NCBI GenBank assembly: GCA_947184155.2
Contig: CAMXCT020000804.1
Coordinates: 72,501-136,500 of the forward strand
DNA: 64,000 bases
Direction: 5' to 3'
DNA from: Cladocopium goreaui
Taxonomy: Eukaryota > Sar > Dinophyceae > Suessiales > Symbiodiniaceae
Below, piece by piece: positions 1 to 64,000 of this stretch. The position numbers and the translations under genes are program-made. Every line of letters begins with the position of its first letter. Position 1 is the stretch's first letter. The notes under the pieces are model-generated. The model was given only the letters and a program-made list of their open reading frames with translations, had not been told where the DNA came from and searched no databases.

Positions 1-90
1 ATTTCTAAAATTCTGTCGGTGGCCATATATAGATTACTTCTAACCACCTAGCAGTCTATATGTTCCCCCATTTGTCCATAGGTTTTCTGA

Positions 91-275
91 GGAAAACATC
101 ACAAAATCATCGCCTACCTGCCGAGCCCACCGCCCACCAATCCCCACGTGAGCGCAGGAAATGGCACATCCAAGTGGTTAGACCTCACCATTCTTCGCGG
201 GAACTCAACGGATGTCACCGGCGAAGCTTCGACACCGTCGGTTTCAAAAACGGCATCTGTTTTTTCAACTGTTTA
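91..275 (+). CDS. Candidate terminal exon, unknown protein
   Basis: An open frame runs from just after a TGA at 88-90 to a TAG at 273-275. It encodes a Ser/Thr/Pro-rich stretch that includes LPSPPPTNPHVSAGNG. The segment is richer in GC than its flanks, and an AG (CTGAG) precedes it as a possible acceptor. A second + frame from 60 is also open, so the frame choice rests on residue composition only. The family is not recognised. If it is a terminal exon, the rest of the gene lies upstream of the window. Confidence 0.35.
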
Positions 276-401
276 GCATCAGTTTAAGCAGCTGAAAATA
301 TAGGTTTTAATGGGATGGTGATGAGAAGATATGATTAAAAACAAATTTCATGTTATACTTTTCTATATTTTGGAGACCATTCTTCAAACCTGCCGCATTC
401 A

Positions 402-509
402 GAATACCCCCTGGCAACAGGCCCAAATCTCCTGTTTCACTTCTAGCAACAGCAGCAAGTGTTATCCAAGATTTGGCGTGGACTTCTTTGCTCTTATTGA
501 TTGGGACGT
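402..509 (+). CDS. Candidate internal exon, unknown protein
   Basis: The open frame contains the run FTSSNSSKCYPRFGVDFFAL and ends in LIDWD. It follows a good acceptor (GCATTCAG) and stops at a strong donor (GGGAC then GTGAGT at about 510). Both borders look like real splice signals, which is why this segment is preferred over the longer frame 331-627. No domain is recognised. Confidence 0.4.
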
Positions 510-787
510 GAGTCTGAAAATAGGTTATAACCCCAATTCATTGGCATTTCATGGCATTTCATTTTGGGGACCCCATCTTCAGACAATTCCGTGTGTTGAA
601 GATTGGCAGTCTGTGGCAGTTATATAAATATATATATATATATATTTCTTCGCAAAAGGCATCCGTAACTCACAGACTTCAAGGTCAGAGACCCCCATTA
701 TCCAACCGTATCTTTCGGTTCCTCCGTTTATCATGATGCAATACTTGGCGAAGAACATGTAACAGAGAAGATGAAATTCAATGGCTG
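510..787. other. Probable intron or intergenic sequence
   Basis: This is AT-rich sequence with a TATA microsatellite at about 624-648. No convincing coding segment is seen. Confidence 0.4.
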
Positions 788-897
788 TATAATGTGGATA
801 AAGCAATGCCATAAACCAGCCATTTGGGAATGGTTTATACCACGTATGAAAATGGTGAAAATAGGGATGGTTTATCCGATTATCCAACATTGATATT
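788..897. mobile_element. MITE family 2, diverged copy
   Basis: The left end (AATGTGGATAAAGCAATGCC, then ATAAACCA) closely matches the left end of the better copy at 2813-2925. The right end (TGGTTTATCC…) is an imperfect inverted match. It is non-coding and looks like an old short inverted-repeat element. Confidence 0.5.
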
Positions 898-1185
898 GTA
901 TAATAGACAATGGTCATGTGGTTTCCCCCACTGATGAGCGTTCCCCAATTTCATCAGAAATGTGTCGGTTCCTATAGTAGAGTAATTATTCGATTTGTTT
1001 GGTTTCAAAGTGGATTGAACCAGGTTTACTGTTATAATTATTTTCATTTTTATCACTACTTTAGAAATGCGACAGTGAGTTTTAATATATGTATATGTTA
1101 AATATATATATGTATATATGCGTCGTCTTACACTTATCATCTCTTATCCAGTCAATCTAGCCCACATGCGCCCCGAGGAAATGCT

Positions 1186-1536
1186 TCACCAAATGGCTGA
1201 AGAATTGCTCCAGTTCAGCAGCAGGGAGTCTTGGAGAATCGCATAGTGGATGAGTTCGCACACAAGAAACATATGTATATTTGGAGGGGTATATGTTCTG
1301 GCTTTTTTTTCCAGTCTGGCTTCTGGGATTTTGGTTCGAAATCTTTCGATTTCGAATGCGTTCATCGTTTTCTCGATTGTTTTTATCGATTTCGTGACGT
1401 TTTCATCGATGTCTCCAGTGTTTTTGTCGATGTTCACCGCTTTTTCGATGGTTTTTGTCGTTTTCTTTGCTATGGTTTTCATCGATCCTTCCATGCCATG
1501 GTTTTTATCCATTTGTTCGATCATGTTCGATGGCAT
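1186..1536 (-). CDS. Hypothetical Lys/Ile/Glu-rich coiled-coil-like frame
   Basis: This is a 116-codon open frame on the minus strand. Its first two thirds are built of loosely repeated KTIEK / NIDKNTGDID-type segments that would be charged and helical. The DNA carries a matching degenerate repeat of about 18 bp (TTTTTCGATGG-like on the + strand). Two + frames over the same DNA are also open and are Phe-rich. The charged minus frame is the more protein-like, but all three could result from the repeat. No family is recognised. Confidence 0.3.
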   Translation of the reverse strand: MPSNMIEQMDKNHGMEGSMKTIAKKTTKTIEKAVNIDKNTGDIDENVTKSIKTIEKTMNAFEIERFRTKIPEARLEKKARTYTPPNIHMFLVCELIHYAILQDSLLLNWSNSSAIW

Positions 1537-1628
1537 TTCATTGTTTCTACATCATAAAATGTCCCACATGTATGTATTTGTAGCCTCGTCCCTGCTCTTG
1601 GAACCGCGCAAACCTGAATTAGGTTGGT

Positions 1629-1678
1629 GAAACTTGTCAATTCCGTGACGAAATTTAGTCGCGGAATTGACAAGTTTC
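1629..1678. repeat. Perfect 17-bp inverted repeat (hairpin)
   Basis: The arms at 1629-1645 (GAAACTTGTCAATTCCG) and 1662-1678 are exact reverse complements around a 16-nt spacer that is itself partly self-complementary. The unit is flanked by short direct ATTAGG copies (about 1619 and 1680). This resembles a tiny foldback element. Confidence 0.75.
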
Positions 1679-1686
1679 ATTAGGGT

Positions 1687-1796
1687 CATCATCAAATATC
1701 ATCAACATCATCATCATCATCATCATCATCGTCATCATCATCATCATCATCATCATCACATCATCACATCATCATCACATCATCATCATCATCAGC
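1687..1796. repeat. (CAT)n microsatellite
   Basis: This is a nearly pure CAT/ATC run with a few CAC interruptions. Confidence 0.9.
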
Positions 1797-1877
1797 ATTA
1801 GTATGAACATGAACACGGTGTTTGAGGATCTTCCCAGAAACATGTGAGATCAGTTTTGGTTTTTTGTCTCTTCACAG

Positions 1878-1955
1878 CAGCTGCAAGTCTCGCACAGCTT
1901 TGAGGACCTCTCCCTGCGTCTTCCAGGGGTCCTTGTCGCCAATCCAGTGATGTCT
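1878..1955 (+). CDS. Candidate internal exon, unknown protein
   Basis: Open frame QLQVSHSFEDLSLRLPGVLV… lies between a strong acceptor (CTCTTCACAG) and a donor-like GTAAAT after ATGTCT. The minus strand is also open here and ends at a stop near 1872, so the strand is not certain. The splice signals favour +. The function is unknown. Confidence 0.4.
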
Positions 1956-2000
1956 GTAAATATATTCAATATATATATATATATATTGTCCCAGCCCTGG

Positions 2001-2260
2001 TGTGCGTAGCATCAACTGCTTCTGCAAGTTCACATGAACGTTAACATCCCACCCCACCCCACCCCCCCCACCCCGCGTGTGCGTAGCATCAACTGCTTCT
2101 GCAAGTTCACATGAACGTTAACATCCCACCCCATCCCCCCCCACCCCGCGTGTGCGTAGCATCAACTGCTTCTGCAAGTTCACATGAACGTTAATTCACA
2201 TGAACGTTAACATCCCACGTTAATTCACATGAACGTTAACATCCCACCCCACCCCCCACC
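2001..2260. repeat. Tandem repeat, 73-77 bp units
   Basis: Units begin TGTGCGTAGCATCAACTGCT at 2001, 2078 and 2151. Each contains GTTCACATGAACGTTAAC (nearly palindromic) and a C-rich tail of variable length. The third unit is followed by further partial copies of the GTTCACATGAACGTTAAC core. Confidence 0.85.
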
Positions 2261-2289
2261 CCATCGTATGTGGTTCCAGGAGCTGGGAT

Positions 2290-2440
2290 GAGCCTATATA
2301 TATATTATAGTTCGCTTCATGGTGTATTATATATGTATTAATGTTCACTTACATTATAGTTCACATGTACATATTATATTATATTTATATATATATATAT
2401 TATTATATATTATATATATATGTATGTATGTATTATATGT
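2290..2440. repeat. TA-rich low-complexity tract
   Basis: This is TATATA / TATTATA microsatellite-like sequence. The short frames over it are artefacts. Confidence 0.8.
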
Positions 2441-2467
2441 TTCATGTATGGTGTATAGTTCACTTAA

Positions 2468-2602
2468 AGCCATGCATTGACAAATGTGCGGCACATGATC
2501 CACAAAGCCATCGTTCACCGTAACCAGGACCTGGCCTGGCAGATGGGACGGTTGAACCCCCACGACGTCACGAGGATTGAAGCCTGTGACCCGGTGATGG
2601 AT
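2468..2602 (+). CDS. Candidate exon, unknown protein
   Basis: An open GC-richer island encodes …NQDLAWQMGRLNPHDVTRIE… and reaches a donor-like region near GGATCAAAG at about 2600. The frame stays open into MITE copy A downstream, but composition falls sharply after 2602. No family is recognised. Confidence 0.4.
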
Positions 2603-2635
2603 CAAAGTCATGGGATATTGATGATAAATGGCTAT

Positions 2636-2743
2636 TACCCTCTGGTAAACATACAAAAAACTATGGAAAACCACCATTTTTTATGGGAAAACTCACTATG
2701 TCTATGGTCATTTTCAATAGCTATGTTAAATTACCAGAGGGTA
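2636..2743. mobile_element. Introner-like MITE family 1, copy A
   Basis: It begins TACCCTCTGGTAAAC and ends with TTACCAGAGGGTA, its reverse complement. The 5' repeat holds a donor-like CTG/GTAAAC and the 3' repeat an acceptor-like TTACCAG/AG. At 108 bp it is non-coding. The outer TA on both sides may be a TA target duplication. Confidence 0.8.
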
Positions 2744-2812
2744 CTGGGATTAGTACGGGTTATCAATGGCTACTGTCTATTAATGGGCTATTAATGGTTA
2801 TTAATGATGAAT

Positions 2813-2925
2813 TAATGTGGGTCAAACAATGCCATAAACCACCCGTGACTGGGAATGGTAACCATAGCACCTATAAACATGATGAGCACTGGGGGATGGT
2901 TTATGAAATTGTTTTATCCACATTA
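2813..2925. mobile_element. MITE family 2, best copy
   Basis: The terminal inverted repeats are about 28 bp and imperfect. The left end is TAATGTGGGTCAAACAATGC and the right end reads TTTTATCCACATTA. It lies 70 bp from MITE copy A, and a related copy is at 788-897. Confidence 0.7.
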
Positions 2926-2974
2926 AACAGAAAGAACCAGATCTTAGGGAAATCTGGGGATTTGCTATGATTTT

Positions 2975-3145
2975 GAAGGAGTTTGTGAAGGAAATTTCTG
3001 AGACAATCTCCAATGCTTTATCATCATTCTCCTCGTGAAGATAAACCTTTTCGAGGAAATCCCATATCTCGTGGGAGATGGGTTTCGTGGTTTCCCCCAC
3101 GGCCAATGCAGGTGCGATCTTGTAGAGGGGACATCTTATGGCTAC
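2975..3145 (-). CDS. Candidate minus-strand exon, unknown protein
   Basis: Within a longer minus frame, this part encodes acidic/hydrophobic protein-like sequence (APALAVGETTKPISHEIWDF, then LEKVYLHEENDDKALEIV). The flanks are AT-rich and contain MITE family 2. The family and exon borders are unknown. The neighbouring 2468-2602 exon is on the other strand, so the two cannot belong to one gene. Confidence 0.35.
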
Positions 3146-3231
3146 AAGAGGGGTGAAAGTGTATACTAAAGAGGCATGCCAAAAGACCCCATGTTCAGGC
3201 CACATCTTCGAAATTGTTCTCTTCATTCCCA

Positions 3232-4130
3232 ATCCATCCCAATCCCATAAAGTCGGTTCATTCAGATCATTCAGCTTATTATGTGTTTGTCATCTAAACC
3301 ACCGCGTGTGTTTCAGATTTTCTGCTGCTCACAATAGTTGCGGCCACTCTCCAGATCTCCGGCTACTGGAGGTGATGTTTTACATGGAACATCACCCAAT
3401 AGCTGTGTGCAAAGTCAACTTATTTCAGCGGAAAGCATAACGGGTTCGACCAATTTCGATCAGGTTTCATCATGCTTTCGGTTTCACCAAAATCCACTGA
3501 CGCAAATTTCATTCGTTGATCTGCTGGAGATTTGCGGAGCTCAGCACCTTTAGGTTGCAACCCAGATCCAGGTGTATCCAGCATTGATTCTTGTGGGTTG
3601 GTGCACTACGGATTCACCTTAGGCAGATTCAACGGACTCCGATTGCCGACTATACATATTAGCGGCATGCTGGGAGATTATACGAACTACAGACCAAGTT
3701 TTAGACTTGTTGAATATGGTCAAAGATAGGTCACCAGCCATGTTGATGATGTTAGTTTAAAAATCTTGCCATCCCAAACCTTGCTGTTGATGGGCTGGTT
3801 TACATCTCCCAGGTCAGTGCAGATAGACGTCCATATTGTATCTTCAAAAATGAGGGCTGTAAGGTTGATTCTACGCATTTAAAGCATTGGAAACCTACAT
3901 GTCACTACATATCCTGATTGGCAACCTGTGGATATGCGGGGTTCTACTGAGTTACTGTGCTGTTTGATGTTTTTTTCTACATCCACTCTTGCCCATTCCT
4001 TTTGTGGGATGAGCCAAGCAGCGATCCTTCTGAGAATTTCCAGGTATCGCCATTTTGACCTCTGAGCATCCTGGCTGGGACATCATTCACCACCAAGGGG
4101 TGGAGGGGAGTTTTACCAACCAAAACTTGG
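3232..4130. other. Mostly uncharacterised, with weak coding hints
   Basis: The + frame 3532-3729 (…GFTLGRFNGLRLPTIHISGM…) and a short frame near 4055-4140 (…HPGWDIIHHQGVEGSFTNQN…) could be exons, but their borders are not clear. No repeats stand out. Confidence 0.25.
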
Positions 4131-4139
4131 TCAGAATCG

Positions 4140-4276
4140 ACAGGTGTTTATATGTATATGCATACATACATACATATGTAATTATATATATATATACATA
4201 TGTATATACATATGTATATAATATATACATATATATATATACACATGTATGCAATTATGTATATATATATATATAA
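4140..4276. repeat. TATACA/TATA microsatellite
   Basis: This is alternating TA and TACATA tracts, low complexity. Confidence 0.85.
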
Positions 4277-4495
4277 GTTTCTGGTAAAGAATGCATTAAA
4301 TTAATGTTATTTTGAAGCTTCGGCCAAAACATCTTTCCACCAGAGAGTGTTCTGGCCAATTTCGGCTCACCGTTGACTTTCATCCCCAAAATCCAGGACC
4401 CCTTCAAGAAATGTTCAGAACAACAGCGTTGATTTCCAGATTTTATGGGGTTCAATCCAGAAAATAATCGAAAATCCTGGTTTAGACATGAGAAT

Positions 4496-4593
4496 CAATG
4501 GATTGGCTTAAGGGAAATCTTGCAGGACCCCCCCAGAATTTATGCAAGAATCTATGGTTTCCTTCAGATTTTCCCACAAACCAATCCATTGAG
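4496..4593. mobile_element. MITE family 3, copy 1
   Basis: The left end CAATGGATTGGCTTAAGGGA and the right end (…CACAAACCAATCCATTG) form an imperfect ~30-bp terminal inverted repeat. It ends 19 bp before MITE family 1 copy B. A related copy lies at 52248-52350. Confidence 0.65.
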
Positions 4594-4612
4594 AGAAAAC
4601 TCCAAGATGTGC

Positions 4613-4644
<32 letters not shown>

Positions 4645-4744
4645 AAATCACCATTCTTAAATTAAATATTCTTAATTGGTAAATCAACGAAATTTTCATG
4701 GGCCATGGCTTCAGTTCGCAAAACTCTTGGTTTACCAGAGGGCA
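4613..4744. mobile_element. Introner-like MITE family 1, copy B
   Basis: It begins TACCCTCTGGTAAAC and ends TTTACCAGAGGGCA, with one changed base in the last TA. The donor-like GTAAAC and acceptor-like CCAG are both kept. The centre differs from copy A and is AT-rich. Confidence 0.75.
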
Positions 4745-4797
4745 AATCTCCACTAAATCACCATTCATAGTGGTATATAGTGGTTAAATATTGTTAA

Positions 4798-4926
4798 ATT
4801 CCAATAAATCACCATTTTTGGTTGCTAAATCCCATTGAATCACAATTTTTGGTGGTTAAATTCCATTAAATCACAATTTTTGGTTGTTAAATCCTATTGA
4901 ATGACAATTTTGGTGGTTAAATTCCA
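4798..4926. repeat. 31-bp tandem repeat
   Basis: There are about four units of the type AATCCATTGAATCACAATTT followed by TTGGTGGTTA, with small changes between units. Confidence 0.8.
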
Positions 4927-4932
4927 TCATGT

Positions 4933-5044
4933 CATGCCCGGGACATCCCCCCCGAGGTGCGGCTTAACACTCGGCCGCACGCATGGCCGGGCGCTGGGAC
5001 TGGATCGTCGTGCCTGGGTCGTCAGTGGTCGTGACAGATGCAAG
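4933..5044 (+). CDS. Candidate exon, Arg/Gly-rich
   Basis: A sharply GC-rich island between AT-rich repeats has one open frame (LTLGRTHGRALGLDRRAWVV…). The composition contrast and long open frame suggest an exon. The function is unknown and the borders are uncertain. Confidence 0.35.
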
Positions 5045-5059
5045 TTGGTTTATCTTTTT

Positions 5060-6235
5060 TGCTGTATATATATAACATACAAACATATATATATATACAT
5101 ACAAATGTACACTGAGAAATAATTAATATATATATATATAATTTTGCAAACATATATACCTATATACAAGCATGTGCACATAGAAATGTAATATATATAT
5201 ATAATTACACAAACATATTTATACACACAAACATATGTACATAGAAATATAATATGTATAATTATACTTGCATATATATATATATATATTTATTTATTTA
5301 TTTATTTACAAACATAAGTATATATATATATGCAAACAGATTTACATAAACATATAATATACATACAATATAAACAAATATACATATATATACAAACATA
5401 TGCACACACAAATATAATATATATGTATACAAGCTATACAAACATAGATATATATAAACAAACATGTGTACATTGAAATTAATATATATATATATATAAT
5501 TTTACAGACATTTATTTTTATATATACAAACATTTTTATATATATACAAACATATATATATATGTATACAAACATTTTTGTATACAAACATATGTACATA
5601 GAAATAATATATATATATATATAATTATGCAAACACACATGTATATATAGACAAACTTATATTTACAAACATATGCACAGAAATTTAATATATATATATA
5701 CAACATTTATATATACAAACATTTGTACATAGAAATAATATATATATAAATATATATATAATTATTCAAACACACATGTATATATACAAACACATAGAAA
5801 TATAATATATATATACACATGTATATATAGACAAACATATATTTACAAACATATGCACATAGAAAATTAATATATAATATATGTTTGCAATATGTACAAA
5901 CAATTATATATAAGCATATGTACATAGAAATTTAATATACATTTTTTTTATTTTACAAACATATATATATAGTTACAAACATATGCACATAGAAATACAC
6001 TATATATATATATCATTGTACAAACATATATATACAAACATATGTACATAGAAAGTTAATAGGGTTTTAATTTTACAAACATATATATATACAAACATTT
6101 GCACATAGAAATATAATGTATATTTAATTATACAAGCATTTTTAAATATATACAAATATATGTACATAGAAATGTTGTAAATTTTGAATTATACAAACAT
6201 ATATATATATGTACAAACATATGTACATAGAAATA
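5060..6235. repeat. AT-rich satellite with ACATAGAAAT core
   Basis: About 1.2 kb is built from irregular 50-85-bp units. Each joins a TATA tract to ACAAACATATGTACATAGAA or close variants. Minus-strand Tyr/Ile/Cys-rich frames over it are low-complexity artefacts. Confidence 0.85.
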
Positions 6236-6242
6236 GAATGGG

Positions 6243-6460
6243 CCATGTTGGGATGAACCGCACCAATGAATTGTCGGAGCGAAGCCACACTTTGCCAAGA
6301 AAAATGGCACCGGAAAAGTGTACCATATTTCAATGGGTACTGTGAGGGCCGCGGAAAAGTTCCAGCTAGCTGGAGTTGTAGAGATTTGATGGCCCACCGA
6401 GCCCCACAAATGATAGCGAGCCTTAGGGAGATTGTCAATTTCACTATCTTTCATCAAGGT
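6243..6460. CDS. Candidate exon, strand uncertain
   Basis: A coding-like GC island is open on + (…YFNGYCEGRGKVPASWSCRD…) and also on the minus strand in two frames. It follows the AT satellite directly. Neither strand shows decisive splice signals, so only the island is reported. Confidence 0.3.
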
Positions 6461-6982
6461 TGTAGTTCATGATAAACCTGTCTATAACCACATGTATAGG
6501 GTAGATGGCGTATTTAGATGGTCTAGATTTTTGAGACATTGTCGAAAATCAGGGGGGAGTTGTGGAAGACAAATGGGGTCTCATTATTTTGGGCCTCTCA
6601 AACTCCATCGATAGTCACAGAGTCATACATAGATCCTGATGTGAATGCATCCGTATCTGCATATTTGACGGCGTATATTGTTTATCATTGGTTTATGAAA
6701 GTTTATGTTTCTATACGCATGTTTTGAAGATTTGACGAGCGCCTTTTTTGGTGAGCTCTTTTACGTTGTATGTCACTACATAAATCATCGATCATGGCTA
6801 CATCCCGGAATTGGATGGTGGGAGAGTTTACAGGAAAGCATCATATAGGTTCAAACCATGGCTTCCGTTTGAGATTTCCCTGTTTCCCCCTCAAACCCAT
6901 CCACTGGATGTCACATTTGTTGGTGACCTCCCATTATATCCCCATTATGATCCCAACACACATAGTATCCATATGATCCCAA

Positions 6983-7093
6983 TACCCTCTTTTAATGACA
7001 CAGTTTGCGAACTGGAAGTCAGCATTTTTAACATGTATATAAAGCATCGAGCTAAATTGGCCATCGCAAACTGTAGCAAATTACCAGATGGTA
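6983..7093. mobile_element. MITE family 1, degenerate copy C
   Basis: The left end TACCCTCTTTTAAT has lost the GTAA. The right end ATTACCAGATGGTA keeps the acceptor-like CCAG. Its length (111 bp) matches the family. Confidence 0.6.
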
Positions 7094-7780
7094 TATCCTG
7101 TTAAGTGGACGATAGTTCTTTCAATCCCCATTACATCTCATGAATCCCCATTAACCGCATGCTGGAAAATTGGCAATTTACTTGGATATTATTTTCGCAT
7201 CAAAAGCCTCTCTCTCTATATATATGTATATATATATATAGCTCGGGGATTTTCCAGCGGCCCGCCATGTTTGATGACACCGGAGGGTATATCCCCAATA
7301 TTCCGTTCACATCCCATTCATATTCCATGAAATACCCCCATGATACCACCATTTTTGTAAGTAAAATCAGTGGAATATCCCCAATTCCAATTAATCACAA
7401 TGAATCTTATTAACATAAGGTTAATGGAAGAAATCCTGCACCAGTTGGTAACACTTAGGAGCAGATTCCTATGAAAGACTGTAAATGATGGGATTATAAG
7501 GGGGTTTTGCCCATCTACGAACTGGTGCAGAATTCCATCCACAGCATCATTAACCAACCACCGTTAATCACCCCATCAATCACCATTGATCACCATTGAT
7601 CATCATTAATCATCGTTTCCCGATGGGTCAAAACCTATTATTACCATATTTGGATATATTTGGGTAAACAATTAGACATCCATTTACCAGCTATTTTTTG
7701 GGAACTATTTTAGGGCCCCAGGGTTTTGACGATAATAGCCATGGGCCATGGATGATTTCCCCAATTCCTCAATGGATGAT
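7094..7780. other. AT-rich non-coding region
   Basis: It holds a short TCTCTC/TATA tract (about 7210-7240) and degenerate ATCACCATTGATC copies (about 7560-7615). No supported gene is seen. Confidence 0.4.
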
Positions 7781-7784
7781 ACCT

Positions 7785-7905
7785 AGGCATCGTCGCGAAA
7801 GCGACCACGCGCTCCTCGCTTGCGCCATCCTTAGAGGTTGTAAGGTGCGCCAGGAGATCCATTGGAAGATCATGGGGATGTTGTTGGGGTTTCAACTTAA
7901 CCATC
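7785..7905 (+). CDS. Candidate exon, unknown protein
   Basis: The GC-rich island after ACCTAG encodes RHRRESDHALLACAILRGCK… in the + frame. A minus frame is also open. The borders are uncertain and the protein is not recognised. Confidence 0.3.
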
Positions 7906-8370
7906 TGGAGGATTCCATAAATGGATACCCCAAGATGGATGAGAATGGAAATCCTATTAATGTTAAGTTCACATAAATGAACAGATCAACACCCACATTC
8001 CAAAAAAATGTTTGGCAATACTACTTTGGGTTGGTTCCTCCCTATTCACAAACACGTGCGCCCCCCCTATTAGACAACACCCTCCTCAGAAATCCTAATT
8101 TTGTGGTAGTCAGGATTTACTTGTTTTTCATGGTTTTAATAAGTTTAGTTGTTTTTTTATGGTTGAAAATATATATATATAATATAAATGTCTTGAAGGG
8201 ATGTCCCATGCCCAATCTCACCATCTCACCCCCTCACGGGAGGGAGGTTGCCACTGAAAAGAGAAATCTCGACCCATTGGCGGCAGGTTGTTTTGTTTTT
8301 TAATGTATGACAAGCGTTAGTTTTTGAACTTGGCATTAAAATGGATGATTTGCAGTAGTGAGGCAATTAA

Positions 8371-8756
8371 ATGATAAGCCCAACGTTACATTTGTTTTTC
8401 TTGGCGGGGGGCATTACACTATCTATATTATCTATACTATCTATGCTATCTATACTATCTACAGTCACATATGTTTGGGAAATATGTCTTGAACTGCGAA
8501 GCATGGCGATGTCAAGTGCCCCGTTGCTGCACATTGGCAGGCGTACAAAAAGCCAGCAGGAGCTCGACCGCACGGATCTCAACTTGGACAAGCAGATAGA
8601 GGAGGACAACTTCGACAGCGATAATGGGAGGCTGTTGGATGGGCGGCATTTCACTAGACTTAGGTATCATTTTGGTACCTATCCTTTTTTTTTGCGGGCT
8701 CCCGAACTTGTAATCTTTTCTCATGACACGGGCGGCAAGTTTGGGTATACAATCGC
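8371..8756 (+). CDS. 5' part of split gene for signal-anchored protein
   Basis: The frame starts at the ATG at 8371. Residues of about 8-40 form a hydrophobic segment (LFFLAGGITLSILSILSM, then LSILSTV) encoded over a CTATCTATA microrepeat and fitting a signal anchor. A polar region follows (KSQQELDRTDLNLDKQIEED). The frame runs without a stop to ATCGC at 8752-8756, where the copia element begins. The same frame resumes exactly after the element at 16343: one ATCGC copy leaves Ile-Ala intact, for a protein of about 202 residues. As it stands the gene is interrupted and would end 13 codons into the LTR. A signal anchor with Asn-glycosylation motifs in the distal part suggests a type II membrane or luminal protein (inference). 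The family is not recognised. Confidence 0.6.
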
Positions 8757-8964
8757 TGCAGTTGTGTGCAGTGTTGCCTTGTTCCATGTCATATAGGGTG
8801 ATCACATGTTCACCTGTGGCTTCTGGTACAAGCCCCAGCGTAAAGGTGAGCAGGTCGCATGGGATTGCGACTTAGGAAGCCATGACGCTGTGCTGAGTCC
8901 AAAAGGCGCTGGCAAACGGTGAGTCTTGGTGGTGCAGGGGCACACCAACCGTGTGCAGTTTGAA
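8757..8964 (+). repeat. 5' LTR of copia element 1
   Basis: This 208-bp copy starts TGCAGTTGTG and ends GCAGTTTGAA. It matches 16130-16337 base for base as read by eye. If the duplication is taken as 6 bp (AATCGC), each LTR is one base shorter. Confidence 0.95.
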
Positions 8965-8965
8965 C

Positions 8966-8978
8966 TGGTAGCGAGAGC
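8966..8978 (+). promoter_or_regulatory. Primer-binding site of element 1
   Basis: TGGTAGCGAGAGC begins one base after the LTR. It resembles the complement of an initiator Met tRNA 3' end ending in CCA, the usual copia primer. Confidence 0.75.
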
Positions 8979-8992
8979 CCCAGGGAAGGGGC

Positions 8993-10434
8993 ATGGCGAC
9001 AGAGAGCAGCAGAGAGGGCTACGTGAGAAGGTTCTCAGGTGAAAGCAAGGATGCTCAACTGAGTACCGCAGGTGGAAGAGATGGTCGAGAGCTCATCTGA
9101 ACGTGCAGAAGGCGAAAGGGGTGCCAGAAGAGGCACTTGGATCCCTGCTGTTCACCCTGTTGGGTGGTGCAGCGCTCAGAGCCTTTGATTCAGTTCCTAT
9201 GGACAGGATTGAGGCGGTGGGCGGACAACAGGTGGTGTATGAAGTTCTGGATGACCGCTTCCCCGAGGAAGCAAGCCACGACAGGATCGGAGAGGTGCTG
9301 GACAATGTCTTCGACCTCAAGGTGGAGCGTGGTGAGACAACAGCGGTGTTCACGGGCAAGGTGAAGTCCGCTTTCAGTGCAGCGGAGGAAGAGGGGATCA
9401 AGTTCCCAGATGTGGCCAAGGGCTATCTGCTGATGCGCTTTGCCAAGCTGACGTCAGACAAGAGGGCGGTGGTGTTGGCGGCATCTCGCCAATCATATGG
9501 CGAGGCAGATGTGGCATCAGCTCTCAGGACGACGTATCCTGAGGGGCTGTACTCTGGGAGGACCACGACGATGGTTGCGCCGGTGGAGACGGAAGAGCTC
9601 TATGACTTTGTGGATGACGAAGGCCCTGCAGGTGAGGACGTCTTTGCGGTGAATGACGCAGAGGACGACGTCGCAGCAGGTGAGCCTCTGGAAGAACAGG
9701 ATGCGATCGACATTCTGATGACCTGGAAGCAGACGCGCAACCAGATCAACAAGGAGAAGATCTCCCGAGGCTTCAGTGGTGGAGCTTCAGACCTCAAGAA
9801 GATGGAGGCACGGGTGCGGTGCTTCAAGTGCAAGAAAGTTGGACATGTTTCACGCAATTGCCCCAGTCGCAAAGGCCAAGGAAAGGGTCCACCATCATCA
9901 GCAGCATCGTCTACAGCGACAAGGGTCAGCTATGTCAACATGGTGACAGAGGGCTCGACGGAGGTGGATGACGAGGTGGTGCGACTGATGCAGAGCTGGA
10001 CCAACAGACCCAGGGACTTTTGGAGAGTGGAGGAGGACAAGGTGATCCGAGAACATGTGGTGCCACGGGCCCAAAGCTTCTGTGTGCGATGGACTGGATG
10101 CCCAGTGGATGGCGCAGAGCTCTATGACGACCGCACCACAGTCATGTACTTTGCAGACGGTCCCAAGGAAGAGGTGAAGGACAAGATCTACGCCGATCCA
10201 TGTGAGGCCCGACGCAAGACTGCGGAGGAGTGGACGGGCCAGACCATTTTCTACAGACGGCCGAAGACACCGGCACCTGATGTGGAGGAAGAGGTGGACC
10301 AGATTGCCGAGGCCTTCGTGAATGCCACCTTGGACATTGCGGCGACCTTTGAGGAACCGCGGAGCGACGAGGAGGTGGAGATGGAGGAAGAGACATCATG
10401 TCATCTTGTCCACCCCGCTGGATTTGGAGTTGTC
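8993..10434 (+). CDS. gag: Gag with zinc knuckle (frameshifted)
   Basis: The likely start is ATG 8993 (MATESSREGYVRRFSGESKD). The frame must change near 9058, because the Gag core (YRRWKRWSRAHLNVQKAKGV) is in another frame, open to 10476. After the capsid-like helical core, an acidic stretch leads to a CCHC zinc knuckle at 9820-9861 (CFKCKKVGHVSRNC). A further module follows at about 10010-10170 (DFWRVEEDKVIREHVVPR, then CPVDGAELYDDRTT). The same type of module occurs twice in element 2. Gag would coat and package element RNA. The N-terminal frameshift is one of several lesions. Confidence 0.8.
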
Positions 10435-11198
10435 GACACGGGGTGCGGGAGAGAGTCATCGGCGAGGAGACGTTGACTCGACATGAAGGTGCTCTTCGGC
10501 GACATGGCCTCCACATTGAAGAACTTCAAACAAAGCCTCACAAGTTCAGGTACGGCAATGGAGCGGCCGATGTCTCCCACAGGAGAGTCCAGTTGCCGAT
10601 CTACATCTGTGGAAGGGAGATGAAGATGCGTCTCCATGTGGTGCCTGGAAATGTCCCCCTCTTAGTCAGCAAGAGGTTTTTGAAGAGCGTTGGTGCTCGG
10701 GTGGCCATGGACAGCAACGAGATCTACATGAGTGCCGTTGGCATCACTGCCAAAATGATCGAGAAGCCAGATGGGTCATGCCAGATTGATCTTTTGGATC
10801 TGCAGCCGACCCCAGCAGTGAGGACACCGGAAGTGGATGTGCTCATGGTGAAGGCCGAAAATGTGCCTCGCCTGGCCTCCAAGGTGTTGGTGGCAGAGGA
10901 GGAGGAGATAGATGATGAAGAAGATCAGGGTGAACCAGAGTTGCTGCAGATGGGAAACCATTGTGTCTTCCGAGGTGATGAGCGGAAGAAGCTGCTGAAA
11001 CAGATCCACGAGGTGATGGTGCTCAAAGATGACGAGCGATTGACGATCATGGAGATCTTCAGCCCAGGGCGTTTTGCTGAGCTGGCCTCGGGCTTTGGCT
11101 TCGAGTCCATGGGCTCGTTTGACTTGTCGACTGGAGGAAGCCAGTTCACCGCCGGCGGGCAGAACAGATCTTGGAGTTCTCCCCGCCAGACGTGCTGA
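10435..11198 (+). CDS. pol: Aspartic protease and spacer (frameshifted)
   Basis: The catalytic DTGC is at 10435-10446, in the Gag frame. Just after it the frame shifts, and the protease body (IYICGREMKMRLHVVPGNVP) is read in the frame open 10398-11198. The protease would cut the Gag-Pol polyprotein. The following spacer contains FGFESMGSFDLSTG. Two more, mutually compensating shifts lie near 11136 and 11215, between FDLSTG and the restart at LSRLQALHSLEP. Confidence 0.75.
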
Positions 11199-11237
11199 TC
11201 ATGACGCCCCGGTGGGCCTCTGAGCAGACTTCAGGCG

Positions 11238-12764
11238 TTGCATTCACTGGAGCCTCGCAAGGACCCAGAGGCCTATGTGAGGGAGAAGTGGATCGCAATT
11301 GAGATGGTGAAGTGGTGCCTGAAGCTGGCGAACAAGCAGTTCGCGCTGGGCAAACACTACTTCTTTGAGTCGGCAAATGGAAGCCAGGCTTGGAGCATCC
11401 CGGAGATGGAAGCTTTTGTGGCTCAGTGGAACCATCCAAGGGCGAATGTGTCAGCATGCGCAGTGGGGCTCCTGGACAAGGTCAACAAGATGCCCTTTGG
11501 CAAGAAGTGGCGGATCATGACGTCCTCGCTGGCAGTGGCGACGATGCTGGAGCCGCTGATCTGCTCAGGAGATCATCAACACCAAGTGGTGGAAGGCTCT
11601 TCGGGAGGACAACTGCGATCAATTCAAAGTCAGGTTTATCCCAAGAAGTTGATCCGCAAGATTCTAGGTGGTTTTGCAATGACTGAGCAGGTGGATAGTG
11701 TTTGTTATCCGATAAGTCAAGCAACAATCCAATCTCCAATGAAAGCAGAGGGTCGTAGAAGGGTTGAGTTGGCCATCAAGAAACTCCATGTCAATTTGGG
11801 GCATGCATCAGTGGCAGACATGCTGCGTATCCTTCAGCATCATCGAGCGCGGCCGGAGGTGCTTGAGCTGGTGAGAGCCTTCTCATGCGATGTGCGCAAG
11901 TCACATTGTGCACCGAAAGCGGTGAAGGATAGCGCACCGCCAAGAGATTTGGCGCCGCTGAGGTACATAGGCTTGGATGTCAAGTGGCTCCCAACCTGGA
12001 AGAAAGATTACAAGATCAGGGCTTTGAACATTGTTTGTAGGGCTTCTGGTTTGCAGCAGATGTATCCTTTCCGGGAGGGCGAGCACGAATGCTCTGAGCT
12101 CATTGCACGTCTCTACAGGCATTGGACCAGGAGCTATGGCCGTCCCAAGTATGTCAAATTTGATGCAGGGAGATGTAACCTAGGTCAACATTTTCTTGAC
12201 TGTTTGGAGAGGGACAGGTCAGTACCTCTTGATGTGCCGGGTGAAGCTCATGAGCAGATGGGAGACGTTGAAGCACAGGGCCAACATGTCGAACAGACCC
12301 TCATCAAAGTGATTGCAGAGACAAATCCACCAAATTATTTGGAATGGGTTGCATGTTTGGATTCTACAGTGGAGGCACGTAACATGCTCATGAGGCGACA
12401 TGGTTATAGTCCTTTTCAACTGGTTTTTGGACGAGACCCAGAAATTCCAGGAGATGATTTGTTTTCAGGGGACCCAAATGTTATAGCCAACTCGGCGATC
12501 TTGGAGGATGCCATAGCTGAATTTGCACATCGCGCGCGAAGCACGGCGAAGCAGGCTGTGTTGCAAAGCCTGGATCACCGAGCAGCCAGAATTGCTTTGA
12601 ACAGCAGACCCCGTCCTCTTAGAGTTTTTCAACCTGGGGATGAAGTGGCAATTTGGAGAAGGGGCCGGGGAATTAAGAAGTCCACAGCAAGATGGAGGGG
12701 ACCAGGAATAGTAGCAGGGGCTGCAGGTGGCAACTACTGGGTGTCAATGCCAGGGTCTTTGTGA
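11238..12764 (+). CDS. pol: Integrase
   Basis: The N-terminal zinc region is LHVNLGHASVADMLRILQHH…FSCDVRKSHC, and the position usually held by a second Cys four residues on is Arg (CDVR). The catalytic core has Asp in YIGLDVKW, Asp in VKFDAGRC and Glu in GDVEAQGQ. Exactly 35 residues separate the last two, the D-35-E pattern of integrases. The C-terminal part (PGDEVAIWRRGRG…TARWRGPGIV) fits the usual DNA-binding domain. The frame ends early at 12764 through a frameshift near 12755, and the continuation is in another frame. Confidence 0.85.
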   Translation: MHSLEPRKDPEAYVREKWIAIEMVKWCLKLANKQFALGKHYFFESANGSQAWSIPEMEAFVAQWNHPRANVSACAVGLLDKVNKMPFGKKWRIMTSSLAVATMLEPLICSGDHQHQVVEGSSGGQLRSIQSQVYPKKLIRKILGGFAMTEQVDSVCYPISQATIQSPMKAEGRRRVELAIKKLHVNLGHASVADMLRILQHHRARPEVLELVRAFSCDVRKSHCAPKAVKDSAPPRDLAPLRYIGLDVKWLPTWKKDYKIRALNIVCRASGLQQMYPFREGEHECSELIARLYRHWTRSYGRPKYVKFDAGRCNLGQHFLDCLERDRSVPLDVPGEAHEQMGDVEAQGQHVEQTLIKVIAETNPPNYLEWVACLDSTVEARNMLMRRHGYSPFQLVFGRDPEIPGDDLFSGDPNVIANSAILEDAIAEFAHRARSTAKQAVLQSLDHRAARIALNSRPRPLRVFQPGDEVAIWRRGRGIKKSTARWRGPGIVAGAAGGNYWVSMPGSL

Positions 12765-13606
12765 AATGCTCTCCCGAGCAGCTGCGTCTTAGGACCTCAG
12801 AAGAACGAGAGGCCGACAGGTTTCTGGTTCGTGATCTGCGAGCTGCAGCGGCATCTCTGTATCCGGAAGTTGGGTTTTCACCACATACCCAGAAGAATTT
12901 CACTGACCTTACAGGAGAAGAACGGCCCCCAGGGGATTTGTTGTCACCGGGGATGGAGCAGATGCCAGACTGCAGAGTCTCACAACCGGCGAGTGCGGCA
13001 CCGGCAGTTGCAGATCCGGCGGCGGCGGCGAGTGCTCAGATGTCGCAGGCAAGTGGGAATTCCAGCCAGTCTAACCGATCTCTGGGTGAAGCTGTTAGTC
13101 AAATGTCTCCACAAGAAAGGCAACAGTGGCTTACATCAGCAGAGAGAGCGGATAGACTGGACGGGATGCCGGCGCGTTCTCATCCGAGTGGCTCTCAACA
13201 GGGCGACCTGAAGCGACCAAGGTTGGAGGGTGTAGGAAATACAACACAAGTTTTTGGGCAACCTCAACAGCTTTTGGGTCAATCATTTCCCCCTTCAATG
13301 CCGGCTCCACCACGTCCTGAACATGTACCAATTACTGTGGATAGCAGTGGTTCTGATCATTCGGGTGGAATAGGTAGTTCCTCAGCAGCATCCAATCCAG
13401 AAACAAGTTCAACACCGGAATCTGGTTTCATTTCCTCTCATTTGGTCTCTTCAGTGGGTATTGCCGATTCAGCAGATGCAGCAGTTTGTTTATCCACGAG
13501 TGAGCGCGTGGACAGCGATGCAGAAGATTTTGTTTTGCATTGCGGCGAAGATGCTGTCTTGCTTGCTGGAGCTAGGGGTGAACTCAATTTGAGAGAGCAG
13601 CGATGA
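12765..13606 (+). CDS. pol: Integrase-RT linker, ends at an in-frame TGA
   Basis: The frame from 12692 takes over after the integrase (FVKCSPEQLRLRTSEEREAD…). It then becomes Ser/Pro/Ala-rich and disordered, typical of copia linkers. TGA at 13604-13606 interrupts it, and the frame stays open directly beyond into the RT. The codon pair is CGA TGA, so a CpG-type C-to-T change of an Arg codon could explain the stop (inference). Confidence 0.7.
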
Positions 13607-14518
13607 AGAGAGGAGCAGGGTCGAAACATGTTGATTGCTGGTATTCAAAAAGAATTGAACAATGTTATCAACACCAAGAAAGCACTTAGGCCTTTGTCTT
13701 TAGAAGAATCAAGGGTTGTGCGACAGCAAGCTGGAGATGGGATAGTTCCATCAAAGCTGGTTCTCACCCTCAAGTGCGAAGATACTGGGGAAGAGATTGT
13801 CAAAGCAAGGTGGACGGCTAGGGGTGATCGTGATCCAGATTTGTTTGCATTGGTGCGTGAGGGCAAGACTCAGGCACCTACAATATCCTCCAATGGGAGA
13901 TTCACGGTGTTGCAGACAATCTCGAGCCACCACTTTCCGATGGAACTCGGAGATGTCACTGGAGCGTTTCTAGAGGCTGATCGACTGGAAAGGAAGTCGG
14001 GTAAGTTGTACATGTCATCACCTACCACTCATCCTCTTCCAGGCTATCATCAAGAACAATTATTCGAGGTCATCAAGCCAATATATGGGTTCAATGATTC
14101 ACCCCAACACTGGTTCACCAAGTTTTCTTCAACAGCAAAGTCTCTTACATGGGAGCAGTCGAAGATGGACCATTGTGTATTCTACTTACGGGATGGGAAT
14201 AGACAGTTGGTTGGTGTCATGGGTGTTCATGTTGACGATGTGGTGCTTGGTGGTCGTGGTCAGCTTTATGAGTCATCAGTAGAGCAGCCCCGATCAATTT
14301 TTCCATTCAGGAAATGGAAGCGGCTTGCAGGACAGTTTTGCGGGTCATTTTTGAAGCAGGATCCAGAGACGTAGGCCATCGAGGTCAGCCAGGAGGAATT
14401 TGTTGAAAAGATCCCCAAACCAAAGTTAAGAACCAAAGTAGAGCCGACTATGAAAACAACACCAGAAGAGGTTTCATCACTGCGGTCGTGTTTGGGTGGG
14501 GCACTCTGGCTCTCGAAG
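13607..14518 (+). CDS. pol: Reverse transcriptase with HVDD box
   Basis: RT motifs occur in copia order: VKARWTARGDRDPD, LGDVTGAFLEADRL, IKPIYGFNDSPQHW, and catalytic VHVDDVV (Asp-Asp at 14234-14239). Most copia enzymes have YVDD, so His replaces Tyr here. An in-frame TAG is at 14372-14374 (after QDPET) and another at 14519-14521 in the conserved segment before TRPDL, both where Gln would fit. The enzyme would make cDNA from element RNA, but the stops make this copy unlikely to be active. Confidence 0.85.
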
Positions 14519-14521
14519 TAG

Positions 14522-15260
14522 ACACGTCCAGACCTGTCCGTACAGGTGTCACAAGGGCAACAGCTGATGCCGAGCCAGACCATAGCAGAAGCGCGAACCA
14601 TTTCGAACATTGTCCGCCGTGCCCGGCAGTACAAAGAGCTGAAGTGGCGCATCCTGCCTATCAAGCCAGAAGATTTGCGGTTATGTGTTCATACAGATGC
14701 TGCGTTTGGGAATGCTAAGGGCAAAGGTACTCAGGCTGGTTATATAGTGGGCGTAACAGATGACAATTTACAACAGGGAAACAAAGCTACCGGTTGAAGA
14801 GGGTGGTTGGTTCAACGTTTGCTGGTGAAACACAGGTTTTGGCAGATGCGCTGGGCCATACTGAGTGGATTGGGTGCCACTTGGCAGAAGCATTTTTCAG
14901 TGATTTTTCACTTCAAAACAGGGGAGAATTTCTGCGAAGATTCAAGGTTCAGGCAATTGTCGACTGTAAAAGCATCTATGATCACCTCCAACAGTTTGCT
15001 TCACCAGGGAGTGTTTCTGATAAGAGAGTGGCAATAGATTTGATAATTGTGAAAGAAGCTTTGCAGAGGATTCAAGGGGTTATTCGTTGGTGTCCTACAT
15101 GGTTACAACTAGCCGATGCACTGACAAAGGAAAACCCAGAAGCAATGGATGTGCTTAGGGGAGCGATAGTGTCTCAGTCATATCATCTACATGCTGAGAG
15201 TTCAGTGATGGAAGCAGCTGCCGAACAACGACAGCAACGGCTTGCCAAACGTCAAGCTGG
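14522..15260 (+). CDS. pol: RNase H domain (frameshifted)
   Basis: Copia-type RNase H pieces are seen: LRLCVHTDAAFGNAKGKGTQ in the RT frame, then after a frameshift near 14785 RLKRVVGSTFAGETQVLADA, AIVDCKSIYDHL and LADALTKENPEAM. The conserved acidic residues are present. It would degrade RNA in the RNA-DNA hybrid. The frame change splits the domain. Confidence 0.8.
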
Positions 15261-16080
15261 TGCCTCACAGAATTGTGCTCAAGACAGCAGCCAGGTGTTT
15301 TTCCTATCCAGCGAGCCATCCAACATGGTGAAGGTGAATGTGAAAGCGGTCACTGATCCTCAAGTGCGGTGTCTCTTCGAAGTGATGGTGACAGACTACG
15401 TGGATGACGAGGAGACGTACGAAAAGAACCTCGTACAGACCAAGGCCATGTGCAAGGCGAAGCTCCCTGCACGAGTGGTCAATGCCAAGAGATTCCGCGG
15501 GGAAGAGGCAATGGTGACTTGCACCTACCACAAGTCGACGGGCATGATCACTTTGATTTGCCCAGCGGTGATGATGGACGCATCCGAGAAGATGATCAAG
15601 TCCGTCTTTGAGATCTACTCCAAGATGATTCGCGAAGGAGTTCGCGACCCACTGCCAGAGGGTGCCCATCATTGGGGCAAGGCGTTGGACTACATGCAGG
15701 AGAAGGGCTGCGAGTCAGCGTGTTGGGAGTGCGTGGACTTGGAGAAAGATGAGACGGGCAAGGGCATGAGCATGGAAGAGCGCCAGCTTTTCATTCCGAA
15801 GGAGGAGGAGTACCAGGCGGCCATTGCCGACTTGTGCAATGAGGTAGGCCGCAAGTTGCACAACTTCCCGTTGTGGAAGAAGAAGTTGCTCCACGTGCTC
15901 TTGCAGGATTTCGGAGCGAACCCAGACCAAGTGATTGCCTTGTCAGGCCTGACGGAGCATTTTCACCTGGAGGAGGGCGAAGAGTGGCAGACGATGGCGG
16001 ATGAAGATCGCCCTGAGCCGGCCGGTTTGAAGGCGAAGGCCAAAGCAAAGGCTTTCAGTGGATATCGCCGAGACTTGTAG
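15261..16080 (+). CDS. C-terminal extension after RNase H
   Basis: The frame continues about 270 codons beyond the usual end of copia Pol. It has a charged linker, then a compact-looking region with several Cys residues (DPQVRCLFEVMVTDYVDDEE, PARVVNAKRFRGEEAMVT, ALDYMQEKGCESACWECVDL), then helical acidic and Lys/Ala-rich ends (LKAKAKAKAFSGYRRDL). It ends at TAG 16078-16080, 50 bp before the 3' LTR. I do not recognise the domain. This stretch is uninterrupted, unlike the upstream polyprotein. It could be a captured host domain or an element-specific late protein (inference). Confidence 0.7.
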
Positions 16081-16129
16081 GAAGCTGAACGCAGCTGATG
16101 GAATCAAGGCAACAAAGAATTTTTAGGTG

Positions 16130-16337
16130 TGCAGTTGTGTGCAGTGTTGCCTTGTTCCATGTCATATAGGGTGATCACATGTTCACCTGTGGCTTCTGGT
16201 ACAAGCCCCAGCGTAAAGGTGAGCAGGTCGCATGGGATTGCGACTTAGGAAGCCATGACGCTGTGCTGAGTCCAAAAGGCGCTGGCAAACGGTGAGTCTT
16301 GGTGGTGCAGGGGCACACCAACCGTGTGCAGTTTGAA
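16130..16337 (+). repeat. 3' LTR of copia element 1
   Basis: It is identical by eye to 8757-8964. The sequence upstream is only weakly purine-rich (GGAATCAAGGCAACAAAGAA), so no clear polypurine tract can be named. Confidence 0.95.
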
Positions 16338-16565
16338 ATCGCAATCAGCCATCAGCCACACATGCCCATCAACTGCAATCGAATGTGTCAAAAAAACAAA
16401 AACTGTGTGATATCATCGAACAAAGTTGGGAGGATGTACAATTATACGATCCTGGATGATTGGTTTGTCACAGCCACCATAAACACAACACCATGGATCT
16501 ATTTGCAGACTGTTGGGGTGCCGTCAGACTGGGTGGGAATAAACCTAAGCAAAGTTCACCTCTGA
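16338..16565 (+). CDS. 3' part of the split membrane-protein gene
   Basis: This continues the 8371 frame after the retrotransposon and its target duplication. It encodes ISHQPHMPINCNRMCQKNKN, then MYNYTILDDWFVTATINTTP, ending at TGA 16563-16565 or splicing before it (donor-like GTGGGA near 16533). It has three Cys residues and two Asn-glycosylation motifs (NYT, NTT), consistent with a luminal or extracellular part. The exact frame match to 8371-8756 is strong evidence that this was one exon before insertion. Confidence 0.6.
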   Translation: MAISHQPHMPINCNRMCQKNKNCVISSNKVGRMYNYTILDDWFVTATINTTPWIYLQTVGVPSDWVGINLSKVHL

Positions 16566-16649
16566 TGAGTGAACTAGATCTGGTATCCCCTGATTAAAGC
16601 TAACATGTTGCACTCCCTCCCCGCCCAAACAAAATGAACAATGAAAACC

Positions 16650-16847
16650 ACCTGGTTAAACTGCACGCAGGGCTTGCAAGATAATGCAGCCGTTGGTGCC
16701 AGAGTAGCCCCAGCCAACTGCTACCTAAGTAATTATACCAGTATACCATCAGCATATGAGCCTTCAACAAGTGGGCAGCCAGAAGCCGGCACGGCCCAAC
16801 AGAACACATGCAGTTCATTGCACAGAGACTCCGCTAGCTTGCCATAG
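16650..16847 (+). CDS. Probable downstream exon of the same gene
   Basis: Protein-like frame NCTQGLQDNAAVGARVAPAN… carries further NCT and NYT glycosylation motifs. It ends at TAG 16845-16847 and lies 85 bp after the previous segment on the same strand. An acceptor-like ACGCAG lies inside it at about 16667-16672. Shared glycosylation motifs suggest it continues the split gene (inference). Confidence 0.45.
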   Translation, partial: TWLNCTQGLQDNAAVGARVAPANCYLSNYTSIPSAYEPSTSGQPEAGTAQQNTCSSLHRDSASLP

Positions 16848-17069
16848 TGACGATGTCTAGGATGGCAGGAGTAGGAGGAGGAGAGGAGGAGCTGTCACAA
16901 AATCCAGAGGCCCTCACTTGGCAGGGAGCTGCAAACCCCGTAATGAGCCTGCGTTTAGCGTCCTGGATTGGCATTTCATGGGCTACATGTGTGTGTGTGT
17001 GAAACCCGCTGGGTATCATGCGGGAAAGAATCATTTTAGAATAATTTTACAAATCATTTTAGCCGTCAG

Positions 17070-17315
17070 CGGGGGGGTGCAGAGCACAGTGGAGACAGCA
17101 CCCAACAAAGCTATCCACTTGTGGTGGAAGCAGAATCTGATCAACTCTACGTACCTGCTATTTTAAATGCTGATTTTCAATTTCCTGATGGCGACCGGCC
17201 AAGCCTAGAACTTGAACACATTCCACAGTTGATTAGGTCTGAAAACAATATGTACTTGTCTTGGCAGGAGTTCGACCTAGGAAACCTCAAGGCGTCAATT
17301 TCGTCACCATCATAA
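17070..17315 (+). CDS. Terminal exon, unknown acidic protein
   Basis: A good acceptor (TTTTAGCCGTCAG) is followed by 81 codons ending at TAA 17313-17315. The sequence is clearly protein-like (YPLVVEAESDQLYVPAILNA, then FQFPDGDRPSLELEHIPQLI). It may end the gene split by element 1, since strand and spacing fit, or belong to another gene. No family is recognised. Confidence 0.6.
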   Translation, partial: RGGAEHSGDSTQQSYPLVVEAESDQLYVPAILNADFQFPDGDRPSLELEHIPQLIRSENNMYLSWQEFDLGNLKASISSPS

Positions 17316-18360
17316 AGTTCCAGTTCAGAAGAAATTACTCACTCTATCAACAGTGTGTTTGGTTCAGAGCTTAATGCTGTGCCGTACAATTGAAATCAAG
17401 TAATTACATGTAATTCCCTTTTTGAAGGGGCTCGCGGTGGGGCGGGGAGCAAAGTAGTGTTCAAAGCTCCGAAACTCTGCAGGCTTTTGGTTCCCACGCT
17501 GGGCCTCGCCCCAAGACCCACTGTCGCAATCACGTGTGTCACCCCAAATGCATTCACTTTATTAGAACAGTGGCCAAGTACCACTCAGTAGATCAGAATA
17601 ATTATATGCCACGATGCATATTCACTGTACTGGCATTGATTTGCCTTGAAATTTCTACCATTTCAAACAGGGAGGCCCTGAGGCAACCACAAAACATATA
17701 TTCCACATGAAATGTAGATAGCAAAGTGTCTTGCGCACAGGTACTTGTAGCAAAAGTCAGTCTTTTGAGCTCCTGGTTAAATCTCCACCTGCTTTTTGTA
17801 GAAGCATGTTTAGAGTGAGGGACTCCCCAAGGTCGAGCACGCTATTTTGAGAAACAAGGGGGATGGAGATAAAAGTTATCCTTTTCGTAGTGGTGGCATG
17901 TGGGTCCGCATTGCATTTTGTAGAGGGTCAACTAGCCTTAGTGCCACTGCAGTGCCTTTTGCAGATCACCTACGCTGTGAATTTTGTATCGTGGCTAAGT
18001 TTTGTTTGGACAACCTAGGCCCCTAAATTTTATTTAACGGTGATGTACAATGTTCAATCAACAACGATGTCACAATTTACATCACATGTTTGATGTTTAT
18101 GCCAGTACAGTGGCCGGAAAAATGTCAGCATGTATGCCAACAAAGATGTGACCACAAATGTCAATACATGTCTTTCAGTTAATTTGTCAGTCACCATGTC
18201 GGTATGCATTGCGGCAACCTCTTCAATAAACATGTACGCTGCAACCCTGACGTTGCTCCGCGCCGGATTTGCGGAAGGGTTGCGTATTTTTTAAAATGCC
18301 ATGTCGGTGGACTTTTAATATGTAGATTTAGATGTATACTGTTTGATGCATGATATGATA
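17316..18360. other. Non-coding, probable 3' UTR/intergenic
   Basis: No supported coding frame is seen. The last 300 bp repeat ATGTCA-like words without a clear period. Confidence 0.4.
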
Positions 18361-18363
18361 TCT

Positions 18364-18395
<32 letters not shown>

Positions 18396-18492
18396 ATGGT
18401 GATGATGATGATGATGATGGTGACGATGATGAGGATGATGACGACGATGATGATGAGGAGGAGGATGATGATGATGATGACGATGATGATTG
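18364..18492. repeat. (GAT)n microsatellite
   Basis: This is GATGATGATG with GAC and GAG variants. His-rich and Ser-rich minus frames over it are artefacts. Confidence 0.9.
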
Positions 18493-19089
18493 TAAGGGTG
18501 GAGCAACGTCCAGGTCGGACGGAACATGTATTATGTATGTAACAATGTATGTGTGTGGGACGCCATGTATGCTAGTTTTGAATTTTGAATAAATACATTG
18601 ATCAAAGTTGCTTTTGGGTATGGGATGCCTTGGAGTAATTAGTTCATTGTGATATGCAATTATCATCATTTATCTATAATGTTCATGGCCCAAGTTGTGA
18701 GCACTCCCCTGTTGACAATCGTGGACATCTAGTCTCCCAAGTCAGAGAACAATGAAGCCAGAAAACAATGAACCATTATTCTGACTTGCCGGAAATTGGA
18801 GGGATTCAAGCCATTGACAGAGATTCTTCGCAGTGGTTTTACCCGGTTTTTTGATAGTCATATTCCCGTTTTTTCTTATATCCCCATGTGTTATTGGTCA
18901 ATCATGGTAAACCCCAATGCTTCGTTGAATTCATGATAGAAACAGACCTAATTTAGTGACCTTTGATTGCCACCTTCTCCCCCCCAAAAAAATCGAACAT
19001 ATCGATATTTTGGATGAATGAAATAGGATCTGTTTTTTGTTCCACTGGGAGTGACGCATGTTCAAAGCCTTCAATCTAATCCTCGCAGG

Positions 19090-19195
19090 TGCACAGAGAT
19101 CGAGGACGCCAATGATGACGAGTTGTGGGAGACTCCAGCGGAAGCGTCCAGGGAGCCCCAGTGGAAGAACAACGTCGTGGCCGTCGAACTCTGAG
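19090..19195 (+). CDS. Terminal exon, unknown protein
   Basis: After the acceptor CCTCGCAG, 34 codons (CTEIEDANDDELWETPAEAS, then REPQWKNNVVAVEL) end at TGA 19193-19195. It is GC-rich in an AT-rich setting with clean borders. Upstream exons were not identified within the window. Acidic and Trp-containing, it has no recognised domain. Confidence 0.55.
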
Positions 19196-19399
19196 GCCGG
19201 TGACTGCTAGGTATTTTCGGCGGAGAAGTGTTTAATGATAATAGTGAGATATATGACAACAAAGTCCGGTTTTTTTTTGCCATCGTTTTGGGAAAATTTA
19301 TTCTTATTCCTAATTTACTATTTTTTTCAATATATGTATAATACACCATCGGTAAATGTAATATTATTTTCGTGCATATACTGTATATAATTATCTATA

Positions 19400-20160
19400 T
19401 AATTATATATGTGTGTATATGTATGTATGTATGCATGTATGTAATGTTTTGTAATGTTATGTATGTATGTCATGTCATGTCATGTAATGTAATGTATGTA
19501 ACGTTATGTAATGTTATGTAATGTTTTGTGGTGTTATGTGATGGTATGTGATGGTATGTGATGTTATGTAATGTTATGTAATGTTATGTAATGTACTGTA
19601 ATGTAATGTAATGTAATGTATGGTATGTATGGTATGTATGGTATGTATGCTATGTATGTTATGTATGTTATGTATGTTATGTATGTTATGTATGTTATGT
19701 ATGTTGTGTACTGTTTTGTAGTGTTATGTACTGTTATGTACTGTAATGTTATGTAATGTTATGTAATGTCATGTCATGTCATGTAATATAATGTATGTAA
19801 TGTAATGTAATGTAATGTAATGTTGTGTAATGTAATGCAATGTTATGTAATGTTATGTAATGTGCTGTAATGTAATGTTATGTTATGTAAGGTATTGTTT
19901 GGTAATGTCATGTCATGTAATGTTATGTCATGTAATGTCATGTAATGTCATGTAATGTCATGTCATGTCATTTCATGCCATGTCATGTAATGTAATGTAA
20001 TGTATGCATGTATGTATGTATTGCAATGTAATGCAATGTAATTTAATGTAATGTAATGTAAAATGTCATGTCATGTCATGTCATGTCATACAATACAATA
20101 CAATACAATGCAATGCAATGCAATGCAATACAATACAATACAATACAATACATACATACA
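19400..20160. repeat. Pentanucleotide satellite (ATGTA/ATGTT/ATGTC/ATACA)
   Basis: About 750 bp of 5-bp units change in blocks: ATGTA, ATGTT, TATGT with ATGGT, then ATGTC, and finally CAATA/CAATG. Three overlapping + frames are open only because of the repeat. Confidence 0.9.
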
Positions 20161-20262
20161 GAGAGACAGACAGACAGACAGACACAACACACACACACAG
20201 AGACATACAGAGACAGACAGGCAGGCAGGCAGGCAGACAGACATGCATACATACATACCATT
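20160..20262. repeat. (CAGA)n/(GGCA)n microsatellite
   Basis: CAGA tetranucleotides grade into GGCA and CATA units. Confidence 0.85.
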
Positions 20263-20389
20263 ACATTCCTAGATAACCCCTCTTGGTGAGCCGCCGCTGC
20301 ATTGACTGAGAAACAAAAAACAACCGGCTTTTATGTTAAACAAACCACAGCACTCCTTCCTATCTTTCGTGTTTCCAGCATTCCTCTCA

Positions 20390-20625
20390 AGTGTCTAACA
20401 AATGGTTCCTGAAGTGGAAGCCTGAACTGTTTAAAAATGGGTTCCCGAAACTGCAGCCTAAAATGTCTAAGAAATTGGTTCCCGAAATGGGAGCTAAACT
20501 GCTTAAAAATTGATCCTCAAACTGATTTTATGGAAACCTAAAATGTGTAACAAATGGTTCCCGAAATGGAAGCCTAAAATGTCGAAAAGAATAGTTCCCG
20601 AAATGGAAGCTAAACATCGCGACCC
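20390..20625. repeat. Minisatellite with TTCCCGAAATGGAAGC core
   Basis: About five diverged units of 45-60 bp of the type AAAATGTCTAACAAATGGTT then CCCGAAATGGAAGCCT. They are non-coding. Confidence 0.7.
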
Positions 20626-20929
20626 TCAACTCCATGTTTTCCCTTTCCTGGGTAAGATATCAAAATATTATACCGTTCATCAGTGATGGTTGATAACTGT
20701 GGCACAGGGGTTAGTACTTCTTGATCACACTCCTGGTTTGCTTCTTGTGCGGGAGTGCAGTTCGGAAACTGAGCAATAGATTCACATGTTTAGCGTCTAG
20801 AAGCAACTACAAGAAGCATCATGGAAGTTATCGTATCGTATCATTCTCGGGTGTAGGATAGTGTAGGCTTCATGTGCCACTATCTCGGTCCGGTTGGTTC
20901 TGGCCTGTATTTCAGCCTAAAATGTAGCT

Positions 20930-21047
20930 TAGATTAGATTAGATTGACAGAAAGATAGATAGACAAATAGACAGATAGCGAGACAGATGGAAAAGATAGA
21001 TGGACAGACAGATAGCCAGTCAGACAGTTAGACAAGATAGACAAAAT

Positions 21048-21081
<34 letters not shown>

Positions 21082-21250
21082 AATACTATTGGGGTCAGGG
21101 GTACAGAGAGAAAGTGCGTCCATGAAATCCAAACAGATAGGTTGATAGTGAGGCAGATCGACAGATAGACAGATGAACAGATTCATAGATAGGGAAACAA
21201 AAAGATAGATGGACAAGCTAGGCAGATAGATAGCTAGCTAGACAGATAGA
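20930..21250. repeat. GATA/GACA microsatellite
   Basis: GATAGATAGACA-type units have one interruption of about 75 bp (about 21086-21160). Confidence 0.85.
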
Positions 21251-21254
21251 TAGG

Positions 21255-21760
21255 GTGAAAAGTCTGTCGGTGAAAAGCATGTGGCTGAAGAGTCTGTGCG
21301 TAAAGACTCTGTGAGTGAAGGGCCTGTGAGTGCAGGGTCTCTGGATGAGAATTTTTTGAGTGAAACGACTGTGAGTGACAACTCTGTGAATGAAAAGTTT
21401 GTGGTTGAAAAGTCTGTGAGTGAAAAGTCGGTGGGTGGAAAGTCTGTGGGTGAAAAGGCCTTGGGTGAATAGTCCGTGAGTAAGGAGCCTTGTGTTGAAA
21501 AATCTGTAGGTGAACATTCTTTGGGTGAAAACTCTGTGGGTGAAAAGTCTATAGCTGAAAAGCCTGTGGGGGAAAAGTCTGTGGGTGACAAGCCTGCGGG
21601 TGAAGAATCTGTGGGTGAAAGGTCTGTGGGTGACTGGTCTCTGCGTGAAAAAACTGTGGGTGACAAATTTGTGGGTCAAATGTTTGTTGGTGAAAAGTCG
21701 GAAAAGTCTGTGGGTGAAGGGTCTCCGGGTGAAAAGTCTGTCAGTGAAACGTATGTGGTT
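21255..21760 (+). repeat. 15-bp minisatellite, open on both strands
   Basis: About 33 units of GTGGGTGAAAAGTCT and variants. The + strand reads as a pentapeptide repeat [S/K]VGEK with one in-frame TAG (about 21470). The minus strand reads as SPTDF-like pentapeptides in one frame and as FTHRL-like in another. With no start context or flanking domain, an expressed protein is not supported. Confidence 0.7.
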
Positions 21761-21989
21761 AGGCTCGCGAGAATCATACGGTCAGAATGGATGCTGGTTT
21801 TCGTTCCGTTCGATTTTTCATCTCTGGAAATGAAATGTCATGTCACATTATGCAATGCTGCACATTTTGGATTGTTTCACCAGAACCAAGGACTTCCAAA
21901 TTCGACTACCAAAATCCCCTGAACAATCAAACAATCCAGGCCACACGGCCAAAGTTCGGGGCAGGCTTTACACAGGAGAGGCACAAAAA

Positions 21990-22485
21990 GGGAAGGAACC
22001 AACGAGAACATGAGAAATATCACGTTTATGGTGGGTAAATAAGAAAAAATTGCTTGTGTAACATATTGAAATGTTAAAATTGTGCGTATAAGTTCAACAT
22101 AATGAAACATTTTTTCATTTGATTTAAACATTTTCCATTGGTTTATATACATATATATATATATATTGTTTTCAAACAATATAATACATTCAAAAATTAA
22201 AAGCATGACATTTCATTACATTTCTCATTTTTCTGCTATTTTCTTCCCGTTGTGTCTCCCCGTTGTTATCTTTAACGGGAAGCTCCTGGAGGCCATGGGG
22301 GAAACTCCGGAGGTGCACGGCGAGACCTAGGGTACATGGCCTCCGGGAGCTTCCCGTTAAAGACAACAACGGAAAGACACAACGGGAAGCGTACAATGGG
22401 AGGGAAACAACGAGAACATGAGAAATATCACGTTTGTGGTAGGTAAATAAGAAAAAGTATTGGTATAACATATTGAAATTTTCAA
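21990..22485. repeat. Direct repeat flanking a long foldback
   Basis: The segments at about 21990-22075 and 22400-22485 share AACGAGAACATGAGAAATAT, CACGTTT and AAATAAGAAAAA. Between them lies the inverted repeat at 22243-22389. Confidence 0.7.
22243..22389. repeat. 55-bp imperfect inverted repeat
   Basis: The arms at 22243-22297 and 22335-22389 pair with about four mismatches around a 37-nt loop. The centre-proximal arm includes GGAAGCTCCTGGAGGCCATG. It may be a foldback/MITE element. Confidence 0.8.
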
Positions 22486-22653
22486 CTTTGCTATTATGCG
22501 TTTAATTAACAATTGTTCCATATGTTGAAAAAACGATTTTGTATCAATAAATTATGTCTACAATCAGTTTTGAAACATTCAGTGGTTCATTTTCAAGCTT
22601 TTGCAATGAAAATTGCGAAGATTTGTTCACAATATTTTTGCCAAAAACACATT

Positions 22654-22770
22654 AAGTGTCCAGGGTCGAAAACCCACCTGCTTTTAGTGGTCGCTATTTT
22701 TCCCTTGCCGCACCCATGTGCCATTAGATTTCCCAGGTCAAAGCATCAAATCCCCACAAGTCCTATCTCA
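22654..22770. repeat. Dispersed repeat, copy 1 of 2
   Basis: The stretch containing GTCCAGGGTCGAAAACCCAC and GCACCCATGTGCCATTAGAT recurs at 24808-24925 in the same orientation with small indels. Confidence 0.75.
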
Positions 22771-22936
22771 TCTCGTGACGTGCAGTTTCCCAGCTAAAGG
22801 TCTCCAGGTTTGAGCCCGGGCATTCAGGAGGACTTGGTTATCGAAATCTATATGGTGGCCCTTGCATGGCGGTGAATTTGATGAGCGCCTGCAATCGTTT
22901 TAGTTTTAATTTCTGAATATTGAGCCCAAAACGGCG

Positions 22937-23195
22937 GCCAGATTCGCGATATGGAATGTCAAAAAAGTAGATGTCATTTCTTTGTTTTTGCGAGGTTCAA
23001 CTATATGTTTTCAATATTCATGAGTGGGAGCAGCCAAATTCACAATTTGGAATGTCAAAGGCTAGATAACATTTAGTAGATTTTGCAAGGTTCAACTTTT
23101 TTTTTCAGAATTCATGAGTGAGAGCAGCCAGATTCACGATTTGGAATATCAAAAATTAGATGTCATTTCTTTGTTTTGCAAGGTTCAACTATTGT
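22937..23195. repeat. Tandem repeat, ~95 bp, three units
   Basis: Units start at about 22937, 23033 and 23127 with GCCAGATTCACGATTTGGAA or a variant and contain TTGCAAGGTTCAACT. Confidence 0.8.
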
Positions 23196-24807
23196 TTGTC
23201 AAAAAGTGAGGAACTAGACACTTCTCCTCTTTCCTTTGAATTTTCGAAGTATTCTTTTCCACAAATTTGAGGTGTTTTGGGGCGTTTGTTGTGTGGTTTC
23301 TTGAGGCAAAACACTTTTTGGGTTTCAAAGATCGCATCACCATCATCATTTGTTATACCACCAAGTTCTTTTCTGCTTTGGTCTCTTTGGCTTGTTTTCA
23401 TATCAACGCAGCAAAAATAAATATCGTCATCCTTGCTCTGCATATTTGTTCAAGGTTCCGGAAGCAAATCCTGGAGTCAATGCTTTCTTGAAGTTAAAAT
23501 CCTTGATGTAGCAAGTAAAGCCCTGCACGTCGGCACTTACGCGCAAAATTTCTGAAACCAGACTTTAGCAGGTGTCTTGGGAGGGGTGGTTCGATACTTA
23601 GCCTTTAATGAAAATCCAGTTCCGGACATACCCAAGGGAATCAAACCCCAAAATATCAGGCGCCATGTTACGACGTTGGGAAGCATTCTTGTAATGAGGT
23701 CCTGGGTTGGGTTTGGGTGGTCATGTCCTGTATTTGGGGAGCCAAGGTTTGGTGATGTTTGGAAAGCGACCTGTATTAGCAAGTCGCGAAGTTTTCACAA
23801 TCAACTCTTAATTTAGAGGTGTTTCCAAACTTGAACTTTTGATTTGCGGGTCCTGTCTTGTTTATTTGCATGTCATGCTTGAAGAATCAAAAAATCCGAT
23901 GTAGAACGCGGGTGCGTTTCAAGAGCCATGTCTTGAGTTCAGGACTTAACTCCAGAAGCTGAGCTTCTTTTGTCCAGGCCAATGAAAAACTCCTACCTCT
24001 ATTGCCCGGATGTATGCACAGGAACCGTGTTTGAACTCTATTGTTTTTTATCCACCACGTTCTTTGCTGATAAAAACACGCCTCTTTTGAAGCATAACTT
24101 CAAAACATTCAAAAACAAGTGTGTTTCCAAGCGCAGGCTGCGAAATTTCAAGGAAAATAGCGGCCAGTCAGGTCCACTTCCTGTGCAGATGTTTGCCCGT
24201 GCTTACTTTGTCATGGGTGCAATTTCTCGACTGATCAATCGAATTTTTTTGGGGGGGCGGAAAAATAAAATCATGATTTGGAGATATCTAGGCTCTGTAT
24301 ATACATGTAAGACTTGACCTTGTCTGGCCGAGTGTCTCCATTTCGGGTTCCTAAGTTCTTCGTGCTGGAATTCAATTTTTTTTGGTTTATATAGGCAAAT
24401 TGTCAGGTCCAAAAGCCATGAACAATGTAGGGTTCATTGCCTTGTTTGTGTTTGTTGCTGCGCTTCTAAGAGTCTCGTTGGTATGGAGGGCTTGTAAATA
24501 GACACATGGGAAGACACGTGTTCATGTTCACCTGTCTTGAATTTAAAAAATGGTTTGTTCGACCATTGGAACTACGACATGCTATGTTTTGACGCCTTCA
24601 GCATCCTCTGGGAACCTAAGCGCGATTGGACCAACGGTATCCTAAGAGAGATTTCAAGACTTGAACTCCTGAATCAATTCGGTTACCAACCCCAACTCCT
24701 GAAACAGTAGGGTGGACAACTAGACACACCCCACAGCTAAAACAGCACGTTGCGATATCTCATCTGCTTTTACACGGGGAAGGGCATCCAGGCATGCGAT
24801 TTTGGTT
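23196..24807. other. Uncharacterised region
   Basis: A 115-codon + frame at 23970-24317 and a 79-codon + frame at 23577-23816 exist, but neither shows domains, splice signals or a composition contrast. They are not called as genes. Confidence 0.3.
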
Positions 24808-24925
24808 AAGTGTCCAGGGTCGAAAACCCACAAGTCTTTTCTTGTCTGCTTTTAGTCGTCGCTATTTTTCTCTTGCTGCACCCATGTGCCATTAGATTTC
24901 CTTGGTCAAATCCCCACAAGTCTCA
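24808..24925. repeat. Dispersed repeat, copy 2 of 2
   Basis: This is the second copy of the 22654-22770 sequence, with a 12-bp duplication of CAAGTCTTTTCTTGTCTG-like sequence. Confidence 0.7.
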
Positions 24926-25016
24926 GCATGAAACCCATGAGATGGGAATTCTTCATGGGATATACATGCTACAGTCCCAACACATGTGTTATGTGAACAC
25001 ACCCCAAATCAGCCCT

Positions 25017-25235
25017 AACTCCTATCTCATGTGTCCAAACTGTAGCCTATAGCATTAAAAACATTTAAAAACTATAGTTGGAATGTAAAAACTTGATGCA
25101 GGTATCCTTCAAATGACTAATAGAACCACATGAGATAGGAGTTTGGCACCTTCAAAGGGCAAAAACAATATTTTACCCATGAGATAGGAAATCAAAAAAA
25201 AAACTGGACCCTCCGACAACTCCTATCTCACTTGC
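25017..25235. repeat. Inverted repeats of AACTCCTATCTCATGTG
   Basis: AACTCCTATCTCATGTG near 25018 is matched in reverse complement near 25129-25145. A second pair (CATGAGATAGGA and ACTCCTATCTCA) spans about 25178-25230. They look like nested short inverted-repeat elements. Confidence 0.6.
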
Positions 25236-25239
25236 AGGT

Positions 25240-25860
25240 GGTATATATATATATATATGCATACTAACATACGAACAAACTAACATATTAACATACTAAC
25301 CTATATACATATATGCATATATACATATATGCATATATACATACATACATATATACAAATATACATATATGCATATATACATATATACATATGTTTGCAT
25401 ATGTACATATATGCATACATGCATGCATGCATGCATGCATACACCCATACATCCATACATACCTACCTACCTACCTACATACATACACACATACACAGAT
25501 ACACACATACACACATACATACATGCATGCATGCATCCATGCATCCATGCATACATGCATACATGCACACATACACACATACACATACATACATGCATGC
25601 ATGCATACATACATACATACATACAAACATACATACATACATACATACATATATACATACATATGTACATTTTAAATTTACCCACATACTCATTTGAATA
25701 TACACATGCGCATTTTTTATGAATATTTACACATACGCGTATATATACACATACGCATGCAGACATACAAGAATATATGCATGTATACAAAAATACAAAT
25801 TTACATTCGCATTAGCAAAAGTACAAAAAAAACATATACATATACATATATTTAGTTATA
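25240..25860. repeat. ATAC/ATGC microsatellite
   Basis: This is CATACATACATGCATGC-type sequence. The many Tyr/Ile/His- or Cys/Met/Val-rich frames on both strands are artefacts. Confidence 0.9.
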
Positions 25861-26070
25861 CATATCATATATTGAGGTATAGTTGCTTATATTTACATTT
25901 GCTTACAAATATTTACTTTTTTTGCATGTGTTACCTATATTGACATTTCTTAGCATATATCTACATATGTCAACATATATATATATATACAATATATTTG
26001 CATATATTTTACATATCTTATCCTTACATATTGTTCATTTATTTACATGTTGACGGTTGTTTACATATAG

Positions 26071-26649
26071 AATGGGCTAGCGCCCTGGTGCCGCCGACCC
26101 CATCGAAAAAAGGTCGTTACGAAAGCATATGCTTACATTTGCCCCGCTTGCAAAGGGAATGTGGCCAGTGATGTGAAGACAGGGAAAATAGACCATCGAA
26201 CCGTCTGTGGGAACCAGTTTTCTGTCAAGGACGGCCTGGTGAATGAGAAAGCATATGTTTACATTTGCCCCGGTTGCAAAGGGAATGTGGCCAGTGACGT
26301 GAAGACAGGGAGAATAGACCATCGAACCGTCTGTGGGAACCAGTTTTCTGTCAAGGACGGCCGGGTGAATGAGAAAGCATATGTTTACATTTGCCCCGGT
26401 TGCAAAGGGAATGTGGCCAGTGATGTGAAGACAGGGAAAATAGACCATCGAACCGTCTGTGCGAACCAGTTTTCTGTTAAGGACGGCCTGGTGAATGAGA
26501 AAGCATATGTTTACATTTGCCCCGGTTGCAAAGGGAATGTGGCCAGTGACGTGAAGACCGGGCGAGTAAATCATCAAACGGTCTGTGGGAAGATGTTTTG
26601 GGTGAAGGATGGCGTTGTGCAGGAGAAAGGCGACAAACGGCACGCGTGA
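26071..26649 (+). CDS. Zinc-ribbon-like repeat protein, block 1
   Basis: The frame is open from 26071 (after TAG 26068) to TGA 26647-26649, with no clear ATG. It contains four units of 42 residues (126-bp period; anchors at 26161, 26287, 26413, 26539). Each has CPxCKGNVASDVKTG, then HRTVCGNQF, so a C-x2-C…H-x3-C pattern that could bind zinc. The last unit diverges (VNHQTVCGKMFWVKDGVVQE) and ends HA. Several conserved positions show only silent or mild changes. The minus strand is also open through both blocks. Molecular function is unknown, and nucleic-acid or protein binding is a guess from the fold type. Confidence 0.55.
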   Translation, partial: NGLAPWCRRPHRKKVVTKAYAYICPACKGNVASDVKTGKIDHRTVCGNQFSVKDGLVNEKAYVYICPGCKGNVASDVKTGRIDHRTVCGNQFSVKDGRVNEKAYVYICPGCKGNVASDVKTGKIDHRTVCANQFSVKDGLVNEKAYVYICPGCKGNVASDVKTGRVNHQTVCGKMFWVKDGVVQEKGDKRHA

Positions 26650-26784
26650 AAAGCGAGAAGAACGGCCGGTTGTGGTGGCCTTTGGCTGCACGGTTGGGCG
26701 TGGCAAAAGGTGCTTAGACATTTGAAGCTTTTGGGAGTTTGAGACTTGGCAAACGGCAGGCTTGAATGCCCAAAATGAAAAGCC

Positions 26785-27339
26785 GTGATTGAGCCATTGC
26801 TGTGGCCTTGTCGGGTACCTGTTGGAATGGCTTTTGCTTGCAAAGGGAATGTGGCCAGTGATGTGAAGACAGGGAGAATAGACCATCGAACCGTCTGTGG
26901 GAACCAGTTTGCTGTCAAGGACGGCCTGGTGAATGAGAAAGCATATGTTTACATTTGCCCCGGTTGCAAAGGGAATGTGGCCAGTGATGTGAAGACAGGG
27001 AAAATAGACCATCGAACCGTCTGTGGGAACCAGTTTTCTGTCAAGGACGGCCGGGTGAATGAGAAAGCATATGTTTACATTTGCCCCGCTTGCAAAGGGA
27101 ATGTGGCCAGTGATGTGAAGACAGGGAAAATAAACCATCGCACGGTGTGCGGGAACCAGTTTTCTGTGAAGGAAGGCGTCGTGAAGGAGAAGGCATATGT
27201 TTACATTTGCCCCGCTTGCGAAGGGAATGTGGCCAGTGACGTGAAGACCGGGCGAGTAAATCATCAAACGGTCTGTGGGAAGATGTTTTGGGTGAAGGAT
27301 GGCGTTGTGCAGGAGAAAGGCGACAAACGGCACGCGTGA
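26785..27339 (+). CDS. Zinc-ribbon-like repeat protein, block 2
   Basis: This is a near-copy of block 1 shifted by 690 bp (anchors at 26851, 26977, 27103, 27229), with the same final unit and the same downstream 120 bp. The first unit lacks its CPxC pair because the frame enters from sequence encoding VGMAFACKGN. One unit reads INHRTVCGNQFSVKEGVVKE. It is a segmental duplication of a repeat gene, and one block may be a pseudogene. Confidence 0.5.
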   Translation: MIEPLLWPCRVPVGMAFACKGNVASDVKTGRIDHRTVCGNQFAVKDGLVNEKAYVYICPGCKGNVASDVKTGKIDHRTVCGNQFSVKDGRVNEKAYVYICPACKGNVASDVKTGKINHRTVCGNQFSVKEGVVKEKAYVYICPACEGNVASDVKTGRVNHQTVCGKMFWVKDGVVQEKGDKRHA

Positions 27340-27437
27340 AAAGCGAGAAGAACGGCCGGTTGTGGTGGCCTTTGGCTGCACGGTTGGGCGTGGCAAAAGG
27401 TGCTTAGACATTTGAACTTTTGGGAGTTTGAGGCCTT

Positions 27438-29530
27438 GAACGCCTATAAGAAGCCATTGCAGCGGCCGGAAGGTGCCCTTGAGCCATTGCTGTGGCCTTG
27501 TGGTGGCTTGTGCGTGCGGGAGTGGCGCGTGTTGGGCTTGTTGGGGTACCTTGTCCCTGCGGAGCTATGCGAGCGCGAACTTTTGGAGGGTTTGGAGGTT
27601 TTGGAGGGTTTGAGGCCTGGCAAACGGCAGCCTTGAACGCCTATAAGAAGCCATTGCAGCGGCCGGAAGGTGCCTTTTCCCTGCGGAGCTATGCGAACGT
27701 TTGGAGGGTTTTGGAGGGTTTTGGAGGGTTTGAGGCCTGGCAAACGGCAGCCTTGAACGCCTATAAGAAGCCATTGCAGCGGCCGGAAGGTGCCCTTGAG
27801 CCATTGCCGTGGCCTTGTGGTGGCTTGTGCGTGCGGGAGTGGCGCGTGTTGGGCTTGTTGGGGTACCTTGTCCTTGCGGAGCTATGCGAACTTTTGGAGC
27901 GTTTGGAGGGTTTTGGAGGGTTTGAGGCCTGGCAAACGGCAGCCTTGAACGCCTATAAGAAGCCATTGCTGCGGCCGGAAGGTGCCCTTGAGCCATTGCT
28001 GTGGCCTTGTGGTGGCTTTTGCGTGCGGGAGTGGCGCGTGTTGGGCTTGTTGGGGTACCTTTTCCCTGCGGAGCTATGCGGAACTTTTGGAGGGTTTTGG
28101 AGGGTTTGGAGCGTTTGAGGCCTGGCAAACGGCAGCCTTGAACGCCTATAAGAAGCCATTGCTGCGGCCGGGGGTGCCCTTGAGCCATTGCTGTGGCCTT
28201 GTGGTGGCTTTTGCGTGCGGCAGTGGCGCGTGTTGGGCTTGTTGGGGTTACTTTCCCTGCGGAGCTGGCCGAACTTTTGGAGGGTTTGGAGGGTTTTGGA
28301 GGGTTTTGGAGGTTTGAGGCCTGGCAAACGGCAGCCTTGAACGCCTATAAGAAGCCATTGCGCGGCCGGGGGTGCCCTTGAGCCATTGCTGTGGCCTTGT
28401 GGTGGCTTTTGCGTGCGGCAGTGGCGCGTGTTGGGCTTGTTGGGGTACCTTTTCCTTGCGGAGCTGGCCGGACTTTTGGAGGGTTTGGAGGGTTTTGGAG
28501 GGTTTGAGGCCTGGCAAACGGCAGCCTTGAACGCTTATAAGAAGCCATTGCAGCGGCCGGAAGGTGCCCTTGAGCCATTGCTGTGGCCTTGTGGTGGCTT
28601 GTGCGTGCGGGAGTGGCGCGTGTTGGGCTTGTTGGGGTACCTTTTCCCTGCGGAGCTATGCGAACTTTTGGAGGGTTTGGAGAGTTTTGGAGGGTTTGAG
28701 GCCTGGCAAACGGCAGCCTTGAACGCCTATAAGAAGCCATTGCAGCGGCCGGAAGGTGCCTTTTCCCTGCGGAGCTATGCGAACGTTTGGAGGGTTTGGA
28801 GGGTTTTGGAGGGTTTGAGGCCTGGCAAACGGCAGCCTTGAACGCCTATAATATAAGAAGCCATTGCAGCGGCCGGAAGGTGCCCTTGAGCCATTGCTGT
28901 GGCCTTGTGGTGGCTTGTGCGTGCGGGAGTGGCGCGTGTTGGGCTTGTTGGGGTACCTTGTCCCTGCGGAGCTATGCGAACTTTTGGAGCGTTTGGAGGG
29001 TTTTGGAGGGTTTGAGGCCTGGCAACCGGAGCCTTGAACGCCTATAAGAAGCCATTGCTGCGGCCGGAAGGTGCCCTTGAGCCATTGCTGTGGCCTTGTG
29101 GTGGCTTTTGCGTGCGGGAGTGGCGCGTGTTGGGCTTGTTGGGGTACCTTGTCCCTGCGGAACTATGCGAGCTTTTGGAGCGTTTGGAGGGTTTTGGAGG
29201 GTTTGAGGCCTGGCAAACGGCAGCCTTGAACGCCTATAAGAAGCCATTGCTGCGGCCGGAAGGTGCCCTGGAGCCATTGCTGTGGCCTTGTGGTGGCTTT
29301 TGCGTGCGAGCATGGCGCCTGGAGGGCTTGTTGGGTTACTTTGTCCCTGCGGAGCTGGGCGAACTTTTGGAGGGTTTGGAGCGTTTGGAGGGTTTTGGAG
29401 GGTTTTGGAGGGTTTGAGGCCTGGCAAACGGCAGCCTTGAACGCCTAAAAGAAGCCATTGCTGCGGCCGGGGGGTGCCCTTGAGCCATTGCTGTGGCCTT
29501 GTAGTGGCTTTTGCCTGCAGCGTTGGGCGT
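27438..29530 (+). repeat. ~192-bp tandem array with short ~120-bp units
   Basis: Twelve anchors (GAACGCCTATAAG or a variant) are at 27438, 27635, 27755, 27947, 28140, 28339, 28529, 28721, 28840, 29036, 29228 and 29439. Most spacings are 190-199 bp, two are about 120 bp, and the last is 211 bp. The units hold a GGAGGGTTTGGAGGG-type run of variable copy number that could form G-quadruplexes. Since 192 is a multiple of three, long frames occur on both strands (+: ALNAYKKPLQRPEGALEPLL). Variable G-runs break the frames, so coding is doubtful. Confidence 0.9.
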
Positions 29531-29582
29531 GGCAAGTGTTCAAGAAAGACAGGATCCACACCTCCGGTGGTCCCAGGCGCCG

Positions 29583-29606
29583 CCCCGGCCTTGGCGAAGG
29601 CCGGGG
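29583..29606. repeat. Perfect 10-bp GC-rich hairpin
   Basis: The arms CCCCGGCCTT (29583-29592) and AAGGCCGGGG (29597-29606) enclose the loop GGCG. It lies just after the 192-bp array. No T-run follows, so it is not a bacterial-type terminator. Confidence 0.85.
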
Positions 29607-29614
29607 TCGGCGGA

Positions 29615-29770
29615 TATACATGTGTTTACAATTATGTACATTTATTTACATTTACTTACATTCATTTACATTTACCTACATTTACCTACATTTATTAACA
29701 TATACGTACGTATATTAATGTAAAGTTGCCCATATATGCATATATTGACATACAAATATTTCCCCACCTG
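29615..29770. repeat. TTTACATTTAC-type 12-bp repeat
   Basis: This low-complexity run of TACATTTACTTACATT words resembles the shorter TTACATAT tracts at 25900-26070 and 30930-30980. Confidence 0.75.
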
Positions 29771-29802
29771 CCAGGTGAGGGTTGTTAGATTTTATGTCAG
29801 TT

Positions 29803-29945
29803 GCCTCCTCCTCCTCCTCCTGCCTCGTCCTCCTCTCCTCCTCCTCTCCTCCTCCTCCTCTCCTCCTCGTCCTCCTCGTCCTCCTTGTCATCCTTGTCGT
29901 CCTCTCGTTGTCCTCGTCGTCCTCGTTGTCCTCCTCGTCCTCCTG
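29803..29945. repeat. CTC/CGTCCT-rich tract
   Basis: This is pyrimidine-rich CTCCTCCTC and CCTCGTCCTCGT sequence that leads into the 40-bp array. Confidence 0.85.
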
Positions 29946-29970
29946 CTCAACTGCGACTCGCGATCCACAG

Positions 29971-30229
29971 TGTTCTCTGCCGGACCTCAACCACGACCAT
30001 CCACGCCCAGTGTTCCCTGCCGGACCTCAACCACGACCATCCACGCCCAGTGTTCCCTGCCGGACCTCAACCACGACCATCCACGCCCAATGTTCCCTGC
30101 CGGACCTCAACCACGACCATCCTCGCCCAGTGTTCCCTGCCGGACCTCAACCACAACCATCCACGCCCAGTGTTCCCTGCCGGACCTCAACCGCGAGTAT
30201 CCACGCCAAGTGTTCCCTGCCGGACCTCA
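29971..30229 (+). repeat. 40-bp tandem repeat, seven units, three frames open
   Basis: Units start at 29971 and every 40 bp to 30211 (TGTTCCCTGCCGGACCTCAA, then CCACGACCATCCACGCCCAG). The spacing is exactly 40 bp, with point changes only. As 40 is not a multiple of three, each frame cycles through all three readings. All three + frames are open. Confidence 0.9.
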
Positions 30230-30240
30230 TGTAGGAAGAT

Positions 30241-30870
30241 ATGGGACAAAGAATGCGCAGAAGAAAGTTAGAAAGAATGTCAGAAAGAATGTCAGAAGAT
30301 ATGCCAGAAGATTTTATGCCAGAAGATATGCCAGATAGAATGCCAGATAATATGCCAGAAGATATGCCAGATAGAATGCCAGATAGAATGCCAGAAGATT
30401 TGCCAGATAGAATGCCAGAAGATATGCCAGAAGATATGCCAGAAGATATGCCAGATAGAATGCCAGATAGATTGCCAGATAGAATGCCAGAAGATATGCC
30501 AGATAGAATGGCAGAAGATTTGCCAGATAGAATGCCAGAAGATTTGCCAGATAGAATGCCAGAAGATATGCCAGAAGATATGTCAGAATATATGCCAGAA
30601 GATATGTCAGATAGAATGCCAGAAGATTTGCCAGATAGAATGCCAGAAGATATGCCAGATAGAATGCCAGATTGAATGCCAGAAGATATGTCAGATAGAA
30701 TGCCAGAAGATATGCCAGATAGAATGCCAGAAGATTTGCCAGATAGAATGCCAGAAGATATGCCAGAAGATATGCCAGATCATATGCCAGAAGATATGCA
30801 AGATAGAATGCCAAATAGAATGTCAGAAGATATGTCAGATAGAATGCCAGAAGATTTGCCAGTAAGAAAA
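30241..30870 (+). repeat. 12-bp minisatellite encoding MPED/MPDR
   Basis: Units such as GATATGCCAGAA, AGAATGCCAGAT and GATTTGCCAGAT are repeated about 50 times. The + frame from ATG 30241 is a tetrapeptide repeat alternating MPED, MPDR and LPDR, with one TGA at 30673-30675 and reopening to 30933. The minus strand reads as a hydrophobic LLAFYLAY repeat. Expression is unproven. Confidence 0.75.
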
Positions 30871-31091
30871 TGTATAAATGTCATGGTGGGGATCACACGA
30901 AGTAAAGTAATTACTTTTATGTTTTTATGTTGATATACATTTGCTTACATGTATTTACATATAATTACATATATTTACAATCTTGGCCGATCCGATGACA
31001 GCAGTACATTTCAGCCAGGCCAAGCATGGTTCAGCAATGAACTGTAAGCCATTTATGCAATGCCTAAAAGAGGAATCTCCCATAATTAATC

Positions 31092-31625
31092 ATGACTCTT
31101 ACAAATCATAAAACAATTTCTGAATTCTTATCTTCAGAACTTCTAAGTTTTGTTGAGCTCTCCGAGGTGGCGATGAAGATGGCGACTTGTGCACGGTGGC
31201 CACTCAAGGGCGGCCACACCGGCCATAAAAACCGGGTTTCTTCGCCTTTGGAGCCACCAGCTAACGCAGACGCACGCTTTTCTCGACTGATCTGCTTCCA
31301 AAAAACACAACTGGCATCCCAAAGTAGGAAAGTATGGAAAAGTGATGAAAAGTTAGTAAACACAGTAGTAAACACGTTTTATTTCGTGGGGGACCATTTT
31401 TTGGAGACGCAGTTCAGTGTGGTTCTTTTCTGTTTGTGGCCGGATGACCCGTGGCTCAAGAAAGGGGAAGGACCTTTGGGTTGTCCCTTTGTTTCCTTGT
31501 GGAAGGTGCAAAAATTATCTCAATTCCACCAAATCGTTTTTACCAATTGTGAACCCAAGGAGTCATTGAAGATGATTTGCGAACTTCCCCCTGAATTGGA
31601 TGAGGGACAAATGTTTGCAGGCTAG
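31092..31625 (+). CDS. Hypothetical protein, first member of ~660-bp array
   Basis: This is a 177-codon frame whose C-terminal 79 codons (FLETQFSVVLFCLWPDDPWL…FHQIVFTNCEPKESLKMICE) recur in the next three units at 32046-32285, 32711-32950 and 33368-33607. Only this member has the longer N-terminal part (FLSSELLSFVELSEVAMKMA). Sequence between units is about as conserved as the frame, so the array need not be coding. No domain is recognised. Confidence 0.35.
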   Translation: MTLTNHKTISEFLSSELLSFVELSEVAMKMATCARWPLKGGHTGHKNRVSSPLEPPANADARFSRLICFQKTQLASQSRKVWKSDEKLVNTVVNTFYFVGDHFLETQFSVVLFCLWPDDPWLKKGEGPLGCPFVSLWKVQKLSQFHQIVFTNCEPKESLKMICELPPELDEGQMFAG

Positions 31626-33960
31626 GGTGGAATGACCCATCATACCCACTGTGTTGGGGGTTGTTGAGGGTTCCTTTTAAGGCTAATTATTCTTGGATTT
31701 CAAAAGCCAAGAAGTGGCGCTACTTGCATGCTCTCATCCGGCCACATGTTCAGGGATAGCGCTGCTTCAGGGAATCTCTCTCAACGCACGAGGTCTCTGA
31801 AACAATCTTTTACAACCTGGCGCTCGGTGCCGATTTCCCACCAAGCAGTTGGCACAATGATGAACATGCGAGCTGTGCACATCCCACTGCGTTGTTAAAG
31901 GAGCCACCAGCTTCCGCAGACGCACGCTTTTCTTCACTGATCTGTCTCAAAAAACACATAACTGATATAACTGGCATCCCAAAGTAGGAAAGTATGGAAA
32001 AGTGATGAAAAGTTAGTAGACACAGTAGTAAACACGTTTTATTTCGTGGGGGGGCATTTTTTGGAGACGCAGTTCAGTGTGGTTCTTTTCTGTTTGTGGC
32101 CGGATGACCCGTGGCTCAAGAAAGGGGAAGGACCTTTGGGTTGTCCCTTTGTTTCCTTGTGGAAGGTGCAAAAATTATCTCAATTCCACCAAATCGTTTT
32201 TACCAATTGTGAACCCAAGGAGTCATTGAAGATGATTTGCGAACTTCCCCCTGAATTGGATGAGGTACAAATGTTTGCAGGCTAGGGTGGAATGACCCAT
32301 CATACCCACTGTGTTGGGGGTTGTTGAGGGTTCCTTTTAAGGCTAATTATTCCTGGATTTCAAAAGCCAAGAAGTGGCCACTTGCCACTTGCATGCTCTC
32401 ATCCGGCCACATGTTCAGGGATAGCGCTGCTTCAGGGAATCTCTCTCAACGCACGAGGTCTCTGAAACAATCTTTTACAACCTGGCGCTCGATGCCAATT
32501 TCCCACCAAGCAGTTGGCTCAATGATGAACATGCGAGCTGTGCACATCCCACTGCGTTGTTAAAGGAGCCACCAGCTTCCGCAGACGCACGCTTTTCTTC
32601 ACTGATCTGTCTCAAAAAACACATAACTGATATAACTGGCATCCCAAAGTAGGAAAGTATGGAAAAGTGATGAAAAGTTAGTAAACACAGTAGTAAACAC
32701 GTTTTATTTCGTGGGGGGGCATTTTTTGGAGACGCAGTTCAGTGTGGTTCTTTTCTGTTTGTGGCCGGATGGCCCGTGGCTCAAGAAAGGGGAAGGACCT
32801 TTGGGTTGTCCCTTTGTTTCCTTGTGGAAGGTGCAAAAATTATCTCAATTCCACCAAATCGTTTTTACCAATTGTGAACCCAAGGAGTCATTGAAGATGA
32901 TTTGCGAACTTCCCCCTGAATTGGATGAGGTACAAATGTTTGCAGGCTAGGGTGGAATGACCCATCATACCCACTGTGTTGGGGGTTGTTGAGGGTTCCT
33001 TTTAAGGCTAATTATTCCTGGATTTCAAAAGCCAAGAAGTGGCCACTTGCCACTTGCATGCTCTCATCCGGCCACATGTTCAGGGATAGCGCTGCTTCAG
33101 GGAATCTCTCTCAACGCACGAGGTCTCTGAAACAATCTTTTACAACCTGGCGCTCGATGCCAATTTCCCACCAAGCAGCTGGGACAATGATGAAGATGCG
33201 AGTTGTGCACATCCCACTGCGCTCCTAAAGGAGTTCCGCAGACGCACGCTTTTCTTCACTGATCTGTCTCAAAAAACACATAACTGATATAACTGGCATC
33301 CCAAAGTAGGAAAGTATGGAAAAGTGATGAAAAGTTAGTAAACACAGTAGTAAACACGTTTTATTTCGTGGGGGGGCATTTTTTGGAGACGCAGTTCAGT
33401 GTGGTTCTTTTCTGTTTGTGGCCGGATGACCCGTGGCTCAAGAAAGGGGAAGGACCTTTGGGTTGTCCCTTTGTTTCCTTGTGGAAGGTGCAAAAATTAT
33501 CTCAATTCCACCAAATCGTTTTTACCAATTGTGAACCCAAGGAGTCATTGAAGATGATTTGCGAACTTCCCCCTGAATTGGATGAGGGACAAATGTTTGC
33601 AGGCTAGGGTGGAATGACCCATCATACCCACTGTGTTGGGGGTTGTTGAGGGTTCCTTTTAAGGCTAATTATTCCTGGATTTCAAAAGCCAAGAAGTGGC
33701 CACTTGCCACTTGCATGCTCTCATCCGGCCACATGTTCAGGGATAGCGCTGCTTCAGGGAATCTCTCTCAACGCACGAGGTCTCTGAAACAATCTTTAAG
33801 GGCAGCCGTCCTATTTTTTTTCTTCCCGGACTTGGAAGCATCAACCAGAATATGGCTGAGCCAAGTCTGAGATGAGCCACGGCGCCTCCAAAAGTCATCA
33901 CGTTGGAGGTTGGTGTTAAAAATGCCGATTTCCCACCAAGCAGCTGGCACAATGATGGTT
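31251..33960 (+). repeat. Four tandem units of ~650-730 bp
   Basis: Units begin at about 31251, 31901, 32566 and 33232 with (GAGCCACCAGC)TTCCGCAGACGCACGC. Each carries two open frames, one of 79 codons and one of up to 80 codons (VPFKANYSWISKAKKWPLAT…). The last unit has about 110 bp of foreign sequence at 33797-33907 in place of a short stretch. The near identity suggests recent duplication. Confidence 0.9.
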
Positions 33961-34314
33961 TTTTGGGATTTTTTGGGGGGTGATTTTTAAATTAGGGGAC
34001 TGGCAATTGGTTTATTTCATAATCCAGCAATATCCACTGTGGTAAAGTTTAGTTCAATGTTGTATGATGAATTACTATTTTTTGGCGTTTTGGCAAATCT
34101 AGTGCCTAGGGCTTACCAAGCCCCTAGTGCCTATAACTCAGGGCCATGGGTGGGGGGAAAGTCCTCATCAGATGGACGGCTAGAAGTATGGATGAATAGA
34201 AAGATGGATAGGTGAACAGATCATTCGGCAATTCAATTGTTCATGTCATGATGACACGGTTTGTTCAGATCATGGTTTGCCGAACTCATGTGACGGAAGC
34301 CTTTTGATTGTTAC

Positions 34315-34533
34315 GTGCGAAGAGCAGAAGTCCCGGAGTCCTCCGGGCTCAGTTTCCTCTTCCAATGGAACATGGCACCAAGGCGAGATTTAGAAGAGAC
34401 ATTCAAGCGGTTGGATGAAGATCGCAGCGGACAGGCGTGTGATCGTCCATGGCTATCCAGGGACAACCCAACTGATCAATCGAGTGGCGAAAGCCAACCC
34501 ATTGCAGGTTCCCAAGTCACTCAACAGAAGTAG
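34315..34533 (+). CDS. Candidate EF-hand-like exon
   Basis: From the inner ATG at 34371 the frame reads MAPRRDLEETFKRLDEDRSG. An amphipathic helix followed by D-x-D-x-S-G matches the start of an EF-hand calcium loop, but the loop is not completed in this frame. The frame ends at 34533. In the next frame RVIVHGYPGTTQLINRVAKA is also protein-like, so an exon end or frameshift near 34432 is possible. Confidence 0.35.
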   Translation: MRRAEVPESSGLSFLFQWNMAPRRDLEETFKRLDEDRSGQACDRPWLSRDNPTDQSSGESQPIAGSQVTQQK

Positions 34534-34944
34534 GAATGGCTAGAGGTGGAACACTTTAGGTGAGAATGGATCAGTTTAGTCAATACATGGGGGTGGATCT
34601 CACTGCCATTTCATTGGTGGGGAATAAGATGGAATAAGAACCATTCTACATTCTACACCCCAACGTTTGTATAGATAGAAGATGATAGAAGATACGTCTG
34701 TCGGTATGTCATAAACATCCATAAAACGTTGTAATGAAAACATCCGGATTACACCAGTTTACATCTATAATCATCCATAAATAGTTGACAATAAACCAAG
34801 CAAAGTGGTGTGATCCGCTTCATTGTCAACCATTTTCAGCACCCACAGGTCAAGACGGATTCAAAATCACCAAAGATCTCTGTGGGTCGCATCACCGCTT
34901 GTTGGTTTCAGATGATTCTTACTTACCGTCCTAACCAGGATGAC

Positions 34945-34995
34945 AATCACCATCATCGTCGTCGTCGTCGTCGTCGTCATCATCATCATCATCAT
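34945..34995. repeat. (CGT)n(ATC)n microsatellite, target of element 2
   Basis: GTCGTCGTC then ATCATCATC run up to the LTR. ATC repeats resume at 43515 on the other side, so the element split one microsatellite. Confidence 0.85.
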
Positions 34996-35228
34996 TGTTG
35001 AAATCAAGTGTACAACTTCCCTGTCTGTAATCTCAGCAGCTGTAGCCCACGCGCTGTACTTTTCACTGTAGCGCTCGAGTAACGCTAGCTCAAGGCTAAC
35101 TCAAGGTAACGCTCAAGGGCCCTGTATGGAGCCCAAATGTATCGTACCATGACATGTACTCAGAGTAGACTAACATGTTGTATCAGCAACTGTATAGCTC
35201 ATGTACATGTGCAGGTGTATTCTTAACA
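34996..35228 (-). repeat. 3' LTR of copia element 2
   Basis: It is 233 bp and identical by eye to 43282-43514. It contains twelve TGTA words (at 35009, 35026, 35041, 35055, 35067, 35123, 35138, 35155, 35179, 35191, 35202 and 35216), mostly 11-17 bp apart. Confidence 0.95.
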
Positions 35229-35530
35229 CCCTGCCTCAACTGCAACATGTACTTCACAAACATTGAAAGAATCATTGTATAACTGAACTGTATTAAATCA
35301 TGTAAGACATCAGTCATCTGTACAAAACTTTGCCTTCGAAAATCCTGTACATCGATCGAAAACGTAGTGCCGTGTTGATGTACAGACATCTTGTAGCCAG
35401 AATTGTCAGATGGATGTATCCATGCAAAGTTACTCACATGTAGTCAGAAACCGTTGTAAAAGAACTGTAGCAGTATCCAACCATGTACTTCACAAATTCA
35501 GATTTATAGAACATCTCATGTAGATGCAGC
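35229..35530 (-). other. Region between 3' ORF and 3' LTR
   Basis: An 84-codon minus frame (35183-35437; FIQFSYTMILSMFVKY-like hydrophobic centre) runs into the LTR. It could be a short late protein, but its C-terminus is LTR sequence, so it is not called as a gene. TGTA words stay frequent. Confidence 0.35.
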
Positions 35531-36505
35531 TCAGCCTGTAATCTCCACAGCATCTGTAGGCTCTTCTGGAGTGTCTTCGATGCCTGTAGACGATTCATCA
35601 ATGGGCTGTACCTGAGGTGGCAATTGGGCGCCAGGAGTGCCCATCGGCACTGTACCCGATCCTGTCTGTGGGATATTCACGTTGTATTTTGAGATGTAGC
35701 TCACCACCTTGTAGAGCTGATCTGTAGGAAAGTGCTGTAGCACTTGGGCCCCATGCCAGCTCAGTGCCATTGTCAGTCCTGCATGGACTGGATCTGTCTC
35801 GTTCAGTGTATCGAGGATTGTAGACACATGCAATGGGATGTGCTCAAGAAAGAGGTACCCGTTGTCAAGGCTGTAGCGGCTGAGAATGTCAGCCATGTTG
35901 ATCTGCACCTGGAAGATCCTTTGTGAATTGATTTCCTTTTGAGAAAAGCTGTACACCATGTTCTCCAGAAATTGGACTCTCATGCCAACGAATCCCCTAT
36001 TGAAAACGTTGACCATCTTGTTGTACATCAAGGCGGTCAGTCGAGCCAATTCCGGGGTGCACACCTTCACATAGAATTCATCTGTGTACTGGGTCTTGAT
36101 GTACCCGTGATACACCAAGAAAATCAACCAGGTGATCGCGTCATGCATCGAAAAATGTCCCATTGTCATCCCGTACGTGCCCTGTGGACGAATCTGGGCA
36201 TGCTTGTACCCTTCGCCGCGGCCACTCATGTAATGGCCTTTGGTCAATGGAATGTACAACGTATCCACTGACTCATCGATGGGTTCTGTACTGCGAAGGT
36301 CTGTAAATTCGTCCCTAGCTGTAACCTCGTGCATCTCTCCGAGGTCATAGAGGCACCCTAAATCCGCTCCGGTGTAGAGGGATTTGTAGGGCTGTACGCC
36401 CGTGACGCCGGTCATGCGTGCCATGGCTGTATCCGAGGCTGTAGCTAAAAACCAGGGCTTGCACCTAAAAAGTCGGACGGCGCGGCCAGCAAAGTGTATC
36501 GCCAA
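35531..36505 (-). CDS. Extra 3' ORF of copia element 2, 324 codons
   Basis: This uninterrupted frame lies downstream of RNase H, where ordinary copia elements have nothing. The likely start is the Met in MARMTGVTGVQPYKSLYTGA or the upstream Met at 36505. It reads as a compact, mostly helical protein (HDAITWLIFLVYHGYIKTQY, FVGMRVQFLENMVYSFSQKE, NGYLFLEHIPLHVSTILDTL) with a Pro/Glu-rich, probably disordered tail. There is no clear signal peptide, one possible membrane segment (AITWLIFLVYHGYI), and no motif I recognise. Intactness beside a broken polyprotein suggests selection or recent capture. Envelope-like, capsid-like or host-derived origins remain open. Confidence 0.65.
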   Translation of the reverse strand: MAIHFAGRAVRLFRCKPWFLATASDTAMARMTGVTGVQPYKSLYTGADLGCLYDLGEMHEVTARDEFTDLRSTEPIDESVDTLYIPLTKGHYMSGRGEGYKHAQIRPQGTYGMTMGHFSMHDAITWLIFLVYHGYIKTQYTDEFYVKVCTPELARLTALMYNKMVNVFNRGFVGMRVQFLENMVYSFSQKEINSQRIFQVQINMADILSRYSLDNGYLFLEHIPLHVSTILDTLNETDPVHAGLTMALSWHGAQVLQHFPTDQLYKVVSYISKYNVNIPQTGSGTVPMGTPGAQLPPQVQPIDESSTGIEDTPEEPTDAVEITG

Positions 36506-36663
36506 AACATGTACTGCAAAACGACAGTGAAAAAGAAAACGATCATGTAACCCTTGGGGTGAATGATGTAGTAAAAAGAAGTGATCATGTACGTGTCAAA
36601 CTGTATCACAATGACCATGTAACCCTTAAGGTAGACATACGTGTACATGATATACTCAATCAA
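36445..36663 (-). CDS. Small hydrophobic frame upstream of the 3' ORF
   Basis: This is a 72-codon minus frame overlapping the start of the 324-codon frame. It is Tyr/Ile/Val/Phe-rich with a repeated KGYM motif (YLKGYMVIVIQF, then HPKGYMIVFFFTVV). It could be a membrane peptide or a by-product of the dense TGTA/CATGTA words, and the latter is at least as likely. Confidence 0.25.
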   Translation of the reverse strand: MIEYIMYTYVYLKGYMVIVIQFDTYMITSFYYIIHPKGYMIVFFFTVVLQYMFWRYTLLAAPSDFLGASPGF

Positions 36664-36735
36664 GTAGGCTGCAGATACGTGTACACTTGTTGTGTTCGTA
36701 TGCTGGTGTGTGAAACTGCTGTAGCTGGATTCTCC

Positions 36736-37392
36736 TCAATTGTCTGGCGGACGTATGCCCGCAGCATGTAAGTGCCATTGGAGCACTTCTCGTTGCACGT
36801 ATTTTGTAAGAATGTCTGACGGATTGTGTTTGGTGTTGATTTTGTGTATGGAAAGGATGCCGTCGTGAATGAGGTGTTGTATGAACATGTATTTGAGCTC
36901 GATGTGTTTGGCTCGCTTGGACACGCCAATGCGTGTAGCCATGCTTTTGCCTGATGTGCTGTCAGTGTGTATTTTGAGGCTGATCTTGTTGTGTAGGATC
37001 TCTCCCAAGAAGTTCTTGAGGTGCAATGCCTCTGTAGCACCTGTACCAATCGCGTAGAACTCGCTTTCTGCTGAAGAAAGTGCTACTACGGATTGTGTAC
37101 GTGAACCGAAGTGGACTGTAGTCCCAAGGAATTGGATCACGAAGCCAGATGTACTTTTGCGTGTAACCTGGCATCCTGCCCAGTCTGCATCTGTGTAGAC
37201 TGTCAGGTCGAGCTGCTCCTTGTTGTTGGGCTGTAGAAACACCGTTGGTTGTATCACGAACTTGTGGTGCTTTGTACCTGCTAGGTACCTGAGGCAATGT
37301 CGTAGCCGCTGTCTGTCGCGGACTGTTGTTGTAAAGAACGCGCTAGTTCTTTTACTGCAAAGCTCATGTCTGGTCGTGTGTATGAAAGCCAT
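36736..37392 (-). CDS. pol: RNase H of copia element 2
   Basis: Copia RNase H is well preserved: LTVYTDADWAGCQVTRKSTS, VVALSSAESEFYAIGTGATE, LKIHTDSTSGKSMATRIGVS and NPSDILTKYVQREVLQWHLH. The acidic catalytic residues (Asp in YTDAD, Glu in SAESE, Asp in HTDS, Asp in SDILTK) are present. The frame differs from the RT frame. The change lies near 37325, where RT ends in FAVKELARSL and this frame resumes at TTTVRDRQRLRHCLRYLAGT. A single-base indel explains it. Confidence 0.85.
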   Translation of the reverse strand: MAFIHTTRHELCSKRTSAFFTTTVRDRQRLRHCLRYLAGTKHHKFVIQPTVFLQPNNKEQLDLTVYTDADWAGCQVTRKSTSGFVIQFLGTTVHFGSRTQSVVALSSAESEFYAIGTGATEALHLKNFLGEILHNKISLKIHTDSTSGKSMATRIGVSKRAKHIELKYMFIQHLIHDGILSIHKINTKHNPSDILTKYVQREVLQWHLHAAGIRPPDN

Positions 37393-39794
37393 TGCAGCTT
37401 TCCGACCATACGCCTGTAGTGGGCGTGCTCTTCTGTGTCAAGGAGTTCATCCTGTTCTGTTGTAGGTGTAGTGCTGTTGGAACCTGTAGTGACGGCTGCT
37501 GTTGCATTTTGTAGGTTTGCTTCTTGCAGGATGTTGTCGATGTAACTGTTTCCCAAAGAGACTTCAAAGTGATCTCCTTTGTTTGTAATCTTCCTTCCAA
37601 GGAAGTCAATTGTGTTGTTTGTTGTGCAGGTGCCTGTATGGCGAAGCAACATCTTGGCCTGTATCTCCTTGAAAATTCGAGCGACCTCATCAGGTTCTCC
37701 TGTAAAGAGAAGATCGTCAACATAGACCATGATGTAAACTTTGCCATTGGTGTAGACATTGGGCTCTGATTGTAGTCTTTTTAGACCGAGGTCTGTAAGC
37801 ACTTTTGCTAAGTGCTCCTGCCATGCTTTCGGGCTGCTTCGTAGACCATACATTGCTTTGTGTAGCCTCCAGAGAATGTTTGGATTGGTGTAGTACTCCT
37901 TTGGTGGTCTGAGTACCAGGCCTGCTGTTGCTGCGAGTGCGTGTAAGAAAGCGGTAGATATGTCACCTACCTGTACAATCCATCCTCTGGCCATGCTGAG
38001 TGCTAGGAGTATCCTTAGCACTGCAAAGAGTGGTGTACTGGCGTACACATCATCTTGGTCTTCGATGTGTTCGGTGTACCCTTTTGCTACGATCCTTGCT
38101 CGTACTTCATCTCCTTTGGATCTGTAGACCCATCTTGACTCGATGATGTTGTCGAGATCAAGTTCTTGTCTTTGTTGAGGTGTAAGCTTTGTAACATCTA
38201 CCTCCTCGTACACTCCTTGTGTTCTCATGGATTCCATCTCCTTGTGCATTCCTTGCTTTAACTTCTCTGTATCGAATCCTTCGTTGTTGTAGATGTGAGG
38301 CTCGAGTAGCCTCTGTTCTGCTCGTACCTCCTGTGGGTCTTCGCTTGTTGCTGTTGTAACCTTCTTGCCGCTCTTCAATGCGACTGTAACTGCATTGATT
38401 CTCAATCTTGGTCTTGTACTGTCTCTCTCCTTTGTCTCTTCTGGTCTCGCTGGTGCTTGCTGTGTTGTACTTTGCTTTCTGCTCTTGCTTGCACTTCCTT
38501 CATGTACTTGGTCGTCAACTGGTCTGGTTGGTGAGCCTGTTGGCATTGGTGATGTTCCCAACCTCATTGCTGTAGAGTGTGTTGACGTTGATGCTGAAGC
38601 TGTGCTTTGATGTTGTTCTTCGACTCTTTGTTTCTTTGTTGTCTCTGTTCTTGCTTTCTTTGCTTCTGTTTCTGCTTCCTTTGTGTTGGTAGCATGCTTT
38701 GCTGCTGTTGTTGGTTGATTGCCTGTACTCGTTTCTTCGTGTGGTGTTTGCCCTGCCTGGACTTGTTGCTCTGTTGATGCTGGTGTTGGTGGTAGTATGA
38801 AAGCTGGCTGGAATCCAATTGGTGGTGTAGGATTCCATGGTGTGCCAGTGATTGTGTCCATCAATTGAGCATCGTACCTGTTTGTACCTGCTAGTCGTCT
38901 GATTGTACGTGAGCGTACAATTCTGCCTGCAATGCCAATGAAGGACTCTCCAGTGGATGTACATTTGCCGAGCCAAATGCCTTTGTAGAACCTGGGGTCA
39001 AGCTTTGGTCGTTGTTTGATCGACTGTACCATGTACATCACAGTCTCTCCAAATTCACAGAGAGCTGCATTGTGTGTTCGTCCCCATCTTTTGTGGTAGC
39101 TGGTGTAGCCATCTGCTCTGATGAGGAATCTGTTGATCAGGTATGCTGAGTGTCGTACTGCCCAAGCCATGATTGGGTGTGTTGTCGGCAGTCTTGTGTT
39201 GTAGTTCTGCTGTACCTGTGTCCTGAGTGTCCTGATGTGGCCAGCAAGGGTACGGTGGAATCTTTCGATGCTGCCACTGCTTTGTGAGCTGTATGCCGGT
39301 GCAAAACGCACTGTCATGTTGCCTGTTGCTTTGGCTGTAGCTCTAAGGAGCGCCATCAGGTATTCTTCTTGGTCACTTTGTAATATGCCTTCTGCTCTTC
39401 CACATTCAAGAATGAATGCTTGTAGGCATGCCTGTGCATAGCCAAACTGTCCTTTCTTGTCCGTAAGCATTGTTGCCATTGCCATGCCGGTCTGTATGTC
39501 TATGGCTGTCAGGATTGGTACCGGCCATTTGTCTTCATAGGTCTTGATGTAGGTGAAATCAACTTGTATGATTGGCTGTTTCGATGTTTGCTGTTGGTGG
39601 CTTGTCTGTCTGCCACGAGATTGTATGCACACAGGACACCAACTCCTGTATGGCATGTGTGTAAGGTTGTGCTGTTGTATCTCCTGCGGTGTAGGTTGTA
39701 CCGGTTGCATCATTGCTTTCGCATTTGTTTGCGCTCTGTTGTTCATCTTCTTCTTCTGTTGGCATTTCTTTTCTGTATTCTCTTCTTTCTTCAA
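37281..39794 (-). CDS. pol: Integrase and reverse transcriptase of element 2
   Basis: This is an 837-codon frame. Residues of about 42-56 hold the integrase zinc motif (HNLTHMPYRSWCPVC). The catalytic core has Asp79 (VDFTYIK), Asp141 (LQSDQEEY) and Glu177 (SIERFHR), with exactly 35 residues between the last two. A Ser/Thr/Gln-rich linker follows at about 330-450. RT motifs are VYRSKGDEVRARIVAKGY, VQVGDISTAFLHAL, LHKAMYGLRSSPKAW and catalytic YVDD at about 691-694. The N-terminus is probably reached by a frameshift near 39750, since the adjacent frame (MRRIEDDWTTEPQPTRQQEW) looks like the natural upstream part. Confidence 0.9.
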   Translation of the reverse strand: MKKEENTEKKCQQKKKMNNRAQTNAKAMMQPVQPTPQEIQQHNLTHMPYRSWCPVCIQSRGRQTSHQQQTSKQPIIQVDFTYIKTYEDKWPVPILTAIDIQTGMAMATMLTDKKGQFGYAQACLQAFILECGRAEGILQSDQEEYLMALLRATAKATGNMTVRFAPAYSSQSSGSIERFHRTLAGHIRTLRTQVQQNYNTRLPTTHPIMAWAVRHSAYLINRFLIRADGYTSYHKRWGRTHNAALCEFGETVMYMVQSIKQRPKLDPRFYKGIWLGKCTSTGESFIGIAGRIVRSRTIRRLAGTNRYDAQLMDTITGTPWNPTPPIGFQPAFILPPTPASTEQQVQAGQTPHEETSTGNQPTTAAKHATNTKEAETEAKKARTETTKKQRVEEQHQSTASASTSTHSTAMRLGTSPMPTGSPTRPVDDQVHEGSASKSRKQSTTQQAPARPEETKERDSTRPRLRINAVTVALKSGKKVTTATSEDPQEVRAEQRLLEPHIYNNEGFDTEKLKQGMHKEMESMRTQGVYEEVDVTKLTPQQRQELDLDNIIESRWVYRSKGDEVRARIVAKGYTEHIEDQDDVYASTPLFAVLRILLALSMARGWIVQVGDISTAFLHALAATAGLVLRPPKEYYTNPNILWRLHKAMYGLRSSPKAWQEHLAKVLTDLGLKRLQSEPNVYTNGKVYIMVYVDDLLFTGEPDEVARIFKEIQAKMLLRHTGTCTTNNTIDFLGRKITNKGDHFEVSLGNSYIDNILQEANLQNATAAVTTGSNSTTPTTEQDELLDTEEHAHYRRMVGKLQWLSYTRPDMSFAVKELARSLQQQSATDSGYDIASGT

Positions 39795-39944
39795 AGGTTG
39801 TAGATCCTGTCCATTCTTGTTGTCTTGTTGGTTGTGGTTCTGTAGTCCAATCGTCTTCGATTCTTCTCATGTTGTGCTCCTCTCGTATGTGTGTTGCTCT
39901 GTATGGGAGCAGTTGATAGTTTGCTCACTTGTGTTCTTCTTCAA

Positions 39945-40915
39945 CTTGGGGAGGGGGGGGTGCACCACCCCCCCCCCAGCTTTGTCACTATAGCCATTCA
40001 TAGTCACTGTAGCCATTCACAAAGGGGAGGGTGGGTCCACCACCCCCCCCCTCAGCTGCCGACAAACAAGGGGGGGTGGGTCCACCACCCCCCCCCTCAG
40101 CTGCCGACAAACAAGGGGGGGGTGGGTCCACCACCCCCCCCCCTCAGCTGCCGACAAACAGGGCGGAGTGGGTCCACAACCCCCTCCCCCCAGCTTCCAA
40201 CGATCAGGAGGGAAGGCTCCACCACCCCCTACTCCTCATCTCGCAGCAAATCTTTTTTTAGATTTTGGCCTGACTAGAAGTAGAAGCAGTAGTAGTAGTA
40301 GTAGTAGCAGCAGTAGTAGTAGTAGTAGCATAACACAAATTTACGCTTTGGAGTTAGTTGTTGATAATAGTAGTAGTAGTAGTAGTGGTAGTGGTAGTGG
40401 TAGTAGTAGTAGTAGTGGTAGTAGTAGTAGTAGTAGTAGTAGTCGTAGTAGTAGTTGTTGTTGTAGTTGTAATAGTAGTAATAGCAGTAGCAGTAGCAGC
40501 AGCAGAAGCAGCAGGAGTAGTAGTAGTAGTAGCAGCAGGAGTAGTAGTAGTAGTAGTAGAAGTAGTAGTAGTAGTAGCAGCAGGAGGAGTAGTAGTAGTA
40601 GTAGTACCCCCCCCCACCTTGGATGGGCACAGCTGGGGGGGGGGGGGGGCACCCCCCCCCAACCTTGGATGGGCACAGCTGGGGGAGGGGGGTGGTGCAC
40701 CCCCCCCCATGGAATGGGAACAGCTGGGGGGGTGGTGCATCTCCCATGGTCTGAAGTAAGCTGGGGTTGGTGGATATTTAGGCTTTGAGGTAGGGATGGT
40801 GCGTTGTGCAGGAGATGATACTAGCAAGGCTGGAGGGGGGGGTGGTGCAGCCACTTCTAGCTTGGGCGGGCTTGGAGCAAGGGTTGGGGGGGGGGGGAGG
40901 TGCACCCCCCCCTAG
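39945..40915. repeat. G/C-hairpin and (AGT)n island inside element 2
   Basis: The left part (about 39945-40240) has about five units of GGGGGGTGGGTCCACCACCC followed by CCTCAGCTGCCGACAAACA. The centre (40279-40607) is (AGT)n with AGC variants. The right part (40608-40915) has GGGCACAGCTGGGGGGG units with TGCACCCCCC, inverted relative to the left. G-runs next to C-runs form many hairpins. TGTA, abundant elsewhere in the element, is almost absent. It is probably a secondary insertion or expansion within the retrotransposon. Confidence 0.8.
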
Positions 40916-41736
40916 CTTGAATGAAAATGAACGCCAAATGGAGAACTCTCGAGCAGTTTGTAGGCATCTGGTCCATTGTCTTCAGGTGTCGGTGTGTAGA
41001 ACTCTGTCCTTGGTCTCACATGTACTCTCTTCCAAAACCTTCCTTCTTTGATCCAGTAGTCTGTTGTACCATCCATCTGCATTGGTGTTGGTAGTGTATC
41101 TTCTTTCTCTTGCTGCTTGTACGTGTGTCTGTACTTCACTTCCTTTCCTTCATACATTCGTTTCTGAACTTGTTGTTCCTTGTTTGTATCCTGTTTCTGT
41201 TGGCCTGCTGTTGTCTTGTCACGAAGAATCCTGAACCATGTTTCTCCTTGCCATTGTGTACCTGTAACCTCTCTGTTTGCTTCCGGTTTAGTGAGTGACT
41301 TGAACTTGTCTTCAAGCACTGTCTGCATACCGTTTTCCTTGTAGACAATTGTTTTCCTGTAGTCGTCCAGTCTGTCAAATTGTACTGGACATGCTGATTG
41401 GTTGCCGTATCCTGGTGTGAACAATGCCTTTCTTCCTCTCTTGTGTACCCTGACCAGGTATCCTTGTTCGTTGTACTTCCAGAAGTCGTTGTTGCCTCCT
41501 TGCTGAGGTCGTGGTCCTGTTGCTGTAAGTGTGTGTGTGTTGGGGCAATCATTGCCACTTGTCCTTGTGGAGTGTTTTGTATCACCAGGTTGAGTTCGAA
41601 ACCTTGTTCCAGGAGTCTTGTAACAGTTGTAACACTGACGATGGGGTGTCGTATGCCATCTATGACGTAGAATGGCATCACCAAGTGTTGTCCTTGTATG
41701 TTCTTGAAGCGCACCCATCTGTAGCCAAGAACCCAA
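40912..41736 (-). CDS. pol: Pol spacer with two repeated WxxxxR-H-PR modules
   Basis: After the protease the frame shifts near 41540, and this frame carries the continuation (NDFWKYNEQGYLVRVHKRGR, then CPVQFDRLDDYRKTIVY). A second, weaker copy follows (TDYWIKEGRFWKRVHVRPRT, then DAYKLLESSPFG). Between them is a charged Gln/Lys-rich linker. A related module sits in Gag of element 1. Function is unknown. The first ~70 codons of this open frame are probably out-of-frame shadow. Confidence 0.6.
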   Translation of the reverse strand: MGSWLQMGALQEHTRTTLGDAILRHRWHTTPHRQCYNCYKTPGTRFRTQPGDTKHSTRTSGNDCPNTHTLTATGPRPQQGGNNDFWKYNEQGYLVRVHKRGRKALFTPGYGNQSACPVQFDRLDDYRKTIVYKENGMQTVLEDKFKSLTKPEANREVTGTQWQGETWFRILRDKTTAGQQKQDTNKEQQVQKRMYEGKEVKYRHTYKQQEKEDTLPTPMQMDGTTDYWIKEGRFWKRVHVRPRTEFYTPTPEDNGPDAYKLLESSPFGVHFHSS

Positions 41737-42497
41737 AGGGGCTCATCTGTAACTGAGCGAAGTGGTGGTGTTTGTTCCTCTGTGAGAGGCATCAGTGGAA
41801 AGTCTGTACCAAAGGTTGGTGGACAGACATGTACTGCTGCGCCACTGTCGATCATGAGCTCGACTGTCTTGTAGGTGTTGAGGCCTGTGGTTGTGACTGA
41901 AGCAATTGTAGTTGTTTCAAACTCTACTGTGGAAACTACCTGCGCTGGTGCTGTAGGCATCTGTGGTGGCTGTTGTTCCTGGTTGTATGCCGCTTGCTGT
42001 TGCTGGTCATATTGCCACTGTTGGTGATCTGGGAACCATTGTTCCTCGTAGTGCCACTGTTCTTGTTCTGTCCATGGTTGTTGGTAGTATGACTGTTGTT
42101 GGTTGTACTGATCTGTGCCTTCATCCATGTCTGTGACGTTGTAGACTGCCACTCTGCAGTCCCTTGCATAGTGGCCCTGTTGACCACATTTGTAACATGT
42201 TCCTTTTCTTTTGCCTTTGTTCATTGTTGTACTTTGCCATTGTGGTGGTCCTTTTCCTTTGCTCTTTCCTTTGTACTGCATTGCTCCCTTGAAGGGGTTG
42301 CCATGTCCAATCGGTGTTGGACCTTTGCCTTTGTATCCTTGTTGGCTGTATCCTGTGTATCCTTTTCCTTTGTTGTGCCATTGTGTCTTTCCTTTTCCTT
42401 TGTTGTACTTTCCTTTACCCTTGTTGTTGTACTTTCCTTTTCCTTTGTACGTAGCTCCAATGTCCATGGGCTGTGCATCATTTGTGCTGCTGTTCAT
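41136..42497 (-). CDS. gag-pol: Nucleocapsid and aspartic protease of element 2
   Basis: This is in the same frame as the Gag start but after an in-frame TAA. A Lys/Gly-rich basic region (YKGKGKYNNKGKGKYNKGKG) leads to a CCHC zinc knuckle (CYKCGQQGHYARDC). A Gln-rich linker and the protease follow, with catalytic Asp in VELMIDSGAAVHVCP and a flap/core region (VLGYRWVRFKNIQGQHLVMP). Beyond VSVTTVTRLLEQGFELNL the frame loses conservation near 41540. Confidence 0.85.
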   Translation of the reverse strand: MNSSTNDAQPMDIGATYKGKGKYNNKGKGKYNKGKGKTQWHNKGKGYTGYSQQGYKGKGPTPIGHGNPFKGAMQYKGKSKGKGPPQWQSTTMNKGKRKGTCYKCGQQGHYARDCRVAVYNVTDMDEGTDQYNQQQSYYQQPWTEQEQWHYEEQWFPDHQQWQYDQQQQAAYNQEQQPPQMPTAPAQVVSTVEFETTTIASVTTTGLNTYKTVELMIDSGAAVHVCPPTFGTDFPLMPLTEEQTPPLRSVTDEPLWVLGYRWVRFKNIQGQHLVMPFYVIDGIRHPIVSVTTVTRLLEQGFELNLVIQNTPQGQVAMIAPTHTHLQQQDHDLSKEATTTSGSTTNKDTWSGYTREEERHCSHQDTATNQHVQYNLTDWTTTGKQLSTRKTVCRQCLKTSSSHSLNRKQTERLQVHNGKEKHGSGFFVTRQQQANRNRIQTRNNKFRNECMKERK

Positions 42498-42503
42498 TGC
42501 CTG

Positions 42504-43178
42504 TTATTGTGCTTGCATCTTGGAGAACGCTGTTGATGCTCTGTGGTATTCGAGAATGAGTTCTCGAATGTCTGCATATCGTTGTATGGCTCCTGCTCGT
42601 AGTTGTAGGTATTGTTGTAGTGGTCCTTTGGTCTCATTGAGTAGTATTGCAATTTTGATGTTGTCAGGTATTGGTGCTTGGTTGTCTCTTTCGTATCTTG
42701 CTATTTCAAATTCCCATGTCGTAAAAGACTCCTCAAATTTGTTTTCGTTGAACTGTGGTTTCAAAAGCTTTGTAAGGTACCCGACACTGCGTGTACCAAG
42801 TGGAATTGAAAAGCGTCTGTGTAGTTGTCTCCATGTCTCGAGACCAACTGCTTGTAGTGTATGTTGTCTGCAGAGGACAGCTGCTTGTCCTTGGCAGACG
42901 TTGATGAGTAGGTAGTGTAGGTCTTTGCTGAGTTGTATCCAAAGGTCTGCTTCTTCTCTGTTTCTTGCACCGTCTGCTAGAAGCTCATCTGTAACTGGTT
43001 GATCAAATGTTTCTGCTATCTGTAGGAGCCTGGGGAATTGTGAATTCTGTAGCCCCAAGTAGGCCACAAACTTGTGTTTCCATTCTTCAAATGTTGCGTA
43101 CTCTCCTGTAAAGTGTGGTGGTGGTAGTTTGTATCTGTGCATCGCATTGAGGTCTCCTCCAGTTGTAGCTGCTGCCAT
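42504..43178 (-). CDS. gag: Gag capsid region of element 2
   Basis: This is a 224-codon frame from ATG 43178. It starts MAAATTGGDLNAMHRYKLPP, then shows the copia Gag pattern of helices with conserved Trp positions (YATFEEWKHKFVAYLGLQNS, LETWRQLHRRFSIPLGTRSV, FEESFTTWEFEIARYERDNQ). It ends at TAA 42504-42506, and the frame is open again directly after. The stop lies between Gln codons (CAA TAA CAG). It may be a mutation or a read-through site controlling nucleocapsid-Pol synthesis (inference). Confidence 0.85.
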   Translation of the reverse strand: MAAATTGGDLNAMHRYKLPPPHFTGEYATFEEWKHKFVAYLGLQNSQFPRLLQIAETFDQPVTDELLADGARNREEADLWIQLSKDLHYLLINVCQGQAAVLCRQHTLQAVGLETWRQLHRRFSIPLGTRSVGYLTKLLKPQFNENKFEESFTTWEFEIARYERDNQAPIPDNIKIAILLNETKGPLQQYLQLRAGAIQRYADIRELILEYHRASTAFSKMQAQ

Positions 43179-43265
43179 GTTTGTTGTTGTATGTTCTCAC
43201 CTTAATGCTGTAGCTTTGTTGCCAATGTGTATTGGAGCTCACCCTGTCCTGTATCGTCCAGGGAT

Positions 43266-43281
43266 CACTGCTCCGCTACCA
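43266..43281 (-). promoter_or_regulatory. Primer-binding site of element 2
   Basis: Read on the minus strand it is TGGTAGCGGAGCAGTG, directly adjoining the 5' LTR. It shares TGGTAGCG with element 1 and would pair with a tRNA ending CGCUACCA, probably initiator Met. Confidence 0.8.
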
Positions 43282-43514
43282 TGTTGAAATCAAGTGTACA
43301 ACTTCCCTGTCTGTAATCTCAGCAGCTGTAGCCCACGCGCTGTACTTTTCACTGTAGCGCTCGAGTAACGCTAGCTCAAGGCTAACTCAAGGTAACGCTC
43401 AAGGGCCCTGTATGGAGCCCAAATGTATCGTACCATGACATGTACTCAGAGTAGACTAACATGTTGTATCAGCAACTGTATAGCTCATGTACATGTGCAG
43501 GTGTATTCTTAACA
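43282..43514 (-). repeat. 5' LTR of copia element 2
   Basis: This 233-bp copy has the same ends and the same TGTA pattern as 34996-35228. It should contain the promoter for the minus-strand transcript. Confidence 0.95.
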
Positions 43515-44860
43515 ATCATCATCTTTATCATCATCTTTATCATCATCATCATCATCATCATCCTCATCCTCATCCTCATCCTCATCATCGTCATTGTCAT
43601 CGTCATCGTCGTCATCCTCATCTTTATCATCATCGTCATCATCATCATCGTCATCATCATCATCATCGTCATCGTCATTGTCATCATCATCGTCATCATC
43701 ATCGTCATCATCATCATCATCGCCATTGTCATCGTCATCGTCATCATCATTGCCGTCATCATCATTGCCGTCATCATCATCATCGTCGTCATCGTCATCG
43801 TCATCATCGTCGTCATCACCATCGTCGCCATCATCATCGTCGTCATCATCATCATCGTCGTCATCGTCATCATCATCATCATGATCATTATCATAATGAT
43901 CATGATCATCGTTATCATCACCGTCATCATCTTCATCGTCGTAGTCATCATCATGATTATCATCGTCGTCATCATCGTCATCGTCATCGTCGTCGCTATC
44001 GTCATCGTCATCACCATGATCATCATCATCATCATCAGCACTATCATCATGATCATGATCGTGATCATCATTTTCATCCTCATCGTCATCATCATCATCA
44101 TCGTCATCATCATGATCATAACCGTCGTCATCATCATGATCATCATCGTCATCCATCATCATCACCACCATCATCTTCACCATCACCATCATCACCATCA
44201 TCATCACCATCATGGCCATCGTCCGTCATCCATCATCCATTTTCCATCTCCATCAATACCATCATCATTACCATCCACATCATCACCATCATCACCACCA
44301 TCAATCATCATCACCATCACCATCATTATCATGATCATTATCCTTACCATCATTCACCATCATCACCATCACCATCATCATCACCATCAATCACCATCAT
44401 CATCAGTGTCATTTTCACCACCATCATCATCACCATCACCATCATCAATCATCAATCATCATCATCATCGTCATCAATCAACATCGCCATCATCACCATC
44501 ATCATCACCGTCCACCATCATCACCATCAGCAGCAGCATCTTCATTATCAAGTATCATCATTATCATCATCATCCTTTTCTTTATCACCAACCACCAGTC
44601 ATAAATCACCATCGTCAGCATACATCATCACCATCATCTGAGTCTGCATCACCACCATGATCATATTTCATCATCACCATCGTCATGGTCATCATCAGTT
44701 TCAATATCTTCTTCATTACCACCATTGCCACCATAATCGTCATCACCATCATCATCTTTGTCAATCAACATCATCAACATCAATCATCATCTTGATCATC
44801 ACCAACATCAATCACTATCATTGTCATCATCATCACCATCATTGCCATCATATTCATGCA
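43515..44860. repeat. (ATC)n microsatellite, 1.3 kb
   Basis: This is ATC/GTC/CTC trinucleotides, then CACCATCAT variants. The long Asp-, Ile-, His- and Ser-rich frames on both strands are artefacts. Confidence 0.95.
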
Positions 44861-45150
44861 TTCACGCATTCACGCATTCATTCACGCATTCATTGACGCA
44901 TTCATTCATTCATTCATTCATTCATTCGTTCATTCATTCATTCAGTCAGTCAGCCATTCAGTCATTCATTCTTTCTGTCTTCCTTCCTTTCTTTTTTTGT
45001 CGTTTCCTTCTGTTCGTTCTTTCTTTCTTTCATTCATTCTTTCATTTTTCTCTTTCATTCTTTCATTTTTTCATCCTTCCATCCTTTCATTCTTTCATTT
45101 TCATTCGTTCTTTCACTCACTCACTTACTCACTCACTTTTTCGTCATTAT
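44861..45150. repeat. (ATTC)n/(TTTC)n microsatellite
   Basis: CATTCATTCATT grades into TTTCTTTC and ACTCACTC. Confidence 0.9.
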
Positions 45151-45204
45151 CATCATAATTGTGATCATCATAATTTTGATCATGATCCTCCTCCCAACTT
45201 CCGC

Positions 45205-45292
45205 GAGCTTTCATATGTTCGGGCTTGGTCAACCACCAAGCCCTTCAGAGGTGAGCCTGGAGGAATTTTCGCAGGTCGGGTGACCAGCAAAA
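45205..45292 (+). CDS. Candidate exon, unknown protein
   Basis: The open frame LSYVRAWSTTKPFRGEPGGI… in a GC-richer patch ends near GCAAAAG/GTGGGT. An internal CAGAG/GTGAGC is another possible donor. No family is recognised. Confidence 0.3.
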
Positions 45293-46460
45293 GGTGGGTG
45301 ATTTGTGTGAGATGTTTCATCTCATGTAGTGATTATCATCTAAAATTTACCTAATAGTTACCCACTAATTTCATAGATATCCAATATATATCATAGTTAT
45401 CCAATGGCTACATCGTTGTCCAACATTTATTTTACCCAATAGTTATCCAATTTCCTCACCAGCGTTAATCAATCATAAAGAAAAAATAACGATTTTTAAT
45501 ATGTTACATATTTCGTCCGTTATCCAGTAGTTAGTTTTTAATATGGTTATCAATTTTAGGAAACAACGATTTTTAATATGTAGTTAGGTTGTTATCCAGT
45601 TGTTTCCTAAAATTGAGGCACCCCATACCATCCAAGTCATGGAAAAAGATGGAAAAAGGGCATCCCATGGGATCAATGGGGGGTAGATTGCCGGTGCGAC
45701 CTGTCACAGGGTCCTCCAGGGTTTCAGATTTTGTGAAGGGATGTCATTACTATGTTCTCAAGAAATTTCGTCCCGCAAGAGTGGAAGGGTACCATTGCTG
45801 ATTTGTTTGGTCCTGCTGTTGGGCATTTCCGTGCCGCCTCCATATAGAATGCATCAAAAGTTTTGTATAAGAATTGGCCCAAAAAAAAACATGATTTAGG
45901 AATGGCTCGGCCCAAAAAATTCGTTGGCAAAGTTGCATGAGCGCAATACGTGAAACAATTCCATATAGAGGCGATGGAGACAGGAGACCTGGCGTCCAAA
46001 TCTGCAAATTTTGGCAGGGTAGATGACCAACCGTCGCATTCAATATCAAAAAATAAATACTGTAAAACATGTGGATTGACGTTTTCGGCATTCCAGCATA
46101 TTTCACTGTTTTATGTATTCCACTGTTATATGATGTGTGTATTTCCTATAAATAAACCTGGTTGGAGTCGCACCATCACATTCTATGGTGGGAATACTGA
46201 CCTGGCTGGCATTGACAAAGATCATTTGTTCCATACTCATTTGTAATAACATTCTCTCACATGGTTCAATGCATGTGATTGGAGGGTCTTCCACCAGGTG
46301 CAACAATTTAGAGTGTATCCTTTTTTGGGGTTTTTCTCCTCGGACGTTTCAGGAAAACCTCTCATCCCATAATTGGAGGGATTTTTGTTAGCGGACAGCC
46401 TCAAAATGGGGGAAGACACCCTCAAGATGTTCCCTTAAAGTTCTTAAAGCCATCCATTGA
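45293..46460. other. AT-rich region with short inverted repeat
   Basis: It holds TTATCCAAT-type words at 45360-45450 and a perfect 18-bp inverted repeat at 45550-45567 / 45599-45616. Coding frames here are not convincing. Confidence 0.4.
45550..45616. repeat. Perfect 18-bp inverted repeat
   Basis: The arms TCAATTTTAGGAAACAAC and GTTGTTTCCTAAAATTGA enclose a 31-nt spacer. Confidence 0.8.
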
Positions 46461-46556
46461 TGGAAGGCCTTTAAGATCAAGGAGATTCGCGCCAAGATGA
46501 CCCTCTTGGGACTCAAGGCTGCTTGGGACATGGCAACGATGGCATGGCCATGCTAA
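46461..46556 (+). CDS. Candidate exon, unknown protein
   Basis: The open frame WKAFKIKEIRAKMTLLGLKA, then AWDMATMAWPC, ends at TAA 46554-46556. It is GC-richer than its surroundings. A donor before the stop is possible. The function is unknown. Confidence 0.35.
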   Translation, partial: WKAFKIKEIRAKMTLLGLKAAWDMATMAWPC

Positions 46557-46744
46557 GCCGATGAATTCTTACAGACTTATTGGGTGTTTTAAGAAAAATA
46601 CCCTAGTAATCAAAAATGGTTTGCTGGAAAATCACCCATTTATCGATGTTTTTTTCCATCAAAACAGCCACCATTTATAGAGGATTTGTTCAATTGCCAC
46701 GTTGGATTACCCTTTTGGTATGTTGATGCAAGAATTACGTTCTA

Positions 46745-46835
46745 TAAGTATATAGTATTATATAGTATTAGATAGTATTATATAGTATTATATGGTATTA
46801 TATGGTATTATATAGTTAATATAGCGTCATAGATC
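46745..46835. repeat. TATAGTATTA repeat
   Basis: There are seven or so units of TATAGTATTA/TATGGTATTA. Confidence 0.85.
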
Positions 46836-46910
46836 TACATAAACATATCTACTTACATAACTAGTTCCATGAAGTTCGCTGACTCTTTTTTGGGATTTTC
46901 GTTGTTGCGT

Positions 46911-46965
46911 GCAGACATCCCAACAAGAGCCCACAACGATTTGGAGCTGGTGGAATGCCATGAAC
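46911..46965 (+). CDS. Candidate exon directly abutting MITE copy D
   Basis: After the acceptor GCGTGCAG the frame reads IPTRAHNDLELVECHEL and runs into MITE D at 46966. If the GT…AG inside the MITE is spliced, the frame continues as PSEGKPGE and stops at TGA. The exon is short and unproven. Confidence 0.35.
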
Positions 46966-47078
46966 TACCCTCTGGTAAACATACAAAAAGCTATGGAAAA
47001 TCACCATTTTCAATGGGTAAATCCACTATTTCAATGGCCATTTTCAATAGCAAACTGTTATGACATAACCAGAGGGTA
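46966..47078. mobile_element. Introner-like MITE family 1, copy D
   Basis: It begins TACCCTCTGGTAAAC and ends AACCAGAGGGTA (113 bp). Donor-like CTG/GTAAAC and acceptor-like CCAG are intact. It is flanked on the left by an open exon-like frame. Confidence 0.8.
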
Positions 47079-47529
47079 AACCCGGTGAATGAATGTGAAG
47101 CTAGCCTAAAAAGAGACTCATTAGGTCATTAGGGTTGATTTGATGAAATTATATTAAATTTACTAGGGATTACTAGGGTAGAATGCCTGTTTGGGATGAT
47201 GTAAAATGACCTCCAAATGATTCGTTACACAGATTATGGTTTACCCTTGAGGTACCACATTACTGGATTTGTTACGGGAGGTTATGACTAGAACTAGGAA
47301 GATGGGGCCTTTAAGGATGCCTTTGGTAGGCGAGCCATCCCATTTGGAAAGGTGTCATCCCCCCGCCTTCCACTACGTTTTGGCAGTAGATGTGAGTGTT
47401 TTCTGTGTCGAAATTTGACATATAGGATGAAAACATGGCGCAGAAAAAAGACTCAGATGCTCTTACTGTCAAATGTGATCCTCCATTGCTTGATCCATTT
47501 TGGGGTCACGTTTATTGTGAGGTGTCACA

Positions 47530-47615
47530 GACGGCAAGACATTCGCGGTGCCAGGAGAGAGAAATGGTGGACCTCTTTCGCTTGTTGGATACAGATGGAG
47601 AGGGAGAGCTGCCCG
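47530..47615 (+). CDS. Candidate EF-hand exon
   Basis: The frame EREMVDLFRLLDTDGEGELP is a helix followed by DTDGEGEL, a canonical EF-hand calcium loop start (D-x-D-G-x-G-x-hydrophobic). The Glu closing the loop at position 12 is absent, which would fit an exon end near GAGCTG. AG acceptors precede at GTGTCACAG and GTGCCAG. It could belong to a calcium-binding protein or an EF-hand-bearing ion channel (inference). Confidence 0.45.
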
Positions 47616-48264
47616 GCTGCTCTTCTTGGTGGTTTCTGCCTGTTCTGCTGAGTAAGGATCGTTTTTTTGCTCGGCTCGTGGGCAAGTTTTATGCTATAAG
47701 GGGGGATGACAGGGAGGTTGTAGTCCTTTTCAGCAAAAGACTCATGTTTGTTGAGCTTTTTTGCCGGTTATCATGCTTATCAACCATAGATTAGTCATGT
47801 GGTGTTTTCCACATCTGTAAACGTTTGCAGGAGAAGTTTTAAATGACATCCAGGAAATTAGGAGATCGAAGAAATCGAAGAAATCTGTTGCCAGCTACGG
47901 TTTCCGAAATCAATAAGTCTTCAATCGGTCAATAACTTACTAGCTTATATAATTATATATAAACAACAAGTTTTCGAGCGTCAGAATCTTGGAATCAGCG
48001 ATGAATCCATAGGTTTCTTTCCCTATTTTGTTCGTGGCGAAGATCCCCATTTACATAGCCATCATTCCTAGGCAAAAAGCCTCATTCATTGTTGGTTAAA
48101 GCAGAATTTGAAATTTGTTCATAGAAGTGCAGTAGACCCAAATCATCATATCCGAATGATATCCCCAATTTGCAGCCCTATGATTAAATGGATCTACCCA
48201 TTTTGAGTTGTTAAAGTCAGTGGAATCCTCAATATTCCATGACTATTCCATGGATATTCCACAG

Positions 48265-48387
48265 ATATCCCATGAAATCCCGCACAGCCGCACAGCTGAG
48301 ATTGTCCTTGGAGGAGTTCACCCAGGGAATGAGCAGCTCGTCTTGAAGCCACCATCAGAATCCCCCGTTAGAACTGCCTCTAAATGA
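48265..48387 (+). CDS. Terminal exon, unknown protein
   Basis: After the acceptor TATTCCACAG, 40 codons read ISHEIPHSRTAEIVLGGVHP, then GNEQLVLKPPSESPVRTASK, with stop TGA at 48385-48387. Clear composition contrast and protein-like sequence support it. No family is recognised. Confidence 0.5.
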   Translation: MSHEIPHSRTAEIVLGGVHPGNEQLVLKPPSESPVRTASK

Positions 48388-48517
48388 GGCCCCATTTCAG
48401 ACACACCCATTGATATAGTCTTACTTTGTACGGCACATGTTTCTAAAGTATCTTAAAGTCAGTGTTGACTTTCCATTTTTCACGATTGGCTATATTACAT
48501 ATTTACATATGTGTGTG

Positions 48518-48618
48518 TGCATCCTGGGGAGGTCCTGGGCTTCCTGTATCGACGTCACAAGACGATGTCAGCATAAATGGTAGCAAGGGGAACCCCGAAA
48601 AAAACATGGAAAAGTTAG
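48518..48618 (+). CDS. Candidate exon, unknown protein
   Basis: The frame WGGPGLPVSTSQDDVSINGS, then KGNPEKNMEKL, ends at a donor-like GTACAT after AAGTTAG. A minus frame through the same DNA is less protein-like. Confidence 0.35.
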
Positions 48619-49539
48619 GTACATATTTTAGGTTGGTGAATTCTTTGATGATCCAGCCAGCAGGATCGGAATGACGACCCCCCACTTTCCCATCTTTGTC
48701 AGATAAAGGTTGGCTCCCGTGGTAGGGCATGAATTGACCGTATGGAGGAGCCTGTAGGTGGGGTGCTGCATGGCATGGCTTATTAGATGAAGATAGATGA
48801 TAACGGGTGGTTTGGTAAACATGCTGGCTGACAAAAGCTCTATGAACCCATGAAATCATAAAAAAACCTGCGCGCTTGCTCAGAGGCTCTGGTTGGACCC
48901 AGAAAGTTCTGTATCTAAAGATTTAGTGTGGTGAGGGGAGATTAAGGGCATCCCCAATGGGCCCAACTTTCCAGGGCGAATTATGATGCAATCAGTTCTT
49001 CCTCCTTGATTGTGGGCCATGTTTTATAATCAGAGGGATCCTGCCGCACAACTGCTGCAATCAGTTCTTCAGGGCCCTTTTTGGGGCCCCCTGGACGATT
49101 CCATATGATTGTGGATGACTAAGAAGATGATGACAGTGAAATAGTATTGATTTCGCATGGATAGTCGTTTAACAGTTTAACATGTTATCTTTCCATGATG
49201 TTCCTCATGTCTCTTGGATAGAAACTACAATGCATATATATATATATATAATTATAATATATATATATATACATGCAATGAGCATACTATGCATATATGT
49301 ATATCATTATATACACGTTTGCCATTCTTAAGACTTTGCCAAGGCATTGTTCCTGTCCAAGCTTCGCGACTCATCGTTTTGTGTTTCGTGTTGTTTCACA
49401 AAACCGCTGGCAGATCTGGCAGGGTTCCAGGATTCCAAGGTTTTGAAGGTTCCAAGGCTCCAGGACTACATGGTTCCAAGATTCCAAGGTTGCGTTCCTG
49501 ATACCATCCCGGCCCATGTTGGGAATTTCAAACGTTTAC

Positions 49540-49745
49540 ATTGGGAATTGCGCCTTCAATTTCCTTAAAAGATGCGTTGCGTTTTGGGCAGATACAGGGG
49601 ATGACAATCCCATTGCGGAATGCACAAGGGACGGGATGACGTCCTCCAAGGTCAGTTGAAAGGAGGCGCTACCAATAAGGAGCTGTCGGCGCAGTCTCAT
49701 GAGATCACCCCAAGATGTGAATTGAACCATCAAAAATGGGCTGCC
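49540..49745 (-). CDS. Candidate minus-strand exon
   Basis: Minus frame FTSWGDLMRLRRQLLIGSAS, then FQLTLEDVIPSLVHSAMGLS, is helical and protein-like. A weaker + frame overlaps its end. The borders and family are unknown. Confidence 0.35.
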
Positions 49746-49795
49746 ATGAACCATACCATCCATACCACATATGAGAGAAATAGATGTTTATGATT

Positions 49796-49841
49796 GGGTA
49801 TACCATGGTATACCGGTATACCATGGTATACCGGTATACCG
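49796..49841. repeat. Tandem self-complementary GGTATACC repeat
   Basis: GGTATACC alternates with CATG and joins CCGG, so a unit of 18 bp is repeated about 2.5 times. Every unit is itself palindromic, making a cruciform-prone stretch. Confidence 0.85.
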
Positions 49842-49983
49842 CACTAACCGGTGCTTAGGAGGGAGCGTTTCGTTTCGCGGTATTGCCATATTCTCCAAGA
49901 GTGGGGAACCAGGGAGCTGTGAATTGAGTTTCCCCATCACATGACGTGATAGCATTACCAAACCAAAATGTAAGTTTACAGTT

Positions 49984-50095
49984 TACCATCTGGTAAACAT
50001 ACAAAAAACTATTGAAAATGGCCATTGAAATAGTGGATTTACCCATTGAAAATGGTGGATCTTTCCATAGTTTTTTGTATGTTTACCAGAGGGTA
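49984..50095. mobile_element. Introner-like MITE family 1, copy E
   Basis: This is the most symmetric copy. The left end TACCATCTGGTAAACATAC continues AAAAAACTAT. The right end is its reverse complement for about 30 bp, ending GTTTACCAGAGGGTA. GTAAAC and CCAG are intact. Confidence 0.85.
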
Positions 50096-50729
50096 ACTAT
50101 CTAAAATGGAGATTTTACCAGCAAAAGCTGGGATCGCACCAATGGACAATAAATATCGGGAAATTAAACGATTCATTTTATGGGTTTATGATGGGATATA
50201 AGTAGGTACCAAACTTTTTTGAGATTCGGGTTCGTCTGCAAATCGGGTATGCAGTATGCCGAAATGTATAGACATGTATAGAAATGTGCTGTTCTGGGGA
50301 GACATGATGATTGACCAATAGATTTTTGATGATTTTTGCGTACACCATTCTTCACTCATACTAGGGGTACCGTGTATTTGTGAATCGTCATTATTTTCGA
50401 GACCCGTGAGGATTTATTCATGACCACCTGCCGCGAGGCAGCCTTAAAAGAGATGATCCTGGCATGTTTCTGCTGAGGCTTAGCCTTTCGAACAGTTATC
50501 GTTCCCCAACTTTGGCCCAGAAATCCCTGGCGAAAAAAAAAAAACATGGCCTTCAGGATATGGTCTTCTTGGAAAAATCCGTGGAAAAGCTGGGGCACAA
50601 GCTTGAGAAATGGGCAGGTGCCTAGCCTTTCTGGCGGAGCCTCTGGGTACACCAAACGCTTACCTGTTTAGACCCCGTTTTTCGGGGTGCCATTTGTTTA
50701 AGAGCAATCAAGAAGTTTCGGATGTCTCA

Positions 50730-50850
50730 CCATCCTTGGCCTGTAGCAATCATGTGGCAGTTAAGCATTTCGTCGGCCAAAGAAACGTTGATCTGAGTAC
50801 TTGGAAGCCGAACCCCTAAGATCCAAATGGGGCTATCAGCTAAGGGATGA
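50730..50850 (-). CDS. Candidate minus-strand exon
   Basis: Minus frame SPIWILGVRLPSTQINVSLA, then DEMLNCHMIATGQG, is protein-like. A + frame also crosses the area. Low certainty. Confidence 0.3.
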
Positions 50851-50929
50851 TGAGATATGATGAGGGTTGTTTGCCTCCAAATCCCGGACACAAGCAGTGT
50901 TTGCCATAAGTCAAATTGCCATTGAGTCT

Positions 50930-51140
50930 GGTTGTGCTTGTTGTTGTTGCTGCTGCTGTTGTTGTGGTTGTTGGTTGTTGGTGTTTGGTGTTTCTCGTTT
51001 GTTGTGTGTGTTGTTTGTTCTGTGGTGTTGTAGTTGTTGTAGTTGTTGTAGTAGTAGTTGTTCCTAGTTGTTCCTTGTTGTTCCTTGTTGTTCCTTGTTG
51101 TTCCTTGTTGTTCCTTGTTGTTCCTTGTTGTTCCTTGTGC
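50930..51140. repeat. (TTG)n then 10-bp TTGTTCCTTG repeat
   Basis: GTT/TTG triplets to about 51060 are followed by eight nearly perfect units of TTGTTCCTTG. Confidence 0.9.
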
Positions 51141-51559
51141 TAGGGGGTTGCACACACACACATACACATATCACCGTTTCATATTGCATTCCCATGCGAT
51201 ACTTGTTTACAAGTTACACTTACAAATTGACCACCAACAAGCCTATTTTGTTGTGTGTGGTTCGATATTTGATACCCATGGTTGTTTGTGCACATGGCGT
51301 GGTAAAACAATTACCTGCTGAGTGGCCACAATTCCCCAAGGGTCTCATAAAAGATCGTGAAAGATTGTGATCTGGACGCGGTTCACCAAAAGTTTCTTGA
51401 ATATTATCTATGTCTTTTCTGTGGTGGATCAGGATGATCAGGATCTCATGAATTTTATGAAATCCACTTGGTGTCTCCATAAAATCCTCGCTTTGAGGAT
51501 TCGGGAATTAAACCATCATCAAATACCTCATATTACTTTGCGGACTGGCAGAAACTGGT

Positions 51560-51697
51560 GTTTCTTCGCCAAGATTGCTGAAGTCCAATGTTTTCTTAAC
51601 TATGCAAAGCACTCCCACTGTTGTGTTGCAAGTTCTGCACCAAAACAACAAAATATCCCAAACCCATCAAAAGAAACCACAAAAGACTCCGAAGATC
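51560..51697 (+). CDS. Candidate exon upstream of the four-exon gene
   Basis: The frame …SSAPKQQNIPNPSKETTKDS, then EDQ, runs to a GT at about 51701. It is on the same strand as the model starting at 51862, but the joining phase could not be fixed. Confidence 0.3.
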
Positions 51698-51861
51698 AAA
51701 GTATCACCATTATAATTGTATATATATATATATGTATATAATTAGTTTTGTGTATATATGTGTATATCATTGCATATCTCATATAAGTGAACATGTGCTT
51801 CACTATATTTCCATGCAAGGTGCATATAATCACCACCAAAAGCACCACTTTTTCGTTGCAG

Positions 51862-53385
51862 GAGATCCCCCAGGCTCACCATCGCACCGCTTGTCGGCAC
51901 CACGGACAAGTCGCTTCGAAGCGGCGCGCCCCGGCTGCGCCATTTGGGGCGTTCGCGTCTCGTTCCTTTTAGGCCCTCACGAAGTATGAAGCAAAAGGTG
52001 GCTGAACTGTTTGACGAAATGGAAGTGGAAATTCCACATTCCAACAAAGATTTCAATAGTTTCAGGTGAAATAGTTGGACTTGGCTATACGAATGGCCCC
52101 TGAATGGGCGCTACTAGGTGCCTGGATCATATTGCCCCCTCAAGTCATAGATCCAATACATTTCAGCAGTGGTTTCGTTTGGGTGGTATTCAATGTTAGT
52201 AGGAAAGGGATTTGTGTGATCAATGGATGCTGCAATCCCATAGTTCAATGGATTCATTTACGGGAAAATCTGCAAAATTCAGAAAACCTTCATATATAAT
52301 GGAAAAATCAATGGTTTCCTGTAGATTTTCCCTTAAAGCAATCCATTGCATGGTTGATTTGTTATTCTGTGGCCAGGGTACCTTTGGATGATCCCGTGTT
52401 TCGGAAGCGTCACCAGCGACATTTGAGGACAGGCGTCAAGCTCCAGAGCAAGTTGAAGAAGGCCCTGGTTTCCAGCCGGGTGACTGTTAGTCAATAATAT
52501 TCAATAGGGAAAATGGCAAGTTCCGCAGGCAGGGGCAATCACTTCACCATATTTTTTGGGCTTGGGATTTCTGGGTCTTGGGGGAATGCCTTCTCAGATT
52601 CTCTGGAAGCCAGGAGCACCTGGCAACAACATCACCGTGATGGCTAGTTTGCGAAGCCATGCCAATATAAGTTATAATTCAGGTTAGTCATGCATAATTC
52701 AACCACAGGAATATGACAATATGTGACAAAGCAATGATGAAAGATCATGAAAGATCTTGGCGATTTCTTTTTGGACAGCCGCGACCATGTCCGAAATGGG
52801 GTCAACAGTTCGAGCCATTTCGAGCCAATCCAAATCCAAAGCCTTCCGCCTAGTGGATTGATGAAACCTCTGGGCTGTTTCACTAACATTTTCGTAGCAA
52901 ATGAATGCTGTTTGGGGTGGTACCCCCTAACTAATCAACCAGGACTTATGAAATCTTATGAATGTACCCATTGGATTCCTGATTGCAAATCTCACCTGGC
53001 ATTTGGCCACAGAAACTTCTCCAGTTGTATGTCCCAGCGAGATGGATCGCCGGAGTCAGAGGCAACCATCTCTCAACCACCAGCTCAGATGACCGGAGGC
53101 TACATCACATATCAAATTATCAAATGTCAATACCATATAGCATGATTGGGAACAAATATCTGAAAAAGTGAACAAATATCAAATATCATTCATATATTCA
53201 AATATCATCAAATATCAAATATTATTCATTACAGAAAAAGTGCACAAATCCCGGCAAGGGACCCAGAAAAAGGGACGGAACCTCCAAAAACGGACTCACA
53301 GGATCTCTGGACTCTGAAAGGATCTCTGGACTCGAGGAACTCACAGAGATTGCTATGCCGAAATGAGATGATTTTTGAGATGTAA
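51862..53385 (+). CDS. Four-exon gene model, unknown basic protein
   Basis: Predicted exons are 51862-52065, 52377-52479, 53013-53098 and 53235-53385. Exon 1 follows CGTTGCAG and ends CAG/GTGAAA (…MKQKVAELFDEMEVEIPHSN…). Exon 2 follows GGCCAG, begins in the matching phase (VPLDDPVFRKRHQRHLRTGV) and ends at CGG/GTGACT on a codon boundary. Exon 3 follows GCCACAG in phase (KLLQLYVPARWIAGVRGNHL) and may end with a GC donor (GGAG/GCTACA), a type reported in dinoflagellates. Exon 4 follows TTACAG (SAQIPARDPEKGTEPPKTDS…) and stops at TAA 53383-53385. Agreement of phase at every junction supports the model. The protein is basic with no recognised domain. The first exon is upstream or missing. Confidence 0.5.
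52248..52350. mobile_element. MITE family 3, copy 2, in an intron
   Basis: The left end CAATGGATTCATTTACGGGA continues AAATCTGC. The right end is an imperfect reverse complement ending AAAGCAATCCATTG. It lies wholly within the predicted first intron of the four-exon gene. Confidence 0.65.
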
Positions 53386-54146
53386 AAAAAACAACACCAG
53401 GACACATTTTTTTTTACATGTGTTTTACGTGTGTTTTAATTACCCGTGTGTTTGACCCAAAAATACGGGTTCAGAGAGATACCCCTGGATCTGCGCAGAT
53501 CGGCCGCGACCTCCGGGGGCGACTGTCCAGAGCTGGGGGGCCAAGGGACACCAACCATTTATCAAAAAAAAAAAGGGTATGACAGCAACAACCAGCTGAG
53601 CATCAAGATTGAGAATTTATAGACCTATCAGATCTATCAGCTGACTATGAGTATAAATCAATATACATCATGCACTAATATTGCTTGCGATTGCTCCTCT
53701 CCAGTCATGGATTCAATCCTCAAGCCTAACATCCAGCAAGACAAAACGCCGTTTTGTCGGATGACCCCGTTTTGGGTCATCCGACTGGATGGGCACGACT
53801 GGTTGCTATAAATGGGAATTTCATGCACTATATAATTTAACCCCCAGGTCAATGGGGTGAATTGGCAAGGGGATATTATATTATATATATACAACTATAT
53901 ATATATACAACTATATATATATGTGTGTGTGTATGTGTGTATGTGTGTGTGCGTATATGTATGTATATGATACCAACAATGTATGTTTGCAGAATATCTC
54001 ACACTGGCCTTGTTTTTTGTAGTTTGTATCACCATTGATGTTATGGGTGATGATCATAACCAATTGGCTATGAACTTGAATGAACTACCATTCATCATTG
54101 CCAATACATATTATGGTTCATTGGCTGGATTCATCCATCATTTCAG

Positions 54147-54314
54147 ATACCCCCAACTGGAGAAGATGCTGAGGCTGAAAAGGAGATCGAAGATGTGGCT
54201 GAGCGTATGTACATGCTGGCCAAAGAGCACCCTGGAAGGAAGCGGGATCTCCCCCGGGCGGGGCTAAAGATTGTTGTGGGGTACTGGGCATGCATCCCTT
54301 TGATCAGTTGTTAA
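54147..54314 (+). CDS. Terminal exon, acidic/charged protein
   Basis: A strong acceptor (CATCATTTCAG) is followed by 55 codons: IPPTGEDAEAEKEIEDVAER, then MYMLAKEHPGRKRDLPRAGL, stopping at TAA 54312-54314. It is a charged helix and then a basic end. An overlapping + frame from 53983 has a hydrophobic N-terminus but loses protein character here. The function is unknown. Confidence 0.5.
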   Translation: MPPTGEDAEAEKEIEDVAERMYMLAKEHPGRKRDLPRAGLKIVVGYWACIPLISC

Positions 54315-54477
54315 TGCAATTTAAAGATATTTGAAGTAGTTAGTTTCATTTAATTATTTTAAAAATGTGTTACAGATGCACATCCCACACCCATATACAG
54401 ATAGCATTAGATAGCTTGTTGATGTCATATGAACATTGTTTATTACCAAGGACCCAGTTACTTTACTAATTCCCAAG

Positions 54478-54645
54478 GTAGTGATTTTCCGAGCCTCTTG
54501 TTTGTCCAGAAGATTCATGAAGTACAGGCAGGTGATTTCCAAAGGGCCAAAGGGGCCTGGGCCACATCTCTTCGCACCGGCCCCCAATGCTTTCATACTA
54601 CTGACGGCTCCATGACAACCTCACTATATGAAAACGATCATTCGT
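54478..54645 (+). CDS. Candidate exon, strand uncertain
   Basis: + frame FPSLLFVQKIHEVQAGDFQR, then AKGAWATSLRTGPQCFHTTD, ends at TAG near 54645. A minus frame over the same DNA is also plausible. Confidence 0.3.
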
Positions 54646-54984
54646 AGGGGAAACCATGAAAAAACATGAAAAAACGGTGTTTGTTTCAGGTATGCACGGT
54701 GTGTTGGCTACCGCCTTTTGGCAAACCCAAGGTTTGCCCATCTGAGGTGCGTCACTTTGTCCCCTCAGTCGACTTCACAGGCGAAAAGCGGCGAAGGGTG
54801 TGACGTTGCTTTCAGATGTTCAGGACTGGTGACTGGCCAAGGCCCTATGAAACCAACATATTTATACATATGTTTTTTGCCGGTGATGATTTAGACACAC
54901 ATGGCTATGAAGGCCCCTCGACTTGGGGTCTTTTTTGCTGCATATACTTGTTAAATGGTAAAGTTGTGATTCAATGATTCCAGA

Positions 54985-55165
54985 TGATTCCAGGCTGGCT
55001 CGTTGGATTGGTGCAAGGGATAACCTAAATGGAAAGCCCCAAAGATCGCCAGGTTCCAGTCGAAGTGCCCCGCCCCAAGGACAGGGGGAATCATGCCCGC
55101 CCTAAATAACGGGCCTCGATTCGGGTTGGCAATTGTTTCACTGTTGATCCAGACATGACATCTCC
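54985..55165 (-). CDS. Candidate minus-strand exon
   Basis: Minus frame NPNRGPLFRAGMIPPVLGAG, then HFDWNLAIFGAFHLGYPLHQ, is in a GC-richer patch. No family or borders are recognised. Confidence 0.3.
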
Positions 55166-55184
55166 AGATCATTCCACATGTCAA

Positions 55185-55880
55185 GACTCATCCTCATTCA
55201 TATGGAGGTTTTTTAAGTCATAGGGCTACCCCCAAATCATCATCATCCATTGTTGTTTGGCATTTTCCATGGACCAGTCGTCATCGTCCAGGAGCTTCCC
55301 CCAGGCGTGGAGATGGGCTGAAATGTGGATGAAAGTTTGGACAATTTGATAAGTTAAGTTTGATCAAAATAATGTATATACATGTATATGCATATATGTC
55401 TACATAATTAATCTTATAGCATCTTATAGATAGATAGAATATATATATATATATATACATAGTCTTATGGAAATATGAATATTTAATGAATTTTAGTGTA
55501 AATCTACATTATGTAATATATAACGATATAATCTTATATAATCTTATATAAACATATGATAATACATGTACACACATGGCATGACGCAGCCAGTCCATCT
55601 ATCACCATCTATCCACACTGTGAAGGAAGCAACTCACAGTTGAACCTGGAACATCAACCCATTGGGGTTGATCCCAGTTTTTTTTCGGCGGAAATCTGGC
55701 CCAGTTAGGTTTTCCATGGGCCATGTGACATCCATTATGCCTCATTATGCCGTATAAATAATAATGTTAAATCTATGTGATGAATCCATATGAATCCGGT
55801 CTTGACATGTATCAAACACTGCCTGTCTTACTGTATTTTTATGACCATGTTTATTTTTGGGAGAAAATTGATGCCAAAAA
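55185..55880. other. AT-rich region without supported genes
   Basis: It contains TATA and TTATA microsatellite words at about 55370-55560. Nothing else stands out. Confidence 0.4.
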
Positions 55881-55918
55881 GCCATGAGAATTACCATTTT
55901 GGGGCATCCAACATCTTC

Positions 55919-56020
55919 AGATGCTCGATCTCAGGCATCAAAAAGGCTCCCCTGCGACCAAAGCAGTCTTCAGGCTCCCGTCCTTTTTTGTTGGATTTAA
56001 GGCCGTTCCCACGTAGCTAT
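55919..56020 (+). CDS. Candidate exon
   Basis: After the acceptor ATCTTCAG the frame MLDLRHQKGSPATKAVFRLP, then SFFVGFKAVPT, reaches a stop. An overlapping + frame from 55790 is an alternative reading. Confidence 0.3.
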
Positions 56021-56035
56021 GGATGAAATCACGAA

Positions 56036-56175
56036 AGCTAGCGTCAGCTAGCTGGAGTCTTCTTGCTTTAGCAAGTATTCCGGGGGCTGCTCAAGGACAT
56101 CACGTGATTTTTCACGCGAAAGGGGGGCGACCCCCCCCACCACCACCACCCACCACCACCACCACCATCACCACC

Positions 56176-56209
<34 letters not shown>

Positions 56210-56430
56210 TCGTCCTCGTCATCGTCATCGTCATCGTCATCATTCATCATTCATCATTCATCATTCATCATCATCATCATCATCATCGTTATTCAATTAA
56301 ATTTTATCATTGTTGACAACTACTGGCATTATCACGACAGCTAGCGTCAGCTCGCTAGAGTCTTCTTGCTTTGGCAAGTATTCCGGGGCTCCCCAAGGAC
56401 ATCACGTGATTTTTCACGCGAAAGGGCCCC
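56036..56430. repeat. ~90-bp direct repeat around CACC/ATC microsatellite
   Basis: The copies at 56036-56127 and 56337-56430 share AGCTAGCGTCAGCT, TCTTCTTGCTTT, GGACATCACGTGATTTTTCA and CGCGAAAGG. Each ends in a C-run. Between them are (CACCAC)n, (ATC)n and (GTCATC)n tracts. Confidence 0.85.
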
Positions 56431-57012
56431 CCCCTGCCCCCTCCCCCATATATATCATTGTTATATATCATATATCATATATCATTGTTGCATCCTCGTT
56501 GGGACGAACAATGCCGCGACACGATGATGACAGTCCCTCCGCAACTCACCTCTTCCCTTCCTTCTTTCTCCTACCCCGCTAGCTTTCGTCATCCACCCCC
56601 GGCCTCAAGTATGGGACTTTTTGTTGGATTTACAGTACCATGGGTTTACCCAACAAAAATGGTGATTTCCATGGGATGAAAAACCAGGAGTTCGTCTCCG
56701 GTCCCTCCGGGCCCGCTGGGACAAGTTCGCAGATCTATTTTGGGATGATATTGATGGTATTGAAATGATATTTTCTAGATGGTTTATATATATGTATATA
56801 TATATATAGTTATTTATTTATTTATCTATATATTATGAGGGTTATTTTTTACTATTTTTGGATTATATTGAGTATGCCATTGAAATGGATTATATGGATT
56901 GTATTGAGCATGCTTAGCACCGATCCATGCCATTGAAATAGTTCCATGTCCACAGAACTGTATGGTTAAACACGTTCGGACACGTTAAGTGCAGTTATAT
57001 AATTACGTTTAG

Positions 57013-57198
57013 ATACAAGAAACCCACGAACTATTGGTAAGCCTCAAAATGGTGCCCCATGGAGCCATAGACATGTCTGTGGTGTCGCCAGTGACTGGGC
57101 TCATTGCCGCAGGGGCCAAGAATCGAGTGCGCAGCAAGGCAAGTCTCATCTCTGAAGGCTGGGTTGATATGCAGCATGTCATGTCGATCTGTATATAA
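57013..57198 (+). CDS. Candidate exon, Ala/Val-rich protein
   Basis: The frame is open from after TAG 57010 to TAA 57196-57198 (VSLKMVPHGAIDMSVVSPVT, then GLIAAGAKNRVRSKASLISE). It is strongly protein-like and GC-richer than the flanks. A donor-like TTG/GTAAGC at about 57036 lies inside, so the 5' border is uncertain. The minus frame here is a shadow. Confidence 0.45.
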   Translation: MQETHELLVSLKMVPHGAIDMSVVSPVTGLIAAGAKNRVRSKASLISEGWVDMQHVMSICI

Positions 57199-57269
57199 TC
57201 AAAGAGAGAGATGTATGATGTGTGCGTGTGTGTTTGGGTGTGCATTACATCCAAATGCAGATGTACATG

Positions 57270-57325
57270 TGTATGTATATATATATATATATCTATATCT
57301 ATCTATCTGTGTGTGTGTACTTTAT
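57270..57325. repeat. TATA/TATC/GTGT microsatellite
   Basis: This is a short mixed dinucleotide and tetranucleotide run. Confidence 0.8.
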
Positions 57326-58483
57326 ATATTATGACCAATGGTGTCGTGTTGCGAAAGCTTTGCCTGTCTGATCTCAAGAGATTCTCGTCCTGGCACCAGG
57401 GATGGTGATCTCAATGTTTCATGGGAAAAATCACCAGAAACCGTCCATGTTTCATGGGAAAATCTGCAGAAAACCTCAAAATATGTCATGAAAAAATGGG
57501 AAAATTGGATTCCGGCAGGTTTTCCTTGAAAAAAAATGGGAAGATCCCATGGTTTCCAGCAGATTTTCCTATCCATTGATGACCGATCCGGGATCCGGGA
57601 CGGCCTTTTTCGTGTCCAGGTCCGACCGTCGGTCCACTGGAAAGTGGGAGCCCAAAATGGCGGGGCTAGGACCAAAATGGTAAAGAAAATAGGAACCACA
57701 AAATCCTGGTTGGACATGGTAAGATGTAAGACCATTTATATCCATTTATGAACCAACTCACCTAAATCCTGAGGTGGCCTAGTTTCTGTGATTTAAGTGC
57801 AACTTTCTGCTCGAAAACCGGTAGCAAGACAAGATGTGTTCCAACAGGAGGATTGCAAATGACGTCGCACCTCATATGCTATTACATTTCATTGATTAAT
57901 GAGGGTCAATGGTGGTGGATCGGTTACTGATGGCTACTGCAACATTCCATAGGAGTTAGAAGCAACAAATCTGAGGATAGCCGACCTCACCTTAAGCATC
58001 ATCCATCATCATCCCAGGCAACGGTGGAAGAAATGTGAAGAACCAATACCACTGAACCACCAACTGAGTTTGTTGTAGCAAAATATGCAAAAAATCATGC
58101 ACAGTACATTTCAATATAATATATATATATAATATAATATATAATATATATATATTATACATCAATCTATACATCTCACCTTATCTCATTCCTTGCTTAA
58201 AACGGAACGTCAATCGTCCATCGTCCGATGGTTGCATCCCCATGAAATGTGGAATCCACCAGGATTGGGTTTGGTGCTTCAGAAAGCTCCGATATGTGCC
58301 AAAGAAATCCAATATGATATTTCAATAAACTGTAATTTCTATATATATGTATGTTGCGTTTTCTATTGTGTTTTGATTCAGTTATCTGGTTGGTGGTTTG
58401 GAACCTGAAATTTATGACTTTCCCATCATATTGGGAATGTCATCATCCCAACTGTTACTCACTCCATCATTTTTCAGAGGGGT

Positions 58484-58669
58484 AGGTCAACCACCAACAT
58501 CCACCAACCAGTTATGGTTTAACTGCATATTTGGAGGTTTCCTACGTCGAGGTACCGTCTTCCTACGTCGATGTCCATGACTTAGGCGTCCCGGCAGAGC
58601 ATCCCGCCCTCCTGGATGCCGACAGTGGCGCCGGGCTCGGCTGGCGAATGGTTGAAGACTGCATAGAAT
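58484..58669 (+). CDS. Candidate terminal exon
   Basis: The frame is open from after TAG 58481 to TAG 58667-58669 (AYLEVSYVEVPSSYVDVHDL, then GVPAEHPALLDADSGAGLGW). It is acidic and clearly protein-like in a GC-rich patch. A minus frame over the region is Arg-rich and less convincing. MITE copy F starts 5 bp after the stop. Confidence 0.45.
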
Positions 58670-58674
58670 AGCGG

Positions 58675-58829
58675 TACCCTCTGGTAAACTAACATAGCTA
58701 TGTAAAATGACCATCATTAATAGGTAAATCAACTATAACTATAACTGAGAAGCCCTGGCAAAAAATAAAAACTATAAATGATACAAATGTGCCATTTTCA
58801 ATAGCTATGTCATATAAATTACCGGAGGA
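58675..58829. mobile_element. MITE family 1, diverged copy F
   Basis: The left end TACCCTCTGGTAAACTAAC is intact. The right end AAATTACCGGAGGA has lost the acceptor-like CAG. At 155 bp it is longer than the other copies. Confidence 0.6.
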
Positions 58830-59696
58830 CAATTAAACTCTTGGCCCTATGTTGAAAGGGAGATTAACCATCGAATAGCGTCTTCATTGATATATAAAGC
58901 CCCCAATCCAAATCTAAGTTGAGAAAATCTCATAGCGGATGCGGGTCATGAGCTCCATGCCGGGCTGGTAAATTCCCGCACGAATAGGGGAAAAGATGGG
59001 ACAATCATCTATCAATGGAGGTTTGAATGGTAAAATTCCGAAACTAAATTGAGGTTTTACAGGTTTACTTCCTTTTAGTTTTTTTTTTCTATGGGGAAAT
59101 CATCGAACAATCAAGGGGAATTGTTCCAGCTAGCCATGTTTGATTACCAAAGGGTAAAAAAATGCTCGGAAGCTATTGTGAGTTCCCCAAACTTCCGCCA
59201 GCACAGCTGAACCGGTGCTTTTCGAAATGATTCCTGGCAGTGACACATGTTTTAATCATGGTCAATAGTACGTCATAGTTGTGTCGCACTTGGCAGTTGG
59301 CATCGCGTCAAGTTTAGATATGTTCAGATGGTCTCACAGTGGCGTCTAGGTGATGGCTCTTCAGGTGGGCTCTGCGACTGCAAAGGGGATTTGACCAAAA
59401 GCCTAAAAAACGGAAATGATTGAAATGGGTGGAAATGGTGAGGTGTAAGATGTGGGTCAAAACCGATTACTGTCAGTTTCAGATTTGCCAACTATTTTGG
59501 GGTTCACCTGGCAGCAGGCTTTTGACCATTTTGACCCATAGCCATTTGACCAATGTTGATTATGATTTGTTGTTTTTGTGCCATTGCATTTTCAGGCGGT
59601 TCCTTTGTTCGTACGGAGTCAAGTGCGGCATTTTGGCCTGTGCGAGTCAACTGGTGCCGTGAGATGTTTCTTCTCAATTCGTTCTGGGAAAAAAAA

Positions 59697-60240
59697 ATAA
59701 CAGCAGGAGCAGCAGCAGCAGCAGCAACAACAAACAACAACAACAACAACAAGAACAACAACAACAACAACAACAAACAACAACCAACAACAACCAACAA
59801 CAACCAACAAGCAAACAAGCAAACAAGCAAGCAAGCAAACAAACAAACAAACAACAAACAAACAAACAAACAGACAGACAGACAGACAAACAAACAACAG
59901 ACAAACAAACACAGGCAAACAAACAAACAAACAAAAACAAAAACAAAAAAACAACCAAACAAACAAACAAACAAACAAACACAAACAAACAAACAGACAA
60001 ACAAACAAACAAACACAAACAAACAAACAAACACAAACAAACAAACAAACAAACAAACAAACAACAAACAACGACCAACAAACAAACAAACAAACCAACC
60101 AACCAACCAACAATCAATCAATCAAACAAACAAACAAACAACCACAACAACAAACAACAACCTTCAACCAACAACCAACAGCCAACAGCCAACAATCAAC
60201 AATCAACAACCAACAGCAGCAACAACAACAACAACAGCAA
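59697..60240. repeat. CAA / CAAA microsatellite
   Basis: (CAA)n is followed by (ACAA)n/(CAAA)n and then CAACAG. Long Asn/Lys/Thr/Gln-rich + and Cys/Leu/Val/Phe-rich minus frames are artefacts. Confidence 0.95.
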
Positions 60241-60261
60241 CAGTAAAAACGTTTTTTCTAG

Positions 60262-60461
60262 CTGCAATATGCTGCAAATACCATCCGAAAGGAGAAGTGC
60301 TAGATTCAATGCTAGATCCAAATTCTGCAAATAGAATGCAAAGTGAAGGTTCTGGAGCCAAAATGCTGCACAAGGCAAACAGGAATCAGACTCAGAACAA
60401 AAGCCTCCTGGCAGGAGACGAAGAGGGTCCTGCCATGCAGGCACTGGCCGACATTTCATGG
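60262..60461 (+). CDS. Candidate exon, unknown protein
   Basis: A strong polypyrimidine acceptor (GTTTTTTCTAG) precedes the frame AAICCKYHPKGEVLDSMLDP, then NRNQTQNKSLLAGDEEGPAM. A donor-like GTTTGG follows TTCATGG. The frame also extends upstream into the CAA tract, but the splice site suggests it starts here. Confidence 0.45.
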
Positions 60462-60714
60462 GTTTGGATTGGGGGCATCATCCCATATCATTCCCAAAAA
60501 CCGGTATTTGTTGATGGTTAATGTCCCATGAAATTTCCATGAAATCCCTTTGTATTGACGGTTGAATCCCAATTAATCATCCCAAAATTGCATAAAATCA
60601 ACTTAAATACATTTGGATACAATAGGAATAAGAGTAGTTCTAGATCATTGTGATGGCATATTGGACATCAAACACACACCACGTTCTGTCCTGTGAAGTT
60701 CTCACAGTGTTGGA

Positions 60715-60885
60715 GTCCTGTCGGATGAGATTCTTGATGACCCTCTGGCGTTTTTTTCAATGGCTACTTTTGAAGGAAGCGGCCATTGAGAGGCAACTCT
60801 AGTGTCGTTCGGAGAGATGAATCCATATTTGGCTTTGGGATGCTTTGGGTGTCCAATTTCGGTAATGTTTGATTTACAACGTGAA
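60715..60885 (-). CDS. Candidate minus-strand exon
   Basis: Minus frame CKSNITEIGHPKHPKAKYGF, then ASQWPLPSKVAIEKNARGSS, is basic and protein-like. The strand is opposite to the neighbouring 60262 exon. Confidence 0.3.
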
Positions 60886-61189
60886 ATTTGAAACAAACAT
60901 CATGAGCTGGTGATTCCAATTGATTCATGAGTCCATAGTCCCAGAATGGGCTGAAAAAATTGAAACCACCGTTGATATCCATGGATCCATTCTAGGTGGT
61001 TAAAACCATGTTAAAACCAAGGTTTCCTGAAAAATTATCCCTAACCAATCCATTTATCAACGGCTCCACTTCAGGAGTCCATATTTGGCAAGCCAGATCA
61101 CCTCAGTCGGGTTTTCGCACATGCTTCAAGAGATGATCAGTTTCCATCAGCAGTTTCATAGGATCAGCGTTCTTTCAAACAGAACAAAA

Positions 61190-61325
61190 CATCATATAAC
61201 ATCATGTAACATCATATAACATCATATAACATCGTATAATATCATATAACATCATAAAACATCATTATATAGCCTGATATAACATCATATAACATCATAT
61301 AACATCGTATAGCCTCATTTAACCA
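61190..61325. repeat. ATAACATCAT repeat
   Basis: About ten units of 12-13 bp of the type ATATAACATCAT. Confidence 0.85.
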
Positions 61326-61389
61326 TGTAACCATATACAAAATCATTCAAAACTCTGCACAACTATACGGTTCATCTCGATTCATGGGT

Positions 61390-61550
61390 ATAGACTCCAT
61401 GAAGATTCCACATCGGTCCATCGTGCTCCCCTGTCGAGGTGAACCACCTGATTCCCAGCATGAGTTTTCTGTCCGAAAGTTCGCAGCTGGGCCGCAGGGA
61501 GTTCAAAAATCATGGGGGGTTCCCACGAAAAAAAATAGTGACTGTCATAG
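61390..61550 (+). CDS. Candidate exon, two frames possible
   Basis: One + frame reads HRSIVLPCRGEPPDSQHEFS, then VRKFAAGPQGVQ. The next reads VNHLIPSMSFLSESSQLGRR. Both are open in a GC-rich island, and a donor-like CGAG/GTGAAC lies between. An exon is likely, but the frame is undecided. Confidence 0.3.
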
Positions 61551-62212
61551 GTGATATTCCATATCCGATTACTGAGAAGACCGATTACTGAGAAGACCCG
61601 GCAAAGAAATATGGATATATTTAAAAAAAAACGATGATTGTCATATAAATATAATATGGATATCTATGTGATTAACATGAAATGATATCCATATCCTTCA
61701 TGGATTAAAATGGATTGTGATATTCCATCAATGACACGGGAATCCCGTTCTTAGCTAAGCGGCAAGATGGATGAGAAGGCTTTCGAACACTGCCCAATTG
61801 AAGCACCAAAGGTATCCAAGACATAGGATTGATGGACCAGAAATGACCAGAAATATCCAGAAATGATATTCGCCGCGTTTGCAGAACCAAGAAACCTGGT
61901 GTGCCGGGAACCACAGATTACATGAGTTTGGGGGTACCCAATTCTCACCCACACCCCCTTTGCAGTTTCTATGGTTGGGATGATCCCAATTCGCTGACGA
62001 ATTTGGGTTGAAGACCTCAATTTTCAGGTGCAGTTGGGGACTAAACTCTACTACACCGTAGCGAGATTGGTTCAACACATTGTTTCACTAGAGAATCTGG
62101 TGGCTCTAGGAATTTCATGGAATTTAAGGTCCCCAAATTTGACTCATAGATAGACTGCAAATTATGGTCTGATGTCTTCTGAGTCTTCTGTTTGTGCAAC
62201 ACACCAGATGGG

Positions 62213-62440
62213 TTAGGGATGCGGAGACACCCAAATCTGCTGATTGATATTGTGCCCTGAGCAAAAGCGTCCATGTCGCTGGCCATTCCTTCCCATGGTC
62301 CACATCACGTTGCTCCCATGCAGGGCGAAATCAGAGTGAGGCGAATACCAGTGGGTGATTTTTTTCATCGAGAAGCCTAAGGCTTTTGATGAATTCACCG
62401 GGGATGCCCCATAGGAAAAGGCCATCGTGGGCTAGGTCAT
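62213..62440 (-). CDS. Candidate minus-strand exon(s)
   Basis: Two minus frames are protein-like: ALGFSMKKITHWYSPHSDFA and, in the adjacent frame, GLFLWGIPGEFIKSLRLLDE with a donor-like GTATTC after it. Overlapping minus frames continue to about 62041. At least one exon is likely. Confidence 0.3.
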
Positions 62441-62731
62441 GGTAAACTCAGCATCTCGGTGAAGTTACGAGTTCATGGGCAATGATTATTGGATATTCTT
62501 GGAAACGTCCCTAAATTGACATGATCCCTCATGATCCCAATCTATATATATATATTATATATATATACATATAATTATATATATATATATACGTGTGATG
62601 TTATATGAGGATATATGGTGGTTTCAAAAACATGTTGTTTATTTTCCACACTATATTATATGGGATAATCCACCAACCATTGACGAACTCATATTTTTCA
62701 AGATGGTTAAACCCACCAACCAGTGAGGATA

Positions 62732-62848
62732 TACCCTCTGGTAATTTAACATAGCTATTGAAAATGACCATAGAAATAGATAGAAATAGTGGATTTACCC
62801 ATTGAAAATAGTGATTTTCCATATGTTATGTTAATTTATCAGAGGGTA
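62732..62848. mobile_element. Introner-like MITE family 1, copy G
   Basis: It begins TACCCTCTGGTAATTTAAC and ends AATTTATCAGAGGGTA (117 bp). GTAA and CAG are kept. Confidence 0.75.
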
Positions 62849-63112
62849 TGTGTTTCATCCTTTGTCAAGGTCAAGGACACTTGGCATCCTTAGTGAATCT
62901 CACCAGCCTCGCCTGTCTAGATTTCGGAGCATGCAAAAACCCTCCGGTGTCAAACGTGGCTAGAAAAAAATCGATCAATGAAGGTTTGAATGATGAAAAT
63001 CCATGAAAACCTATGGTTTTTTATGATGAACATCATCCATAAATTATCCATTTTGAATCATGAAAATCCCATGGAAAATCAGCCATAACAATGGGAGACA
63101 GTCCAATTGCCA

Positions 63113-63253
63113 CGTTTGATTGGAGGTGCCCCGCGAGTTTCCCATCGGATTGTGGGTAGCTCCGTTAAAACAGCCATTGCTGCTGAAGATTCGCCATCAG
63201 CTGGCTGGGCAATGGATGATTTTGCCTGTGGTGATGTTTCTACCACCAAAAAG
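63113..63253 (+). CDS. Candidate exon, unknown protein
   Basis: The frame VSHRIVGSSVKTAIAAEDSP, then SAGWAMDDFACGDVSTTKK, is in a GC-richer patch. A second + frame is open but less protein-like. Borders are uncertain. Confidence 0.4.
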
Positions 63254-63689
63254 GATACATGTCAGTATATCAGCCATATCAGGTGCATAAACCATTACCC
63301 AATGGTAGGACTATGGCATTGGGTTTACCATACATTCATCCACAGGAAATCGATGAGTGCATGATTCCACTGCCATCTTCAGTTACCACTATATAAGGAA
63401 CTAGATCCGGAGAGCCAGTTTGACAGAGTCAGTTTCTAGGAGCTGCATCGTTGAAGATGATGGGTTAGTGCATACGACATATATATATATATATACATGA
63501 ATCTATACATGCATATACATATACATATACATACTGACACGCATGACATACATACATGGCATACATGACATTACATTCCATTGCAGAAGCAGGGGTGCCT
63601 AAGAATTTCCATGAAATACTTGGAAATTGAGGTGTCCATGAAGCACATAGGATGCAGAAGGATGGAGTAACAGCAACGCTCCACAGGAG

Positions 63690-63974
63690 TTTCGGCTCAA
63701 ATTGGTCCGGTTTTGGGGGGCACGGACCAGAATCCATGGAGAAAACAAAAACGCGCCAACAGAATGTAACAGCAACATTGTTCAACAGCTGCAACATGTC
63801 CAAAAAGGTAAAAGAACAATGGATGGCTTTGACAACGTTGGGGCACCTGTCAATGTTCAAAGGCATCACAACTTTCACGTCACGCGTGGCCACAACGGAA
63901 AAATCCTCGTGAAGGCGCCGTATCTTCGCCATGCCGGTGGCCTGACGAAGATACAACGAAGGGCGGATGGCAGG
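63690..63974 (+). CDS. Candidate exon running toward the window edge
   Basis: An acceptor-like CTCCACAG precedes the frame QQLQHVQKGKRTMDGFDNVG, then HNGKILVKAPYLRHAGGLTK. It ends at a textbook donor (GGCAG/GTAACTG at about 63974). The gene probably continues beyond the window. A minus frame over it is longer but low-complexity at one end. Confidence 0.45.
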
Positions 63975-64000
63975 TAACTGACCAGTTGATGTCCATTGTG

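Follow-up and report, generated by a model that had tools for sequence, protein, structure and literature searches.

A dispersed TACA word along the sense strand of a Copia retrotransposon of Cladocopium goreaui, and other words in sister families: candidate sites of self-recognition

A Copia LTR retrotransposon of the dinoflagellate Cladocopium goreaui carries the four-letter word TACA about once per 35 nt along its whole message, and selection on the word itself is well supported. Five sister families bear other short words, and these families form the strongest part of the finding. How an LTR retrotransposon chooses its own RNA among many similar RNAs is poorly known. Tentatively, the words can be taken as lineage-specific self-recognition sites, at which a protein of the element, most likely Gag, would contact the element's RNA in many places.

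Layout of the element

The element, here element 2, lies in a window of 64,000 nucleotides (the whole stretch of DNA that was analysed), which also holds a Copia element 1. Its parts are as follows.

34996..43514, minus strand (the sense strand): Copia LTR retrotransposon, element 2; 217 TACA in total, 214 without the insert
43282..43514, minus strand: 5' LTR of 233 bp, starting TGTT and finishing AACA; 12 TACA
43270..43281, minus strand: primer-binding-like site TGGTAGCGGAGC directly after the 5' LTR, assigned by sequence
40915..43178, minus strand: gag and protease region with the Gag zinc knuckle CYKCGQQGHYARDC; TACA in all three phases
39945..40914, minus strand: insert of 970 bp with G/C tracts and CTA-type repeats, between the protease and integrase regions
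36739..39944, minus strand: integrase, reverse transcriptase and RNase H region; 79 TACA against 22.2 in 36737-39944
36430..36736, minus strand: untranslated spacer; 11 TACA against 4.0 (300 shuffles, maximum 10)
35534..36424, minus strand: ORF3, 297 aa counted from ATG; 26 TACA against 4.5 in 35531-36429
35229..35530, minus strand: 3' untranslated part; 14 TACA against 3.1
34996..35228, minus strand: 3' LTR, identical to the 5' LTR; 12 TACA

Element 2 belongs to Copia (Ty1/copia), as it has paired TG...CA LTRs and RVT_2 with integrase upstream. In a domain search, the CCHC knuckle and RVT_2 (residues 575-792, E 1.7e-32) scored above the cut-off, and rve was found in the same frame as RVT_2 at residues 99-182 with an E value of 0.00039, below the curated cut-off. 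In this copy, the gag and protease region contains one stop and one frame change, and the integrase, reverse transcriptase and RNase H region contains frame changes. ATGAT is present on both flanks within GAT-type repeats, so that the target duplication is not conclusive. The letters TGGTAGCGGAGC, which we take to have a primer-binding role, also directly follow the LTR in three sister families (C6169, C458 and C928).

Excess of TACA in coding and noncoding DNA

The original prediction had described dense TGTA words on the forward strand, and its counts were reproduced exactly: 12 in the LTR, with gaps of 17, 15, 14, 12, 56, 15, 17, 24, 12, 11 and 14; five at 35683, 35695, 35710, 35723 and 35736, which between them fall in each phase of the downstream frame; ten in 38101-38520; and none in 11001-11420 of element 1. 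Its chance expectation of about one word per LTR was too low, as dinucleotide shuffling gives 2.8. The enrichment nevertheless outlasts both dinucleotide and codon shuffles. Over the whole element, the sense strand holds 217 TACA against 69.0±7.1 in 200 dinucleotide shuffles (maximum 86) and against 195.6±6.4 in 100 trinucleotide-preserving shuffles (maximum 210). Coding DNA holds 159 against 81.6±5.5 in 1000 synonymous codon shuffles (maximum 99), with all three phases represented, and noncoding DNA holds 42 where 11.7 are expected. With 217 TACA and 21 TGTA on the sense strand, the signal is one-stranded, and the suggestion that it is readable as UACA in the element RNA is supported by the sense-strand excess across coding DNA, untranslated DNA and LTRs.

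Synonymous codon choices in element 2 follow the word. Before a CAN codon, isoleucine is encoded by ATA in 13 of 15 cases (elsewhere 13 of 85), leucine of the CTN type by CTA in 14 of 17 (elsewhere 16 of 111) and valine by GTA in 11 of 19 (elsewhere 14 of 90). Coding TA is scarce except in TAC (TAA 6, TAG 21, TAT 17, TAC 214). Many sense-strand sites are under selection beyond the protein code, as is characteristic of dispersed packaging signals.

The excess is not common to the surrounding DNA. The DNA around element 2 in the window lacks it, as does element 1 when compared by counts and spacing, and the other TACA/TGTA peaks of the window (at about 5-6, 19.3-20.2 and 25.3-26 kb) are simple repeats of the TA/TACA type. 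The 970-bp insert serves as an internal control, with 3 TACA against 7.3 in dinucleotide shuffles and hence no excess. No longer motif around TACA was evident from flank counts.

Two simpler origins were rejected. A microsatellite origin was set aside as the other TACA repeats of the window look different and the element's own simple-repeat insert is without the word. Avoidance of TpA alone does not account for the pattern, since the noncoding TA count lies close to the expected one (71 against 77), yet noncoding TACA reaches 42 against 4.4 by composition. Presentation in hairpin loops gained no support from local folding, a rough prediction with part of its values outside 0-1, where TACA was not specially unpaired (mean 0.52, compared with 0.54 for GACA, 0.66 for CACA and 0.78 for AACA).

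Spacing of the sites

TACA sites keep apart from each other. In noncoding DNA of element 2, none of 51 gaps is below 11 nt and three are below 12 nt, where 19.3±2.8 are expected. Among 28 common 4-mers of the element, such under-dispersion was seen in TACA alone. In coding DNA, part of the scarcity of short gaps is already fixed by the protein sequence, because codon shuffles give a short-gap share of 0.067 against 0.116 expected from density.

Relatives in the same genome

Seventeen full-length copies were fetched from the same 1.17-Gb genome, and the excess recurs in all 17 (201-231 TACA per copy, 28.8-30.5 per kb). Pairwise retention of TACA among copies is only modestly above that of other words. 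Private substitutions (n=413) produced 8 gains of TACA where 8.4 were expected and 43 losses where 49.3 were expected; for shared substitutions (n=192), the corresponding figures are 6 against 4.3 and 16 against 21.7. Mutation thus erodes the word, and new substitutions show no push toward it. The original prediction had left selection and mutation at the nucleic-acid level side by side: selection is favoured by synonymous sites, untranslated DNA, LTRs, relatives and spacing, whereas mutation alone fails because new substitutions do not favour TACA.

A protein-only proxy for relatives gave no clear signal: where the dipeptide differs, TACA-compatible dipeptides are kept more than AACA-compatible ones in P0001 (13 of 27 against 2 of 28), but also in distant relatives such as P0030 (12 of 57 against 1 of 48). 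No DNA of relatives was confirmed in IMG/VR and GTDB contigs, and a search with P0012 returned only already-seen families among 33 scored candidates.

Sister families with other words

The main word of each sister family was scored by three tests, namely noncoding excess, synonymous-coding excess and evenness. It was found to be CAACA in four families (C458, C928, C4727 and C984) and ACAA(T) in C6169. In the four CAACA families, AACA and CAAC occupy the top two ranks in the noncoding and evenness tests and CAAC ranks first in the coding test; in C6169, ACAA ranks first in all three tests, and there is additionally a smaller TACA excess (coding z 4.7). Short noncoding gaps between the sister 5-mers fall below expectation in all five families, with weak exclusion in C928 (6 of 38 short gaps against 11.0). 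Neither the 17 copies nor the four CAACA families count as independent cases, since they are related.

Site positions shared between families with different words are above chance and low: within 1 nt, the fraction common to the window family is 0.13 for C928 (0.09 by chance), 0.19 for C458 (0.10) and 0.26 for C6169 (0.12). Across families whose words differ, the Gag zinc knuckles show little difference. This observation was counted against a reading by Gag, together with the rough fold result for TACA, the protein-determined part of the short-gap scarcity in coding DNA, the weak exclusion in C928, the smaller TACA excess of C6169, the modest advantage of TACA in pairwise retention, the relatedness of copies and families, and the position of the known packaging regions of Ty1 and Ty3 near the RNA ends.

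Proposed recognition by Gag

We infer that the reader is a protein, that this protein is Gag, and that the word is used in selective packaging. What the data show is a word excess in both coding and noncoding DNA, on one strand and in every one of the 17 relatives, together with a shortage of short gaps, different main words in the sister families and no mutational push. Each of these Copia lineages would bear its own short word (TACA, or CAACA or ACAA(T) in the sisters), maintained by selection over the full length of the sense RNA. An RNA-binding protein that the element encodes, most likely through the Gag zinc knuckle with a basic arm, would bind one word per footprint of about 11-12 nt and so coat its own RNA at many points. 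In this way, the element's RNA might be chosen over host RNA and the RNA of other families for retrosome or particle assembly. Of the uses named in the original prediction, the new evidence speaks most for a repeated site of protein binding or packaging, with binding itself still conjectural.

More generally, the Copia families of this genome could plausibly, if not yet probably, share an identity code, in which each has its own 4-5-letter word every 25-40 nt, the minimum distance equals the protein footprint, codon choice is overridden, and drift of the reader leads to the rewriting of about 200 sites. If true, selection for RNA recognition would shape codon choice along an entire element, and co-resident retrotransposons would avoid packaging each other's RNA. 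The candidate words, the predicted footprint and the occurrence of three spellings among six families that share a genome make the choice of RNA by Gag directly testable. Literature searches for such a word code or its parts, in which subscription journals were mostly outside coverage, returned no description.

Alternative explanations

A host factor may read the word instead, either an RNA-binding protein with a role in export, translation or stability, or an enzyme that modifies RNA. ACA lies inside all three words and occurs at 60-70 per kb in all six families, and the words fit by their letters, because all contain ACA, the NNCA context in which mRNA m1A of Amphidinium is enriched, according to the available text of the report (PMC11549093). 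The same text places 81.4% of m1A in 3'UTRs, whereas the word spans the whole element, and a single host factor gives no reason to expect that the flanking letters differ between sister families within one genome; this explanation is considered unlikely. It is distinctly unlikely that the reader is ORF3, a fast-changing protein encoded behind pol, with drift of its specificity driving the change of word. ORF3 stands behind pol in both the window family and C6169, with 23% identity over 191 aa (E 5e-9) against 51% for pol, and downstream frames, not all of which were compared, are present in C458, C928, C4727 and C984. Nonetheless, 12 of the 17 relatives lack the stretch holding the ORF3 start and about its first half, yet carry the word at full density. 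Pfam and PDB sequence searches gave no match for ORF3, and its fold was not predictable (pLDDT 35 and 38, models too poor for a fold search). Alternatively, NC or integrase could read the word as TGTA in single-stranded minus-strand cDNA during reverse transcription; the one-strandedness and full-length extent of the signal suit cDNA as well as RNA. Little probability is given to this reading, as RNA would be the simpler site given the need to select one RNA among many.

A lineage-specific mutation bias, such as that of each family's reverse transcriptase, would account at once for the independence from frame and the specificity to lineage. It is disfavoured and highly improbable: neither private nor shared substitutions flow into TACA as hypermutation would require, such a bias would not produce an 11-nt minimum distance, and the insert of element 2 did not acquire the word. 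UGUA is a site for PUF proteins or the polyadenylation factor CFIm, and the antisense strand of element 2 is full of TGTA, which might, for instance, stop antisense transcripts. The antisense signal raised in the original prediction is scarcely credible, since on the antisense strand the words of the sister families are TGTTG and ATTGT, and the same kind of pattern therefore arises without TGTA. Its other proposal, a base-modification context, is not supported, as the sister families use other words and the mapping of hydroxymethyluracil in Breviolum yielded no motif in the part of the report available; the same source mentions earlier work that reported a preference for TA and TC in Crypthecodinium (PMC11071213).

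Comparison with known systems

Known packaging signals of ssRNA viruses are degenerate motifs in stem-loops. The word described here differs in being exact, linear and 4-5 letters long, in recurring about 30 times per kb while keeping a minimum distance, in occurring in LTRs and coding DNA, and in being spelled differently in sister families. The likeness lies in the many sites on genomic RNA, which in those viruses are thought, according to the accessible text, to be bound by the virus's own coat protein during assembly (PMC6281560). In yeast Ty1 and Ty3, as in the reading by Gag proposed for element 2, the RNA of an LTR retrotransposon is selected by Gag, which is thought to recognise cis-acting RNA sequences, and the NC of Ty3 has one CCHC finger, as in element 2. 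These systems differ in that, in the portion of the review available, packaging sequences are delimited to the RNA ends, the exact sites of Gag on the RNA are said not to be known, and there is no account of a word repeated over the full RNA (PMC4974528).

Parallels also exist outside packaging. The word of element 2 is one-stranded relative to a retrotransposon RNA, unlike words that act in cellular DNA. The DNA uptake sequences of Neisseria and Haemophilus and Chi sites are short, dense genomic words that mark self, with strand or spacing bias. Retroviruses have lineage-specific composition, such as the A-rich genome of HIV, with nucleotide habits extending across coding and noncoding RNA. 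These Copia elements are A-rich as well, but in them a single word is regularly spaced and more frequent than under dinucleotide, trinucleotide and codon nulls.

Excess of TACA in Copia element 2

The many plus-strand TGTA words claimed across the Copia element at 34996-43514 (Copia element 2) in the original prediction were confirmed, and the numbers, where checked, were exact. Since the element runs in minus orientation, its RNA reads UACA, and the word is treated here as TACA on the sense strand. The element has an identical pair of LTRs of 233 bp each, and it encodes a CCHC knuckle and an RVT_2 reverse transcriptase, with a weak match to integrase, although gag-pol of this copy is broken by one stop, frame changes and an insert. 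The features concerned are:

34996-43514, minus strand: Copia element 2
39945-40914: insert that separates the protease from the integrase region and is made up of G/C tracts and CTA-type repeats
35534-36424: ORF3, the frame behind pol

The sense strand (8519 nt) holds 217 TACA and 21 TGTA. The TACA count exceeded that in dinucleotide shuffles (69.0±7.1, maximum 86, n=200) and in trinucleotide shuffles (195.6±6.4, maximum 210, n=100). When the element was split into ten regions, each compared with its own dinucleotide shuffles, TACA lay above the shuffled mean in nine.

TACA in the regions of Copia element 2, observed versus dinucleotide shuffles
Each LTR: 12 versus 2.8
Leader: 4 versus 1.2 (shuffles too reach 4)
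Gag-protease, two pieces: 48 versus 16.3 and 7 versus 1.5
Integrase to RNase H: 79 versus 22.2
Spacer: 11 versus 4.0
ORF3 region: 26 versus 4.5
3' untranslated part: 14 versus 3.1
Insert 39945-40914: 3 versus 7.3 (excess absent)

The insert seems private to this copy, because 17 relatives in the same genome are shorter (6949-7578 nt versus 8519 nt). In the coding parts, TACA was compared with synonymous codon shuffles, which preserve both protein and codon usage. Herein, 159 TACA were found against 81.6±5.5 (maximum 99, n=1000), with all three phases raised (54, 42 and 63 versus 42.6, 13.8 and 25.3), and TACA showed the highest enrichment of all 4-mers. C follows almost every TA in these parts (TAC 214 of 258 TA; TAA 6, TAG 21, TAT 17). 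The other TACA/TGTA peaks of the window are due to TA/TACA/TGTA-type simple repeats at 5000-6230, 19300-20250 and 25240-26050.

Spacing of the word

The 214 TACA outside the insert are separated by 35 nt on average, and the gaps vary less than under random placement (coefficient of variation 0.71 versus 0.92±0.06, none of 2000 placements as low). Among the 28 4-mers that occur 60 times or more in the element, TACA alone was under-dispersed, and many others were clustered. The chance per nucleotide of meeting the next TACA was about 2.7-4.4% at 12-62 nt; closer in than 12 nt it did not exceed 1.5%. In coding DNA, the short-gap fraction was 0.067 in codon shuffles versus 0.116 predicted by density, so the protein already sets part of the deficit there. 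Noncoding DNA is free of codon effects; there, only 3 of 51 gaps were below 12 nt (19.3±2.8 expected), the shortest being 11.

Relatives and sister families

A search of the genome (1.166 Gb, 6202 contigs) with the LTR gave 40 matches. Of these, two belong to the window copy, four stand alone and the rest form 17 pairs. The 17 pairs, interiors included, all carry 201-231 TACA (28.8-30.5 per kb) and 16-23 TGTA, and their gap coefficients lie between 0.65 and 0.76. In the 600-nt flanks, TACA counts run from 0 to 24, with at least 6 in 5 of 17. Being related (median pairwise identity 0.97), the copies do not count as 17 independent observations.

One copy from each of five sister Copia families in this genome was put through three tests over all 4-mers: noncoding DNA against dinucleotide shuffles, coding DNA against codon shuffles, and evenness of words with at least 60 copies. 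Pol of C6169, C458 and C928 is 51-53% identical to that of the window family, and pol of C4727 and C984 is 52% and 54% identical to the related Copia protein P0001. TACA tops all three tests in the window family (z 8.7 noncoding, 12.0 coding, -3.3 evenness), and ACAA does so in C6169 (z 8.2, 8.5, -2.9), with CAAT second throughout. In the other four families, AACA and CAAC (together CAACA) hold the top two ranks in the noncoding and evenness tests. CAAC ranks first in their coding test; there, AACA takes second place in two (C458, C984) and third in C928, and it misses the top four in C4727 (z 2.9). The noncoding DNA of C928 (886 nt), for instance, contains 33 CAACA versus 1.5 by composition. 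TACA is in some excess in C6169 (z 4.7 coding, 2.4 noncoding) and reaches z 0.0-1.8 noncoding and 0.7-2.5 coding in the CAACA families. ACA density is 60-70 per kb in all six families.

Short noncoding gaps (below 11 nt) are likewise scarce for ACAAT in C6169 (0 of 29, null 4.8) and for CAACA in C458 (3 of 37, null 10.0), C928 (6 of 38, 11.0), C4727 (3 of 35, 9.1) and C984 (1 of 40, 10.2); in 7 of the 13 short CAACA gaps the words form 3-nt overlaps (CAACAACA). Judged by the coefficient of variation, noncoding 5-mers reach significant evenness in C984 (P 0.0003) and C4727 (P 0.04) but not in the other sister families (P 0.11-0.64). In Copia element 1 of the window, from another lineage, none of 17 words was under-dispersed and a dominant ACA word was absent.

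In the pol tree, the four CAACA families, whose word was read from DNA, cluster (100/100) with the related protein P0014. The window family pairs with P0001 (99/100), and C6169 stands apart; outgroup branches are long and deeper forks unsettled. Site positions common to families with different words (within 1 nt) exceed chance only slightly, at 0.13, 0.19 and 0.26 versus 0.09, 0.10 and 0.12 for the window family against C928, C458 and C6169. Within a lineage word and density persist, and between lineages individual sites largely differ.

Selection, mutation and the candidate reader

A mutational origin was weighed on 18 aligned copies, with expectations drawn from the same substitution spectrum. 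Private substitutions (n=413) gave 8 TACA gains versus 8.4 expected and 43 losses versus 49.3, and shared ones (n=192) gave 6 gains versus 4.3 and 16 losses versus 21.7. There is thus no mutational push towards TACA; mutation at present erodes the tag. Losses are near neutral, as expected of inserted copies, so loss counts alone do not show purifying selection; that case is made by the results on synonymous sites, noncoding DNA and spacing. Pairwise comparison of copies shows modestly better retention of TACA than of other words: its loss is 7.05% versus 11.8% overall, and no word with more than 20 copies has a lower loss. By region, it ranks 13th of 64 in noncoding DNA and 6th of 96 in coding DNA.

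A sequence-specific single-strand-binding protein would select for just such a pattern, with the word on one strand, along the whole length and in both LTRs, a minimum distance between sites and a spelling that depends on the lineage. A density of one word per about 35 nt with exclusion near 11-12 nt is compatible with a protein coat on the element RNA, and such a reader might serve selective packaging. Gag is the first candidate, because Gag of Ty1/Ty3 is thought to recognise its own RNA (PMC4974528) and the CCHC knuckle occurs in all six families; against it stands the close similarity of the knuckles from one family to the next. ORF3, an alternative candidate, changes faster (23% identity between the window and C6169 versions), but 12 of the 17 relatives lack the stretch holding its start and about its first half (35971-36503 or part thereof) and keep the tag. 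These gaps (619, 582 or 487 alignment columns; L011-L014, L016, L018, L020-L025) are common to the twelve, so elements with damaged ORF3 have multiplied. ORF3 (C6169 version L035:60-1037) is an orphan protein; sequence searches of Pfam and PDB gave no match to the window version, and its single database relative (97%) comprises 66 member sequences, whereas the C6169 version has ten relatives.

If packaging through Gag holds, it would resemble in action the packaging signals dispersed through RNA virus genomes, whereas the word of the Copia families is exact, linear and spelled differently in sister families. To our knowledge, no retroelement with such tags has been described, and literature searches found none. 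In the protein search, the only named relatives were two Amphidinium carterae proteins (24 and 29% identity), which together with the size of the genome make a dinoflagellate host likely.

Other features of the window

An open minus-strand frame at 26077-27564 spans tandem repeat units (visible at 26100-26600), with a sub-threshold LIF-R_Ig-like match as its only Pfam match. At 31252-33797, about four direct repeats are spaced 657-665 bp apart and are 87-100% identical to each other over 300-nt stretches. The window copy is embedded in ATC/GAT-type repeats (34900-34995, 43515-44900), and tandem repeats also occur in the flanks of C6169, C928, C4727 and C984 (L031/L032, L038, L039, L040); repeats may be favoured as target sites by these Copia elements.
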